From: a virus
IMG/VR virus record: IMGVR_UViG_3300034106_003513
Coordinates: 1 to 46,187 of that record
Length of the DNA stretch: 46,187 nucleotides
Direction: 5' to 3' (one strand)
Shown here: piece after piece, positions 1 to 46,187 of the stretch
Layout of the letters: each line of letters starts with the position of its first letter
Position numbering within the stretch: position 1 is the stretch's first letter
Notes under the pieces: generated by a model
Database searches by the model: none
What the model saw: the letters and a program-made list of their open reading frames with translations, nothing else
What the model was told of the DNA's origin: nothing
Translations under genes and position numbers: made by a program

Positions 1-127
1 AGAACGGCTCCATCGTGCTCGCGTCCGACACGACCGGCATGGCGTTCGGCTCGTCGTGGGCCAAGGACGCCGAGGGCGTGCTCTACTTCTTCGGCTCGCG
101 CGGCGGCGTCTACGCGATGACGCCTCA
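1..127. repeat. Terminal direct repeat, left copy (circular assembly overlap)
   Basis: Bases 1-127 are identical to bases 46061-46187. The reading frame of the long tail gene continues exactly across the join. 127 is a common largest k-mer of short-read assemblers, so the repeat is most simply an assembly overlap proving a circular or terminally redundant molecule, not a biological terminal repeat. Confidence 0.95.
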
Positions 128-785
128 GGCTGGCGTGCGCAAGCTGACTACGGAGAGCATCGACCGCCGGATGCAGGACATCGACTTCGCGGCCTTCTTC
201 CCCACGCTCGTGTGGGACGAGGACTTGCGCGAGCTGCGCGTGTTCATGTGCCGACGCGACACCGGGACGATCACCGCTGCGCACTGGGCTTGGTGCAAGC
301 GAACCAACTCGTGGCATCAGGACAAGTTCTCGTCCGTGGATGTGCAGCCGACGTGCGCGACGGTGTTCGACTCGGACAGCCCCGAGGACCGCGTCGTCGT
401 CATCGGGTGCGAGGACGGCTGGGTCCGCAAGGTGGACCGCAACGCGACATCGGACGACGGGCGCACGATCGAGTCGTGGGTCACGATCGGACCGTTTGCG
501 ACCGACGACGGTGGTGTGCGACTGCGCGATCCGCGTGTCACGCTCGCCGACGACCAGAATGGTTGCTGGCTGGAACTGTCGTCCAGCACGTCGCCCGACG
601 CGCGCTTTGTCGCTCAGGAGAGCACGGAGCTACAGCCCGGCGACAACCCGACCAAGCGCATCGGCGTGCGTGGCAACTACGCATGGGTGCGACTGCGCAA
701 CGCCGCTCCGAGCACGCGCTGGGCGTTCGAGCGCGGCACCATCGGCGCTTACTCCGCTGGCCGTAGGTTGAGCCCGTATGGCTAA
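1..785 (+). CDS. LamG-bearing tail protein, 3' part (continues from 42094-46187)
   Basis: This is the C-terminal part of the 1583-residue protein that starts at 42094 and crosses the circular join; base 1 is the second base of a codon and the frame ends at TAA 783-785. This segment holds the end of a conserved block of phage tail nozzle/stabiliser-like proteins: the RLIFGCDHTIYIMWGDP stretch just before the join, then SSWAKDAEGVLYFFGSRGGV and KLTTESIDRRMQDID. Repeated beta-strand segments suggest a propeller- or sandwich-like fold. It overlaps the next gene by 8 bases. Role in the tail is inferred from position and family resemblance. Confidence 0.9.
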   Translation, partial: NGSIVLASDTTGMAFGSSWAKDAEGVLYFFGSRGGVYAMTPQAGVRKLTTESIDRRMQDIDFAAFFPTLVWDEDLRELRVFMCRRDTGTITAAHWAWCKRTNSWHQDKFSSVDVQPTCATVFDSDSPEDRVVVIGCEDGWVRKVDRNATSDDGRTIESWVTIGPFATDDGGVRLRDPRVTLADDQNGCWLELSSSTSPDARFVAQESTELQPGDNPTKRIGVRGNYAWVRLRNAAPSTRWAFERGTIGAYSAGRRLSPYG

Positions 786-1620
786 GAAGCGGATCAAGAG
801 CACGGCCAAGATGGCGCGCGGTTACGAGCCGGGCGACTTCACGTACGAGCGTTCGTCTCGCCTCGGCGCGGTGCGCGGCGGCGAGGGTACGACTACGGTG
901 GTGCGTGTTGGTGGTGACAGTAGCCCCGACGCTCCTACTCAGACTCTCGGCTCGCTCGCGTCCGAGGACGACGCGCCCTTCGACGGCGTCGCGTACGAGC
1001 GCAAGGATGGGGAGTGGGTTCCCGCGAGTTCTGGGAGCGGCCTTGCCGACGGCGACTACGGCGACGTGACGGTGAGCGGTACGGGCACGGCCATGGCCAT
1101 CGACAACAACGCGGTCACGTTCGCCAAGATGCAGGACATCGGCGCAAGCACCGTGATCGGCGCGGACTCCGCTGGCGATCCAAAGGCGCTCAACGTGACG
1201 TTCCCCTTGGTCGCCAAATCGGGGGGGATTTCCCAATACGGCGTCGGAACGGTCGAGGTCAACCTTGGCGCGACCCCGCAATTCCAAGGGCGCTTTACCA
1301 TCGCCGACCTCGAAATCACCGCTTCTCGCGTGGTTCAGTGCTGGCAAGCTCCAGGACCGTACACAGGCAAGGGGACGCGCGCGGACGAAGCGGAGATGCA
1401 GCCTGTCCAGGTGATTGCCGTGAGCCCAGGCTCGGGGAGCGCCACGGTGTACTGGCAAACGCCACCCGCGTACACGATGCAAGACATCATTCCTGATGGC
1501 CGCCGCGACGCTCCCAGCACCGTGGCAGGCTTCGATCCGCGCTATCCTTACGTCCAACGCATCGCTCGCCGTACGGGGCTGGTGCGCGGCAACGTGAAGT
1601 TCTACTACTCGGTCGCATAG
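778..1620 (+). CDS. Tail fibre-like virion protein
   Basis: A 280-residue protein starting at ATG 778, inside the end of the upstream tail gene, which suggests translational coupling. Residues around 90-125 contain DGDYGDVTVSGTGTAMAIDN followed by AVTFAKMQDI, the pattern (DGDxGDITVSGxGTxWxIDN..AxTxAKMQ) often found in phage tail fibre and appendage proteins. The N-terminus is basic (MAKKRIKSTAK) and the rest is beta-rich and polar. Its place after the nozzle-like protein and before the internal virion proteins fits a fibre or tail-appendage subunit. No enzymatic motif was seen. Confidence 0.65.
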   Translation: MAKKRIKSTAKMARGYEPGDFTYERSSRLGAVRGGEGTTTVVRVGGDSSPDAPTQTLGSLASEDDAPFDGVAYERKDGEWVPASSGSGLADGDYGDVTVSGTGTAMAIDNNAVTFAKMQDIGASTVIGADSAGDPKALNVTFPLVAKSGGISQYGVGTVEVNLGATPQFQGRFTIADLEITASRVVQCWQAPGPYTGKGTRADEAEMQPVQVIAVSPGSGSATVYWQTPPAYTMQDIIPDGRRDAPSTVAGFDPRYPYVQRIARRTGLVRGNVKFYYSVA

Positions 1621-1629
1621 GAGTCGTGT

Positions 1630-2319
1630 ATGGCAGTTGTCGAAGGTGGAGTGAGTGGCGCACTTGCCGGGGTCGGCGCAGAGGCCGCGTCGCCTCTCCA
1701 CGTCGTCTCGAAGCCCACTTCGCACGGCGCGCTTGGGCATTACAGGGTGGCGGCGACGACGGGAACCCTCGCGGCTGCTTTGGCGGCGAGCGCGCAGTTG
1801 TTCTACTTGCGATGGACGGACGCGACGCGCTTTTGCGTCATCACGTACTTCCGCGCTCAATTCCAGACGCTTACGCCGTTCACCGCCGCGACGCTGACTG
1901 ACTTCGGCTTCGATTTGCACAAAGCGACGGCTGTGAGCGCTGGCGGTGGTGGAACCGACCTTGGCGCTTCCGTCAAGACCAGGATGCGAACTGGCGGCAT
2001 GGGAGCTTCGTTGCTGGACGCGGCGGGGCTCATGCGCATCGGCACGACAGCCGGTCTGACGGCGATCACGACGTTGGACGCGCTCCCGATCGCTCAGTCG
2101 CTCGGCGACACGCAAAGCGTCAACCCGGCTGCGGGCACAGAGGAGCAACGCGTGAACGATCCGACGCTGATCTTCGCTCCCAATCTCTCTCGCGGCGAGC
2201 ATCCTCTCGTGCTCGCGCAGAACGAGGGCCTTGTGCTGCGCAACCGAACAGTCTGGCCAGCCGCAGGTACGGGCATCGTGCAAATCGAAATCGCGTGGTC
2301 GGAAGTCACGGCGTTCTAA
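1630..2319 (+). CDS. Putative virion structural protein
   Basis: A 229-residue protein with a good ribosome site (AGGAG just upstream of ATG 1630). It has an alanine-rich N-terminal third with the run LAAALAASAQLFYLRWTDAT, a pattern I associate with small phage structural proteins of unknown role, and a beta-rich C-terminal half (LVLRNRTVWPAAGTGIVQIE). There is no signal peptide, and the hydrophobic stretches look like core strands, not membrane spans. It lies between the fibre-like protein and the internal virion proteins and is probably in the virion, but its exact function is unknown. Confidence 0.6.
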   Translation: MAVVEGGVSGALAGVGAEAASPLHVVSKPTSHGALGHYRVAATTGTLAAALAASAQLFYLRWTDATRFCVITYFRAQFQTLTPFTAATLTDFGFDLHKATAVSAGGGGTDLGASVKTRMRTGGMGASLLDAAGLMRIGTTAGLTAITTLDALPIAQSLGDTQSVNPAAGTEEQRVNDPTLIFAPNLSRGEHPLVLAQNEGLVLRNRTVWPAAGTGIVQIEIAWSEVTAF

Positions 2320-2328
2320 GGAGCTGAC

Positions 2329-2964
2329 ATGATTGAAGCACTAGCAGTTAGCGGCGGTCTCTCGGCTCTCGGCAGCTTCCTCGGCAAGAAGAAAGCAGCC
2401 AGCGCTCAGTCGGCCAATCTGAAGAAGGGCCTGAAGATGCAGGACTTCTTCATGAACCAGCAGGACGCGAAGCTGGGCCAAGCTCAGCAGCGCTTGGAGG
2501 GCATCATCCCGATGCTCAACAAGGGCTACGGGCTCGCGCGCATGGACCTTGCGACGCAGGGCAACTCGGCGCGGCGGAACGTGATGACCAACCAGAACCA
2601 GAGCCAGGCTGGCGCGCTCCAGTCGCTCACGTCGCGGGGTCTCGGCAGCACGACCGTGCTCGACGCGGCCCGGCGCGGCATCGCCTCCGACACGTCCCGC
2701 GCCCTCGCCGACATCGACGAGCGCATCGGCTCCCTGTTCGCCAACCTCCGCATCCAGCAGACCGGCGCGGTGGCGGGTGCGAACCAGAACGTCGCGCAGT
2801 TCATGGCGAACCGGGCTCAGACCCAGTACGGGGCGGGGCTGGAGCGCATCCAGACCATGCTTGGCAACCAAGTGCAGCAGCCCAATCCGTTCGACGCCTT
2901 GGGGGCTGGATTCAACTCCGCAACTGGTATTCTTGCGCTCGGCAAGTACGCCGGTCTGAGCTGA
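2329..2964 (+). CDS. Internal virion (ejection) protein, gp14-like
   Basis: A 211-residue protein preceded by AAGGAG. The N-terminus begins with a short glycine/alanine hydrophobic segment (residues 4-18) and then becomes a long glutamine- and alanine-rich helical protein (LGQAQQRLEGII, RNVMTNQNQSQAGALQSLTS, IQQTGAVAGANQNVAQF). This architecture resembles the smallest of the three internal core proteins of podoviruses, which enter the host envelope first during DNA ejection. It is first in a set with the 463- and 1428-residue proteins. The assignment rests on composition and gene order, not on a strong sequence signature. Confidence 0.6.
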   Translation: MIEALAVSGGLSALGSFLGKKKAASAQSANLKKGLKMQDFFMNQQDAKLGQAQQRLEGIIPMLNKGYGLARMDLATQGNSARRNVMTNQNQSQAGALQSLTSRGLGSTTVLDAARRGIASDTSRALADIDERIGSLFANLRIQQTGAVAGANQNVAQFMANRAQTQYGAGLERIQTMLGNQVQQPNPFDALGAGFNSATGILALGKYAGLS

Positions 2965-2967
2965 CAC

Positions 2968-4359
2968 ATGCCGATCATCGCCCGCACACAGAGCCAGAAC
3001 ACGGAGCTTGACCAGTATCCGCAGGCGGCCCAAGCGTTCCAGATGGCGCTGGGCATCGTCGATGCGGCTCAGCGCAACCGTCAACTCTCGCTGGCCGAGA
3101 CGGGGCAGGCGGCTGATATCCGGCAGGGCGACGAGCAGCTTGCTCAGGGGCGGGAGCGGATTGGGATCGCCAACCGCGACTTGGATTTCCGCGACCAGCG
3201 GTTGAAGGACGAGAACCAGTTTGCAGCCGACACGGCGCGGGGAGCCGACGCGCTCTTGGGCGGTCAGCCGGGCATTCAAGGCCCGCCCGTGCCGCCCGGC
3301 GTCGAGGGGGACAACAGCGACTTCGAGATCGAGGCGGTTCGCTACACAGCGAGCCAGATGAAGAGTCCGCAGGCGCAGGCTCAGTTTCTCCAAGACGCCG
3401 CGACCACGCTCAAGCAGCGGCGGGTGCAGCGGGACACGCAGGGCTTTATGGGCCGCCTCTCGTCCTCGATCCGCTCCAGCGCAGCCATGCCGGGCGGTGA
3501 GCAGTTCGCGCCGCACAAGGAGCGGTTCGCGCAGATGCTCGACTCGGTCGCAGACCTGGACCCCGAGCAGGGCGAGATGGTCTTGCGCCAAGCCATGCAA
3601 GGGCTGGCCGAGGTCGAGAAGCTAGAGCTGGAGACGGGTCGGCTGCTGACGGCTCAGGCTGAGGGTACGGCTGTCATCGACCAGTTGATGGCTTCGATGC
3701 CGATGGGCTCGTCGGGGAAGCTCGCGCTGCTTCCGATCAAGGCGATGATCGCCGGTGCAGTTAAGGCCGAGGACATCCCCGAGATGATCATGAAGGGCTA
3801 CGCCGCCTCGATGGGGTACGAACAGCCGATCTACGTCGAGATGGACGGCAAGGTTGTGCCGCTCAAGCCGAAGGATTTCGCTGACCACGTCCAGCGGCGT
3901 GAAGCCCAGCGCGATCGAACCCGCATCGCCGACGAGCGCCTTGCCTTCGACCAAGGCAAGCCGCCTACGCAGCGTTCGGTCGGAGCGGCGACGGTCCGGT
4001 CTTTCGCCGAGGAGCGCATCCTCAAGCTCGACAAGAAGGGCGAGGCTGAGTTCCCGGTGCTGGGGCCGGATGGGAAGCAGGAGAACACTGACACGTATCT
4101 GTTCGGGGCGGTCGGAGGCAACCCCAAGGTCACGCGCCGCGCCCCAACCGAAGCCGAGTACGCCGAGGCGATGCGTCGCGCCGAGCAAATCTTGCGCGGG
4201 GCCGAGGCTCAGCCGCAAGCGGGACCGCCGCAGGCCAGTCAGCCCCCTGCTGGCTCGCTCCAAGACCAGATCCTCAAAGGCATCTACCCGCCTGACACTC
4301 TGAGCGAGGAAGAGTGGCTAAAGCAGCGGGAACGCATCAACCAAATGTCGGGCGGCTGA
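2968..4359 (+). CDS. Internal virion protein, middle
   Basis: A 463-residue, highly charged and glutamine-rich protein, four bases after the previous gene. The first 100 residues are helical and coiled-coil-like (FQMALGIVDAAQRNRQLSLA, GRERIGIANRDLDFRDQRLK). The C-terminus has a Pro/Gln-rich linker (around 400-430) and ends in a short helix. No catalytic motif was recognised. Its position between the 211- and 1428-residue proteins fits the second component of a podovirus ejection apparatus. It could also be another inner-capsid protein. Confidence 0.55.
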   Translation: MPIIARTQSQNTELDQYPQAAQAFQMALGIVDAAQRNRQLSLAETGQAADIRQGDEQLAQGRERIGIANRDLDFRDQRLKDENQFAADTARGADALLGGQPGIQGPPVPPGVEGDNSDFEIEAVRYTASQMKSPQAQAQFLQDAATTLKQRRVQRDTQGFMGRLSSSIRSSAAMPGGEQFAPHKERFAQMLDSVADLDPEQGEMVLRQAMQGLAEVEKLELETGRLLTAQAEGTAVIDQLMASMPMGSSGKLALLPIKAMIAGAVKAEDIPEMIMKGYAASMGYEQPIYVEMDGKVVPLKPKDFADHVQRREAQRDRTRIADERLAFDQGKPPTQRSVGAATVRSFAEERILKLDKKGEAEFPVLGPDGKQENTDTYLFGAVGGNPKVTRRAPTEAEYAEAMRRAEQILRGAEAQPQAGPPQASQPPAGSLQDQILKGIYPPDTLSEEEWLKQRERINQMSGG

Positions 4360-4360
4360 C

Positions 4361-7300
4361 GTGGCGCAAGATCCGCAACGCCTCGCCATCGACCAAACGC
4401 CCGTCCCCGCGCCCAACTGGCCGGGCGGTTTCGGTGCGGCGTTGGCGGCGTCCAAGCCGACCAAGGACGACTCCTACGAGAAGTACCTCTACCAGCAGTA
4501 CCTCAAGGCGCAGGCCGCGAAAGCCAAGCAGCCGCCGCCGTCCACGCTCGAAAAGGGCGTCGAGTTCGGTCGCTCTGTCGCGCGCGGTGCGGTCGAGACG
4601 GCGGGGAGCATCGCTGCGGGGCAGGTCGGGCTCGCGTCGGGACTAGGGCGGCTCGCGGGTAGCGAAGGCTTCACTGGGACGCCTCCGAGCCAGATCGCTG
4701 CGGGCGCGATGGGCTCGATCCAGTCCGACGCGCAACGCTTCGCGCCCGAGCGTGACCCGCGCTTCAAGGACTCGCTGATCCAGAGCGTCGGCGAAGGCGT
4801 CGGCTCGTCGGTCACGTTCGGCGTCGGTGGCGGCCTACTCGCGCCCGCCGTAGGTCCGATGGCTGGCGTCGGGATGCTCGGCTCGTCGGCTCAGTTCACG
4901 TCGGGGTACTACGACGCGCTGGCACAGACCGGCGACCCTGAGATCGCGTTCCAATCGGGCTTGCTCAACGCGCCCGCAGGTCTAGCCGAGGCGATTCCGC
5001 TCGGCGGCCAGGTCGCCCGCTTCCTCGGTCGCGTCAACAAGCGATCGGGCGGTGCGCTCGGTCGCGTCTTTGGGACGGCGGCGATCGAAGGCACGGAAGA
5101 GGCCGCTACGGAGACTTTCACGCGCGGCTTCGGCGACCTCATCGCGTCCGACGTGCTCAAGTACGACGAGGACCGCGAGTTTCTGAAAGACGCGCTGCGC
5201 CAAGACGCGCTCCCGGCGTTCATCATCGGCGCGGTGCTGGGCGGGCTCACGTCCGCGCGTGACGTGCCGCCCGACCTTGCCGAGAAGTACGGGATCGAGC
5301 CGATGCAGCCCGAGGCCGCTCCGCCTCAGAGCGAGGAAGAGTTCCGCGCTCAGCTTGCGACGCCGACGCAGGTGCCGATGGAGCAGGCTGAGGTGGCTCA
5401 AGCGCCGGTCGAGGCCGCGCCGGTGGCTGAGCCCGTCCAGGCCGCTCCAGTGACACCTGAGCCCGTGGCTGCCCCCGTGGCCGCTCCAGAGCCCGCAGCG
5501 CCGCAGCAAGGCCCGGTCGAGGCTCCACAGCCCACCACGCCCGCAGCGCAGCCCGACCCGCGCCCCGTCGTCACCATCGACGGCAAGCCCCTACCCGGCC
5601 CCGGTCGCGGGCCCACCGGCGTCAAGGACGCTGCGGTCGCGCGCGAGCAGGAGAGGGTGGGGAAGGAAGCGCCGGAGACTGCCAAGAGCCGGTCCTTCCC
5701 AGAGGTCGAGGCCGAGGCCAAGACCCGCTTCCAAGCTGACCCGTTCTCGGGCATGAAGCTGGTCCGCGAGCTGTCTGACTCGCCTCGCGCGCCCACCGAC
5801 GTAGAGGACGTGCTGCTAAGCCTTGAGGCCCGAAGGCTTATCAACCAGCGCGACGCCGCCGAGGACGCCTACAACGCCAACCCGAGCGACGAGAACAAGG
5901 CCGCGATCGACCGCGCGCAAGCCGACTACGATGCGGCGGCTCAGGTGTTCGAGCGGACCGGCTCCGAGTCGAGCCGCAGCCTCAACTTCCGCCGACTCAT
6001 GTTCGAGGCCGACTTCTCGCTTGCGGCACTTGAGCGTAAGGCTCGCGTCGCTCAGGGCGGGCAAGCTCTGACCGACGAGCAGCGGGCCGAGCTGAAGGAA
6101 GTCGCGGACAGTATCAAGCGCGTCGAGGGCGAGCTGGAGAAGTTCAAACTCGAAGAAGCCACCAAGCGCGCCGAGCTCGAAGCCGAGAACGCCATCCTCC
6201 GCGCGCAGCAGAAGGCCAACCAGGGCACGCGGCGGGTAGCGCGGAACAAGCGCAAGGCTGACACGCAGGCCGAGATCGACGCGCTCTGGAAAGAGTTCAA
6301 CGCGATCGGCAGGCAAGCCAACGCTCTCCTCGACCCCAAGGCCGTGGCGATCGTGCTCAAGCTCGCCACCAAGTACGCCCGCCTCGGCGCGATCACGTTC
6401 GAGCAGTTCGCCGACGACATGGTCAAGCGCGGCGGCGACGCGGTGAAGCCCTACCTCAAGGCCGCGTGGGACGAGGCGCAGGCGGCCAAGAAGCAAGAGC
6501 TGTCGGCGATGGTCAAGGCCGACAAGCCGCTTATGAAGCAGCGGCGGGCCATCACTCGGATGGTCGAGCAGCTTGTGAGCGAAGGCGTGACCGACCGCGA
6601 CGCCGTGGTCGATCGCGTCTGGGAAGCAATCAAGCCGTCACTCCCCGCCACGACTCGGCTGGACGTGATCCAAGCCATCTCGGGCTACGGCGAGTACCGG
6701 CAGTTCACGAAGGACGAGAACAAGCGTACTGCCGCTGACATCCGTCGCCAGTTGTTGCAGGTCGCCAAGATCGAGGACTTGGAGGCAAAGGTCCCGCCCA
6801 AGCGCACCGGAGCCGAGCGTCCCCCTCCGAGCAAGGCTGAGCGCGACCTCGTCAAGAAGGTGAACGACCTCAAGCGCAAGCTCGGCATCAAGAGCGAGGG
6901 CGAGGACACGCTCCGCAGCGCCGAGGACGCGATCAAGCGACGGCTGGAGAACAAGATCGAGGACTTGCGCGACGCAATCGAGAAGCGCCAGGCCATCGTC
7001 CGCGACCGGGGCAAGCCCATCACGACGCCGGAGATTGAGCGGCTCCGCGCCGAAGAGAAGCTGGTGCAGGCGGAATACGATGCGATGTTCAAGTCGCCCG
7101 AGGCGGACCGGCTTGCGCGCTACACCGAAGCCGCCCAAAAGACCCTCGCCGAGCTTGAGCGCCGACTCGCCACGGGCCAGCTCACGCCCGAGCCGGGCAA
7201 GCCGAAGCCGACCAGCGAGGAGCTGGATCTGCTGCGCGCTCAGATCAAGGCCAAGCGCGAAGAGATCGCACTCGCGCGCGGCGACAAAAAGACGCCCGAG

Positions 7301-8647
7301 CAGCGACGGCTCCAGGCGTACAAGACACGCAAGGCGAGCGAGCTAGCCAAGCTGCTGGAGCGCAACTTCTACGGGCTCTACGAGGACCCGAGGCCGACCA
7401 AGCGCACGCCCAAGGAGCTGAAGCTCGACGAAGAAGCCGCAGCGGTGACGGCGCGCGTCGAGCGTGAGAAGCGCAAGGCCAAGGCGCGGATTGCGGAGTA
7501 TGAGCGGGAGAATGCGACGCTGGGCGAGCGGGCGAAGAGAGCCGTGCTCGGCAGCGTCAATTTGTTCCGCTCGATCAAGTCGGCGTGGGACCTGTCGGCG
7601 GTGCTGCGGCAAGGCGTGATGTTCACCGTCGCGCATCCGTACAAGGCCGTGACGCAGTGGATTCCTGGGATGCTCAAGGCGACGTTCTCGGCTGAGGAAG
7701 CGGCCAAGATCGACGCGATGATCCGCAACCGCAACACCATCGAATCCCAGCTGCCCGGCGCGAACAAGCTGGAGATCACGACGCTCGACGGCCCGCTTAC
7801 GAGCCGCGAAGAGAACTTCCGCAGCACGCTGGCCGAGCGCTTCCCCGGCGTCAAAGCATCCGAGCGCGCCTTCACCACGTACCTCAACCTGCAACGCGCG
7901 TCCATGTTTGATGCGCTCGTTGACCGCTCGATGAGCAAGGAAGAGGTCGAGGTCATCGCGCAGTTCGTCAACATCGCCACGGGCCGAGGCGACTTTGGTA
8001 CGTGGAAACAGGTATCGGCGGGCGCGTCCTACATCCTGTGGTCGCCGAGTCTGCTCCTGTCGCGCATCCAACTCGCCACTGGCTACTCGCTCTGGGGCGG
8101 GACAGCCAAGAGCCGCAAGATCGTCGCCAAGCAGTACGCCCGCACCTTGCTTGGCCTCGCCGCCTACTACGCCGCCATGAGCATGTTCATGGAGATGGAC
8201 GACGACGACGACACCTACATCGGCACCGACCCGCGCTCGTCGGAGTTCGGCAAGATCGTGTCGGGCAACACCGTGCTCGATCCGCTTGGCGGTGTTTCAC
8301 AGGTGATGGTGTTGGGGTCGCGCGTTGGTGCCCAGGTAGCGGCCAACGTCGGATTGACCGATGAAGAGGCGTTCGTGACGCGCGACGGCGACACGCGAGA
8401 GTTGAACTTTGATGACTTGGCGAACTTCGCGCGCACTAAGTTCACGCCCGTGCTTGGTCTATCCATCGACCTTGTTCTCAAGGAAGGCGTCTACGGCCGC
8501 GAACTCCCCGGCCCGATCGAAATGGTCGCGCCCATCTCGGTGTTCGACGTGATCGAAACCATGCAGGAGGAGGGACTGGTCAAGGGCTCCGCGCTCTCGG
8601 TTCTCCAGCTTTTGGGACAGGGCACCAACATCTACCAGGATCAGTGA
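4361..8647 (+). CDS. Large internal virion protein (DNA ejection; polyvalent-protein-like C-terminus)
   Basis: A 1428-residue protein with a GTG start one base after the previous stop. Residues about 75-310 are Gly/Ala-rich and hydrophobic with possible membrane-active helices (GVGGGLLAPAVGPMAGVGML, ALPAFIIGAVLGGL). Residues about 323-400 are a low-complexity Ala/Pro/Val/Glu linker. Residues about 470-1050 are long charged coiled coils. The last 350 residues include a hydrophobic stretch followed by MEMDDDDDTYIG and DPRSSEFGKIVSGNTVLDPL, a pattern I associate with the C-terminal domain of large phage polyvalent proteins (possibly LPD38 type; not checked). It is likely ejected with DNA. I saw no lysozyme or protease motif. 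Confidence 0.7.
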   Translation: MAQDPQRLAIDQTPVPAPNWPGGFGAALAASKPTKDDSYEKYLYQQYLKAQAAKAKQPPPSTLEKGVEFGRSVARGAVETAGSIAAGQVGLASGLGRLAGSEGFTGTPPSQIAAGAMGSIQSDAQRFAPERDPRFKDSLIQSVGEGVGSSVTFGVGGGLLAPAVGPMAGVGMLGSSAQFTSGYYDALAQTGDPEIAFQSGLLNAPAGLAEAIPLGGQVARFLGRVNKRSGGALGRVFGTAAIEGTEEAATETFTRGFGDLIASDVLKYDEDREFLKDALRQDALPAFIIGAVLGGLTSARDVPPDLAEKYGIEPMQPEAAPPQSEEEFRAQLATPTQVPMEQAEVAQAPVEAAPVAEPVQAAPVTPEPVAAPVAAPEPAAPQQGPVEAPQPTTPAAQPDPRPVVTIDGKPLPGPGRGPTGVKDAAVAREQERVGKEAPETAKSRSFPEVEAEAKTRFQADPFSGMKLVRELSDSPRAPTDVEDVLLSLEARRLINQRDAAEDAYNANPSDENKAAIDRAQADYDAAAQVFERTGSESSRSLNFRRLMFEADFSLAALERKARVAQGGQALTDEQRAELKEVADSIKRVEGELEKFKLEEATKRAELEAENAILRAQQKANQGTRRVARNKRKADTQAEIDALWKEFNAIGRQANALLDPKAVAIVLKLATKYARLGAITFEQFADDMVKRGGDAVKPYLKAAWDEAQAAKKQELSAMVKADKPLMKQRRAITRMVEQLVSEGVTDRDAVVDRVWEAIKPSLPATTRLDVIQAISGYGEYRQFTKDENKRTAADIRRQLLQVAKIEDLEAKVPPKRTGAERPPPSKAERDLVKKVNDLKRKLGIKSEGEDTLRSAEDAIKRRLENKIEDLRDAIEKRQAIVRDRGKPITTPEIERLRAEEKLVQAEYDAMFKSPEADRLARYTEAAQKTLAELERRLATGQLTPEPGKPKPTSEELDLLRAQIKAKREEIALARGDKKTPEQRRLQAYKTRKASELAKLLERNFYGLYEDPRPTKRTPKELKLDEEAAAVTARVEREKRKAKARIAEYERENATLGERAKRAVLGSVNLFRSIKSAWDLSAVLRQGVMFTVAHPYKAVTQWIPGMLKATFSAEEAAKIDAMIRNRNTIESQLPGANKLEITTLDGPLTSREENFRSTLAERFPGVKASERAFTTYLNLQRASMFDALVDRSMSKEEVEVIAQFVNIATGRGDFGTWKQVSAGASYILWSPSLLLSRIQLATGYSLWGGTAKSRKIVAKQYARTLLGLAAYYAAMSMFMEMDDDDDTYIGTDPRSSEFGKIVSGNTVLDPLGGVSQVMVLGSRVGAQVAANVGLTDEEAFVTRDGDTRELNFDDLANFARTKFTPVLGLSIDLVLKEGVYGRELPGPIEMVAPISVFDVIETMQEEGLVKGSALSVLQLLGQGTNIYQDQ

Positions 8648-8651
8648 AACC

Positions 8652-8936
8652 ATGACCGAGACCAGCGACACTAACGGGCGTGTACTCTTCAACCTCGACT
8701 CGGCGTGGGTGCCGCTGGGGAAGGTCGCCGGTGCGGCCGCGCTCATCGCGGGCGCTGCCGTGTGGGCTGACCGCATCACGCAGCAGCTCAACGGCATCGA
8801 GAAGCAGGTCGAGCGCTTGGCCGATGAAGTCCACCGGATGCCCGAGTCGAGCGACTTTCGAGCGTGGGTCAAGGAGTTCAAGGCGCTCAATCCCACGGTG
8901 CAAGTGCCGCAGTTCGAGTCGCGCAACGGCGGGTAG
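8652..8936 (+). CDS. Small membrane protein, holin-like candidate
   Basis: A 94-residue protein five bases after the large internal protein. It has one clear membrane segment (about residues 20-38, KVAGAAALIAGAAVWADRI) followed by a helical, coiled-coil-like part (QQLNGIEKQVERLADEVHRM). Small phage proteins of this design sit in lysis cassettes and are often called holins, but the topology (one span and a long soluble C-terminus) also fits a membrane-anchored accessory virion protein. The next two genes are a second membrane protein and a lipoprotein, which favours a lysis role. Confidence 0.5.
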   Translation: MTETSDTNGRVLFNLDSAWVPLGKVAGAAALIAGAAVWADRITQQLNGIEKQVERLADEVHRMPESSDFRAWVKEFKALNPTVQVPQFESRNGG

Positions 8937-8939
8937 GCT

Positions 8940-9206
8940 ATGCGAGCCCTGATGGCGGCCGTCGTGGTCGCTGTGGGGCTCGTTGCGTGGAGCGCGTGGC
9001 GGATCGAGGCCACGGTTGCGCGCGTTCGTCAGGTCGAGCAGGAGATCCGAAAAATGCAGCCCCTAGTTTCCCGATGGCGCGAGGCCGATGGGACCGAGCA
9101 CACCGTTTCGACGCCCCAGCGCGAGGGCGAGAGCGACGCGGACTACATCGCGCGCCACGGTGCCCGCGTCAAAGCCATGAAGGCTCTCTTCCCGCCCGCG
9201 CCGTGA
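8940..9206 (+). CDS. Small membrane-anchored protein, possible spanin-like
   Basis: An 88-residue protein with an N-terminal hydrophobic segment (residues 2-18, RALMAAVVVAVGLVAWSAW) that could be a signal anchor, a short coiled coil (ARVRQVEQEIRKMQ), and a C-terminal domain with the pattern WREADGTEHTVSTPQREGES followed by DYIARH. Similar short C-terminal patterns occur in small late proteins of many podoviruses and siphoviruses; their function is not established. Being next to a lipoprotein gene suggests an inner-membrane spanin partner, but this is inference. Confidence 0.45.
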   Translation: MRALMAAVVVAVGLVAWSAWRIEATVARVRQVEQEIRKMQPLVSRWREADGTEHTVSTPQREGESDADYIARHGARVKAMKALFPPAP

Positions 9207-9214
9207 GACTCCCC

Positions 9215-9709
9215 ATGAAGAAGCACAAGTTCTGGCTCCCCCGCGTCCTAAGCACCGTCGCTCTGGTCGCGGGCGTGGCCCTCGTCGCCAGCCTGGTCTC
9301 GGGCTGCGTGACCACTCCCGACGGCACCCGCCGCCCGCCCACGCCGACCGAGCTTGCCGCGATGGACGAGCCGACGTGGCAGGCGTACCTCGGGCGCGTC
9401 GAGTTCATCGCAACCGCGTGCGGGGCCGTCGCAGTCGAGCACGGCATGGACGCGGACAAGGTGCTCGAAGTCGCGCAGGTGCTCACCGCGATCGAAGATC
9501 CCGCGCGCGTGGACCTGTACTCCGTGGCCGTCCGCGCTGGCGTCTCGCCCACGTTGGCGCTGATCTTGACCGTCGAGGCCCAGGCGCTCTTGGACGCGCG
9601 CGGCGGGCTCCCAGGCGGTCCCAGGGGCATCGAGTTCTTGCTGCGCGCTGCCAATGCGTTCGTGCAGGGCGCGGCGATGGCTGAGGTTGCACGCACGGAA
9701 AGGGGGTGA
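9215..9709 (+). CDS. Phage-encoded lipoprotein
   Basis: A 164-residue protein with a classic lipoprotein signal: basic start MKKHK, hydrophobic core (about 10-27) and lipobox LVSGC with the cysteine at residue 31. The mature part is helical and alanine-rich with no catalytic motif seen. GTG 9203 lies in frame four codons upstream and overlaps the previous stop as GTGA, so it may be the true start; ATG 9215 gives the better signal peptide. A lipidated protein implies an outer membrane. It could be an outer-membrane spanin (long for that class) or an exclusion lipoprotein. Confidence 0.65.
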   Translation: MKKHKFWLPRVLSTVALVAGVALVASLVSGCVTTPDGTRRPPTPTELAAMDEPTWQAYLGRVEFIATACGAVAVEHGMDADKVLEVAQVLTAIEDPARVDLYSVAVRAGVSPTLALILTVEAQALLDARGGLPGGPRGIEFLLRAANAFVQGAAMAEVARTERG

Positions 9710-9713
9710 TCGC

Positions 9714-9746
9714 TTGAAGAAAAAGAAGGGCAAGGGCTGCAAGTAG
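9714..9746 (+). CDS. Possible 10-residue lysine-rich peptide
   Basis: TTG 9714 opens a tiny frame (LKKKKGKGCK) ending at TAG 9744-9746. The AAAGGGGG/GGGGTGA stretch just upstream could act as a ribosome site and the frame begins four bases after the lipoprotein stop. Very short Lys/Gly/Cys peptides do occur at the ends of phage operons. The evidence is thin and this may be noncoding. Confidence 0.2.
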   Translation: MKKKKGKGCK

Positions 9747-9770
9747 CCCACCGCACGGGGGATCGCCTGG

Positions 9771-9782
9771 GGGCGTACGCCC
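9771..9782. terminator. Palindrome between converging operons, possible bidirectional terminator
   Basis: GGGCGTACGCCC is a perfect 12-base palindrome in the 41-base gap between the last + gene and the stop of the first - gene (TAA on the minus strand at 9788-9790). Wobble pairs and one C-G pair extend the stem outward. Its place between convergent transcription units suggests a terminator, but there is no T tract on either side. A second stem (GCGCCCC 9800-9806 with GGGGCGC 9820-9826, followed by TTT) lies just inside the minus gene. Confidence 0.35.
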
Positions 9783-9787
9783 TTGGA

Positions 9788-10273
9788 TTAGCCCTCGTTG
9801 CGCCCCGGCTCCTGCGGCTGGGGCGCTTTCGTTTGCGCGGCGAGGGCGGCGCGCGCAGCATCGACAAGCGCTTGATCGACGCACGTCGGCGACTGCTCCA
9901 GTAGCGCCCAATCCGCGAGTGGTAGTAGATCGGTCAGCGCATCTCGCAGCGCCGCGTTCTCGCGCTCAAGCTCGCCAGACTTGACAACCTGCGCCGAAAG
10001 CTCTCGCTCCAACTTGGAAATGCGAGCACTCAATTCGGATCGCTCGTCGCACCAGTTGAGGCTACTGGCCTCAAGCTGGTCGCATGTCTGCTCCCACGTC
10101 AGCGCGTCGGCCTTTGACTGGGCTAGATCGCGCTCAAGCTCGGCCACGCGGGCGCAGAGCCAGTTGAGCGCCTCTCGCTCGCACGGGTGACCTAGGCCTT
10201 CGCCGTCGGCGCACTCGATCGCGCACATGATGAACTCGCGCGCACGCTCCACGGTCATCGGGTCAGTTTCCAC
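9788..10273 (-). CDS. Coiled-coil protein of unknown function
   Basis: A 161-residue protein, last gene of the first accessory block. The start is GTG 10273 (overlapping the upstream stop by 11 bases) or ATG 10258. The middle is a long heptad-like coiled coil (ELERDLAQSKADALTWEQ, SARISKLERELSAQVV, ELERENAALRDALTDLLPLA), resembling the many phage accessory proteins with ELExENAxLRxAL patterns. The N-terminus (MTVERAREFIMCAIECADGE) is a compact helical segment. Nothing points to an enzyme; a partner-binding or host-modulating role is possible. Confidence 0.65.
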   Translation of the reverse strand: METDPMTVERAREFIMCAIECADGEGLGHPCEREALNWLCARVAELERDLAQSKADALTWEQTCDQLEASSLNWCDERSELSARISKLERELSAQVVKSGELERENAALRDALTDLLPLADWALLEQSPTCVDQALVDAARAALAAQTKAPQPQEPGRNEG

Positions 10274-10535
10274 GCGCGCCCCCGATCACGTACCCGCACG
10301 GCACGGTCTTGTAGTCGTCGGGCTCCAGCCGCTCGTACGTGCGCACGTCGCCGCCCGAGTAGATGACGTGCCAGTGCTCAAGCCATGTACTGCCGCGCCC
10401 GTACGTGGGGCGCACGCGCTGAAACACCTGCACGCCAATCACGGTCTGCCCGTCTAGCGTGCGGTGCCGCTCCTTCATGCGCTGGATCACGCGCTCGCGC
10501 TTGGCGGCGGTGGATTCTTGGAGAGTGGAGATCAT
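10263..10535 (-). CDS. Small hypothetical protein
   Basis: A 90-residue protein whose ATG 10535 overlaps the upstream stop as ATGA. It has a basic helical N-terminus (AAKRERVIQRMKERHR) and a beta-rich remainder with aromatic residues (STWLEHWHVIYSGGDVRTYE). I do not recognise the family. Tight coupling to both neighbours supports it being a real gene. Confidence 0.7.
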   Translation of the reverse strand: MISTLQESTAAKRERVIQRMKERHRTLDGQTVIGVQVFQRVRPTYGRGSTWLEHWHVIYSGGDVRTYERLEPDDYKTVPCGYVIGGARGN

Positions 10536-10705
10536 CGGTGCCTCGGTCTGCCGTTGGGGCGCTTAGAGTGGCGGGCGAGCTTGTTGGCGTGGGCGCGGTT
10601 GTGTCGGTGTCGGAGCGGTGTGCCGGGCGGCGCGACGATGCCCATGCGGGAGCGGGAACGTGCCCAAAAGAGGAAGTCGCTGAGGTATTCGATCATCTCG
10701 ACCAT
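10532..10705 (-). CDS. Small basic hypothetical protein
   Basis: A 57-residue frame from ATG 10705 to TGA 10532. It overlaps the upstream gene's stop by 13 bases and the downstream start as ATGA, and GGGGGGAT lies just upstream of its ATG. The N-terminus is hydrophobic and aromatic (MVEMIEYLSDFLFWARSRSR) and the C-terminus is strongly basic with many Arg and His. Coupling at both ends is the main support. The function is unknown; a membrane- or nucleic-acid-associated peptide is possible. Confidence 0.55.
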   Translation of the reverse strand: MVEMIEYLSDFLFWARSRSRMGIVAPPGTPLRHRHNRAHANKLARHSKRPNGRPRHR

Positions 10706-11634
10706 GTGTATCCCCCCGCGATCGGATGCGACTCGGCCAGCTTCCACGCGCTCCCGTTCCAGTCGTACACGAGCACGCGCCCGTCGCCGGTGCAGTTGCG
10801 GATGTCGATGCGCGACCCGCACTTGCGCACGGCGATGTTGCCACCGTTGGCGATGTGGACGCGGCGAAGCTCGATAAAGTCCGGCCCCGTGCGACGCGCC
10901 TCGTTGCGCCCAAAGTCGAACAATTGCACGGGCGAGCGATCAGGGTTGCGCATCTCGACGTAGCCACCGTGCCAGTGCAGCGAGCGGCAGTACTCGACGC
11001 ACACCGCGCCGAAGCTGTCGTAGACCTTGTTCCCCGACACCTTGACCGCGCTCTGCTTGATCGTGCGCACGCGCAGGTCCTCGAACGTCACGTCGGTCAG
11101 CGGCCCCATGTCCTTGATCGAGACCGAGAATCCCGCACGCCCCACGCCTCGCGCCTGGCCACACTCCGAGCACGCCACGCGCCGCAGCATGATCGCTCGC
11201 GGCATGTTCCAGCTCGGGTCCGCGCGGTTGCCAGTGTGACGCGCTTGCAAGCCCTGCGCGCCGCAGTCCTCGAAGAAGCAGTCTTGGTAGGTCAAGCCCG
11301 CATCGCCCGGCGACTCGTAGGCCGCGTGCTCTTTCCACACGCCCGAGACGTGCAGGCGCTCGCGGATGCCCGAGACCTTGTAGCGCCGCACGCCCCACTT
11401 GCTCATCGTGTTCGTGTCCGTGGGCGTCGTGGGCGGCAAGCACTCGATCCGCACGTCACGCATCACGTCGCGCGTGCTCGGCTTGTTGTGGTCGATCACG
11501 GCGGCCCAATAGCCCTGATACGTGACGTGGACCTTCTCGATCACGTTGCCGTGCGTTGGCGTGTTGGGGAGTTGGATCGCACCAGACGGAGCGAGTGGCT
11601 TATGAAGGCGCGGCGGCTTGAAGGTGACGGTCAT
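10693..11634 (-). CDS. Right-handed beta-helix-like protein
   Basis: A 313-residue protein starting at ATG 11634, chosen because AGGAGAACC precedes it and because it overlaps the small upstream frame as ATGA. Short repeated strand-turn units (LTYQDCFFEDCGAQGL, RAIMLRRVACSECGQARG, LTDVTFEDLRVRTIKQSAVK, PDFIELRRVHIANGGNIAV, SRIDIRNCTGDGRVLV) are typical of parallel beta-helix proteins. Phage beta-helix proteins are usually polysaccharide-binding or -cleaving spikes. This one sits in the accessory block on the opposite strand from the virion genes, so its role is uncertain. No signal peptide is seen. Confidence 0.65.
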   Translation of the reverse strand: MTVTFKPPRLHKPLAPSGAIQLPNTPTHGNVIEKVHVTYQGYWAAVIDHNKPSTRDVMRDVRIECLPPTTPTDTNTMSKWGVRRYKVSGIRERLHVSGVWKEHAAYESPGDAGLTYQDCFFEDCGAQGLQARHTGNRADPSWNMPRAIMLRRVACSECGQARGVGRAGFSVSIKDMGPLTDVTFEDLRVRTIKQSAVKVSGNKVYDSFGAVCVEYCRSLHWHGGYVEMRNPDRSPVQLFDFGRNEARRTGPDFIELRRVHIANGGNIAVRKCGSRIDIRNCTGDGRVLVYDWNGSAWKLAESHPIAGGYTWSR

Positions 11635-11738
11635 TGGTTCTCCTGCGGTTGTTGCCCCACGCCAGACGCGGCGGGGGTGGTCAGTTGAGTTCGGTCGTAA
11701 GCGAGCACGCGGCGCTTGTGGCGTTGGCGGGAGTTCAT
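11631..11738 (-). CDS. Small hypothetical peptide, doubly coupled
   Basis: A 35-residue frame (MNSRQRHKRRVLAYDRTQ and on) from ATG 11738 to TGA 11631. Its start overlaps the upstream stop as ATGA and its stop overlaps the start of the beta-helix gene as ATGA, with that gene's ribosome site inside it. The N-terminus is very basic. It may be a functional peptide or a frame kept only to carry ribosomes into the beta-helix gene. Confidence 0.45.
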   Translation of the reverse strand: MNSRQRHKRRVLAYDRTQLTTPAASGVGQQPQENQ

Positions 11739-12121
11739 TTGGCGCACTCCGCATCGAAACGAGCGACGTTCTGCGCCGCGAGCGCGTAGATCGCCTGCAT
11801 GGCGCGCTCCACGATCAGCGCACCGTAGAGACCACAGAAGTGGTTGCGGTAGCTCTCACCGCGCCCGCCAATGTCGAGGTTGATGCACCCGTCCCACTTG
11901 ATCGAGCCTTCCATAAGGATCTCGTCGCGGTCGGCGCTGTCGATGTCTCGCCCGTCGCCCAAGATCGGAACCTTCTTGCCGTCAACCTCTTCCCAGCCAC
12001 CAACGGCGATGACGATGAAGTCCATCCAGTGCTCCGCAGCGGTGTAAAAGATCACGAACTCGGGGTACTCGCCCGGCGCGACGTGCTTGCTCTTGTGCTT
12101 AGACGGTTTCAGTGTGCTCAC
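11735..12121 (-). CDS. Hypothetical protein
   Basis: A 128-residue protein starting at GTG 12121, which overlaps the upstream stop as GTGA. After a basic N-terminus (STLKPSKHKSKH) it is acidic and looks like a compact alpha/beta domain: YPEFVIFYTAAEHWMDFIVI, KVPILGDGRDIDSADRDEIL, GSIKWDGCINLDIGGRGESY. The ending is helical. I do not recognise the family. Confidence 0.7.
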   Translation of the reverse strand: MSTLKPSKHKSKHVAPGEYPEFVIFYTAAEHWMDFIVIAVGGWEEVDGKKVPILGDGRDIDSADRDEILMEGSIKWDGCINLDIGGRGESYRNHFCGLYGALIVERAMQAIYALAAQNVARFDAECAK

Positions 12122-12465
12122 GCCCCACCTCGCGCGCGGATGGCCGAGGCGGCCTCAATGAACGCTTCGGCTTGATTTGTGTGCATCGCAAGCAGCGGTC
12201 GGTTGGAGTAACCACCCGCGCCTTGGTCGCGCGCGCTTCTTTCGCGTTCGTCGATGGCCTGCTGCGCAAGCTCGTCGCACACCTTCGCGCACTGCTCGCG
12301 CTCGTCCGCGATGGCGGCGGCAATGGCGGTCGCTGCAACATCCAGCATTCGCGTGTTCCACGAATACCGACAGCGCGCGGACTCATCCATCGCATCGAAA
12401 AACGCACGCGAGTCTAGGACCTTAGTCGCGATCTCCCTTGCCCTCTCCAAGTCTCGCGGGGTCAT
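12118..12465 (-). CDS. Hypothetical protein
   Basis: A 115-residue, mostly helical, acidic protein starting at ATG 12465 (ATGA overlap with the upstream gene) and ending with a GTGA overlap into the next. The stretch AIAAAIADEREQCAKVCDEL followed by AIDERER resembles a pattern repeated in many phage accessory proteins (AxxxAIxxERExCAxVxDxxA), function unknown. No catalytic residues stand out. Confidence 0.7.
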   Translation of the reverse strand: MTPRDLERAREIATKVLDSRAFFDAMDESARCRYSWNTRMLDVAATAIAAAIADEREQCAKVCDELAQQAIDERERSARDQGAGGYSNRPLLAMHTNQAEAFIEAASAIRARGGA

Positions 12466-12884
12466 TGGGGGCCTCGGGCGTCGCGGTCAATGCGCTCGAT
12501 TTCGGCCACGATCAACGCGGCTGCGCGCACGAGATCGCGGCGTGCGCCCTTTTGCTTCCACGCCGAAAGCTCCCACGGCCAACCGATCGGTGGCAACGCC
12601 GGGGCGTAGTGCGCAAATCGTGCGTAGCAGGCCGCAGCGCGCGCAAGTTCGCCGTTCGCGTGCTCGTCATCGTGCGCCTCGGTCCATCCTTCGACGGACT
12701 TCTGGCGCTCGCGTTCGGCTGCGATCTCGCCCACGACGCCAGCCCGCGCCGCATCCTCGCGCTCGCGGCGGATCAGGGCGGCGATGCTGGACGCGCCACT
12801 GTTGATGTCGTCCGTGTTGGGGAAAGCGTGGCGGAACTGCTTGCGCAAGATTTCGCGCGCCGCCTGCTCGATGCGGTCACTCAT
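12462..12884 (-). CDS. Phage protein with ERERQ..EGWT..HDDEH motif (possible dNTP pyrophosphohydrolase-type domain)
   Basis: A 140-residue protein. ATG 12884 was chosen because it follows GGAGGACCGAGCG and overlaps the upstream stop by eight bases. The central motif IAAERERQKSVEGWTEAHDD, then EHANGELARAAACYARFA, and a later WPWELSAWKQKGARRDLVRA define a family very common in phage early regions. I recall the first motif being annotated as an N-terminal domain of phage dATP/dGTP diphosphohydrolases, but I could not check this. The clustered acidic and His residues (HDDEH) would suit metal binding. Confidence 0.65.
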   Translation of the reverse strand: MSDRIEQAAREILRKQFRHAFPNTDDINSGASSIAALIRREREDAARAGVVGEIAAERERQKSVEGWTEAHDDEHANGELARAAACYARFAHYAPALPPIGWPWELSAWKQKGARRDLVRAAALIVAEIERIDRDARGPQ

Positions 12885-13647
12885 CGCTCGGTCCTCCGTC
12901 GTAGCACTCGCACGCCTCCGGTGGCGTGAACAGGTCACCTTGGGCCGCGTCGCTTTCAAGTAGCGTGCGCCAAGAGAAACGGCGTCCAAGGCCGACGACG
13001 CCACCTGGGCGCAGGTTGGGTTTGGCCGCATCCTCGATGGCGAGCGCGCGTGCTTTGAGGTCGCAGGGGAGAGCGCGGATCTCTCGCACCGTCATCGCGG
13101 GGCAAAAGAAGCAACTCGACTTGCCGGGGACTTCAAGTTCGGATCGCTTGATTGCCGTGACGCAATCCGCGCGGCTCCATCCCCACTCAAGCAGCGGGCA
13201 TCGAAAAACGAAGCGGTCACGGCGAGCTGGAGCGCGATCCGCTCGATGAGATTCGTCCGTGTCAAAGCCGATGAGCTTAACGATATCGCCCTTGGGGAAT
13301 GCGTTGCGGCACCACTTGTCGCTAGGCGCGTGTTTGAACTTCTGACTGCACTTTTTGAAGCCGTAAGCCAGCGACGGTAGCGCTCCAATGCGGTGGCAGT
13401 TCCCTTCAAGCGTTTCCACTTCGCCTTGGTACGTCGCGCGCACCGTCACGAGGTCTGGGAATCCAACCTTGCGGCACCAGTCGCGCACGGCGTCCAAGTG
13501 CTTGTAGGTCTCTGGCCGCTCCCCGCCCGTGTCCGCGAACACGATGGCGTCCGGTCGCTCGCCGCGTTCGTGCAAGCCGACGAGCAGCGCCGTGCTGTTG
13601 ACGCCGCCGCCGTATGCAACCACGGTCGCCGATTGTTCCGCGCTCAT
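12877..13647 (-). CDS. PAPS reductase-like (adenine nucleotide alpha-hydrolase fold) protein
   Basis: A 256-residue protein with an ATGA overlap to the upstream gene. The N-terminal motif AYGGGVNSTALLVG (residues 11-24) is the PP-loop of the phosphoadenylyl-sulphate reductase superfamily, followed by FADTGGERPETYKHL (37-51), which matches the DTGxExPxTYxxL signature. Later cysteines (C100 in KKCSQKFK, C179 and C182 in SSCFFC) suggest a metal or Fe-S site. Phage-encoded members are usually of unknown role; sulphur or nucleotide chemistry, including DNA or RNA modification, is possible. True sulphate reduction is unlikely without partner genes here. Confidence 0.85.
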   Translation of the reverse strand: MSAEQSATVVAYGGGVNSTALLVGLHERGERPDAIVFADTGGERPETYKHLDAVRDWCRKVGFPDLVTVRATYQGEVETLEGNCHRIGALPSLAYGFKKCSQKFKHAPSDKWCRNAFPKGDIVKLIGFDTDESHRADRAPARRDRFVFRCPLLEWGWSRADCVTAIKRSELEVPGKSSCFFCPAMTVREIRALPCDLKARALAIEDAAKPNLRPGGVVGLGRRFSWRTLLESDAAQGDLFTPPEACECYDGGPSDE

Positions 13648-13847
13648 GCTCCCCTCCCGTGTTTCTTCGCGTGCCGTCGCCTTTTATTGATCGAGGCGCG
13701 GGTGAGGCGGTCGTGCGGTTGAATGCCGTAGATGGCGGACACGTAATGCGCCTGCCAGTTGTCGATCGGGTTCGCGGCGGGATTGCGCCGAACGATCGCA
13801 ACTACGCGCTCCATGTGCGCGCTGACCTTGCGGTCTCGCCTGCTCAC
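13644..13847 (-). CDS. Small basic protein
   Basis: A 67-residue protein. GTG 13847 was chosen because it overlaps the upstream stop as GTGA; the end overlaps the PAPS reductase-like start as ATGA. It is rich in Arg and His (MERVVAIVRRNPAANPIDNW, INKRRRHAKKHGRG) and could bind nucleic acid. It contains YVSAIYGIQPHDRL in the middle. The family was not recognised. Confidence 0.6.
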   Translation of the reverse strand: MSRRDRKVSAHMERVVAIVRRNPAANPIDNWQAHYVSAIYGIQPHDRLTRASINKRRRHAKKHGRGA

Positions 13848-14065
13848 GTCGCGCCCCCGTCGGACTGCGTGGGCGGCAAGATGGCGTCCGGTATCGCGAT
13901 GGGCGGCGGCCTCCCTTTCACGAATCGCTCGTCCTGCGCGCGCTGGTACCCGCGTGCTTCGGCGGCGCGAAGGGCGGATGCGATGGCGCGCTGCCGCGAA
14001 TCGATCGTGTGGTTCAGCCACGAAAGACCCTGCGCTTCCTCGTCCGCCCAGTCCCTAGCAGTCAT
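13844..14065 (-). CDS. Small hypothetical protein
   Basis: A 73-residue protein from ATG 14065 with a ribosome site (CAGGAG) upstream. The first half is helical (DWADEEAQGLSWLNHTIDSR, AIASALRAAEARGYQ) and the C-terminus is proline-rich. It overlaps the upstream gene by 11 bases and the downstream gene as GTGA. Function unknown. Confidence 0.65.
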   Translation of the reverse strand: MTARDWADEEAQGLSWLNHTIDSRQRAIASALRAAEARGYQRAQDERFVKGRPPPIAIPDAILPPTQSDGGAT

Positions 14066-14267
14066 TGTGGGGCTCCTGGGCGGCGGCGATGCGCGCGTAG
14101 GCTTCCTCGGACGCAGCCTTGATCCGCGCCCCGTCGCCTTCCGATAGGACTTGGATCATGTAGTACATGTGCTCGATCGCCTCGCGCGCGTCGCCCATGT
14201 GGTCGAGAAGCGGCTCCTCAAGAAGCTGACCGCTCTCGTCGATGCAGTGCTGGTAAGAACCGGCCAT
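14055..14267 (-). CDS. Small acidic hypothetical protein
   Basis: A 70-residue acidic, helical protein (MAGSYQHCIDESGQLLEE and DAREAIEHMYYMIQVLSEGD). The start ATG 14267 shares one base with the upstream stop (TGATG). No recognised domain. It is probably cytoplasmic, and its strongly negative charge would allow a DNA-mimic or partner-binding role, which is speculation. Confidence 0.65.
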   Translation of the reverse strand: MAGSYQHCIDESGQLLEEPLLDHMGDAREAIEHMYYMIQVLSEGDGARIKAASEEAYARIAAAQEPHNDC

Positions 14268-14656
14268 CAGCGCACCTCCTTCGCGGCGGCAATAACGTCC
14301 ATGAGCTTGTCGAGCGGGGTCTTGGGCACGCCAGCGCTCTCACCGAACTCGCGCACGATGTTGAGCACGTCAACCAGCATCGCCCGCAGCCGCTCGACCT
14401 CGGCGCGCAACTTCGCGTTCGCGGCCTGGTGCTCCTTGATCGTCGCGTCGATGATCTCGGCGTGCCCGCCCTTCGCGCCCGGCGGCTGACCGATGATCGC
14501 GCCGCACGCGTCGACCTCTGCCCGCAGCGCATCCCGCTCACCGGCGGCGGCGAGGAGGGCGTCCAGCTCGGCAGGCGTGAGGCGGCACTTGTACCCCATC
14601 TTCGCGGACACGTCGGCGAGAGTCCGCAGCGCGCCCAGGTCCAGTTCGGTGCTCAC
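14267..14656 (-). CDS. Coiled-coil hypothetical protein
   Basis: A 129-residue protein. GTG 14656 was chosen because GGAGATCAA precedes it and it overlaps the upstream stop as GTGA. It has a short N-terminal domain (LGALRTLADVSAKMGYKCRL), a helix-rich middle (LDALLAAAGERDALRAEVDA) and a coiled coil (EHQAANAKLRAEVERLRAML). The design resembles other phage accessory proteins with ELxALLAAAxERDALRAEV patterns. Function unknown. Confidence 0.65.
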   Translation of the reverse strand: MSTELDLGALRTLADVSAKMGYKCRLTPAELDALLAAAGERDALRAEVDACGAIIGQPPGAKGGHAEIIDATIKEHQAANAKLRAEVERLRAMLVDVLNIVREFGESAGVPKTPLDKLMDVIAAAKEVR

Positions 14657-14844
14657 TTGATCTCCTTCCACTTGAACACCGGCGCACCGTCCGCGTCGGG
14701 TGCATACTCGGCGTGACCTTTGAGCACGGCCTCGCGCCGGATCTCTTCGCGGCCTTGGTCCACGGGGGAAAGCGCGACCACGAATAACGTGACCGCGACG
14801 GCCCCGAATGCGGACCAAAACATGGCTTCTGCGTTGTCCTTCAC
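14653..14844 (-). CDS. Small single-span membrane protein
   Basis: A 63-residue protein from GTG 14844 (GTGA overlap). One membrane segment lies at about residues 9-26 (FWSAFGAVAVTLFVVALS), followed by a charged tail with the pattern REEIRREAVLKGHAEY ... GAPVFKWKEI. The HAxY ... FxWK tail is widespread in small phage membrane proteins of unknown function. It would sit in the inner membrane with the tail on one side. Confidence 0.65.
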   Translation of the reverse strand: MKDNAEAMFWSAFGAVAVTLFVVALSPVDQGREEIRREAVLKGHAEYAPDADGAPVFKWKEIK

Positions 14845-15269
14845 TTGATCTTCTCCATTTGCTCGGGGGTGGGGTCGGGCAGGGCGCGGATGTTCGCAGC
14901 GTCGCACTCGTGCGTCGTGATACACGCGCTCACTCGGTTGTCGTACTCGTAGCTGTCGACGCGCTCGTGGCAGCTCATGGTTTCCTGTTCGATCTTGCTC
15001 TGCGCGAGTCGCGCCCTTGCGTTGTCGGCCTCGGCCTCGCACGCCTTCGCCGCCGCCTCCACGCCCGCCCGGTACGCGGCGAGCTTGAGGGCGGTGAGGT
15101 ATTCGGCGCGCTCTTTGACGCGACCCGCGTGGGCGTTCTTGATTCGACGCTCAAGAGCCTCGGGGTCGTGGTTGCCGCAGTAACCGTTGGCCTTGGCGCG
15201 CTTCTGGCACGGATAGCCGGAGTAGCGCCCAAGTGACGTAGCGACCATCGCTTTGCACCGCTCGCTCAC
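14841..15269 (-). CDS. Protein with N-terminal treble-clef-like zinc motif
   Basis: A 142-residue protein starting at GTG 15269 (GTGA overlap). The N-terminus has C5, C21, C31 and H34 in the pattern CKAM ... GYPCQKR ... NGYCGNHDP, resembling small treble-clef zinc domains found in phage and nuclease-associated proteins. It is followed by long helices (EYLTALKLAAYRAGVEAAAK) and a second Cys/His-containing region (MSCHERV, CITTHEC). Nucleic-acid binding is plausible; no nuclease residues are obvious. Confidence 0.65.
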   Translation of the reverse strand: MSERCKAMVATSLGRYSGYPCQKRAKANGYCGNHDPEALERRIKNAHAGRVKERAEYLTALKLAAYRAGVEAAAKACEAEADNARARLAQSKIEQETMSCHERVDSYEYDNRVSACITTHECDAANIRALPDPTPEQMEKIK

Positions 15270-15520
15270 TTGATCTCCTCGCCGCGCTCTAGGGCGCGCA
15301 GTTTGTTGACGCACTCGTTCCACCGCATGAGGGCCGCGTTCTCGGTGAGCGGACCGCACGGATCGCTCTCAGTCATCCGATCTAGCGCCTCATGCGCCTC
15401 GACCGCCGCGTCCACGAGCGAGCGGGCGCGGAGATAGCGCTCGCCCAGCATCTCGCTGACGCCCCAGCCTTGGGCCGCCACGATCTCCACCGCCTCGCGC
15501 AGTTGCATCGGGCTAGCCAC
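15266..15520 (-). CDS. Small helical hypothetical protein
   Basis: An 84-residue protein from GTG 15520 after GGGGAGGCGAGCC; an internal ATG four codons later is an alternative. It is helical and acidic (MQLREAVEIVAAQGWGVSEM, LVDAAVEAHEALDRMTES). It overlaps the upstream gene by eight bases and the downstream one as GTGA. Function unknown. Confidence 0.65.
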   Translation of the reverse strand: MASPMQLREAVEIVAAQGWGVSEMLGERYLRARSLVDAAVEAHEALDRMTESDPCGPLTENAALMRWNECVNKLRALERGEEIK

Positions 15521-15728
15521 GGCTCGCCTCCCCCACTTGCTCCTCGATTCGCTTCTCGCACGCCGCGTAGACCCACTCTGGCAGAGAGCGGTCGGGCGTG
15601 GTTACGATCGTGTCGAGAATTACGACCTCGCCGAATGCGTTCACGTCGGCGACCACCGTGAGCCCGTCAATCGCGATCTCGCGCGTGGTCCACTTGATGC
15701 CCGTGCGCGTGTCGGTGTAGCTACTCAC
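15513..15728 (-). CDS. Small hypothetical protein
   Basis: A 71-residue protein from GTG 15728, preceded by GGAGGCGAGAC. The first two-thirds are beta-rich (TGIKWTTREIAIDGLTVVAD, FGEVVILDTIVTTPDRSL) and the end is a helix (PEWVYAACEKRIEEQV). It overlaps neighbours by eight bases on each side. No family recognised. Confidence 0.65.
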   Translation of the reverse strand: MSSYTDTRTGIKWTTREIAIDGLTVVADVNAFGEVVILDTIVTTPDRSLPEWVYAACEKRIEEQVGEASRG

Positions 15729-16056
15729 GTCTCGCCTCCAGCGCGTCCAGCGCCGCCCATAGCCGCTTACTCGCGGTCTCGATCTCCTTCGCGGTCGGTG
15801 CCGCTCGCCACTCCTTCGCCGCTGCGCACACTTCGAGCATGGCGGGCGCGGCGTTGCGGAGGGCGACGATCAGGTCGGCGGTCGCGTCGTACTCCGCAAG
15901 CTTCGCTTTGGTCAAGCCGGGGATGCGCAACTCGGCGATGATGGTGTCATCGGGATCACCCTCGTGGTCTGTGACGATCGAGTGACCCTCAGACTCCCTC
16001 CACGGCCCCTTCGTCGCCTGCGCTTCGAGCGCCTTCAAGTGTGCGATGTCAGCCAC
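15721..16056 (-). CDS. Ea22-like accessory phage protein
   Basis: A 111-residue protein from GTG 16056, preceded by GGAGGCGAGAC. Residues 5-20 read AHLKALEAQATKGPWRES and a later stretch reads YDATADLIVALRNAAPAMLE. This LKALxxxATxGPW ... ATADLIVALRNAAPAML layout is a very common phage accessory module, often labelled Ea22-like; its function is not known. It is probably cytoplasmic and helical in the second half. Confidence 0.7.
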   Translation of the reverse strand: MADIAHLKALEAQATKGPWRESEGHSIVTDHEGDPDDTIIAELRIPGLTKAKLAEYDATADLIVALRNAAPAMLEVCAAAKEWRAAPTAKEIETASKRLWAALDALEARRE

Positions 16057-16375
16057 GTCTCGCCTCCTCAAGCGCGCGCAGGGCGGCGTCGAGGTCGAGC
16101 ATGGGCGTAAGAGCCACGCCGCTCATGACCCCCTTCGCCGCCTCGCAAACCTCGTGCATCGCCGCGAGCACTTCCGCGCGAGGGATCGGGTGCGTGCTGC
16201 GCATCGCGCTTGAGTCCTCGCTTGCGTGCTTCCATGTCCAAGGCGGAACGAAGAACATCTCGCGCGTCACGCCGTCGTGCGCAGGAATGATCCGCAGCAC
16301 GAAAGGCTGGCCACCATCGCGCTTGAAGTGGTAGTGGCCATCCTCGCGCGGCGGCTCGCTCGTCCACGCGGTCAT
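16049..16375 (-). CDS. Hypothetical protein
   Basis: A 108-residue protein starting at ATG 16375, which overlaps the upstream stop as ATGA. The N-terminal half looks like a small beta domain (WTSEPPREDGHYHFKRDGGQ, PFVLRIIPAHDGVTREMFFV), a pattern I have seen in short phage proteins. The C-terminal half is helical (EVLAAMHEVCEAAKGVMSGV, LDLDAALRALEEARR). Function unknown. Confidence 0.7.
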   Translation of the reverse strand: MTAWTSEPPREDGHYHFKRDGGQPFVLRIIPAHDGVTREMFFVPPWTWKHASEDSSAMRSTHPIPRAEVLAAMHEVCEAAKGVMSGVALTPMLDLDAALRALEEARRG

Positions 16376-17340
16376 TGGCCACGCTCCACGGTCTCGATGA
16401 CCGGCAGTGCGACGCGGTGGGCGCGGAGGACGCCGTTGCTTCTCAGCGCATCCTTGGCGCACCCAAAGCCAACGGTCACTTCGCCGTCGGCGTACTCGCC
16501 AAGCCAGCACTCCAGCACGCGCGCGGGCGGCTGCGAGGACACGGGCGCGCTCGGCTCGCCGCGTTGGCGGGCGGTGTAGAGCTTCATGAGCAACTCCCAC
16601 GGCGCTGGGTTGTAGGGCGGAACGTCCTCCGCCATGAATCGACACGCTTCGTCCGCGTACGCCACCGCAGCGCGCGTGTACTCGTCGGGGCGCAACGCCT
16701 CGCCGTGCGCCTTCTTCTCGCTCTCCAGCGCGCGTTGCAGGTCGGCGAGCTGCGCCTTGAAGCTGCGGCGGGCGGCGTCAAGGACCTCGCGCTGCGACTC
16801 CATGACAGACTGAGCCCCGCTCAGATGGAGCCTCGCATCGTCGCGCTCGTGCTTCGCCGCGCTCAACGCACGCTGCGCCGCGTTCAGCTCGTTCGCGTTG
16901 CGAGTCGCCAGCGCGCGCATCGCTTCCGCGTGCTTGGCCTCAATGGAGTCAATCTGCGCGTAAAGCCTCGTTGTGGTGCGATTTAGCTTGCTCATCGCCT
17001 CGTCGCGCTCTTTCTCGGCGGCGGCGAGCTTGGCGCGCAGGAGGTCTAACTGGCCCTTCAACCAATCTCGATCGCACTTGATTGCGATGTTTTCGTCCCC
17101 CATCTTGGCGCGCTCCTTCTCCACAGCGGCGAGCGTGATGCCCTGCGCTTTGAGTAGCTCGGTCGTCTGGTCAAGCTGACGCCGCGTGCTGTCCAGCGTG
17201 ACGCGCAAGAGTTCCACGTCGCCCCCCTCCACCGGCTCGCTCTCGCAAAAGGCGCGGACTGCCGACTCAAGCTGGAACTCCCTATCCACCGGGTCCGGGT
17301 CCGCCCACGCCTCCCGCAGTTTCTTCTCAGCGCCGTTCAC
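16372..17340 (-). CDS. Long coiled-coil protein
   Basis: A 322-residue protein from GTG 17340 (GTGA overlap). Residues about 40-215 form a continuous coiled coil (LLRVTLDSTRRQLDQTTELL, DLLRAKLAAAEKERDEAMSK, RDDARLHLSGAQSVMESQRE). The last 100 residues are a small globular part with aromatic residues (MAEDVPPYNPAPWELLMKLY, VLECWLGEYADGEVTVGFGC). It is the longest gene of this block apart from the beta-helix and PAPS-like genes. Function unknown; a scaffold or host-binding role is possible. Confidence 0.7.
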   Translation of the reverse strand: MNGAEKKLREAWADPDPVDREFQLESAVRAFCESEPVEGGDVELLRVTLDSTRRQLDQTTELLKAQGITLAAVEKERAKMGDENIAIKCDRDWLKGQLDLLRAKLAAAEKERDEAMSKLNRTTTRLYAQIDSIEAKHAEAMRALATRNANELNAAQRALSAAKHERDDARLHLSGAQSVMESQREVLDAARRSFKAQLADLQRALESEKKAHGEALRPDEYTRAAVAYADEACRFMAEDVPPYNPAPWELLMKLYTARQRGEPSAPVSSQPPARVLECWLGEYADGEVTVGFGCAKDALRSNGVLRAHRVALPVIETVERGQ

Positions 17341-17495
17341 TTCTCGTCTCCCTTGTAGCGACCCGCGCGGTTCCCATACGACCGCCAAGCTCCGCGCGGG
17401 TCAGTCCCAGGCTTGACGGTTTTCCAGTACGTGTACGCAGCCAACGCCGCCTCCGCTGCCCAGAATGCGAACAGGGAGAGGACGGCGCAGGCCAT
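17337..17495 (-). CDS. Small membrane protein
   Basis: A 52-residue protein from ATG 17495. Residues 2-20 are hydrophobic (ACAVLSLFAFWAAEAALAA), consistent with a signal anchor, and the rest is polar and basic (KTVKPGTDPRGAWRSYGNRA). It ends with a GTGA overlap and starts two bases after the upstream stop. Function unknown. Confidence 0.55.
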   Translation of the reverse strand: MACAVLSLFAFWAAEAALAAYTYWKTVKPGTDPRGAWRSYGNRAGRYKGDEK

Positions 17496-17497
17496 GA

Positions 17498-17818
17498 CTA
17501 GATGCGCTCCCGAGCGATGCCGTTGAGGGCCGCGCTCGCTTGCTCCAATGCCGCGCGGTGTTCCGCGTCGTTGCTGCCAGCGGTCGCCAGCAGGATCAGC
17601 GCCTCGTCGATCTTCTCGATCGCGGTGCGCGTCGCTCGCCACTGGGGCGAGTTGCGCAGGACACGGCGGGATTCGCGCTCGGCCAGTTCGGCGGCCTTGG
17701 CGCGGTAGGCTTCGATACGTTGTTGAGGTGTGCGTCGCATGGGCCAAATCCAAACACCACGCCCGCAGCCGCGCAAGCCGAATCCGCAGAAAAAGTAGCC
17801 AAACGCACCTAAACCCAT
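17498..17818 (-). CDS. Small hypothetical protein, first gene of the accessory block
   Basis: A 106-residue frame from ATG 17818, which has a strong ribosome site (AGGAG seven bases upstream). The first 26 residues are Gly/Phe/Trp-rich and hydrophobic; the remainder from residue 27 (MRRTPQQRIEAYRAKAAELA) is a typical helical phage protein, so ATG 17740 is an alternative start giving 80 residues. If 17818 is right, the left arm of the inverted repeat at 17791-17805 lies inside the gene. It is the first gene of the leftward operon. Confidence 0.6.
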   Translation of the reverse strand: MGLGAFGYFFCGFGLRGCGRGVWIWPMRRTPQQRIEAYRAKAAELAERESRRVLRNSPQWRATRTAIEKIDEALILLATAGSNDAEHRAALEQASAALNGIARERI

Positions 17819-17852
17819 GCGGCTCCTAGCCTTGCTACGTTTGGCTACTTTT
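17791..17852. promoter_or_regulatory. Inverted repeat in divergent promoter region, candidate operator
   Basis: AAAAGTAGCCAAACG (17791-17805) is the perfect reverse complement of CGTTTGGCTACTTTT (17838-17852), 15-base arms with a 32-base spacer. The right arm also carries tandem GCTAC half-sites at 17834-17838 and 17844-17848. The element lies between the leftward accessory operon and the rightward HTH gene. The same half-site arrangement recurs near 28.75-28.81 kb. A role as operator for the neighbouring HTH protein is inferred. Confidence 0.6.
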
Positions 17853-17891
17853 CCCTTGCGCCGCGACCCTCGCTAGGTCTAGCTTCTAGGC

Positions 17892-18128
17892 ATGAAGCTC
17901 AAGCCTGGGCGACCGCCCCGAAGCGGAACCGCGTCCGATCGCGTCCACGCGCCGTTCATCGGCATCAACCGTGTCACGCGCAACCTGTCGCAAGCAGACC
18001 TCGCCCGCCTGGTCGGGGTCAGCAAAGCCGCTCTCTCGTCGTGGGAAGCTCAGCGCAACCGAGCCCCCCGTCCCATCCTCCTCAAGATCGCCCGCGTCCT
18101 GCGCGTGCGCGTAACCGACCTCCTATGA
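17892..18128 (+). CDS. Xre/Cro-type helix-turn-helix regulator
   Basis: A 78-residue protein made mostly of one HTH domain: LSQADLARLVGVSKAALSSW (residues 32-51) is a textbook Xre/Cro helix-turn-helix with Q33, A37, V41, S44, S48 and W51 in the usual places, followed by ILLKIARVLRVRVTDLL. The basic N-terminus (MKLKPGRPPRSG) may contact DNA. It is the first gene of the rightward replication operon and sits 40 bases from an inverted repeat, so it is a good candidate regulator of both divergent operons. Its stop overlaps the next start as ATGA. Confidence 0.85.
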   Translation: MKLKPGRPPRSGTASDRVHAPFIGINRVTRNLSQADLARLVGVSKAALSSWEAQRNRAPRPILLKIARVLRVRVTDLL

Positions 18129-18946
18129 GTTACCCGAGAGTCAACTGGAGCACGCTCAAGGCCATGAGCGTCAGCCCCAAGCACTACCTGCATGGCCTCA
18201 CAAGCCCCCGCGCCGACACGCCCGCGCTCCAGCTCGGACGCGCGCTGCACTGTCTCGTCTACGAGCCAGGCGAGTTCGCCGTCCGGTACGCAGCCGCGCC
18301 GAACTTCAACCGCGCCTGCAACGACGACACCGCTCGCGCCAAGGGCTACGACGGCGGAAAGCAGGCGGCGCTGGCGTGGGAGGCGTCCAACCAAGAGCGC
18401 GAGATCATCGCGGCTGACATCTACCAGCGCGCCTGCGGGATGCGCGACGCTCTGCTCGCCGATCCCGTCGCTGGACCTCTCATGCGCGGCGGGCGAGTCG
18501 AGCACCGCATCGAGTGGACCGACTCACTCACGGGCATTGAGTGCAAGGGCCGCGTGGACCACGTCAACGGCTGTCTCTCGGACCTCAAGAGCACCCGCTC
18601 TCTCCAATGGTGCGAGCGCGACGCGGCCCGGCTTCAGTACCACGCGCAGCTTGCTTGGTACTCGGACGGCCTCGAAGCGGCTGGGCTGCGCACGGAAGAA
18701 TCACCGCGCCTAGTGTTCGTCGAGTCCGAGCCGCCCTACGACGTGCTCGTGCTGCTTTTCACCGAGGAAGACCTTGCCGCTGGCCGTCGCGTCTACCGCG
18801 CGTGCCTCGACATGCTGGCTGAGTGCCGCAAGACCGGGCTCTATCCCGGCGTGTCCCGTGGCGTCGCGCGGCGGATTCAGTTGCCTGAGTGGGCGCTGGC
18901 CGAGGACGACGTTGAGTTGACGCTGGACGGTGAGGTGCTGCTGTGA
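18125..18946 (+). CDS. RecE-like PD-(D/E)XK exonuclease
   Basis: A 273-residue protein; ATG 18125 overlaps the regulator's stop as ATGA. The N-terminus (NWSTLKAMSVSPKHYLHGLT, then ADTPALQLGRALHCLVYEP) matches the opening of exodeoxyribonuclease VIII (RecE)-type and related PD-(D/E)XK nucleases. The core runs GIECKGRVDHV ... CLSDLKST with D145, D153 and K155 as likely metal and catalytic residues. Such nucleases degrade one strand of duplex DNA for phage recombination. The following genes include an SSB-like protein; a typical annealing protein was not recognised. Confidence 0.85.
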   Translation: MSYPRVNWSTLKAMSVSPKHYLHGLTSPRADTPALQLGRALHCLVYEPGEFAVRYAAAPNFNRACNDDTARAKGYDGGKQAALAWEASNQEREIIAADIYQRACGMRDALLADPVAGPLMRGGRVEHRIEWTDSLTGIECKGRVDHVNGCLSDLKSTRSLQWCERDAARLQYHAQLAWYSDGLEAAGLRTEESPRLVFVESEPPYDVLVLLFTEEDLAAGRRVYRACLDMLAECRKTGLYPGVSRGVARRIQLPEWALAEDDVELTLDGEVLL

Positions 18947-19329
18947 GCCACTGGAAAACCCTGTTCCCCTCGCTCTACCTCGGCGCGCACGACCTGCAAG
19001 GCCGAGACGTAGCGCTCACCATCCGGCGCGTCGTGGCCGAAGAGGTCAAGACCGAGAAGGGCTCCGAGCGCAAGGCGATCGTGTACTTCGTCGAGACGGG
19101 CAAGAAGGCCAAGCCCGGCGAGGAAGAGAAGCGGCTGGTCCTCAACAAGACCAACGCCAAGACCGTCGCCAAGCTCTACGGTCCCGAGATGAACGACTGG
19201 ACGGGCAAGCGCATCACGCTGTTTCCGTCCCGCGTGTCGGCGTTCGGCGAAGAAGTCGAAGCCATCCGTATCCGACCTGTCCCTCCTGCACCTGCACCCT
19301 CACCTGAAACGAAAGAAGAACCCAAGTGA
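18943..19329 (+). CDS. Conserved phage protein of the recombination cluster
   Basis: A 128-residue protein, GTG start overlapping the nuclease stop as GTGA. It has the pattern KTLFPSLYLGAHDLQGRDVA, LTIRRVVAEE, then RLVLNKTNAKTVAKLYGPEM and NDWTGKRITLFPSRVSAFGE. This layout is widespread in phage genomes directly beside exonuclease and SSB-like genes, but no biochemical function is known to me. The predicted fold is small and beta-rich with a Pro/Glu-rich tail. Its place suggests a role in recombination or DNA binding. Confidence 0.75.
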   Translation: MSHWKTLFPSLYLGAHDLQGRDVALTIRRVVAEEVKTEKGSERKAIVYFVETGKKAKPGEEEKRLVLNKTNAKTVAKLYGPEMNDWTGKRITLFPSRVSAFGEEVEAIRIRPVPPAPAPSPETKEEPK

Positions 19330-19775
19330 CGTTCGACATCGACATGGACAACCTCGGAGGCGGCGCAACGCTGACCGGGGTGAACCTCTGGACCATCTCG
19401 TCCTGCTCGCTGACCAAGTCGAGCAAGGGCGACAACATGCTCAAGCTCGACCTCGTTTGCGGCGAGGCCAAGCTCAAGGACAACATCATGCTCGGCGGCG
19501 CGGGCTGGGGCATGGGCCGACGCAAGCTCATCGCCCTCGGCGTCCCCGAGACTGGCAAGCTCACCATCGACCCGCCTGGCTTCATCGGCATGAAGGTGTG
19601 GGCCTCGACCAAGATGGAGCCGAACACTTGGACCGACTCCAAGACGGGCCAGCAGCGCAGCGGCGAGCGGCTGGTCGTGGACGTGAAGGAACTGACGCAC
19701 GCGGGTTTCCAGCACGTCAACAACATCCCCGCTGGATGCACGATGCCCGCTGACGACGACTGCCCGTTCGGCTAG
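19326..19775 (+). CDS. Single-stranded DNA-binding-like protein with acidic tip
   Basis: A 149-residue protein with a GTG start (GTGA overlap). The body is beta-rich (SSCSLTKSSKGDNMLKLDLV, FIGMKVWASTKMEPNTWTDS, LVVDVKELTHAGFQ), resembling small phage OB-fold-like or DUF669-type proteins. The C-terminus ends ADDDCPFG, close to the acidic DDDIPF tip by which bacterial SSB proteins recruit partners. Its neighbours are a RecE-like nuclease and a helicase, so coating of ssDNA during replication or recombination is likely. Confidence 0.7.
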   Translation: MTFDIDMDNLGGGATLTGVNLWTISSCSLTKSSKGDNMLKLDLVCGEAKLKDNIMLGGAGWGMGRRKLIALGVPETGKLTIDPPGFIGMKVWASTKMEPNTWTDSKTGQQRSGERLVVDVKELTHAGFQHVNNIPAGCTMPADDDCPFG

Positions 19776-19778
19776 GCC

Positions 19779-21260
19779 ATGCTCCGCCCCTATCAGCTCC
19801 GCGCGATCGAGATGGTCCGCGCCCGCGTGAAGGACAGGCCGCTGCTCTGTCTCCCCACGGGCGCAGGCAAGACAACCGTCGCGTCCGAGATCATCAAGCG
19901 CACGCTGGAACGGGGGCGGCGCGCAATCTTCCTGGTCCACCGCATCGAGTTGGTGGACCAGGCAGTCGCGCGCTTGGAACAGTTCGGACTCAAGCCCGGT
20001 CGCATCCTCGCTGGCGTCAAGGAGGACCGGGACCGAGCGGTGCAGGTAGCTAGTATCCCGACGCTGCTCAAGCGCGAGCACTGGCCTGCGGATCTGGTGC
20101 TCGTCGATGAATGCGCGCACGCGGTCAGTGCGAGCTGGAAGAAGGTCATCGACCGCTACTCCACCTCCACGGTCATCGGCCTCACCGCAACCCCGATCCG
20201 CCTCGACGGGCGCGGACTCGGCGACCTATTCGGCTGCATCATCGAGCCAGTCACGACGCGAGAGCTGATCGAAGCGGGGCACCTCGTCGAGCCGCGCGTG
20301 TTCGCGCCTCCGGTGGACCTGTCCAACCTGCCCACGCGCGGCGGCGACTACTCGATCCCCGAGCTTGCGGCGCGCGTCTCAGGGCTAACCGGCTCCATCG
20401 TGGGCGAGTGGCAAAAGCACGCGCGCGGCATGAGCACGGTCGTGTTCGCGGTCAACGTGGAGCACTCACGCGCCATCGTGGCTGCGTTCCAAGAGATCGG
20501 CGTCCGGGCCGCGCACGTTGACTACCGCATGGGCCGCGAGCAGCGCCGCCAGACGCTCCAAGACCTGCGGCATGGCGTGCTCGACATGGTCTCCCAAGTG
20601 TCGTTGCTCAGCGAGGGCTGGGACTTGCCGACGCTCCAGTGCGCCGTCCTCGCTCGACCGACACAAAGCCTCGCCCTGTTCCGCCAGATGGTAGGCCGCG
20701 TCATGCGCCCGCCCGGTCCGGTCCTCGTCCTCGATCACGCGGGCAACCACCACGCGCACGGGCTCGTCACTGAACCGATCGAGTGGAGCCTCGACGGGGC
20801 AGTTAGAAACAAGCGCACCGCGCCCAGTGTGGCGACGTGCAAGAACTGCTTCGCCTGCTTCGCGCCCGGCCCCTTGGAGTGCCCGGTCTGCGGCCATCCG
20901 CTGCGGCAAGAGTCCGACGCCGACGCGCCTGCGGTCCACAACCCCGGCGAGCTGGTCGAGCTGAGCATGAGCCCGCCCAAGGCCACGATGGACGAGAAGG
21001 AGTCCACCTACGCACGCATGGTGCAAGCCTGCTCCGATGAGGGCGAGGCGCTAGGCACGGCGCGCGGTCGGTTCAAGCGCCGCTTCGGTGTCTGGCCGCG
21101 CTTCTCCGAGATTGAGCGCAAGCTGTACAAGTGCACGGGCCACGTCTGGGAGACCGTGACCACGCACGCATTCGACTACGTCCGCTGCGCTAGATGCTAC
21201 CAGCGCGGGAACGAGCGGGATTTGGTGGCGCAGCGGGCGGCTTCGAGGATCGTCCGATGA
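19779..21260 (+). CDS. SF2 DEAD/DEAH-box-type helicase with zinc ribbon
   Basis: A 493-residue helicase. Visible motifs: RPYQ (3-6), Walker A PTGAGKTT (26-33), DECAH as motif II (110-114), LTATP as motif III (135-139) and QMVGRVMRP as motif VI (303-311). A zinc ribbon follows (CKNC ... CPVC, about 354-373), and a second Cys/His/Cys group lies near the C-terminus (CTGH, CARC). The layout matches phage and bacterial SF2 helicases of the RecG/UvrB-like translocase group. It probably unwinds or remodels DNA during replication. Its stop overlaps the next start as ATGA. Confidence 0.9.
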   Translation: MLRPYQLRAIEMVRARVKDRPLLCLPTGAGKTTVASEIIKRTLERGRRAIFLVHRIELVDQAVARLEQFGLKPGRILAGVKEDRDRAVQVASIPTLLKREHWPADLVLVDECAHAVSASWKKVIDRYSTSTVIGLTATPIRLDGRGLGDLFGCIIEPVTTRELIEAGHLVEPRVFAPPVDLSNLPTRGGDYSIPELAARVSGLTGSIVGEWQKHARGMSTVVFAVNVEHSRAIVAAFQEIGVRAAHVDYRMGREQRRQTLQDLRHGVLDMVSQVSLLSEGWDLPTLQCAVLARPTQSLALFRQMVGRVMRPPGPVLVLDHAGNHHAHGLVTEPIEWSLDGAVRNKRTAPSVATCKNCFACFAPGPLECPVCGHPLRQESDADAPAVHNPGELVELSMSPPKATMDEKESTYARMVQACSDEGEALGTARGRFKRRFGVWPRFSEIERKLYKCTGHVWETVTTHAFDYVRCARCYQRGNERDLVAQRAASRIVR

Positions 21261-21703
21261 TTGACCACGACGAGGTCCCGACGCGTCTCAATGTGATGAT
21301 GATGCTGTTGGATGAACTCCGCACATTGAACGCCAATTTTTCGGCACTACGTGACTCTGTAGAGCGGCGCAATAGGCGGCCTATGAAGCCGTCCAGTGTG
21401 CGCCCATCAGGCCCAGAAGAGGCAATGGTTTCCCTCATGGATATTTGGTCCAAGAGGTATCCCAATGGAGCAACGGCGCACAAAGCTGCGCTTGATTCGG
21501 TGCACGACGTCGAGCTTCTTGCCGTTCTTGATTCGTTCAATGTTGTAGAGCGCAATGGGACCGCGTCTGGCCGCAAGTTGGGGTACAAGATAAAAATTGC
21601 CGCAGGTCGTCGATTGAATAGGCGACGTTTTGAGAAAATCGGAACGCTTCAAGGCCGAGCGAAATGGTGCGTCCTTGCGGATGGCGAGGATGTGAAGCAA
21701 TGA
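21257..21703 (+). CDS. Hypothetical protein of lower GC content
   Basis: A 148-residue protein from ATG 21257. It is a basic, helical protein (LNVMMMLLDELRTLNANFSA; FEKIGTLQGRAKWCVLADGE near the end) with no recognised domain. Base use is clearly more A/T than in the neighbours: 29 of the 60 bases at 21301-21360 are G or C, and AAT, TTT, GAT and AAA codons are common. This suggests recent acquisition. Both ends are joined by ATGA overlaps, so it has been fitted neatly into the operon. Confidence 0.7.
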   Translation: MIDHDEVPTRLNVMMMLLDELRTLNANFSALRDSVERRNRRPMKPSSVRPSGPEEAMVSLMDIWSKRYPNGATAHKAALDSVHDVELLAVLDSFNVVERNGTASGRKLGYKIKIAAGRRLNRRRFEKIGTLQGRAKWCVLADGEDVKQ

Positions 21704-22008
21704 CCGAATCCGACCTCGTCTCCGCAATCCTGATCTGCCTCGGCACGCGCCCCGGCGTGAAGGTGTGGCGCGCGAACGTGCTCGTGGCGCGTGACCGCAC
21801 GGGCCGAGTCGTCCGCGCTGGCGTCCCAGGGCAGGCCGACATCTCGGGCATCCTCGCACCCAACGGGCGACGGCTCGAAATCGAGTGCAAGACCGCGACC
21901 GGGCGGCAGACTGAAGACCAAAAGCGCTGGCAACGGATGATCGAGGCCCACGGTGGGCTGTACGTGCTGGCGCGGAGTGTGGCGGATGTGGAGATGGCGC
22001 TGCGATGA
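21700..22008 (+). CDS. VRR-NUC domain nuclease
   Basis: A 102-residue single-domain protein. The VRR-NUC signature is visible: VPGQADISGIL with Q45 and D47, then RRLEIECKTATGRQTEDQKR with E62, K64 and Q70, ending GGLYVLARSVADVEMAL. This family belongs to the PD-(D/E)XK nucleases and includes phage enzymes believed to cut branched DNA such as Holliday junctions. Here it would process recombination or packaging intermediates. ATGA overlaps bind it to both neighbours. Confidence 0.88.
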   Translation: MTESDLVSAILICLGTRPGVKVWRANVLVARDRTGRVVRAGVPGQADISGILAPNGRRLEIECKTATGRQTEDQKRWQRMIEAHGGLYVLARSVADVEMALR

Positions 22009-22187
22009 GACGACCCCGTGACTACTTCTTCGGCATCCTGCTCGACCGCAAGGCGGGGCGCATAACGGACGAGGAGTTCAAGCAGCGCTGGGAAGCCGCC
22101 GTCAAACGCGACGACGAGGAGCGCGAGCAAGTTCTTGAGACCATGAAAGCCATGCTCCCGGCCCCAAACCCCGAGACCAAGCCGTGA
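22005..22187 (+). CDS. Small charged hypothetical protein
   Basis: A 60-residue, mostly helical, highly charged protein (YFFGILLDRKAGRITDEEFK, QRWEAAVKRDDEEREQVLE). It overlaps the VRR-NUC stop as ATGA and the primase start as GTGA. Such short helical linkers are common between replication genes. Function unknown. Confidence 0.65.
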   Translation: MRRPRDYFFGILLDRKAGRITDEEFKQRWEAAVKRDDEEREQVLETMKAMLPAPNPETKP

Positions 22188-24478
22188 CCGACTACCCCGA
22201 CGACCCCATCTCCCTCCTGTTCCAACTCGGCCTCGGCCCGTGGGTCACGCCGCTCCGTGGCAAGATCCCCACCCTCGACGCATGGAGCACGCGCGAGCCG
22301 GTGGACGAGGCGACCGTGCGCGGCTGGGTCGCGTCCGGTCTAAATCTTGGACTGCGCACCGGGGCGCGCTCGCAAGTCATCGTCATCGACGACGACCGGG
22401 GGCGGCATGGTCTCGACGAGTTCGACGCGCCGCCGACCGGCCTCATCGCACGCTCACCCACGGGCTCGACCCACTACTACTACCGCTGCCCCGCCGTCCC
22501 TCCCCGCAACTCAGCCTCGCACCTTGCGCCCAAGGTGGACGTGCGCGGCGAGGGTGGGCAAGTGGTCGTCCCGCCGAGCATCCACCCCACGGAGCGCGAG
22601 GAATACCGCTGGGCCGCGCTGGGCGAGCCGGGTCCGTTCCCCGCCGACCTGTTCCGCGTCGTGACCGTGGACATGACGCCGCCGCCCGCCTCAACCGGGC
22701 AAGGCTACGCCGAGACCGCGCTCAGGCGCGAGGTCGAGCGGGTCGAGCAAGCGCCTCAGGGGCAAGGCAACGACACGCTGGTCAAGGCCGCGTTCAACCT
22801 CGGGCAGCTTGTCGCCGGGGGCGTGCTGAGCCGCGAGGTGGTCGAGGAATCGCTGATGGCGGCTGCCACGCTCAACGGGCGCAGGCCGGAGAAAGAGGCG
22901 CGAGCCACGATCCAGAGCGGCCTGCGCGGCGGCTCAGCAAAGCCCCGAGGCGTGCCCGAGCGTCACCCTGCGGTGACCACATCGGCCCCCGAGCGAGCCC
23001 GCAAGAAGCGCGAGATCCTTGTCCCCGGCTCGCATGTGCTGGAGGGCGGCGAATACGTGGAGCAGGGCAACGACCGCTTCTCGTCTCAAGTGCTCGAACA
23101 CCTTCCGCCCGACGCCATCTACCGCCGCGCCGGGACCATCGGCGAGATCCAAGACGGCCAGTTCTCCGAGGTCAAGCCGCACCGGATGCGCTCGATCATC
23201 GACGCCGGTGTTAAGCTGGTAAGTTGCAAGGCAGATGACACCAAGGACGGCACCAATTACGAGACCGCCTTCCGTGTCTGCTCTCGTGACGCCGCCGACC
23301 TGGTGCTCGGCTACGCCGCCGTGCGCGGGTCCATCCGAGACCTGAAGCACATCGCCTCGCATCCGGTCTACGTCGGCTCCGACTTCCAGCTCGCCAAGCC
23401 CGGCTGGAACGAGGCCAGCGGCGTCTACCTCACGAGCACTCTCGACGTGGCCCCGCTGGAGCTGGACTACGCCAAGGCGGTGCTCGAAGACCTGGTCTGC
23501 GACTTCCCCTTCCAAGCCGACGCCGACCGCGAGAACTACTTCGGCCTTTTGCTAACCCCTTTGCTACGTCCCGCGATCAACGAGCCCGTACCAATGCACC
23601 TCATCGGCTCGCCGATCGAGCGCAGTGGTAAGACCAAGCTCGCCGAGATCGTCCTCGGCTGCATCATCGCCGGTCGGCGCACGCCCGCCATGCAGCTAGG
23701 GGACCGGGAAGAGGAGCGCGAGAAGCGCATCATGGCCGTGCTCATGCGGGGCCAGACCATCCTGCATCTCGACAACCTCTCGGACTTCCTCGACTCAGCC
23801 TCGCTGGCATCCCTGCTCACCTCCAGCGAGTACCAAGGCCGCATCCTCGGGGCCTCAGCCGCGCCCACGCTCACCAACGGGCTCACCGTGGTTGGGACGG
23901 GTAACAACGTCCACGCGACGGGGGAGATCAGCAAGCGCATCGTCCCGGTGCGTCTCCTGCCCAATACGGACGCGCCTGAGAGCCGTACGGACTTCCGGCA
24001 CCCCGACTTGCTCTCTTACTGCCTCGACGCAAGGGAGCGCGTCCTAGGCGCTCTGGTGGGGCTCGTAGAGAACTGGCGGGCAGCCGGTCGTCCCCTGCAC
24101 CGTGGCGGCTTCGGCGGCTTCGAGCGCTGGACAGCCGTGGTCGGTGGCATCCTCGGCGCGGCGGGCTACACGAACTGGCTCACGTCGATGGCCGAGTGGC
24201 GCTCCAGCGCGGACGACTCGACGCAGGAGCACGCGGCGCTAGTACGCTCCTGGCACGAGCGCTACGCCTGTGAGGCGGTGTCGGGCGGGGACCTTTTTGA
24301 GCTTGCCATGGCTCTGGAGCTTTACGGCTGGCTCGGCGAGAAGCGCTCCGACCGAGGCCAGCGCACGTCCTTCGGGCGCCGCGTCCTCTCGGCCATCGCC
24401 GGGCGCATCATCTGCGGCTACCGGGTCGAGTCTGAAGGCGTAGGCGGGGCGCGGCGCATGAGGTTGACGCATCCGTGA
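22184..24478 (+). CDS. Primase-polymerase (PrimPol) fused to D5-like ATPase/helicase
   Basis: A 764-residue fusion. Residues about 1-165 are a bifunctional primase-polymerase domain: VIVIDDD with D69-D71, STHYYYR with H97, and VDVRGEGGQVVVPPSIHP with D119. Residues about 430-640 are an ATPase with a P-loop (GSPIERSGKT, 475-484) and Walker B (TILHLDN, D530). The P-loop has Pro where Gly usually begins the Walker A motif; GKT is intact. Such PrimPol-helicase proteins make primers and unwind DNA at phage and plasmid origins. No phage polymerase was found, so elongation probably uses the host enzyme. Confidence 0.9.
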   Translation: MTDYPDDPISLLFQLGLGPWVTPLRGKIPTLDAWSTREPVDEATVRGWVASGLNLGLRTGARSQVIVIDDDRGRHGLDEFDAPPTGLIARSPTGSTHYYYRCPAVPPRNSASHLAPKVDVRGEGGQVVVPPSIHPTEREEYRWAALGEPGPFPADLFRVVTVDMTPPPASTGQGYAETALRREVERVEQAPQGQGNDTLVKAAFNLGQLVAGGVLSREVVEESLMAAATLNGRRPEKEARATIQSGLRGGSAKPRGVPERHPAVTTSAPERARKKREILVPGSHVLEGGEYVEQGNDRFSSQVLEHLPPDAIYRRAGTIGEIQDGQFSEVKPHRMRSIIDAGVKLVSCKADDTKDGTNYETAFRVCSRDAADLVLGYAAVRGSIRDLKHIASHPVYVGSDFQLAKPGWNEASGVYLTSTLDVAPLELDYAKAVLEDLVCDFPFQADADRENYFGLLLTPLLRPAINEPVPMHLIGSPIERSGKTKLAEIVLGCIIAGRRTPAMQLGDREEEREKRIMAVLMRGQTILHLDNLSDFLDSASLASLLTSSEYQGRILGASAAPTLTNGLTVVGTGNNVHATGEISKRIVPVRLLPNTDAPESRTDFRHPDLLSYCLDARERVLGALVGLVENWRAAGRPLHRGGFGGFERWTAVVGGILGAAGYTNWLTSMAEWRSSADDSTQEHAALVRSWHERYACEAVSGGDLFELAMALELYGWLGEKRSDRGQRTSFGRRVLSAIAGRIICGYRVESEGVGGARRMRLTHP

Positions 24479-24702
24479 GCGCGGTGCGGTGTCCGCTTTG
24501 CCCCCGGTCCATGCCGCTCGCGGACTACCGCCAGCACTGGGACCGCTTCCACGCCGTCAACCTCGTCACCGGCGAGCGGCCCCAGTACCAGCCTCCCAAG
24601 ACTGCGGCCCGTGCGCCCGCTCCCGGTACGGACTGGATCGGGTACGGAGCAAGTTTTCGCACGTCCTCTGCTCCGCTGTTCCGAAGAACCGATCCAGCTT
24701 GA
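24475..24702 (+). CDS. Small C2H2-type zinc-finger protein
   Basis: A 75-residue protein with a GTG start overlapping the primase stop as GTGA. Residues 6-26 form a C2H2-like finger: C6, C9, H21 and H26 in CPLCPRSMPLADYRQHW and DRFH. The remainder is proline-rich and unstructured (ERPQYQPPKTAARAPAP). It is the last gene of the rightward operon. Its 3' half lies antisense to the HTH-like gene at 24566-24847. Confidence 0.65.
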   Translation: MSAVRCPLCPRSMPLADYRQHWDRFHAVNLVTGERPQYQPPKTAARAPAPGTDWIGYGASFRTSSAPLFRRTDPA

Positions 24703-24847
24703 TGGCGCTCCCCAAGCCCGTGCCGTAACCGGCGCAGATGCGGTCCATGACCGCGATGGACACGCCAGCGCGGCGACCGGCCTCGATGCGGGACAGTGAG
24801 AGGCGCGACAGCTCGGCCTTGACGTGAACAGCTAGCGGGTCGTGCAT
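24566..24847 (-). CDS. Helix-turn-helix-like protein ending the second accessory block
   Basis: A 93-residue frame whose first 57 residues look like an Xre-type HTH domain (HVKAELSRLSLSRIEAGRRA, then GVSIAVMDRICAGYGTGLGS, then AIKLDRFFG). The ATG at 24847 is the only start available in frame, and its ribosome site is weak. The C-terminal 35-40 residues overlap antisense with the zinc-finger gene. It may be a second regulator or a remnant of one. It would be the last gene transcribed from the 28.6 kb region. Confidence 0.55.
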   Translation of the reverse strand: MHDPLAVHVKAELSRLSLSRIEAGRRAGVSIAVMDRICAGYGTGLGSAIKLDRFFGTAEQRTCENLLRTRSSPYRERAHGPQSWEAGTGAARR

Positions 24848-24952
24848 GTGTGGGTTGCCAGCAGCGCGCGTTACGTCCCTGCGCTGGCGACAGGGTTGAG
24901 ACGATCCACCACGGGCGGCACACGCGCCTCACCGACAGACTCGTGGTGCTCC

Positions 24953-25033
24953 TCATGAGAGCAGATAGATGAACAGCAGGAAGAGGGCAGACACGATGAG
25001 CGTGTCGCGGTCCTCGCGGTCGAGTTTGGGCAT
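24953..25033 (-). CDS. 26-residue membrane peptide
   Basis: A 26-residue frame from ATG 25033 to TGA 24953. A strong ribosome site (GGGAGG) lies eight bases upstream, and the ATG shares a base with the upstream stop (TGATG). The peptide is a charged start followed by a hydrophobic helix (TLIVSALFLLFIYLLS), long enough to span a membrane. Small phage peptides like this can act as holins, inhibitors or exclusion factors; no function can be assigned. Confidence 0.5.
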   Translation of the reverse strand: MPKLDREDRDTLIVSALFLLFIYLLS

Positions 25034-25278
25034 CAGCGCGCCTCCCGTAGCTTGCGGCGCGCGTCACGTCGAACAGCTTCGCGTAGGTCGCGCCACACCC
25101 AGCGCTCGAACAGAATGTCCGTGCCGCCGGTCAAGCTCACGGACGCGCACGGGCTGTAACGCGGGTACTTCCCGTTCGGCTTGGTCGCCCACCAGATGCG
25201 CCCATCGGCCACCCGGAACGCAAGCAGGCTAGCGGCGTACTCGGCGCGGTCGTAGGGCGCGCGGCGTGTGGTAGTCAC
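25033..25278 (-). CDS. Hypothetical protein
   Basis: An 81-residue protein from GTG 25278 (GTGA overlap). It has a compact central part rich in Trp and Tyr (VADGRIWWATKPNGKYPRYS) and a basic C-terminal helix (LREAVRRDARRKLREAR). No recognised family. The basic tail could bind nucleic acid. Confidence 0.65.
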   Translation of the reverse strand: MTTTRRAPYDRAEYAASLLAFRVADGRIWWATKPNGKYPRYSPCASVSLTGGTDILFERWVWRDLREAVRRDARRKLREAR

Positions 25279-25484
25279 TGCCTCGCCTCCCAAGCTTCGC
25301 GCAGCCTCGCGGCGTCGCTGTTGCAGCTTGCAAGCTCGACAGCCGTGCGGCGCACCATCCGATGCGCACCAGCGCCTCCGATGAGCGCGACCGCTAGTAC
25401 CGCGCGACCGTGCTCGACCTCGGCCTCAAGCGCCTTCGCCTCGGCGGCGATGACGGCGCACCTTAGAGCCTCTAGAGCGCTCAT
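25275..25484 (-). CDS. Small helical hypothetical protein
   Basis: A 69-residue, alanine-rich helical protein (MSALEALRCAVIAAEAKALE, RMVRRTAVELASCNSDAARL). ATG 25484 overlaps the upstream stop as ATGA. A weakly hydrophobic segment (RAVLAVALIGGAGA) might associate with membrane. Function unknown. Confidence 0.65.
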   Translation of the reverse strand: MSALEALRCAVIAAEAKALEAEVEHGRAVLAVALIGGAGAHRMVRRTAVELASCNSDAARLREAWEARQ

Positions 25485-25774
25485 TTGCACACGATCCTTT
25501 CGACCTCGCGCATGTCAGTGAACTCGTCCGCGAGCAGCGCCGCTCGCTCCAGCACGCGCGCTAGTATCCCGGCGCGGTGCATGTCCAGAAAGCTAGCCAC
25601 GTGGCGCGATGGGTAGTCGTTGTCCCCAGGCGTCGCGTAGAGGCCCCAGTATCCCTCCAGCTCGCGCTCGACGTAGTACGCGGGCGCTGTGGTGTCGCCG
25701 TGGTGCAGGCACAGCCCAGGGCGAGCCAGTGAGGCGGCGTGGCAGCCGCAGGTGGTGTCGTAGGGGTCGGTCAT
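25481..25774 (-). CDS. Hypothetical protein with N-terminal Cys/His cluster
   Basis: A 97-residue protein from ATG 25774 (ATGA overlap). The N-terminus has a Cys/His cluster (TTCGCHAASLARPGLCLHHG) that could bind zinc. The rest is a small alpha/beta part (YYVERELEGYWGLYATPGDN, DYPSRHVASFLDMHRAGILA). I do not recognise the family. Confidence 0.65.
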   Translation of the reverse strand: MTDPYDTTCGCHAASLARPGLCLHHGDTTAPAYYVERELEGYWGLYATPGDNDYPSRHVASFLDMHRAGILARVLERAALLADEFTDMREVERIVCK

Positions 25775-25995
25775 GGTTGGACCTCGCCGCGTGCGCGCTC
25801 CAGTGCAGCGCGAGCTAGGTCGATGCCCATGATGCCGCACGACTCGCCGGGACAAGTCGCATCGTGAGACTCCACGATCATGCGCAGGGCTGAGTACAGC
25901 GCAGGCCCCGCGAACACGAGGTTCAGCATCTCCGGCGTCACCTCGCGCCCGTTCACCTCCAAGCGCGGCGGGGTGGGGAATTGCGGCGTAGTCAT
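25771..25995 (-). CDS. Small hypothetical protein
   Basis: A 74-residue protein from ATG 25995 (ATGA overlaps on both sides). It has a proline-rich start (TTPQFPTPPRLEVNGREVTP) and a helical body (YSALRMIVESHDATCPGESC). No function recognised. Confidence 0.65.
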   Translation of the reverse strand: MTTPQFPTPPRLEVNGREVTPEMLNLVFAGPALYSALRMIVESHDATCPGESCGIMGIDLARAALERARGEVQP

Positions 25996-26222
25996 TGGCG
26001 CACCTCGTTCGGCTCGCGGTCGAATCGTTTCGTTATGCGCCCCCACGAATCCTTCGGGCGCGTAACGGCGACGGCCACAGGCCCCTCGTCCACGCACAGG
26101 TCGTAGAAGCGCTCCACTGCGGTTTCGGCATCGTCCGCGAACACGCGAGTATCCCAGCGCTCGCCGCACTCTTCGGCCGTCACGATCCACGCCAAGCGCG
26201 GGCGGTATCGAGAATTGCTCAC
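25992..26222 (-). CDS. Small hypothetical protein
   Basis: A 76-residue protein from GTG 26222 (GTGA overlap). It has a mixed alpha/beta pattern with aromatic residues (RPRLAWIVTAEECGERWDTR, DDAETAVERFYDLCVDEGPV). No function recognised. Confidence 0.65.
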   Translation of the reverse strand: MSNSRYRPRLAWIVTAEECGERWDTRVFADDAETAVERFYDLCVDEGPVAVAVTRPKDSWGRITKRFDREPNEVRQ

Positions 26223-26419
26223 GGCCTCACCTCGCTCCCACCATGCCCCAGCGCGCTCAGCCCAAACTCCCGCAAGCAGTCCGCGAGGAGCCCGGTCTCG
26301 TCCCGCTCCAGGTCGCGCACAAGCACCCTTGAGCCATCGCTCCAGTACGCGCGCCCGTGCTCGTCGCGGAACAGGTCGGGCGAGCCGTTGCCGGTGCGCA
26401 CCTGAGTTAGCGCGCTCAC
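26219..26419 (-). CDS. Small hypothetical protein
   Basis: A 66-residue protein from GTG 26419 (GTGA overlap). Its first half looks like a small beta domain (LFRDEHGRAYWSDGSRVLVR), the second half is a helix (DETGLLADCLREFGLSALGH). No function recognised. Confidence 0.65.
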   Translation of the reverse strand: MSALTQVRTGNGSPDLFRDEHGRAYWSDGSRVLVRDLERDETGLLADCLREFGLSALGHGGSEVRP

Positions 26420-26742
26420 TTGCTCACCGCCTCTCCGGCGTAACGGTACGCACCGTCGATGCCGCTGGCACTCTTGCGCGTCCCCATGATCGGCACGAAC
26501 ACGTAGCTACCATCGTGCGCTTGCCCGCCGATCCAGTCGCCACGCCAGCCCGTGTAGCCTTGCTCGCGCTGCACCTTGGCATCGAAGCGCGCTAGTGCGA
26601 CCGCGCACGCCTCCCAAGCGGCTTGCTCGCCGGAATACTCGTCCGCGTACGGAACCAAGTAGTTGAACGCATCGCACCGCACGCGCCAACGTGCGCCCGT
26701 GGTGTTGCCCGGCGGTACGTAGCGAACCGAAATTGCTTGCAT
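26416..26742 (-). CDS. Hypothetical protein
   Basis: A 108-residue protein from ATG 26742, chosen because the leader GACTGGAGACGACAC precedes it; the frame is open further upstream to GTG 26844. It is alpha/beta and rich in Tyr and Trp (DAFNYLVPYADEYSGEQAAW, GYTGWRGDWIGGQAHDGSYV). No family recognised. Confidence 0.65.
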   Translation of the reverse strand: MQAISVRYVPPGNTTGARWRVRCDAFNYLVPYADEYSGEQAAWEACAVALARFDAKVQREQGYTGWRGDWIGGQAHDGSYVFVPIMGTRKSASGIDGAYRYAGEAVSK

Positions 26743-26869
26743 GTGTCGTCTCCAGTCTCGTCGTTTCAGTGTCCCCCAGCGCACGCGCGCTAGTAGGGGC
26801 GGCTTCCCGCTACGCGCACAGGGGCGCGTTTCGACCCTTGCCACGGGGTCTCTTCAATGGCGGGGGCGG

Positions 26870-27199
26870 TTACAGGCGCACCGTGCGCGCGTTCAATCGA
26901 GCGCGGCCGACACGTCCGATTTCGTAAAGCTCGGGCTGCTCACTCATCGCGCCCGCTCCGACCCATAGCGCGCGCTTGCGAAGCGTGTCCGTGTCGCACG
27001 TGTCGAGATCGTCCCAAGCGCCATACTCGCGCAACGTGCGGCGCAATTCGGCATCGTCGGCGATCCACTTCACGCGATCGACCCAGTAGCTAACGTGCTC
27101 GTCAACAGGGCCGCTACGCGCGCAGTCCGCAATTGCGTCGATCGGTGCGCGGAACAGTTCGCGCCCGCTAGTACCGTCCAAGTAGCTGTAGTGCTTCAC
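26870..27199 (-). CDS. Hypothetical protein
   Basis: A 109-residue protein from GTG 27199, preceded by GAGACTGGAGACGAGAC. It is mainly helical and acidic (LFRAPIDAIADCARSGPVDE, RVKWIADDAELRRTLREYGA, TDTLRKRALWVGAGAMSEQP). The N-terminal part (KHYSYLDG) looks beta. Function unknown. A stand-alone gene not overlapping its downstream neighbour. Confidence 0.65.
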   Translation of the reverse strand: MKHYSYLDGTSGRELFRAPIDAIADCARSGPVDEHVSYWVDRVKWIADDAELRRTLREYGAWDDLDTCDTDTLRKRALWVGAGAMSEQPELYEIGRVGRARLNARTVRL

Positions 27200-27214
27200 G
27201 TCTCGTCTCCAGTC

Positions 27215-27310
27215 TCATTCCACGCGGTCCGCGCCGCGCACGCTTGCCCCGTACCCTAGGGCGTGCGCCATCGAACAGGCGCGGGCCAGCGCGACGTGCG
27301 CTAGTGCCAC
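27215..27310 (-). CDS. Possible 31-residue small protein
   Basis: A short open frame from GTG 27310 to TGA 27215 that ends 15 bases before the next gene and partly overlaps its leader. It is alanine-rich and could form a helix (VALAHVALARACSMAHALGY). No clear ribosome site precedes it, so it is only a candidate; it could instead be part of a regulatory leader. Confidence 0.3.
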   Translation of the reverse strand: MALAHVALARACSMAHALGYGASVRGADRVE

Positions 27311-27340
27311 GGGCTTGTGCGCGCCCGTGTTGCGCGGAGG

Positions 27341-27565
27341 CTAGGTGCGGGCCGCGCGCTTGAGCACGTCAGCCTCAGCGAACGCGCCGTGGGTGAACGT
27401 GAATTGACCCACGATCGGATCGAGCTTGATCACCTTCGCCTTGCGGTACGCAGCAAGCGCGCGGAGCGCTTCGGGGCGAGTCAGTTGCGCCGTCTCACAC
27501 GCGAACGCGAGGAAGCTCTCTTCGGCGTTCACGATGCGCTGCGCTACGTCACGGGTTCCGCTCAA
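27341..27565 (-). CDS. Small phage protein with TTG start
   Basis: A 74-residue protein. TTG 27565 overlaps the upstream stop as TTGA; no ATG or GTG fits as well. The stretch FACETAQLTRPEALRALAAY, then RKAKVIKLDPIVGQFTFTHG and AFAEADVLKRA, resembles a small conserved phage family with the pattern KVIKLDxxxGQFxxxHGAFxEADVLxRA, function unknown. It may be a compact helical and beta domain. Confidence 0.65.
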   Translation of the reverse strand: MSGTRDVAQRIVNAEESFLAFACETAQLTRPEALRALAAYRKAKVIKLDPIVGQFTFTHGAFAEADVLKRAART

Positions 27566-27918
27566 GACGCAACCTCCCCACGCGCGCGGGCGAGGGCGGA
27601 ACGGGCCGCTTCCATGCGCGGAAACATTCCATGCCCGCGCCGTAGTAAGCGGATGTAGTCGAGCACGCCCTCGTCGGACTGCTCGGATAGGTCGCGGACC
27701 GACTGCTCTAGATCCGCCAGCGCCGCGTACAAGTCGGGCGCGGCGGCGATCAGGCGGGCGTTGGCTTCTTGCTCGTGCTTGTACCCGTAGACCGCTGCGA
27801 TGAGCGCATCGGTCCGCCCGCGCGGCCAATCGGGGTGCGCAATCTTGAGGCACCCGGCCGGAGCGCCAATGTCCGGGCGCACGCCCCACGGCCCGCGCGT
27901 GAATTGCGGCCCGCTCAC
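27562..27918 (-). CDS. Phage accessory protein with NARLIAAAPDLYAAL motif
   Basis: A 118-residue protein from GTG 27918 (GTGA overlap). It follows a very common phage layout: TRGPWGVRP near the N-terminus, a short beta part, then EANARLIAAAPDLYAALADL, often labelled Ea22-like. The last third is helical and basic (FPRMEAARSALARARGE). Function not known. It is a relative in style, though not necessarily in descent, of the gene at 15721-16056. Confidence 0.7.
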   Translation of the reverse strand: MSGPQFTRGPWGVRPDIGAPAGCLKIAHPDWPRGRTDALIAAVYGYKHEQEANARLIAAAPDLYAALADLEQSVRDLSEQSDEGVLDYIRLLRRGHGMFPRMEAARSALARARGEVAS

Positions 27919-28172
27919 GACCGCACCGCCTCTCCACCCGCGAACGTGTCCAAGTCAAGCGCGCGGAACTCGGCGAGCGTGCCGCACCATGCGGACCTGC
28001 GGGGCGCGTCGGCTAGCTCGGCCGCAATCTCGTCGGCCGTCCCGTTCCAAAGTGAGCGCGACGTGCGGCGCAGGTAGTGCTTAGCGCGCTCGCACCCGCC
28101 TATGTCTTTGCGCTGCGAATCAGTGCAGGGCCACTCCTCGCCGCAGCCAGCGCAGGTCTCTCGCGTGTCCAT
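27915..28172 (-). CDS. Cysteine-rich small protein, possible zinc binding
   Basis: An 85-residue protein from ATG 28172, preceded by CAACTTGGAGACGAGACG. Cysteines at residues 7, 10, 16 and 26 (TCAGCGEEWPC, GGCERAKHY) could bind zinc. The rest is helical and acidic (WNGTADEIAAELADAPRRSA). No recognised family. Confidence 0.65.
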   Translation of the reverse strand: MDTRETCAGCGEEWPCTDSQRKDIGGCERAKHYLRRTSRSLWNGTADEIAAELADAPRRSAWCGTLAEFRALDLDTFAGGEAVRS

Positions 28173-28293
28173 CGTCTCGTCTCCAAGTTGCGCCCCCAGT
28201 CGAGGGAGCTGGTCATGTGTGCGCGTAGCGACCGCGCGTAGCTCGTCAGTGCGGTAGCGAGCCGCATACGGCGCGGACGTGCGCCGTTTCGCT

Positions 28294-28614
28294 TTAGCGC
28301 CAGTACGTGCCAACGTACATCTCGCGCCCAATGCGACGGCGCGCGGCGTCGGATAGGTCCGCAAGCTCCGCGCGCAGGTCCGCGCCCGTTTCGTATTCGC
28401 GGAACCATTCGTACGGGTCCACGTAAACCATCGTCCCCCCGTCGTTCACGCGCACTTCGCCGTCGTTCATGGCCTGCTCAAGTTCCTGCTCGTCGGCGAT
28501 ATCGTCCGCGCGCGTACCGTGGCGCTCGTCCCACTCGGAAAGCGCTTCCTCCAACGAGGCGCGCACAGCGAGGAACATCGGGCCGAATTGGTTGCCGAAC
28601 AGGTAGCGTTTCAC
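28294..28614 (-). CDS. Hypothetical protein, first gene of the second accessory block
   Basis: A 106-residue, acidic protein from GTG 28614 after GGAGACTGAGAC. It reads YLFGNQFGPMFLAVRASLEE, then ALSEWDERHGTRADDIADEQ and VRVNDGGTMVYVDPYEWFRE, an alpha/beta pattern I associate with small phage accessory proteins but cannot name. It is the first gene leftward from the 28.6-29.0 kb regulatory gap. Confidence 0.65.
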   Translation of the reverse strand: MKRYLFGNQFGPMFLAVRASLEEALSEWDERHGTRADDIADEQELEQAMNDGEVRVNDGGTMVYVDPYEWFREYETGADLRAELADLSDAARRRIGREMYVGTYWR

Positions 28615-28747
28615 GTCTCAGTCTCCGTTGCGCCCCTTGCGAGGCTAGGTCCATCGCGCGCCGCACCATGCTGCGCACGCCCCCATTCTATCGACCCGAT
28701 TGCCTAGGTTTCCACACCTTCCACACTTTCATAAGTTTCTGTTCTGT

Positions 28748-28813
28748 AAAGTAGCGGCCCTAACCCCATACCACGAGCAGACTTACGCCATTTCCGCTAC
28801 TTTCGCTACTTTC
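28748..28813. promoter_or_regulatory. Operator-like GTAGC/GCTAC half-site cluster
   Basis: AAAGTAGCGG at 28748-28757 is the exact reverse complement of CCGCTACTTT at 28794-28803, followed directly by CGCTACTTTC at 28804-28813; another GCTAC is at 28821-28825. The layout (one GTAGC, about 40 bases, then tandem GCTAC half-sites nine bases apart) mirrors that at 17795-17848. A shared regulator is likely but untested. Confidence 0.55.
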
Positions 28814-28923
28814 TCCGGGCGCTACGCTATACGGGCGCTCCCCCTCTCCACACCTATACGTGTGTAGTAATGTTCATAACCTTCATGTGTATACGTAAAT
28901 GCCTATGGCGCAAGGGGTTACGC

Positions 28924-28951
28924 TCGACACTTTACCGTCCCAAAACATACT
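28924..28951 (+). promoter_or_regulatory. Candidate sigma70-type promoter for the late block
   Basis: TCGACA (28924-28929; five of six match to TTGACA) and CATACT (28946-28951; four of six match to TATAAT) are separated by 16 bases. The start of the candidate small terminase gene is 54 bases beyond. The match is by eye and the host's promoter preference is unknown. Confidence 0.4.
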
Positions 28952-29004
28952 AACCTTCGCCAAGGTAGCGACGCACCATGCACCAGCGAAACCTTAGCGC
29001 ATAG

Positions 29005-29769
29005 ATGAAATCTAGCCCCTCTCGAGCCCCGGCGCGCCTCGAGGCGGACCCAGGCCCACGCGCGCCTCTCCACCACGATACGCAGAGCGAATGGGGGTGC
29101 GGGGGCTTGACGAGCGAGCGGGGAAGGGCGAAGGTCTGGGCAGTGGAGCTAGAACAGAGCGCGAACGCTGGACGACAGAGCGACGAACAGAGTCGAGACC
29201 TGACCCCGCGCGAGCGTCAGCTGTCCGGCCTGCGCCCGTTCAAGCCCGGTCAGTCTGGCAACCCATCGGGCCGCCCACGCGGGTCGAGTCCACGCCAAGC
29301 GGCCATGAAACTGCTCGCGGCCCACGCGGACGCCGAGGGTGACGGCGCTCTGTCGCTCAAGCTCGGCCGAGGCTATGTGCGCGCGGTCGAGATGCTGACC
29401 GAACGAATGGCCGACCCCAACGCGTCCCCTAGCGCCCTGGCGAGCTACGGCAAGGCCCTTGAGTCACTGACCCGCGCCCTGGCCGAGCTGGACCCTGCGC
29501 CGAAGGTTACCGAGCGGCGCGAAACCAGCCAGCGCGTCGTCCTCTCCCTCTCCGGCCAGCTACCTGCCCAGGCGTCGGGCCAGCTTCCGATAATGCCTCT
29601 TATGTTGCACGACGGCGAGCAGGCGGGAAGTTGCGAGGTAGATAGCGGCCCGCGCACGGTCGAGCTCGAGCGGGGCGGGGGAGAGCCGTCGGAGACCGGC
29701 ATGGGTCCCATCCGTGACGCACCGCTTCCGTTGCGGAGTACCCCGCCCCCGTCCCCGCCCACACCATAG
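29005..29769 (+). CDS. Candidate terminase small subunit (GRPRG/DUF5681-like)
   Basis: A 254-residue frame. The middle carries RPFKPGQSGNPSGRPRG, a motif of phage proteins encoded near terminase genes (DUF5681-like), followed by helices (SSPRQAAMKLLAAHADAEGD, LKLGRGYVRAVEMLTERMAD, SASALASYGKALESLTRAL-like). These could form the DNA-recognition and oligomer parts of a small terminase. The first 60-70 residues and the C-terminal 80 are low in complexity, so the true start may be later; no strong ribosome site precedes ATG 29005. It lies 5.2 kb before the large terminase, an unusual spacing. Confidence 0.5.
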   Translation: MKSSPSRAPARLEADPGPRAPLHHDTQSEWGCGGLTSERGRAKVWAVELEQSANAGRQSDEQSRDLTPRERQLSGLRPFKPGQSGNPSGRPRGSSPRQAAMKLLAAHADAEGDGALSLKLGRGYVRAVEMLTERMADPNASPSALASYGKALESLTRALAELDPAPKVTERRETSQRVVLSLSGQLPAQASGQLPIMPLMLHDGEQAGSCEVDSGPRTVELERGGGEPSETGMGPIRDAPLPLRSTPPPSPPTP

Positions 29770-29888
29770 GGGGGGTCTAGGTGCGCGCGCGATGGGTCCC
29801 ATGCCTGACCACCTGGCACGGGGTGGTCACATAAACCCAGCACCGGGGAGAGGGGGGGGCCGCCATCGACCGCTTGAATGGGTCCCAT
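29701..29888. repeat. Three copies of palindrome ATGGGTCCCAT
   Basis: Exact 11-base copies at 29701-29711, 29792-29802 and 29878-29888, start-to-start spacing 91 and 86 bases. The first lies inside the end of the candidate small terminase gene, the others in the following 188-base gap, which also has G runs of seven (29769-29775) and eight (29852-29859) bases and a small TGCAC/GTGCA hairpin (29924-29939). They could be protein-binding sites for packaging or late regulation. Confidence 0.6.
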
Positions 29889-29957
29889 CTTGCACCGGCC
29901 TGTGCGCCTGCCCCGCAAAAACTTGCACGGTGGGGTGCAGTTGCGTAGAAGATAGGC

Positions 29958-30311
29958 ATGCCGTGGACCCACGACTGGACTCGCGCGGAGGAGCGTTCGA
30001 TTCCGCAGGGTGCGGACTTTGTGGACGTGGTGCGCTTTCCGCTGACGGGTGGAGTGAGTGCGGACTGGAGCGGGTGGGCGGTGCGTGGTCAGATCCGCGC
30101 TGGGTATGCGGACGACGCTCCTCTGGTGGCTGACTTGGACTGTGTGATCGTGGACCCGGTGCAGCGGGTGGTGCGGTTCCGGCTGGGTGCGGCTGTGAGC
30201 GAGGGCATCAAGGACCAGTGCGGCCGATGGGACGCGGAGCTTGTGCGGGGCGAGCAGGTGGTGCGGTTCGTGGTGGGCAAGTGGGAGTTGGACCGAGAGG
30301 TGACGCGGTGA
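29958..30311 (+). CDS. Small beta-rich virion protein, first of the tail module
   Basis: A 117-residue protein. It follows a familiar phage pattern: QGADFVDVVRFPLTGG, DWSGWAVRGQIRAGYADDAP, then a strand and a GRWDAELVRGEQVVRFVVGK ending. Proteins of this type (a GADFxxxxxxxxxxG..xDLTGWxxRxQIR layout) occur among tail and appendage genes of many phages. It resembles the protein at 34538-34924, which closes the same module. The ribosome site is weak. Confidence 0.6.
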   Translation: MPWTHDWTRAEERSIPQGADFVDVVRFPLTGGVSADWSGWAVRGQIRAGYADDAPLVADLDCVIVDPVQRVVRFRLGAAVSEGIKDQCGRWDAELVRGEQVVRFVVGKWELDREVTR

Positions 30312-30345
30312 CCGGCCCGGCCCGCGACAGGAGCAGGAGCAGTAA

Positions 30346-32250
30346 ATGACCAGCCAACCCGAGTCGATCAGCGTGGCGTATGCGGGGAGCAGCGTGGGCG
30401 AGCAGCGAGCGTTGCTTGCTGCGGCTCGGACGGTGGCTCGTGTTCCGCGAGTGGACGACCCGACGCCGGTGACGCTGTTGGACGCGAGCGCGGACTTGGT
30501 GTTCTTCCAGGGGAACACGCGCATGAGCCCGTTCACTGGGACGGGGGACACGGTGACGCGGGTCGCTACTAGCTACGCGGGCAGTGGTGGTCCGTGCGGG
30601 TTGCCGAAGGGGAACAGCTTGGACTCGCTGATGCCGTATCAGGGGTTCACGACGGAGTACGACACGGGTGGAGCGCACGCGGGTGGTTTGCGCATCAAGG
30701 TGTACCTGCGGACGAATCAGAAGATCAACCTGGAGTCGGGGGTTGGGTACAGGGCGATCGTGTTCCCGCAGGCCGCTAACGTCGCGGGGCGGTGCTTCCC
30801 TGCGCCGGAGGACATCACGGGTTGCTTCGTGTACGACTTGTTCGAGCCGGAGGAGGAGTACACGGGTGTCAGCAACGCCTCGGGGTACATCGACCTGACG
30901 CTGGTGTCGTCGCCGACCAAGCCTGGCTGGGACGGTCTGACGCTGACGAGCGGTGGTGGCGACGTGGTGTTCATCGTCAGTTACCGCGAGGTGACGGTCA
31001 ACGACGTGCCGACGGACGACTACCAGTACAACGAGCAGAGCGGCGAGAAGCACGAGCTGGTCTACACGCACACTCGTGGCGCGGCTGGTCATGCTGGGAT
31101 CTGGCATCCGTACACGAGCGTGCAGCGGATGGGGAATCTGACCAACGCAACGCAGTTGACCTCGTTGGGTGCGCCGTACCCGAGTTGCGCGGACAAGACC
31201 GAGCAGAACTGGTACTTGAAGCCGACGGTGATGGTGCCGCCTGGCACGCTAACCAACGGTCAGTCGCTCAAGATCCACTTGACGGGCAACGTCGGGTGGG
31301 GCGCGGCGGCGTACCTGATGGAGATGCTCATGTTCTTCTCGAATGCGGAGGAGAACGGCTGGGATCCTTGGTTGCACAAGTCGAGCTTGTGGCCGGCGGC
31401 GAACAACAGCCAGACGGCGCACTGGTACGAGCCGGGTCCGTACGGGACGTTCACGGGGGCGACGTGGACCAATGGCACGCTGACTCTGAGCGCGACGGGC
31501 ATTGGCTTGATCGCAGGCGACGCGCTGTGGTTGACGGCGGGCACGAACGCGACTAAAAGCGTGTACGTCATCACGGACAAGCCGACTGCGGACTCGGTGG
31601 TGCTTGGGCGGACGATCGGCACAAGCGCGACGAGCGGGATCGCGGGCTTCATCGGTGGTATCGCGCGTGACGTGGGAGGCGAGACCTGGATCGGTGGCCG
31701 CCTCAACTACGCGACGCACACTGGCCCGGCTGACAACGGCCCGGTGACGGTGTTGCAGAGCGAAATTGCAAGCGTTGGCAACGTCAACTTCGAGGTGGAC
31801 GTGACGATCACGCACTTCGCGCAGGCGTCGGGAACGGGCAACAACACGACGCACGCCTACCAGATCTCCGCGGAGTTCCGCATCGGTGGTGTGGGCAACG
31901 CGACGACGGGTGTAGTCGGTGCGACGGCGGGTACGGTTGCGGTGACGCGGCGATCGTGCGTGTTGAACTTGGCGAACGTGATCTGCAACCCGGTGACGGA
32001 GCCGTTGGGGATCACGCTGCTGTTCAAGGGCGCTGAGGCGACGACGGGGACGGGCGAGTACCTGTTCCCTGGCGCGCGTGGTTGGTACAGCCGAGCGCCG
32101 TTCGATCCGCGCACGGGCATGGGGTATCCGCTGCGGTTTACGTCAAGCTCGGCTGCGCCCGCTGTGTGCACGGCCAATCCGTGCGACGGAACGCGGTTGA
32201 CGCGCGTGAGGACGATCGACGTGAAGTACATGGGGTCACAGAGCCGATGA
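30346..32250 (+). CDS. Putative virion structural or receptor-binding protein
   Basis: A 634-residue, beta-rich protein with a clear ribosome site (GGAGCAGGAGCAG). It has no coiled coil or membrane segment and no recognised catalytic motif. The composition (many Gly, Thr, Ser, Asn; for example SATGIGLIAGDALWLTAGTN and TGVVGATAGTVAVTRRS) is typical of fibres, spikes and other exposed virion proteins. Its stop overlaps the next start (the hydrolase) as ATGA, so the two are probably made together. A fibre or spike role is inferred from context. Confidence 0.55.
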   Translation: MTSQPESISVAYAGSSVGEQRALLAAARTVARVPRVDDPTPVTLLDASADLVFFQGNTRMSPFTGTGDTVTRVATSYAGSGGPCGLPKGNSLDSLMPYQGFTTEYDTGGAHAGGLRIKVYLRTNQKINLESGVGYRAIVFPQAANVAGRCFPAPEDITGCFVYDLFEPEEEYTGVSNASGYIDLTLVSSPTKPGWDGLTLTSGGGDVVFIVSYREVTVNDVPTDDYQYNEQSGEKHELVYTHTRGAAGHAGIWHPYTSVQRMGNLTNATQLTSLGAPYPSCADKTEQNWYLKPTVMVPPGTLTNGQSLKIHLTGNVGWGAAAYLMEMLMFFSNAEENGWDPWLHKSSLWPAANNSQTAHWYEPGPYGTFTGATWTNGTLTLSATGIGLIAGDALWLTAGTNATKSVYVITDKPTADSVVLGRTIGTSATSGIAGFIGGIARDVGGETWIGGRLNYATHTGPADNGPVTVLQSEIASVGNVNFEVDVTITHFAQASGTGNNTTHAYQISAEFRIGGVGNATTGVVGATAGTVAVTRRSCVLNLANVICNPVTEPLGITLLFKGAEATTGTGEYLFPGARGWYSRAPFDPRTGMGYPLRFTSSSAAPAVCTANPCDGTRLTRVRTIDVKYMGSQSR

Positions 32251-33440
32251 CGTACACCTCTGGCATGGCGTTCAATCGCTCGACGAGCGACTTCCCTGGC
32301 GCGATCACGGCGACGGGGCCGAACGTCATTGGCTTCTACGAGTACGCGATGGCGGGCCAGTGCTCGATCGCGTGCTATCGCCCCACGGCCAGCTTCAGCA
32401 ACGCGCCGTGGCTGATCGTGGTGAAGGGCGGGCTGGGGTACAACCCTGGCGAGCGCGCTTCGTACGAGACGCTGGGCAGCGATACGTACGTGCGGCACTT
32501 CATCGAGCGCGGGTACGTGGTGTTCATCATCGACTACCCGGCGAACCCGTCGAATCTCGACAGCCCGTATGCGTTCAACGACATCCGGCCTGTGGCGATG
32601 TGGCCCGACGCGGTGTTCTGGTGCGCGCGCGCGATTCAAGCGATCAAGGACAACAAGGACTCAACGACTCCGCTGGGCTTGAAGCTGCTCGGGTCGGGCA
32701 ACTCGATCGACCCCAACTACGGGATTTGGTGGGGCAACTCGTGGGGCGGCACGATCGGTCTCATGCTCGCGTGGATGCCCGACTGGATGGTCGAGCGGTA
32801 CAGCACGCCTGCGCTTCGGCGCGCGGGGGATCGGCCCAAGTCGTCGCATCGGCTCAAGGTGTGGACGGCGTTCGAGCCGCAGTTGGACTTGACGCAGTTT
32901 GACATTGAGCCGTTGAGCTTGTCGGCGAAGCCTACGTACATCGACGACGCGGGCTTGGGCGCGATCTACATGGACGACAAGGCGCAGTGGTTGATGCGCA
33001 AAGACTCGCTGGACAAGTGGAGCACGACGGCGCTGGAGGACAAGAAGATCAGCCCGTGGTGGATGCTCCAAGCTGGGTATCCCGAGAACGCGGACGTGCT
33101 GATTTGCGTGCGATGGCCCGCGAGCCCGGCGCTTTCGATCCCTGAAGAAGCAAATCTGACGCCGGACGACTTCGATCCGGGTACGGTGCCGACGCAGGCT
33201 GACCGCGACGCAGGCAAAGCGCAGCGCGACCCGCACCATCCGTTTCAGGCGCGTGCGTTGCAGACGGAGCTTGCGTCGTACGGCAACGAGAGTTCGTTGT
33301 GCCGCAAGAGCATCATCCGGTGGGGTAGCGGCACGACGGGGACGTGGGCCAACCCTGGCGGTGCGTTCATCGGTCAATCGGGCTTCGCAGAGTTGGTCTA
33401 CAACGCCGCAGTGACGCACGCGGGCTACCCGGAGGCATGA
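32247..33440 (+). CDS. Alpha/beta-hydrolase-fold protein in the virion module
   Basis: A 397-residue protein from ATG 32247 (ATGA overlap). It shows an alpha/beta-hydrolase layout: a strand-turn PWLIVVKGGLGYNPGE (about residues 55-70), YVVFIIDYPAN (about 90-100), a nucleophile elbow GNSWGGT (163-169, S165), and a C-terminal His (H391 in AVTHAGYPEA) that could be catalytic. The Asp of the triad was not identified. It has no signal peptide. Between fibre-like genes it may be a virion esterase acting on surface sugars or lipids. A LysB-like or other role cannot be excluded. Confidence 0.7.
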   Translation: MTYTSGMAFNRSTSDFPGAITATGPNVIGFYEYAMAGQCSIACYRPTASFSNAPWLIVVKGGLGYNPGERASYETLGSDTYVRHFIERGYVVFIIDYPANPSNLDSPYAFNDIRPVAMWPDAVFWCARAIQAIKDNKDSTTPLGLKLLGSGNSIDPNYGIWWGNSWGGTIGLMLAWMPDWMVERYSTPALRRAGDRPKSSHRLKVWTAFEPQLDLTQFDIEPLSLSAKPTYIDDAGLGAIYMDDKAQWLMRKDSLDKWSTTALEDKKISPWWMLQAGYPENADVLICVRWPASPALSIPEEANLTPDDFDPGTVPTQADRDAGKAQRDPHHPFQARALQTELASYGNESSLCRKSIIRWGSGTTGTWANPGGAFIGQSGFAELVYNAAVTHAGYPEA

Positions 33441-33441
33441 G

Positions 33442-34167
33442 ATGAGCGGACTTGGCAACGTTGGGGCAAACTACTACGACATCCTGCTCAACAACCGGAT
33501 CGACTCTGGTATTGAGATCGCTCAGGCGTTTGGGATCACGGCGCCGCAGCCTCCGTCATCGGTCGCGCCGCTCTACATCTCGTTGCACACGGCTGATCCG
33601 GGGAACTCGGGTTCGTTTGAAACCTCGGTGACCAATTACAAGCGCGCGGCGTATCAGCGAACGCAGTTTTCAGTTGGCGGATCGAACTTCTTCCCGTGGA
33701 CTAAAACACAGGGAGGTTCCTTGGCTCCGACGACGTGGACCAACTACAGTTCGATCTCGTTCGACACTGTCAGCGGCAGCGACACGATCACGCACTGGGG
33801 CATCTGGACCGCGCTGACGGGAGGCGGCTTCATCCTCGGCGGCCCGCTGCGCGCGTCGGGCGCGTCGGTGAAGCTGGCGTATGCGACGGCTGTGGGCACG
33901 ATCCACTCGGTCGGGCACGGTCTGACGGCGGGCAACACGATCCGCGTCTGGAACGCCTACGACAACTTCAACGGCGGCACGGCTCCGCTGACGACGCCCG
34001 GTGTGACGCGAGTGGTGGATACGGGTCCGAACACGGACGACTTTGACATCACGGTTAATCTGGACGCTGTCGGCCCGGTGGGCTACGTCCTCTCCGGCTC
34101 GCTGAGCTTGGTGTCGGGTAGCGTGCCCTCGATCGCCGCTGGCGGGATTGTGATCTCGGTCACATGA
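33442..34167 (+). CDS. Phage tail-appendage protein with an inserted domain
   Basis: A 241-residue protein starting one base after the hydrolase stop. The N-terminal part matches a small phage family with LYISLHTADPGNSGSFETSV, a repeated YKRAAYQRTQF-like strand, and SISFDTVSGSDTITHWGIWT. The usual ending (a strand after GPLRASGASV, then the last strands) is split by about 65 residues (AVGTIHSVGHGLTAGNTIRV through TVNLDAVGPVGYVLSG) that look like a separate beta domain. The family is commonly found among tail fibre and structural genes. Confidence 0.65.
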   Translation: MSGLGNVGANYYDILLNNRIDSGIEIAQAFGITAPQPPSSVAPLYISLHTADPGNSGSFETSVTNYKRAAYQRTQFSVGGSNFFPWTKTQGGSLAPTTWTNYSSISFDTVSGSDTITHWGIWTALTGGGFILGGPLRASGASVKLAYATAVGTIHSVGHGLTAGNTIRVWNAYDNFNGGTAPLTTPGVTRVVDTGPNTDDFDITVNLDAVGPVGYVLSGSLSLVSGSVPSIAAGGIVISVT

Positions 34168-34538
34168 GCATTGTTCGCTTCAGCGGCGCGTCGTCGATCG
34201 GGACTGTGGCTGCGGCCGAGGTCTTGGATCTGACGGCGTTGTGGCTGGGCGCGGCTGTCGTCGGAACGGTGGGCGTCGCGTACGTCCAAGACTTCGGCGT
34301 CACGTTCCTGGGCGCGTCTGTGATCGGCGTCGTGGGCACGTCGGAGTTGACGGACGGCCAGATCATCAACACGGTGCTGCTTCAGGGCGTGTCGGTCGTG
34401 GGCGTGGTGGCGTCGGGCGACGCGCTGCTGGGCTTCGCGTTCCCGCCTGTGGTGACGCCTGCGGCTGAGTCGGACGTGCCGGGGTCGGCGATGAGCGAGA
34501 TGGGCCAAGCGGGGAGCATGGCGGGAGAGGTGACCTGA
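34164..34538 (+). CDS. Tandem-repeat beta protein
   Basis: A 124-residue protein (ATGA overlap upstream). Four repeats of the form GAxxxGxV begin at G8, G29, G50 and G75 (GASSIGTV, GAAVVGTV, GASVIGVV, GVSVVGVV), spaced 21, 21 and 25 residues. It suggests a small beta solenoid or hairpin repeat, as in some phage appendage proteins. The C-terminus is acidic and flexible. No other domain. It is probably in the virion. Confidence 0.65.
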   Translation: MSIVRFSGASSIGTVAAAEVLDLTALWLGAAVVGTVGVAYVQDFGVTFLGASVIGVVGTSELTDGQIINTVLLQGVSVVGVVASGDALLGFAFPPVVTPAAESDVPGSAMSEMGQAGSMAGEVT

Positions 34539-34924
34539 TGCCGCAGCCGGTGGTGCGAAAGGCTGACGTGTGGCAAGGCGCGGACGTGACGTTCCGTGAG
34601 CGTCTGGTCACGGGCAACGGCGGGACGGCGCTGGTCCAGTCTGACGTGACCTCGTGGTCGCTGCGGGTGTTCCGCGCGGGCGACGAGAAGAACGCGAAGC
34701 GGATCGTCACTGACGCGCCCGCGACCAGCTACTTCTTCGACACGCTCCAGCTCACGGACTGGACGCGCGACACAGTGGGCTACAACTTCCAGTACCGGTT
34801 GCCCTACTCGTCGTTCAAGGCGAGCGCGGCCACGTACGTGTTCGAGTTCGCCATCAAGACGGGCTCGTACGGGACGATTTTCTCGGTGTGGGAGATCCGC
34901 TATCTGCCGGTGGCGAGCGTCTAA
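34538..34924 (+). CDS. Small beta-rich virion protein, end of the tail module
   Basis: A 128-residue protein whose ATG shares a base with the upstream stop (TGATG) and whose stop TAA leads straight into the terminase start (TAATG). It begins like the protein at 29958: VWQGADVTFRERLVTGNGG then VTSWSLRVFRAGDE, and continues with strands and aromatic residues (TVGYNFQYRLPYSSFKASAA, TYVFEFAIKTGSYGTIFSVW). The shared opening suggests a common family. Confidence 0.6.
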   Translation: MPQPVVRKADVWQGADVTFRERLVTGNGGTALVQSDVTSWSLRVFRAGDEKNAKRIVTDAPATSYFFDTLQLTDWTRDTVGYNFQYRLPYSSFKASAATYVFEFAIKTGSYGTIFSVWEIRYLPVASV

Positions 34925-36459
34925 TGGACTTTGCTGACGACATTCTCGTCGAGCTGCGCGGCGCTCCACGCGACCTGCTGCGCTCGATCCTGGACTACAC
35001 CGGCAAGGTGAAGAACCGGGAAGTGATCGTCGTCGGCCCCGGTGGCACGGGCAAGTCGCGCGGTATCTGCTACGTGCTCGCGTACCTGTGCGAGACGCAT
35101 CCCGGCTTGCGCGTGCTGCTGACACGCTCGACGCGTGAGAGCATGACCAGCTCGACGCTCGTTGAGTGGGAGGCTTGCTTCCCGCCTGAGCATCCAGTGC
35201 TGGACGGGCCTCAGCGTGAGGGACGCAGCATCTACCACTTCCCCAACGGGTCCGAGGTGGCGGTCATCGGCCTCGACAAGCCGGGCAAGCTGTTCTCGAC
35301 CAAGTGGGACATCATCTACGCGGAGGAGCTGACCGGAGGCGGTGCTGACTCAGGCGTGGAGAAGAACACCTGGGAGCTGTTCTTCCGTGGTCTGCGCGGC
35401 GAGGTGATGGTCAACAACCAGCGGTTGCTCATCGGGTCGTGCAACCCGAGCTACCCGTCGCACTGGGTCAAGCAGCGCATCGACGCGGGCTCGTGCGAGG
35501 CGTACCTGTCGGTCCACAAGGACAACCCGGCCTACCACGACGGCGTGGACTGGACGGACAACGGGCGCGCGTACCTCGACGGCCTGGGTCGCATGAGCGG
35601 CCACAACAAGCGGCGTCTGCTGCATGGCGAGTGGTGCGCGGCGACGGGTCGCGTGTACGACGCCTGGGACGACGACGTGCATGTGGTGGACGCGACGGTC
35701 TGGACGCAGCGCGGTCAGGCGACGGTCGTGGTGCCGGACGGAATGATCCCGATGGACTGGTGCTTCGCCTCGTTCGACTGGGGCTGGACCGACCCGGCTG
35801 TGCTTCAAGTGTGGGGCGTGGACAAGGACCGCAGGCTTTGGATGCTCGCGGAGGTGTTCAAGACGCGCGCGGGTGAGGGCACGGCTCAGTCGGGCTTGGA
35901 CTGGTTCGCCGAGCGCGTGTCGGAGTTCTATAAGGAGTTCGACTTGCGCGCGTTGGTGTACGACCCGTCGCGCGCGGAGACGGGCGAGAAGTTCAACCGG
36001 CGCATCTCGTTCGAGCTTGGGTTTGACGTGCCTTCGTTCGCCATCAAGGCGATGAACCGGCACGGGACGGCGCAGGACTTTGGCGGCATCGACATGGTGC
36101 GCTCGCTGCTGTCGCGGCGTGTGCAAGGTCGTCCGCAGATGAACTTCGTCAAGAACACGCTACGCTTTGGGCGCGACGAGTTCTTGCGCACCAAGGGCAA
36201 GCCGACCTGCACGGTCGAGGAGTTTCCCGCGTATGTCTACGAAGAACCGAAAGAGGGGCGCTCGAACCGCGACAAGCCAGCGGACGGACAGTCCGACCAC
36301 GGGCTTGACGCCGCTCGCTACGCAGCCGCCTATTTCTGGACCCGAGACATGGGCGAACCTTCCAAGAACGTGCGATGCCCGCGCGGTACGGTCGGCCACA
36401 ATCCCTCGTGGCCTGGCGGCAAGACTTTCGAGGAGTGGTTCGAGGGGCAGGATTCATGA
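34924..36459 (+). CDS. Terminase large subunit (ATPase-nuclease)
   Basis: A 511-residue protein from ATG 34924. The ATPase has a P-loop GPGGTGKS (38-45), LLTRSTRESMTSS (the strand after), and IIYAEEL as Walker B with E134/E135. The nuclease part has SFDWGWTDP (D285), LVYDPSRAE and a C-terminal DHGLDAARYA (D458, D462). This is the motor that packages DNA into proheads and cuts it. It is followed at once by the portal gene. ATG 34924 was chosen because it overlaps the upstream stop (TAATG) and gives the usual length. Confidence 0.95.
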   Translation: MDFADDILVELRGAPRDLLRSILDYTGKVKNREVIVVGPGGTGKSRGICYVLAYLCETHPGLRVLLTRSTRESMTSSTLVEWEACFPPEHPVLDGPQREGRSIYHFPNGSEVAVIGLDKPGKLFSTKWDIIYAEELTGGGADSGVEKNTWELFFRGLRGEVMVNNQRLLIGSCNPSYPSHWVKQRIDAGSCEAYLSVHKDNPAYHDGVDWTDNGRAYLDGLGRMSGHNKRRLLHGEWCAATGRVYDAWDDDVHVVDATVWTQRGQATVVVPDGMIPMDWCFASFDWGWTDPAVLQVWGVDKDRRLWMLAEVFKTRAGEGTAQSGLDWFAERVSEFYKEFDLRALVYDPSRAETGEKFNRRISFELGFDVPSFAIKAMNRHGTAQDFGGIDMVRSLLSRRVQGRPQMNFVKNTLRFGRDEFLRTKGKPTCTVEEFPAYVYEEPKEGRSNRDKPADGQSDHGLDAARYAAAYFWTRDMGEPSKNVRCPRGTVGHNPSWPGGKTFEEWFEGQDS

Positions 36460-38342
36460 TTGACACGTCCCCCGAGAAGCTGATGGAGCGCGTGCGTGCT
36501 TGCGAGCGCGTGCGTGACCAAGTGCTGTCCAAGTTCGACGAGCACGTGCGCGCGTACCACTCGGGCGCGTACGAGGGCCGCACGGACGGCATGGCTGAGA
36601 ACCACGTGTTCGAGTACGTGGCGCAGCGCATTGGGCAGGTGGCGTTCCAGAACCCTGTGGTGCGCATCACGACCAACGCTGGCGAGCAGGCCAAGATCCA
36701 GTCGCGCGGCGTGCAGCACGCGCTGAATCGCTGGTGCCGAGACACGTCGTTCCATCGTCTGGCCGAGAAGCTGGCGGTGGACTCGTTCTTCGCGTTCGGC
36801 GCGACGATCACCAAGCCTGAGCCGGTGCCGGGCTGGGAAGAGGCCGAGGACCCGATCTACTGGCCGACCGTGGCGCGCTTGGACCAGCGCTGCTTTGGCT
36901 TCGACTCGGAGGCGCGCTCGTTCGAGGAGGCGCGCTACGTGTTCCACAAGGTCGCCGAGGAGAAGAAGGCGCTGCTGGAGCGAGCCGAGGCTGACGCCAA
37001 GCTGCCCAAGGACGAGCGCGAGGGCTGGGACGTGGAGGTCATCAAATCGATGACCGAGACGCAAGACTACGGCATCGACGAGACGCGGCGCGACAACGTC
37101 ACGCTCAAGGTGTGCTACTACGAGGTGTGGGTGCCGGGCATCCACATCGACGAGGACAAGAAGCCCGAGGACGGCTATCACGGCGCGCTGTTCACGATCG
37201 CGTGCGACAGCTCGGGCAAGGGTATGTCGCCGCGCAAGCCGCGTGACTTCTGGGGTCCGCGCTGGGGTCCGTACACGCTCTACGGCATCTACACGGTTCC
37301 CAACCGCCCGTGGCCGCTGGCTCCGGTGCAGGCTGCGTGGCGTCAGATCGACGACAGCAACCGACACTCCGAGGTCATTGACCGATCGGCTGCGAACTAC
37401 AAGCGCATGATCGTGGTAGACGAGTCGGACCGTCGCTTCGCCAAAAAGGTGAAGGACGGCAAGCACGACTACGTGTACACCAAGTCGAATCTCACGCGCG
37501 ACACGGTGCAGCAGCTTGAGATTGGCGGCGTCACGGAAGAGATGCTGCTGGTCAAGCAGATCATGAAGGAGCGTGCCGACCGGATGCTCGGCATGAGCGA
37601 CGCCGAGAAGGGCATGACCACGGGCGCGGCGACGGCGACAGAGAACGCCATCGCGTCCGCGTCGTCCAATGTGCGGACCTCGTGGCAGACGAAGAAGTTC
37701 TGGGACGCTTGCGAGCGGAACCTTCAGACCGTGGCGTGGTACCTCACAACCGAGGACACGGTCATGCAGCTTGGCGACGACGCCAAGGAGGACTTCGGCC
37801 CCGACACGCTGTACGTGGGCAAGATCACCAAGGAGGCGTGGCCGCGTCAGCGTCGCGTACTCCAACGCATGATGCCCGGCGCGGACCTGCCTACAACGCC
37901 GCCCGAGGACTGGCTTCAGGACAACGGCAAGGGCGTGGACGACTACGAGGTGTCGATCGAGGTCGGCTCGATGGCGCGCAAGGACGAGATGGCTGAGGCC
38001 GCTGAGGCTGACTCGTTCTTGACCACGATCCTGTCGGTCGGCCAAGCGATGGTCGCCATGCCGCACGTCAAGTGGAGCGAGCTGATGGAGGAGTACGGGC
38101 ACCGTCGCGGTTACCCCGAGCTGCCGTCGTACTTCGACTTCCAGATGCTCGCCGGTGTGCAGCAGCTCAGCCTCCAGTCAATGGCTGGCGGTGAGCAAGG
38201 TGGTGGAGGCGAGGCCAAGGAGGCAGTCCACAACGCGCCCCGCATGGAGCGGACGCAGGCCAAGGCGATGCCGGACAGCCGCTCTAAGCAAGCGTCCTTG
38301 CCGGGTCAAGTCTCGGGTGCTAGAACCAAGGCGGGCAAATGA
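36456..38342 (+). CDS. Portal protein
   Basis: A 628-residue protein from ATG 36456 (ATGA overlap with the terminase). Its helices and acidic regions match podovirus-type portal proteins: DDSNRHSEVIDRSAANYKR, then a MSDAEKGMTTGAATATENAI segment like the AGATATE region of other portals, and a helical C-terminal tail with a Gly-rich patch (MAGGEQGGGGEAKEA). It would form the twelve-subunit ring through which DNA enters and leaves. Function inferred from gene order and layout. Confidence 0.9.
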   Translation: MIDTSPEKLMERVRACERVRDQVLSKFDEHVRAYHSGAYEGRTDGMAENHVFEYVAQRIGQVAFQNPVVRITTNAGEQAKIQSRGVQHALNRWCRDTSFHRLAEKLAVDSFFAFGATITKPEPVPGWEEAEDPIYWPTVARLDQRCFGFDSEARSFEEARYVFHKVAEEKKALLERAEADAKLPKDEREGWDVEVIKSMTETQDYGIDETRRDNVTLKVCYYEVWVPGIHIDEDKKPEDGYHGALFTIACDSSGKGMSPRKPRDFWGPRWGPYTLYGIYTVPNRPWPLAPVQAAWRQIDDSNRHSEVIDRSAANYKRMIVVDESDRRFAKKVKDGKHDYVYTKSNLTRDTVQQLEIGGVTEEMLLVKQIMKERADRMLGMSDAEKGMTTGAATATENAIASASSNVRTSWQTKKFWDACERNLQTVAWYLTTEDTVMQLGDDAKEDFGPDTLYVGKITKEAWPRQRRVLQRMMPGADLPTTPPEDWLQDNGKGVDDYEVSIEVGSMARKDEMAEAAEADSFLTTILSVGQAMVAMPHVKWSELMEEYGHRRGYPELPSYFDFQMLAGVQQLSLQSMAGGEQGGGGEAKEAVHNAPRMERTQAKAMPDSRSKQASLPGQVSGARTKAGK

Positions 38343-38650
38343 TTTACGAGTACCGCAACGCGACTGGCAAGACGATTGAGCGGCACGCGCTGATGGCTGA
38401 CGCGCCGCCTGTTGGGCATGAAATTGTCGTAGACGGCGAGGTGTATCGCCGCATCCCGTCAGTGCCGGGTGTCGCAACCGGGTCGCCTCTGCGCGGCACG
38501 GTCAGCTACACGATGGACCCGCGCGACGCCAAAAAGCTGGGCGCGCGTGTGAACAAGGACGGGTACGTCTGCTTCGAGGGCCGCCGCGAGCAGGACGAGT
38601 TTGTTTCCAAGACCCAAGACACGGAGAACCCTGTCGTCAATGTCCGCTGA
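38339..38650 (+). CDS. FmdB-like small protein lacking its zinc cysteines
   Basis: A 103-residue protein (ATGA overlap). The start MIYEYRNATGKTIERHALMA followed by DAPPVGHEIVVDGEVYRRI matches the outline of FmdB-type zinc ribbons common in phage head regions (MxxYEYxCxxCxxxxExxxxxxDxP), but the two N-terminal cysteine positions are absent. The C-terminus is charged and helical. It lies between portal and scaffold genes and might be an assembly factor. Confidence 0.6.
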   Translation: MIYEYRNATGKTIERHALMADAPPVGHEIVVDGEVYRRIPSVPGVATGSPLRGTVSYTMDPRDAKKLGARVNKDGYVCFEGRREQDEFVSKTQDTENPVVNVR

Positions 38651-39572
38651 AGTCGCCACGCCGCAACTCGATCAGATGCTCGCCGCGCTCGTACCCGCTG
38701 CTGAGCCCGCACCCGCCGTCGAAGAAGCTCCCGTCGAGACTCCCGCTGAGGAGGCTCCGGTCGAAGCTCCGGCTCAAGAAGAAGAGAAGAAAACCGAGAC
38801 GCCTACGTTGTCGTCGGAAGAGAAGAACGCCTTTGAACGGGCGCGTACCGCTCTCCGACGCGACGGCGTCCCGGTGAACGTCATCGACAGTCTGGACCGC
38901 GACAAGCTGCTCCGTTGGGGCAGCGGTCGTGCCAAGGCCCAGTCTGACGCTGACGATGCGTACCGGCAGCTTGGAGAATTGCGCAAAGAGAGAGAGACCT
39001 GGGCAGCGAAAGCTACCGAGCCCACCAAGGAGTCAGCGGCCTCAGAGCCCGCCGAACAACCCTTGGACCTCGACAGCCTGGGTAAGACCCTCTCCGACGA
39101 GCTTGGAAGCCAAGAAGTGGCCGGTCGTGTGACGAGTGTCCTGAAGTCTCTAGAAAGCCGCGCCGCCGCAAAGGCTTCCGCATTGGAGTCTCGACTGAAA
39201 GAACAGGTCGAGATCAACCAGCGGTTGTCCGCGTCGGTCCTGCGAATCGAGATGGATGGCGCACGTCAGCGGCTTGGGGAGCGTTTCCCTGAGCTGCGGG
39301 ACGAGAAGGACTTTGCCAAGGTCACCGAGAAGATGATGAAGCTGGCTCCGTCCGGCGCTTACGACAACGTGAGCGACCTGATGTACGAGGCTTCCGTCCT
39401 CACTTTTGGGGCTGCGGCGGTCGATGCGTCCAAAGACCAATCCAAGTCTCGTGATCGCAGAAACGGCTTGCCGACCAAGCCGCAGGGATCTACGCCGCGC
39501 GCCTCCAAGGGCAAAGAGGAGCGGGCGATGGACTTCCTTGCGGAGCTTGAGAAGAAGCACGGGCTTGCGTAG
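38640..39572 (+). CDS. Scaffolding protein
   Basis: A 310-residue protein from ATG 38640, overlapping the previous gene by 11 bases. It is Ala/Pro/Glu-rich at the N-terminus (AAEPAPAVEEAPVETPAEEA), then long charged helices (ERARTALRRDGVPVNVIDSL, RAAAKASALESRLKEQVEIN) and a Lys/Arg-rich C-terminus (SKGKEERAMDFLAELEKKHG). This composition and place directly before the capsid gene are typical of phage scaffolds, which guide capsid assembly and then leave. No protease motif was seen. Confidence 0.8.
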   Translation: MSAEVATPQLDQMLAALVPAAEPAPAVEEAPVETPAEEAPVEAPAQEEEKKTETPTLSSEEKNAFERARTALRRDGVPVNVIDSLDRDKLLRWGSGRAKAQSDADDAYRQLGELRKERETWAAKATEPTKESAASEPAEQPLDLDSLGKTLSDELGSQEVAGRVTSVLKSLESRAAAKASALESRLKEQVEINQRLSASVLRIEMDGARQRLGERFPELRDEKDFAKVTEKMMKLAPSGAYDNVSDLMYEASVLTFGAAAVDASKDQSKSRDRRNGLPTKPQGSTPRASKGKEERAMDFLAELEKKHGLA

Positions 39573-39581
39573 CGACCGCAG

Positions 39582-39599
39582 CGCGGACGGTGATCCGCG
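39582..39599 (+). other. Small hairpin upstream of the capsid gene
   Basis: CGCGGA (39582-39587) and TCCGCG (39594-39599) form a perfect six-base stem with a six-base loop in the 42-base gap before the capsid gene, between the scaffold stop and the AAGGAA ribosome site. It could aid mRNA stability or processing and so favour capsid expression. A six-base stem is common by chance in high-GC DNA. Confidence 0.3.
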
Positions 39600-39614
39600 A
39601 CAAGGAATCGAAAC

Positions 39615-40814
39615 ATGGGCTCTGTCATTTCCGTGTTCGATGACTTCATGGAAAGCACGGAAAGTGCTTACCTGACCTCGCCCAACGAGGTCATCAACGA
39701 AGTCGTCCGAAACACCTACGCCTTGGGCTACATGCTCAAGAGCGGCGACCAAGCGATCACTCTCCAGAGCGGAAAGTCGATCAAGTGGCTCTCGCAGATG
39801 GTCGATGCGCAGACCGCGCACTTCTATCTGCCGGACGACAACGAGACTCCGTCGCAGCCGCAGACGATGACCGACTTCGAGGTCGGTTGGCGTTTCTTCC
39901 GCGACAACATGGCGTGGAACAACGAGACGATCACGCTGAACGCGTCGGGTATGGACCCGAACGGTCGGCGCACTCAGATCGTTGGTCTCAAGCGCCAGCT
40001 CGAACAGGCGATGTGGACCTCCAAGTTCAACAAGATGGAGGACGCGCTGTTCTCGACGCCGAACCAAGCCGACATGGAGACGGCTGGCACGGCGAAGGTT
40101 CCGTACTCCCTCGGGGTGTGGAACAACGAGCTGACCAACACGATCCCCTACACGGGGCTCGGCTCCACGACTGCTTGGGGCACCGTCGCTGGCAAGAATC
40201 CCGCGTCGTTCTCTCGCTTCCGCAACCAGCGCGCGACCTACAACGGTGCGTCTACTGGCGCGGTGGTCGGCTCGACGGCTCCGCACTTGTTCACGGCGTT
40301 CCGGCGCATGTTGAACCAGACGGGCTTCGATCGTCTGCCGGAGAAGCCGGAGTACAGTCAAAAGAAGTCGATGCCGACGCGCATTCTGACCTCGCTGTCC
40401 TACGGCACGGTCCAGTACGAGTTCGCTCTCCAGAGCAACAACGACTGGCTCCGTTACGCGGGCGGCCAAGACCCCGCGTACCCGAACCCGACGTTCCAAG
40501 GCATCCCGATCGAGGGCATCGCTGCTCTCGACACGGCGGTGATGTACCCGACCGGTTCCGGTGGCATTTACGCCGCCGAAAACGACACGGCGGGCACGAC
40601 CAACGCTGGTCCGCGCTACCACTTCTTGAACTTCGAGTACCTGAAGCCGGTCTTCCACACTGAGATGTATCTGTACCGCCACCCGGTCATGACGCATCCC
40701 AACCAGCCTTCCACGCACGTCATGTACGTGGACACCTACTACAACATCGTCTGCACGAGCCGCCAACGCCAAGGCATCGTGTACCCGGCGACCGCCGACT
40801 CGGTCTTCATCTGA
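39615..40814 (+). CDS. Major capsid protein
   Basis: A 399-residue protein with a good ribosome site (AAGGAATCGAAAC). It has an N-terminal helix (SVFDDFMESTESAYLTSPNE), a Trp-rich middle (FEVGWRFFRDNMAWNNETIT) and a C-terminal run of strands ending YNIVCTSRQRQGIVYPATAD. Position after the scaffold and before a decoration protein and adaptor gives the assignment. It would form the icosahedral shell with the HK97-like fold. No cleaved N-terminal delta domain is obvious. Confidence 0.85.
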   Translation: MGSVISVFDDFMESTESAYLTSPNEVINEVVRNTYALGYMLKSGDQAITLQSGKSIKWLSQMVDAQTAHFYLPDDNETPSQPQTMTDFEVGWRFFRDNMAWNNETITLNASGMDPNGRRTQIVGLKRQLEQAMWTSKFNKMEDALFSTPNQADMETAGTAKVPYSLGVWNNELTNTIPYTGLGSTTAWGTVAGKNPASFSRFRNQRATYNGASTGAVVGSTAPHLFTAFRRMLNQTGFDRLPEKPEYSQKKSMPTRILTSLSYGTVQYEFALQSNNDWLRYAGGQDPAYPNPTFQGIPIEGIAALDTAVMYPTGSGGIYAAENDTAGTTNAGPRYHFLNFEYLKPVFHTEMYLYRHPVMTHPNQPSTHVMYVDTYYNIVCTSRQRQGIVYPATADSVFI

Positions 40815-40831
40815 TCCAAGGAGTCTGAACC

Positions 40832-41377
40832 ATGATCACTTCTCCCATCGGCGGGCCGGGCATCGGCTACTTCCCGCCGAACATCGACGTTGTGGTGTAC
40901 AACCGCAGCACTGCTACGGCTCCTGGGGTCGCGTTCGCCATCGGCGACGTTGTGCAGCTCGACCTCACGGATGTTGGCCAAACCGCTGGCGCTTCGACCA
41001 CCGGGGCCACGACTGTCAACACGCCCTACGGCGCGGAAGGTGCGACGGCGTTCTCGAACGCTGTCGAGCCGACCGCCGCTGGCATCAAGGCTGGCATCTT
41101 GGGTGTGTGCTTGGAGCCGATCGCGGTTGGCTCCAAGGGGCGCATTCGTTTGCAGGGGATCGTTGACAGCGTGTTCGTCATCGCGGCATCCGGCAGCGTC
41201 GCTCCTGGCGCTCCGTTGGTGGCGACGACTGCAAAGAACCTCGATCTCGTGCTCGCTGTGAACGAGCGCATCATCGGGATCGCGCTGTCTTCGACTGCGA
41301 CCCCGACGACCCGTACCCTGGGCGGCGCGGTGCTGTTCAACGGCATCACCGGCTTCGGCATGGAAGGCGGCAGCTAA
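40832..41377 (+). CDS. Capsid decoration or head-stabilising protein
   Basis: A 181-residue, Gly/Ala/Thr-rich beta protein (AGASTTGATTVNTPYGAEGA, KGRIRLQGIVDSVFVIAASG, SVAPGAPLVATTAKNLDLVL). It has no helix of note and follows the capsid gene, the usual place for small decoration proteins or head fibres. The strand pattern around GDVVQLDLTDVG and APGAPLVATTA resembles DUF2190-type head proteins. Exact function unknown. Confidence 0.65.
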   Translation: MITSPIGGPGIGYFPPNIDVVVYNRSTATAPGVAFAIGDVVQLDLTDVGQTAGASTTGATTVNTPYGAEGATAFSNAVEPTAAGIKAGILGVCLEPIAVGSKGRIRLQGIVDSVFVIAASGSVAPGAPLVATTAKNLDLVLAVNERIIGIALSSTATPTTRTLGGAVLFNGITGFGMEGGS

Positions 41378-41379
41378 TC

Positions 41380-42090
41380 ATGACGCTCACCGTTCAACGC
41401 ATCGGGCAGTTCTTGCGCCGCCGCTTGGACGGTGAGCCGTCGATGGACACGCTGTCGCTCTGCAATCTCGCGGGGCGACAGCTTTTCACCATGCACACGT
41501 GGGAGTGGGCCGTCGCGCCCAAGACCACGATCACGATCAACTCCGGCAAGAGCGAGGTCGAATTGCCGAAGGACTTTGGCCGCATGGTCAAGGTCGAGAC
41601 CTCTGGGTCGCTGCTCAACGCGCTGGTGCTGACGACGCCGTCGCATCTGCTTGAGTTGGAGACCTCGATCATCAGCATGAACAACGTCGGCTACTGGGCC
41701 GCCGTGGTGTGGAAGAAGCCGACCGATGGATGCCCGATGCGGCCCGTGCTGCGCGTGTACCCGCAGATCGGCACGTCGGACTCGCTCAACCTGTACTACT
41801 ACTCGGCGTGGGTTGAGATCACGGACGAGAACGAGACCATCAGCGTCCCGCCGTTCATTGAGCCCTTGCTGCTGGAACTGTGCTTCGCGTTCGCGCAGGG
41901 CTACGACGAGCACGACATCGCGGACCTTAACGACCGCTTGGCTCGCGTGCAGCAGTCGCCGGTGTTCCAGACGGCGGTGATGCAGGACGCCTCGGTGCAG
42001 GACGAGCTTGGAGAGATCCGAGGCGGGGTTACGGACAGCAATCGGATGTGGCAATCGGCTACGATCATCGGCGGCCCGTATCAGGTCTAG
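41380..42090 (+). CDS. Head-tail adaptor, P22 gp4-like
   Basis: A 236-residue protein two bases after the previous stop. It has helices near the N-terminus (IGQFLRRRLDGEPSMDTLSL) and a middle beta region (TITINSGKSEVELPKDFGRM, SLNLYYYSAWVEITDENETI) and resembles the tail accessory factor/adaptor family (P22 gp4-like) that fits beneath the portal in podoviruses. Its C-terminus has a helix (LNDRLARVQQSPVFQTAVMQ). Placed just before the LamG-bearing tail protein it would join head and tail. Sequence similarity is judged by layout only. Confidence 0.7.
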   Translation: MTLTVQRIGQFLRRRLDGEPSMDTLSLCNLAGRQLFTMHTWEWAVAPKTTITINSGKSEVELPKDFGRMVKVETSGSLLNALVLTTPSHLLELETSIISMNNVGYWAAVVWKKPTDGCPMRPVLRVYPQIGTSDSLNLYYYSAWVEITDENETISVPPFIEPLLLELCFAFAQGYDEHDIADLNDRLARVQQSPVFQTAVMQDASVQDELGEIRGGVTDSNRMWQSATIIGGPYQV

Positions 42091-42093
42091 CCC

Positions 42094-45000
42094 ATGCCCG
42101 ACGTACCGCTCCCCTACCCGATCGGCGGCCTGAGCGACAACTTCGCGCACGACGCTCAGCCGCCTCGGACGACCCGCGACGCGCAGAACGAGCGCTCGGT
42201 CGATCCCAAGAGCAACCGCATCCGTGGCGGGCAGCGAGCGGGCTTCTCGCGCTTCTCGGAGACCGCGCTTGCGGCTGGAGCGGTGCGGTCTGCGGTGCAG
42301 GTCACGTTCGACGCGCGCCAGACCGACTACACCAACGCGACGACGAGCGCGGTAGGGGACCTGTCGGAGTGGACGGCTGCGCTCAACAGCGGCGAGGGCG
42401 TGCCGGCCATCGTCCACGACTCTCAGGGCAACAAGTACGCGATCGACGGCAAGGCCACGATCGTCAAACTCAATCGCGACGGCGTGCGCGTGTACACGTT
42501 CACGCTCCCGGTCCGCGACGAGGCGCAAAAGGTGCGCGCGTTGGCGATCGACGTGGGCGACAACCTGTACGTCGGCGTCAGCGAAGGCGGCGACCAGAGC
42601 AAGGCGTGGCTGCGCCGGTACGCTCCCGACACGGACAAGAACCTCGTGCTCCAGTGGGAGATCGTCACGGGTGAGTTCGTCGAGCAACTGGTCCTGCGCG
42701 ACGACAAGCTGTACGCGGCGGTGAACGACACGTCGCGCAAGCGTTCGTCGTGGATTCAGTACGAGAACCTGTCGCTTGGCTCGGGTGCGACGGTGGCGTT
42801 CCGGCGCGACGGCATCCCGTATCCGTTGAACGACCTCGACGTGAACTTTCGCGGCGAAGTGCTGACGGCGAGCGGTCCGCGCAGTCCGCTGGCGAACCCG
42901 CTCGACAAGCGCTACTACGACCCGACGCTTCCCGACCACACGGCGGTGTTTGATGCGCAACGCTGGGATCCGACGCAGCTACCTGAGTGGGACCGACGCA
43001 AATGGGCTTGGTTCGTAGCCGAGGATCTGGAGTCGGAGGACGGCAGCGACGTAGAGGTGTGGCCGGACACAAGGGGTCGCGGTCTGTGCGTGTTCGAGCG
43101 CGATGTCTCGACGCCTTCGGGTGCGACTGCGTTCGTTGCGCCCAAGTACCGCTCACGCGGCCTGGGTGGAAAGCCTGCGGTGCAGTTCTCGGGGAGCTAC
43201 AACCGCATGGTGAGCCCGCCGAGCGTCAACGACAGCGCGGGCGTGAACGACATCCAGCCGACCCTGTTCCCCAACCGTCGCGGTCACCTGATCGTGATGG
43301 TGGTCCAGTTCGGCGCTGACGCGACGCAGCAGGGCCAGCTTTGGTCGCAATCGAACAGTGCGTGGTCGAGCGGCATCAACGCGGCGTACATCAACTGTCG
43401 GTCGAACACAGGGCTCACGGGTGCGGCGGGCGCGATCTCGGTGCGGCATGACGTGCGGTCGAGCGTGGCGGGAGAGACCACGGCTCCGATCTCAACCGGC
43501 ACGTCTCCCAACTACGTCAGCGGCTTCGTCGCATCGGCCCCGCAAGCGGCGATCGTGACGCTGCTGGTTGACGCCAACACCTGCTCGGACGGCTTCAACG
43601 CCTCGTACTTCCGCGTCAACGGCGCGACGGTGTCGAAGTGGCTGGACAAGGGCCAGTTCACGGCAACGGGCAACCGGACGATCCTCGGCTCGCTCACGAA
43701 CGGCACCTTTGGGCCTTCGGTGTCGATCTCGGAGTTCATCGTCCTGCGCCAGTACACGGACCCCGAGGACGGTCTGGAGAAGGTCGCAACCGTCCCCGAC
43801 GTGAACAGCACGATCGACTACGGGACTGCCGACAGCGCAAACGTGGGCGACCACGACGACACGGTGAGCGACACCGAGGTCGAGCGCATTGAGGGCTTCC
43901 TCGCGTGGAAGTACGGCATCTCGCATCTGCTCGACGACGGCGGGCGGTCTGGCACCACGCTTCCCTCGGGCTCGGAGATCCTGTGGACGGGCAGCGCCTT
44001 CACTCAGCCGCGCGCGTTGAACCTCCCCGACCCGACTGCTGACTCGGCTGCGGATGCGTCGCTGGCGGTCCCTGCGGCGCTTGCTACGGGCGGTGCTGAC
44101 GTGGACACGACCGGCGTGTCGTTCAACGCCTGGGTGCGCGTGGACACGCCTGGGGCCTTCCCAAGCAGCTTCACGTCCCGTCGCATCGCGCGCTGGGTGG
44201 CGAGCAACCGTGGCTTCGAGGTCACGCTCAAGCACAAGTCGGAGCTGCTGTTCATCGTCGGCCCCGGCACTCAGACGCGGCGCACGACGTTGGAAGTCGA
44301 TGTCGCGGTCTACAACGGCACCTCGGGCACGACGTACACCTCGTCGGATCTGAAGGTGGACGTGCTCAACACGCCTGCCAACGAGAGCGCCGCGCGCCAG
44401 TTGTGGGTCATGGTCACGATGGCCTACCGCAAGTCGGGCAGCAACGGCGAGCTGCGCATCTACATCAACGGGACCAACCAGTACAACGGCGTCATCCCGA
44501 CCGTGATGCAGTCGCCCGGCAACAGCCAGGCGTTCACGCTTGGTGGCTCCGCGTCGGCGTCGGGGCTGCCGATGCAGATCGACGAGGTCGAGTTCCTGCG
44601 GACATTCCTCCAGCCCGCCAACGTCACGCCTCGCTTCGCCAACGGTCAGGGTGCGTTCCAGACTCCGAACGACACCACGATCGGCCTGTGGCATTTCGAC
44701 GAGACCGTCGCTCCGCTGGGCACAAGCACGGACGCCTCGACCAACGCCAACACGGTCACGCTTGCGGGCAACGCAGAGGTGCCTGCTGGCGTCAACGGTC
44801 GCGTCCAGCCCATCGGTGGCGGTCCGGTCTCGCGCGTGCTGCATCCGTTCACGTCGCGCGGCACGGCGTCAGGCTCGACCTTCGCGCCGCCCAATCCCAA
44901 CGGGCGCGACGCTGACACGCTTGACCGCGACCTGCTCTCGAACCAGCCGATCACGGCCAAGTGGTCGCCTCCGCGTGGAGCCGTGCGCTGGGTCGCTGCG

Positions 45001-46187
45001 GCTGGCGGCATGGGCTACGCAGTCAAGGCTGGGGCGACGACGGACTTCTTCACGGTCGGCCCGCGTCGCGTGCTGGATGACGGCACGGTCAGCACGACCG
45101 GCACCAACGCGGCGGCGATCCGCAAGCTGCTCGACACCGGCTCGTCGGCGGCTGGTCGCTGGGCGTTCGAGCTTCGAGACGAGAGCAACCAGCCCATCGA
45201 CTACCCGTTCGAGCATCCGCGCATCGCCGTGGACAAGTTCGACAACGTGTACGTGCCGGGGCAGTTCCCCTCCACGTACGCGCCGACGCGCTACAGCCTC
45301 TACGCCTTCCGCTCGGGCGGCGACGTGTCGAGCGGGCTTGCGGTCCCGTTCCTGCGCTACCAGGCGGGCACGGCTGCGGATGGCTCGATCCGCGAGGCGC
45401 TTGCGGTCTCGATCGACCCGCGCATCCCCGACTACACCGGCAACCCGACGCTGATCGAGCGGCCTGAGTTCGTCGCGCTCGGTGTCGAGACGACCGCGCC
45501 CGGTCAAGCGGCGGTGCATCAGGTGCGGCTCGTCAACGCCACGCCCAACAACGCCTCGGCTCGCGCGGTCCAGTACCTTGGCGTCGTCGCTGGGCGGCTG
45601 GTCAAGTTCGGACAGGGTGCAGTCTCGACCGTGTCGTCCACGGCGTTCGCGGCGTCGGCGAAGTACATCGCGTCGGTCAACGCTTACGGTAAAGCTTTTT
45701 TCACTGACGGCGTCAGCTACCGCTACTACGAGCCGCGCACTGGCGTTGTGTCGCGCTGGACGGCGACGGATGGCGGCTCGATCGTGCCTCGCTACAAGCT
45801 GCTCACGCTCTGGCGCGGTCGCATGGTGTTGGCGCGCGGTGACGACGACCCGCAGAACTGGCAAATGAGCGAGGCGGGCAACCCGTTCGGCTGGGACTTC
45901 TTCCCGCCCGACAGCCCGCTCGCCACGCAAGCCATCATCGGCAACGAGGCCGAGATCGGTCGCGTCCCCGACGCCATCACGGCGATGATCCCGTACGACC
46001 GCGAGCGGTTGATCTTCGGGTGCGACCACACCATCTACATCATGTGGGGCGACCCGATGGAGAACGGCTCCATCGTGCTCGCGTCCGACACGACCGGCAT
46101 GGCGTTCGGCTCGTCGTGGGCCAAGGACGCCGAGGGCGTGCTCTACTTCTTCGGCTCGCGCGGCGGCGTCTACGCGATGACGCCTCA
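42094..46187 (+). CDS. 1583-residue LamG-bearing tail nozzle/fibre protein, 5' part (continues at 1-785)
   Basis: A frame open from ATG 42094 to the window end, continuing through the circular join to TAA 783-785: 1583 residues. Segments: a small N-terminal domain (PLPYPIGGLSDNFAHDAQPP); a beta part with many Trp/Asp; a first concanavalin/LamG-like domain (about 365-610, ending in VERIEGFLAWKYG); a second LamG-like domain (about 665-870, with VSFNAWVRVD, ELRIYINGT and MQIDEVEFLR); and a long beta C-terminal part including RLIFGCDHTIYIMWGDP. LamG domains often bind sugars, so host-surface binding is possible. Podovirus nozzle or stabiliser identity is inferred. Confidence 0.9.
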   Translation, partial: MPDVPLPYPIGGLSDNFAHDAQPPRTTRDAQNERSVDPKSNRIRGGQRAGFSRFSETALAAGAVRSAVQVTFDARQTDYTNATTSAVGDLSEWTAALNSGEGVPAIVHDSQGNKYAIDGKATIVKLNRDGVRVYTFTLPVRDEAQKVRALAIDVGDNLYVGVSEGGDQSKAWLRRYAPDTDKNLVLQWEIVTGEFVEQLVLRDDKLYAAVNDTSRKRSSWIQYENLSLGSGATVAFRRDGIPYPLNDLDVNFRGEVLTASGPRSPLANPLDKRYYDPTLPDHTAVFDAQRWDPTQLPEWDRRKWAWFVAEDLESEDGSDVEVWPDTRGRGLCVFERDVSTPSGATAFVAPKYRSRGLGGKPAVQFSGSYNRMVSPPSVNDSAGVNDIQPTLFPNRRGHLIVMVVQFGADATQQGQLWSQSNSAWSSGINAAYINCRSNTGLTGAAGAISVRHDVRSSVAGETTAPISTGTSPNYVSGFVASAPQAAIVTLLVDANTCSDGFNASYFRVNGATVSKWLDKGQFTATGNRTILGSLTNGTFGPSVSISEFIVLRQYTDPEDGLEKVATVPDVNSTIDYGTADSANVGDHDDTVSDTEVERIEGFLAWKYGISHLLDDGGRSGTTLPSGSEILWTGSAFTQPRALNLPDPTADSAADASLAVPAALATGGADVDTTGVSFNAWVRVDTPGAFPSSFTSRRIARWVASNRGFEVTLKHKSELLFIVGPGTQTRRTTLEVDVAVYNGTSGTTYTSSDLKVDVLNTPANESAARQLWVMVTMAYRKSGSNGELRIYINGTNQYNGVIPTVMQSPGNSQAFTLGGSASASGLPMQIDEVEFLRTFLQPANVTPRFANGQGAFQTPNDTTIGLWHFDETVAPLGTSTDASTNANTVTLAGNAEVPAGVNGRVQPIGGGPVSRVLHPFTSRGTASGSTFAPPNPNGRDADTLDRDLLSNQPITAKWSPPRGAVRWVAAAGGMGYAVKAGATTDFFTVGPRRVLDDGTVSTTGTNAAAIRKLLDTGSSAAGRWAFELRDESNQPIDYPFEHPRIAVDKFDNVYVPGQFPSTYAPTRYSLYAFRSGGDVSSGLAVPFLRYQAGTAADGSIREALAVSIDPRIPDYTGNPTLIERPEFVALGVETTAPGQAAVHQVRLVNATPNNASARAVQYLGVVAGRLVKFGQGAVSTVSSTAFAASAKYIASVNAYGKAFFTDGVSYRYYEPRTGVVSRWTATDGGSIVPRYKLLTLWRGRMVLARGDDDPQNWQMSEAGNPFGWDFFPPDSPLATQAIIGNEAEIGRVPDAITAMIPYDRERLIFGCDHTIYIMWGDPMENGSIVLASDTTGMAFGSSWAKDAEGVLYFFGSRGGVYAMTP
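46061..46187. repeat. Terminal direct repeat, right copy (circular assembly overlap)
   Basis: Identical to bases 1-127. Removing one copy gives a 46,060-bp circle. See the left copy for interpretation. Confidence 0.95.

Follow-up and report, generated by a model that had tools for sequence, protein, structure and literature searches.

Divergent operators of the Cro/C1 kind consist of a dyad of close half-sites, and the P4 ori/crr loci form a pair of separated regions that carry the same repeats. In iteron origins (e.g., P4 alpha/ori, plasmid iterons, and the PLE RepA origin), short repeats lie near easily melted DNA and the initiator is encoded by the element itself, as described in PMC7145576 and PMC4234260; the former includes a satellite initiator that binds the iterons. 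The origin of pRN1 is a stem-loop located 3' of the Prim-Pol gene, an arrangement that has been contrasted with iterons (PMC4234260). DUF3987 domains that are attached to primases are predicted to be helicases, according to PMC5862659.

The window analysed here is the whole of one IMG/VR virus record (46,187 bases, approximately 66% GC), and genome-wide counts therefore refer to this record only. Leftward gene blocks occupy 9.8-17.7 kb and 24.6-28.6 kb, and rightward blocks occupy 17.9-24.7 kb and the part from 29 kb onward. According to the ORF calls this leaves only two divergent gaps, in agreement with the first-pass annotation (here referred to as regions 1 and 2; Table 1). Genes of the early block on the rightward strand code for an Xre-type HTH protein, a relative of exonuclease VIII, a helicase, a Holliday-resolvase-like nuclease, and a Prim-Pol, while the late block encodes a terminase and a portal-like protein. 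Region 1 lies 4.3 kb 5' of the Prim-Pol gene, and region 2 lies 4.1 kb 3' of it. The C-terminal part of the Prim-Pol protein matches phage primase/polymerase families; a Pfam search with its C-terminal 170 residues at E-values up to 10 returned only DUF4253 (0.014, below its cut-off), a phmmer search of PDB with the protein gave no match, and its AlphaFold model (mean pLDDT 33.6) was left unused. No integrase was found among the proteins scanned, which were a subset of the ORFs, and the window contains no tRNA and no Rfam match. Comparison of 17000-29500 with named phages gave no megablast match, and comparison of region 2 with named phages gave no useful blastn match.

Table 1. Coordinates of the two divergent gaps, the genes discussed, and the sites within the gaps
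Feature	Position	Strand	Remarks
Region 1	17741..17891	none	151-bp divergent gap, GC 0.59
Region 2	28615..29004	none	390-bp divergent gap, GC 0.54; candidate origin of replication and divergent control region
Xre-type HTH protein, 78 aa	17892..18128	+	PF01381, E 3.9e-11; first gene of the early + operon
Prim-Pol protein, 764 aa, candidate initiator	22184..24478	+	PF09250, E 5.2e-24
Left arm of 15-bp perfect inverted repeat	17791..17805	-	Holds GCTACTTTT read on the minus strand; identical in 3/3 aligned
Third shared element CCTAAACCCAT	17808..17818	+	One substitution in L006
Tandem GCTACGTTTG GCTACTTTT	17834..17852	+	Start-to-start 10
Degenerate tandem copies CCACACCTT / CCACACTTT	28710..28729	+	L007 has a CGCTACTTT copy instead
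Invariant 25-bp block	28746..28770	none	4/4; minus-strand GCTACTTT plus CCTAACCCCAT
Tandem CGCTACTTT CGCTACTTT	28795..28812	+	Start-to-start 9; first copy invariant in 4/4
Invariant 32-bp block	28852..28883	none	4/4; at start of least stable 100 bp
Candidate unwinding stretch	28854..28953	none	Least stable 100 bp of the record, z 5.1
CGACACTTT	28925..28933	+	CGCTACTTT in L008 and L020; CGCCACTTT in L007; overlaps a -35-like hexamer
CGCTACCTT	28962..28970	-	CGCTACTTT in L007 and L008

Both gaps carry GTAGC (17795 and 28751) followed by GCTAC (17834 and 17844; 28796, 28805, and 28821), at the positions that had been annotated. Tandem copies are 9-10 bp apart, and both orientations are present in the gaps. 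The plain 5-mer GCTAC occurs 99 times in the record, yet it is enriched in the gaps (3 vs. 0.32 expected; 5 vs. 0.84). The longer motif SGCTACTTT occurs 5 times in the 46,187 bases (dinucleotide-shuffle mean 0.15; 0 of 100 shuffles reach 5), and every copy lies inside the two gaps. Many copies in coding sequence, which the first-pass annotation had named as speaking against its proposal, are absent. A third element common to both gaps, CCTAAMCCCAT, which that annotation did not include, is found exactly twice in the record, once per gap, at 8 bp (region 1) and 3 bp (region 2) past GTAGC. The perfect inverted arms that had been described are present at 17791-17805/17838-17852 (15 nt, 32 nt apart) and 28748-28757/28794-28803 (10 nt, 36 nt apart). 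With loops of up to 80 nt, the 15-nt arm surpasses all other perfect inverted repeats of the record in length, and 6 of 60 shuffles hold some arm of 13 or more; a 10-nt arm alone is ordinary (13 such places vs. a shuffle mean of 11.7).

In region 1, all GCTAC sites are the same in 3 of 3 sequences. In region 2, GTAAAGTAGCGGCCCTAACCCCATA, CGCTACTTTC, and the 32-bp block are unchanged in three relatives with 80-85% identity over aligned columns; conservation in relatives was a check that the first-pass annotation had suggested. The other copies in region 2 vary within a pattern (C, then G/A/C, C/A, T/C, then ACTTT); e.g., the site at 28925 reads GACACTTT in the window, GCTACTTT in L008 and L020, and GCCACTTT in L007, with ACTTT kept. 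This relaxed pattern was read off the relatives and is therefore post hoc; it has 5 matches in the window, all in region 2, vs. a shuffle mean of 1.6, and shuffles reach 6. Two further relatives have a region 2 that is nearly identical to that of the window. The composite AAAGTAGC-N2-10-CCTAAMCCCAT was found in 7 stretches of viral_contigs, 6 of them in five contigs of this phage group. The seventh stretch was taken as chance; L426 was so taken because it has neither a match to 12 window genes nor a second copy. Chance was rejected for the 9-mer SGCTACTTT and for the composite, and not for the 10-nt arm alone.

Since all copies lie in the two gaps, which also have the third element in common, and the core does not change in relatives at 80-85% identity, it is very probable from the sequence that both gaps bind one factor. 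The earlier proposal that one regulator controls four transcription units from two switches is retained with regard to the single factor at both gaps; its part on units and switches fares less well, as there is no close GCTAC dyad and region 2 has origin-like features that were beyond the view of the first-pass annotation.

Region 2 resembles an origin of replication more closely than it does a plain switch. Exact and degenerate copies of the short repeat are clustered in this one intergenic region, and they adjoin an easily melted AT-rich stretch: the lowest-GC 200 bp of the record (0.485 vs. 0.657) and its two least stable 100-bp stretches are all located in region 2. The site also coincides with a strand-skew extreme, i.e., the global cumulative GC-skew minimum at 29,599, less than 1 kb from region 2 (detrended maximum at 9,849), which is partly confounded by transcription direction. 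Of the 10 + strand genes at 17.9-24.7 kb, 9 have a negative third-position skew, and most genes just right of region 2 have a positive one, so that transcription direction alone does not explain the minimum; the skew declines along the late genes, fading by approximately 40 kb, and this weakens the skew argument.

The sites, their sharing between the gaps, their conservation, the melting minimum, the skew minimum, and the Prim-Pol gene are the observations on which the preferred explanation is built. An early phage DNA-binding protein would recognise AAAGTAGC/GCTACTTT at the two divergent gaps. Region 2 would act as origin and divergent control region, with replication starting there, at several 9-10-bp iteron-like copies beside the easiest-melting DNA of the record. 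Region 1, which precedes the recombination/replication operon, would be a second site cluster, by means of which this protein would exert feedback on the operon encoding the replication machinery. The reader of the sites would most likely be the Prim-Pol or an operon partner such as the Xre protein. Binding, initiation, and feedback are steps that we infer, and the reading of region 2 as an origin with iteron-like sites is put forward tentatively, as plausible and somewhat short of probable; the 4.1 kb that separate region 2 from the Prim-Pol gene count against it. As a kind of control region it is fairly ordinary, and it is the motif sequence that is uncatalogued; a literature search with the array strings gave no match to the motif, which may still be published.

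A serious, if somewhat less likely, alternative is that of the first-pass annotation, in which the sites are ordinary operators, at which the 78-aa Xre protein would bind GCTACTTT in both gaps and repress or activate the four divergent units, with the AT-rich stretch being just promoter DNA. The Xre gene starts 40 bp from the region 1 copies, the sites are exclusive to the divergent gaps, GCTACTTT is oriented outward toward each gene, and the copy at 28925 overlaps a -35-like hexamer, all of which would fit such operators, whereas the copies stand in tandem on the same strand, a close half-site dyad is absent (nearest arms 32 nt apart), the spacing from GTAGC to the first GCTAC is unequal between the gaps (39 bp in region 1 vs. 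45 bp in region 2), and the skew and melting minima would be left unexplained. The origin and the Xre-operator readings are compatible with each other if the initiator controls the operon that encodes it.

Tandem copies on the same strand also argue against GCTACTTT and CCTAAMCCCAT being part of an early promoter type that the host or a phage-modified polymerase reads, and not a phage repressor or initiator. This is considered quite unlikely: with the start calls used here, the distances from GCTACTTT to the start codons are far from equal (41, 52, 134, and 193), even though GCTACTTT is directed downstream to the flanking gene on both sides of each gap and a consensus scan, which is weak in GC-rich DNA, revealed no sigma-70-like promoter in region 1. 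It is very improbable that the arms serve as a structural element, forming a hairpin or cruciform comparable to the stem-loop of pRN1 while the repeats have no binder. Perfect arms of 15 bp, the longest in the record, and the presence of a stem-loop in a Prim-Pol replicon such as pRN1 (PMC4234260) would agree with this; nevertheless, the arm extension beyond the motif in region 2 is lost in L007, L008, and L020 (CCGCTAC to TCGCTAC), for which reason the hairpin was rejected as the conserved thing in this region, and the additional copies in relatives have no partner arm.

GCTAC arrays in other phages bear on the origin reading as well. From two pattern scans, 135 viral loci were listed and ranked by two-strand GCTAC count, blind to genes; the removal of the window's relatives (L042, L051, L058, and L077) left 131 test loci, among which L155, the contig of which is as long as the record of L109, was entered as a locus of its own. 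The pair-pattern scan yielded at least 120 loci, as did a reversed-pattern control scan (at least 120), both being samples of the collection, and profile tests among the 131 covered Prim-Pol in 100 records and DUF3987 in 34, plus L124. L026, L153, and L094 were the top three non-relatives. Among the matches listed, Prim-Pol is present in 2 of these 3 records vs. 2 of 97 other records, with a p-value of 0.0036 that is generous, since L153 and L094 had been noticed before the ranking and the rule was not blind to them; the record of the top-ranked L026 contains neither Prim-Pol nor DUF3987. Among the matches listed, 3 of 131 test loci have a primase or DUF3987 homologue no more than 1 kb away, compared with 0 of 120 control loci, a difference that is not significant (p = 0.14). 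In L153, one of these three neighbour cases, the locus covers just a part of the gene.

Three unrelated phages and one prophage have clusters of the GCTACTTT type at most 1 kb away from genes for Prim-Pol or DUF3987. In L153, the array (18979-19211 of its record) is approximately 0.5 kb from a Prim-Pol-DUF3987 gene and contains the least stable DNA of the record, with the skew minimum 0.7 kb off. The array of L094 abuts DUF3987, followed by Prim-Pol, and is located at a skew maximum. L124 has an array and an AT-rich core that lie 0.8 kb from DUF3987, and in L264, a Rhodoferax prophage, the array abuts a Toprim-DUF3987 gene. The GTAGCAAA triple is found in 2 of 300 genomes of the order of L264, one of which is L264's own. 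Blastn of the L094 array and of L124 gave no useful match to named phages, and the assemblies of L214 and L184 contain neither Prim-Pol nor DUF3987. Judged from the counts and the stretches printed, most matches of the pattern, both in viral_contigs and in genome_contigs, represent repeats in coding sequence, repeats in host intergenic DNA, or chance; the L263/L304 match looks coding, as does that of L067, 21 kb from its Prim-Pol. That the motif is general to Prim-Pol phages was rejected, with a GCTAC cluster in 0 of 12 named phage regions, which had been selected by homology to two primase queries and for some of which a Prim-Pol protein is unproven. It appears unlikely that GCTACTTT (with variants, e.g., GCCACTTT) is an iteron of otherwise unrelated Prim-Pol/DUF3987 phages and prophages, which this phage would use twice, at its origin and in governing its replication operon.

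If right, the origin reading would provide a testable origin and a likely reader for an uncultured phage group, as well as a hint of an iteron sequence common to Prim-Pol/DUF3987 replicons that can be searched for elsewhere; one short address could then locate origins in a set of uncultured phages. If the sites are only operators, they would be an ordinary divergent control element.

With Cro/C1 operators, the window shares divergent promoters with an HTH gene alongside, and it differs from them in having no close dyad among its GCTAC copies. As in the P4 ori/crr pair, the same repeats are present in two separated regions; the replication protein of the window matches Prim-Pol, whereas P4 alpha is of the Toprim type (PMC4234260). 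pRN1 resembles the window in that a Prim-Pol and a small DNA-binding regulator share an operon, and differs from it in that a stem-loop immediately follows the gene on its 3' side and iterons are absent (PMC4234260); in the window, no pRN1-type stem-loop is located directly 3' of the Prim-Pol gene, from which both gaps are kilobases away. Rhizobium phage 16-3, for which the record stretches examined hold no origin annotation, carries tandem repeats of CGTGAC on two strands (8 and 5 copies) in the gap that immediately follows the Prim-Pol-like p101 on its 3' side and away from its annotated C-repressor operators; its repeat sequence is another one, and the skew is not extreme at its array. Like the iteron origins of PMC7145576 and PMC4234260, the window has short repeats near easily melted DNA; it encodes a Prim-Pol, which may or may not be an initiator that binds the repeats, and it stands apart from them in that the candidate origin is 4.1 kb from the primase gene.

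The leftward accessory genes of the window are patchy in comparison with the relatives L006 and L007, and the divergent gap that adjoins them is conserved. A gene in this stretch resembles a phosphoadenosine phosphosulfate reductase (phrog_424, E 5.6e-34).

Repeat arrays were also seen in other records. A Clostridia MAG carries two arrays one after the other, alike in layout and with similar spacers, of which one contains GTGGCAAAA/GCCAC and the other GTAGCAAAA/GCTAC. On a virus contig, GTAGCTTGAA-type decamers form a long tandem series, with a terminase-like gene downstream.

Coordinates of the features
Feature	Record	Positions
Leftward accessory genes	window	12877-17740
Reductase-like gene	window	12877-13647
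Decamer series	L122 (virus contig)	660-925
Paired arrays	L184 (Clostridia MAG)	5590-5920
Gap before Prim-Pol	L282; L285 (Pseudoalteromonas phages C7 and H40/1)	7334-7841; 7228-7841
CGTGAC(A) array	L287 (Rhizobium phage 16-3, DQ500118)	10080-10436

In Pseudoalteromonas phages C7 and H40/1, the gap preceding the gene for Prim-Pol (a primase-polymerase-type replication protein) is AT-rich and contains GTGCAAAAAGT-like repeats in both orientations. In Rhizobium phage 16-3, CGTGAC(A) repeats are crowded on both strands (8 and 5 copies) in the gap immediately 3' of the Prim-Pol-like gene p101; the annotated C-repressor operators of this phage lie elsewhere, and the array is a candidate origin.

Follow-up and report, generated by a model that had tools for sequence, protein, structure and literature searches.

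General features of the phage genome

The window analysed here is the whole 46,187-nt sequence of an uncultivated phage (IMG/VR record IMGVR_UViG_3300034106_003513). A 127-nt direct repeat is present at its two ends (1–127 and 46,061–46,187), and the window is therefore probably a complete circular assembly of approximately 46.06 kb. Because the encoded adaptor resembles that of phage SU10, the portal weakly resembles the SU10 portal, and a protein weakly matching T7 gp14 is also encoded, the phage is probably a podophage. A concanavalin-A-like lectin domain (Laminin_G_3; E 3e-8) is present in a very large tail protein (>1364 aa), which is encoded at 42,094–46,185 and whose ORF crosses the circular junction into positions 15–785. 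The 1428-aa protein encoded at 4361–8647 shows a weak match to a DarB-like antirestriction family (E 8e-6) and, judged by its position, is probably an internal virion protein.

Genes of the fibre and hydrolase locus

The locus under study lies on the plus strand. It contains genes encoding a 117-aa protein (phrog_1084; 29,958–30,311), a 634-aa fibre-like protein that is a probable receptor-binding protein (30,346–32,250), a 397-aa protein with an alpha/beta hydrolase fold (32,247–33,440), and a 241-aa gp80-type fibre protein (33,442–34,167; Pfam ‘Podophage GP4 fiber I protein gp80’, E 1.9e-14), followed by the terminase large subunit gene (34,888–36,459). The hydrolase ORF, which the original prediction described as translationally coupled to the 634-aa gene, is real: its ATG at 32,247 overlaps the TGA of the upstream ORF (ATGA). 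Relatives align from this ATG, supporting it as the start codon, and the in-frame TTG upstream at 32,082 was rejected on the same grounds. Promoter/terminator and tandem-repeat scans of the 29–35 kb region yielded nothing beyond chance. The earlier placement of the hydrolase inside the tail module is loosely right, as the gene belongs to an adhesin module that adjoins the terminase and is flanked by the gp80-type fibre gene.

The 634-aa protein itself has no family match and no detectable Mtd_N domain. Its homologue in the divergent viral contig L035 starts with a Major-tropism-determinant N-terminal domain (Mtd_N; E 1e-11) and also matches a PHROG tail protein. This domain, together with the conserved pairing of the two genes, supports the predicted link of the hydrolase to a fibre-like, probably receptor-binding protein. 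In contig L014, the gene at the place of phrog_1084 has a weak, below-cut-off resemblance to LtfC, the protein that attaches lateral fibres in phage DT57C (PMC10713586). From this context, we infer that the fibre and hydrolase genes form a host-recognition module.

Fold of the 397-aa protein

The 397-aa protein has an esterase-type alpha/beta hydrolase fold similar to that of hormone-sensitive-lipase (HSL) and BD-FAE enzymes, and the predicted fold is supported in three ways. The Pfam BD-FAE profile (PF20434) matches the window protein below the cut-off (21.1 bits against 26.8 bits, E 2.4e-4); the relative in contig L042 passes the same cut-off with 27.4 bits, and the L014 sequence taken with its frame neighbours reaches 28.7 bits, also above it. 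A profile of eight family members was compared by hhalign with a profile built from E. coli Aes and 12 related HSL-type esterases. The match covers residues 13–178 with 97.6% probability (E 4.7e-12); in it, S165 falls on the nucleophile of the esterases, and G61-G62 coincide with their oxyanion loop. The controls, which included a reversed profile, 10 column-shuffled profiles and unrelated profiles, gave E-values of 0.1 or worse. With E. coli Aes alone the comparison gave 6% probability, so that the 13-member profile is needed to detect this relationship.

Structure prediction and comparison with esterases had been proposed as a check, and the AlphaFold2 (AF2) model indeed matches esterases and lipases. 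The model has a pLDDT of 53 and a pTM of 0.66, with core elements at roughly 70–90, and an earlier model made from seven close sequences (pLDDT 32) was left out of the fold search. The order of strands and helices is that expected for the alpha/beta hydrolase fold. The central sheet is present and the nucleophile elbow follows strand 5, as indicated by the AF2 secondary structure, Foldseek and hhalign. Foldseek matched the model to 462 PDB chains at E ≤ 0.001, and nearly all of the top 50 are esterases, lipases and related hydrolases. Since the TM-scores to the best match, Thermogutta Est2, are only moderate (0.44/0.60), the model supports the fold and is unfit for fine detail. Model confidence is low in the loop of residues 290–335. 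The C-terminal half of the protein (after residue 178) could not be aligned to known esterases, and PDB sequence searches with the hydrolase family gave chance-level matches only.

Candidate active-site residues

The predicted nucleophile elbow GNSWGG, with S165 (codon 32,739–32,741), is present, and it aligns to the GDSAG motif of esterases. In the alignment of relatives, S165, D308 (33,168–33,170), D328 and H330 (both in the D328-P329-H330 codons, 33,228–33,236) are invariant in every sequence but L035, where they are replaced by Asp, Gln, Met and Asp, respectively. G163 is likewise kept in every lineage other than L035. In the HGG(G) oxyanion loop, G61-G62 are invariant; the His is present in L014, L042 and L035 and is replaced by Lys or Arg in the group of the window protein.

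The catalytic His of the alpha/beta hydrolase fold normally lies between the last strand and the last helix. The superfamily also includes non-catalytic members, and this His is expected in the catalytic ones only. In the window protein the last strand comprises residues 354–358 of the AF2 model, and the slot after it (residues 359–376) contains no His, nor does the aligned loop of any relative. The original prediction had named H391 (33,417–33,419) as the catalytic His of an S165/Asp/H391 triad. This assignment was rejected, as H391 follows the last helix (377–390) and is conserved only among close relatives (59–63% identity), its position being occupied by Ala, Ser or a gap in the divergent L014, L042 and L035. 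The only widely conserved His residues are H201, found in all sequences, and H330. H201 was also rejected as the catalytic His: although invariant, it lies just before strand 6, a position that in this fold is on the side of the sheet away from the active site. H330 belongs to the conserved D-P-H motif after strand 7 (285–289), close to D308 and D328, which also follow strand 7 in the poorly modelled loop. As no family member has the usual His beyond the last strand, the general base would have to be non-canonical if the enzyme is active, with H330 as the best candidate and D308 or D328 as the candidate acid. Judged from these alignments, a non-canonical triad and a loss of activity are both possible.

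The L035 homologue (5641–6828) carries an Asp at the nucleophile position (ANDWGA), similar to the HDWG motif of haloalkane dehalogenases and epoxide hydrolases. It was not called as such an enzyme, as those also require a His, which is absent from the expected place in L035. The absence of the Ser, H330 and both candidate Asp residues from L035 implies that at least one lineage can do without catalysis. The joint loss of these candidate catalytic residues is suggestive only, and could partly reflect general divergence, because 31 of the 87 positions that do not vary among the other relatives are not preserved in L035.

Joint exchange of the fibre and hydrolase genes

The relatives analysed comprise just five divergent lineages, and in the collections searched all of them come from viral metagenome contigs. 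No family relatives were retrieved from INPHARED phages, PLSDB plasmids or GTDB species genomes, the genome scans relying on short peptide seeds that distant relatives may escape, and no match to the hydrolase family was found among 50,697 phage records. Wherever the flanks are readable, the gene order is the same: in the window, as in L005, L006/L007, L014, L035 and L042, the hydrolase gene immediately follows a fibre-like gene, and these fibre-like genes are homologous. Profile comparison also shows homology between the partner fibres of the two branches (92%, E 6e-7).

The terminase large subunit was used as the conserved backbone for comparing phages. The fibre and hydrolase genes are exchanged horizontally as a pair. 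For example, L005 shares 99–100% identity with the window in terminase, portal and capsid, whereas its fibre-like protein and hydrolase share 46% and 60% identity, respectively. L014 shares 99% identity in the terminase and 34% in the hydrolase, and its fibre is too divergent from that of the window to be detected by tblastn; DNA similarity between the two resumes exactly at 33,442, the start codon of the gp80-type gene, which is the first gene beyond the exchange boundary. Conversely, in L006–L008 the fibre/hydrolase pair is retained at about 45%/59% identity beside a terminase only 24% identical. L042 shares the gene order of the window with a terminase 46% identical. The hydrolases of L003 and L006, which reside on different phage backbones, have a dN/dS of 0.19. 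This ratio and the contrast in identity between backbone and pair show that the hydrolase gene is under purifying selection and moves jointly with the fibre gene.

Two other regions also vary among these phages. A second swapped block lies between the capsid and adaptor genes (window 40,832–41,377; L014 13,254–14,502). In L014, L016 and L017 the block encodes a protein about 31% identical to that of the window and contains about 0.76 kb more DNA, and the flanking proteins stay 96–99% identical. The region at 24,500–29,000, with many short minus-strand ORFs, differs strongly between near-identical phages.

Possible roles of the hydrolase

The exchange of the hydrolase together with the fibre suggests a role in handling the host surface, and the genomic context supports host recognition rather than lysis. 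The explanation we favour, at close to even chances, is that the hydrolase is a partner of the fibre, either virion-associated or acting in virion assembly, and an esterase that deacylates host surface sugars. The 397-aa protein would sit at or near the receptor-binding fibre and would remove an ester-linked acyl group, probably acetyl, from the host surface polysaccharide during adsorption. If the enzyme is active, H330 may serve as a relocated base with D308 or D328 as the acid. The computations show the fold, the conserved elbow with S165, the pairing of the gene with that of the fibre-like protein in one operon, their joint exchange and the purifying selection; the virion location, the substrate and the catalytic activity of this putative esterase are proposed by analogy with SGNH-fold tailspike esterases. 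A virion esterase acting on polysaccharide had been proposed before; its fold and its fibre link stand, and the S165/Asp/H391 triad does not.

As the main alternative, the protein could be a pseudo-esterase that has lost the catalytic His and acts with the fibre as a glycan-binding or fibre-tip domain. The canonical His is indeed absent from every relative, and in L035 the gene persists behind the fibre gene at unchanged size despite the loss of the Ser, D308, D328 and H330. Eukaryotic neuroligins and the gibberellin receptor GID1 are comparable in principle. However, a pure binder would not need S165, G163, D308, D328 and H330, which all the other lineages keep while sharing 34–63% identity with the window protein, and we regard this explanation as possible and rather doubtful. 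A similarly tentative proposal is a family of adhesins derived from the esterase fold through loss of catalysis, as suggested by the fibre pairing and the Ser-to-Asp change in L035 and presumed to bind glycans, or alternatively a family in which the His has moved past strand 7.

The hydrolase gene immediately follows the fibre gene and is inherited with it, which would also suit a cytoplasmic factor that assembles or chaperones the fibre and is not part of the virion; fibre chaperones are often encoded just after their fibre. Such a helper leaves the conserved nucleophile elbow unexplained and, to our knowledge, no fibre chaperone has an alpha/beta hydrolase fold; we consider it improbable. 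The original prediction also raised a function in lysis, as a LysB-like mycolyl-ester or lipid esterase in a phage without a standard endolysin. The esterase-type fold would permit this, and a partial scan of the genome, covering most small ORFs, agrees in that no endolysin was recognised, which counts as weak evidence. Nevertheless, a lysis enzyme is disfavoured and appears very unlikely: the gene is co-exchanged with the fibre gene, it matches no cutinase/LysB Pfam profile, and a holin/spanin-like set lies elsewhere. This set (8652–9709), possibly the holin and spanins, comprises small membrane proteins and, after them, a probable lipoprotein (VSGCVTTP), and no endolysin was recognised in its vicinity; the spanin-like membrane protein/lipoprotein pair suggests a Gram-negative host. 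The generic esterase fold would be compatible with a cargo or moron gene whose product serves host metabolism, such as by hydrolysing intracellular esters, but the strict pairing with the fibre gene across several phage lineages makes this hardly credible.

Comparison with known systems

The window protein shares its fold, an HGG-type oxyanion loop and the GxSxG Ser with HSL-type carboxylesterases (E. coli Aes; Thermogutta terrifontis Est2, PDB 5aob) and with BD-FAE enzymes. It differs from them in lacking a His after the last strand, in a long insert after strand 7, in a C-terminal half that cannot be aligned, and in the restriction of its family, within the searched collections, to viral contigs. 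LysB of mycobacteriophages is a phage-encoded, cutinase-like alpha/beta hydrolase esterase; in contrast, the window gene lies in an adhesin module and not in a lysis cassette.

Most known phage esterases that trim acyl groups off surface sugars are SGNH domains within fibres. Precedents for virion esterases include G7C gp63.1, Possum gp66, Moo19/B2 and SGNH fibres of Klebsiella prophages (PMC13123978, PMC9569702, PMC11654681). As in the SGNH tailspikes and fibres (G7C gp63.1, Possum gp66, Klebsiella prophage), the esterase-like protein of the window is tied to a putative receptor-binding apparatus, and deacetylation is the probable reaction. In contrast to these, it has an alpha/beta hydrolase fold rather than an SGNH fold and, instead of forming a fibre domain, is a distinct protein whose gene is translationally coupled to that of the fibre. 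A different esterase fold travels here in a gene of its own, tied to that of a probable receptor-binding protein. The locus may be described as a putative virion-associated esterase module of a known kind with a different fold, possibly including pseudoenzymes. S165, D308, D328 and H330, together with the natural variant L035 that has lost all four, are the features that could distinguish an enzyme from a binding module at the fibre.

The partner fibre of L035 resembles the Mtd-type receptor-binding proteins of Bordetella phages in its N-terminal domain, unlike the 634-aa protein of the window, and the literature yielded no description of Mtd together with a partner hydrolase. Structural matches in BFVD include proteins named ‘esterase’ from Arthrobacter phages Faja and Seahorse and an unnamed protein of Gordonia phage Jabberwocky (E about 1e-5 to 1e-3), which share 10–13% amino acid identity with the window protein.
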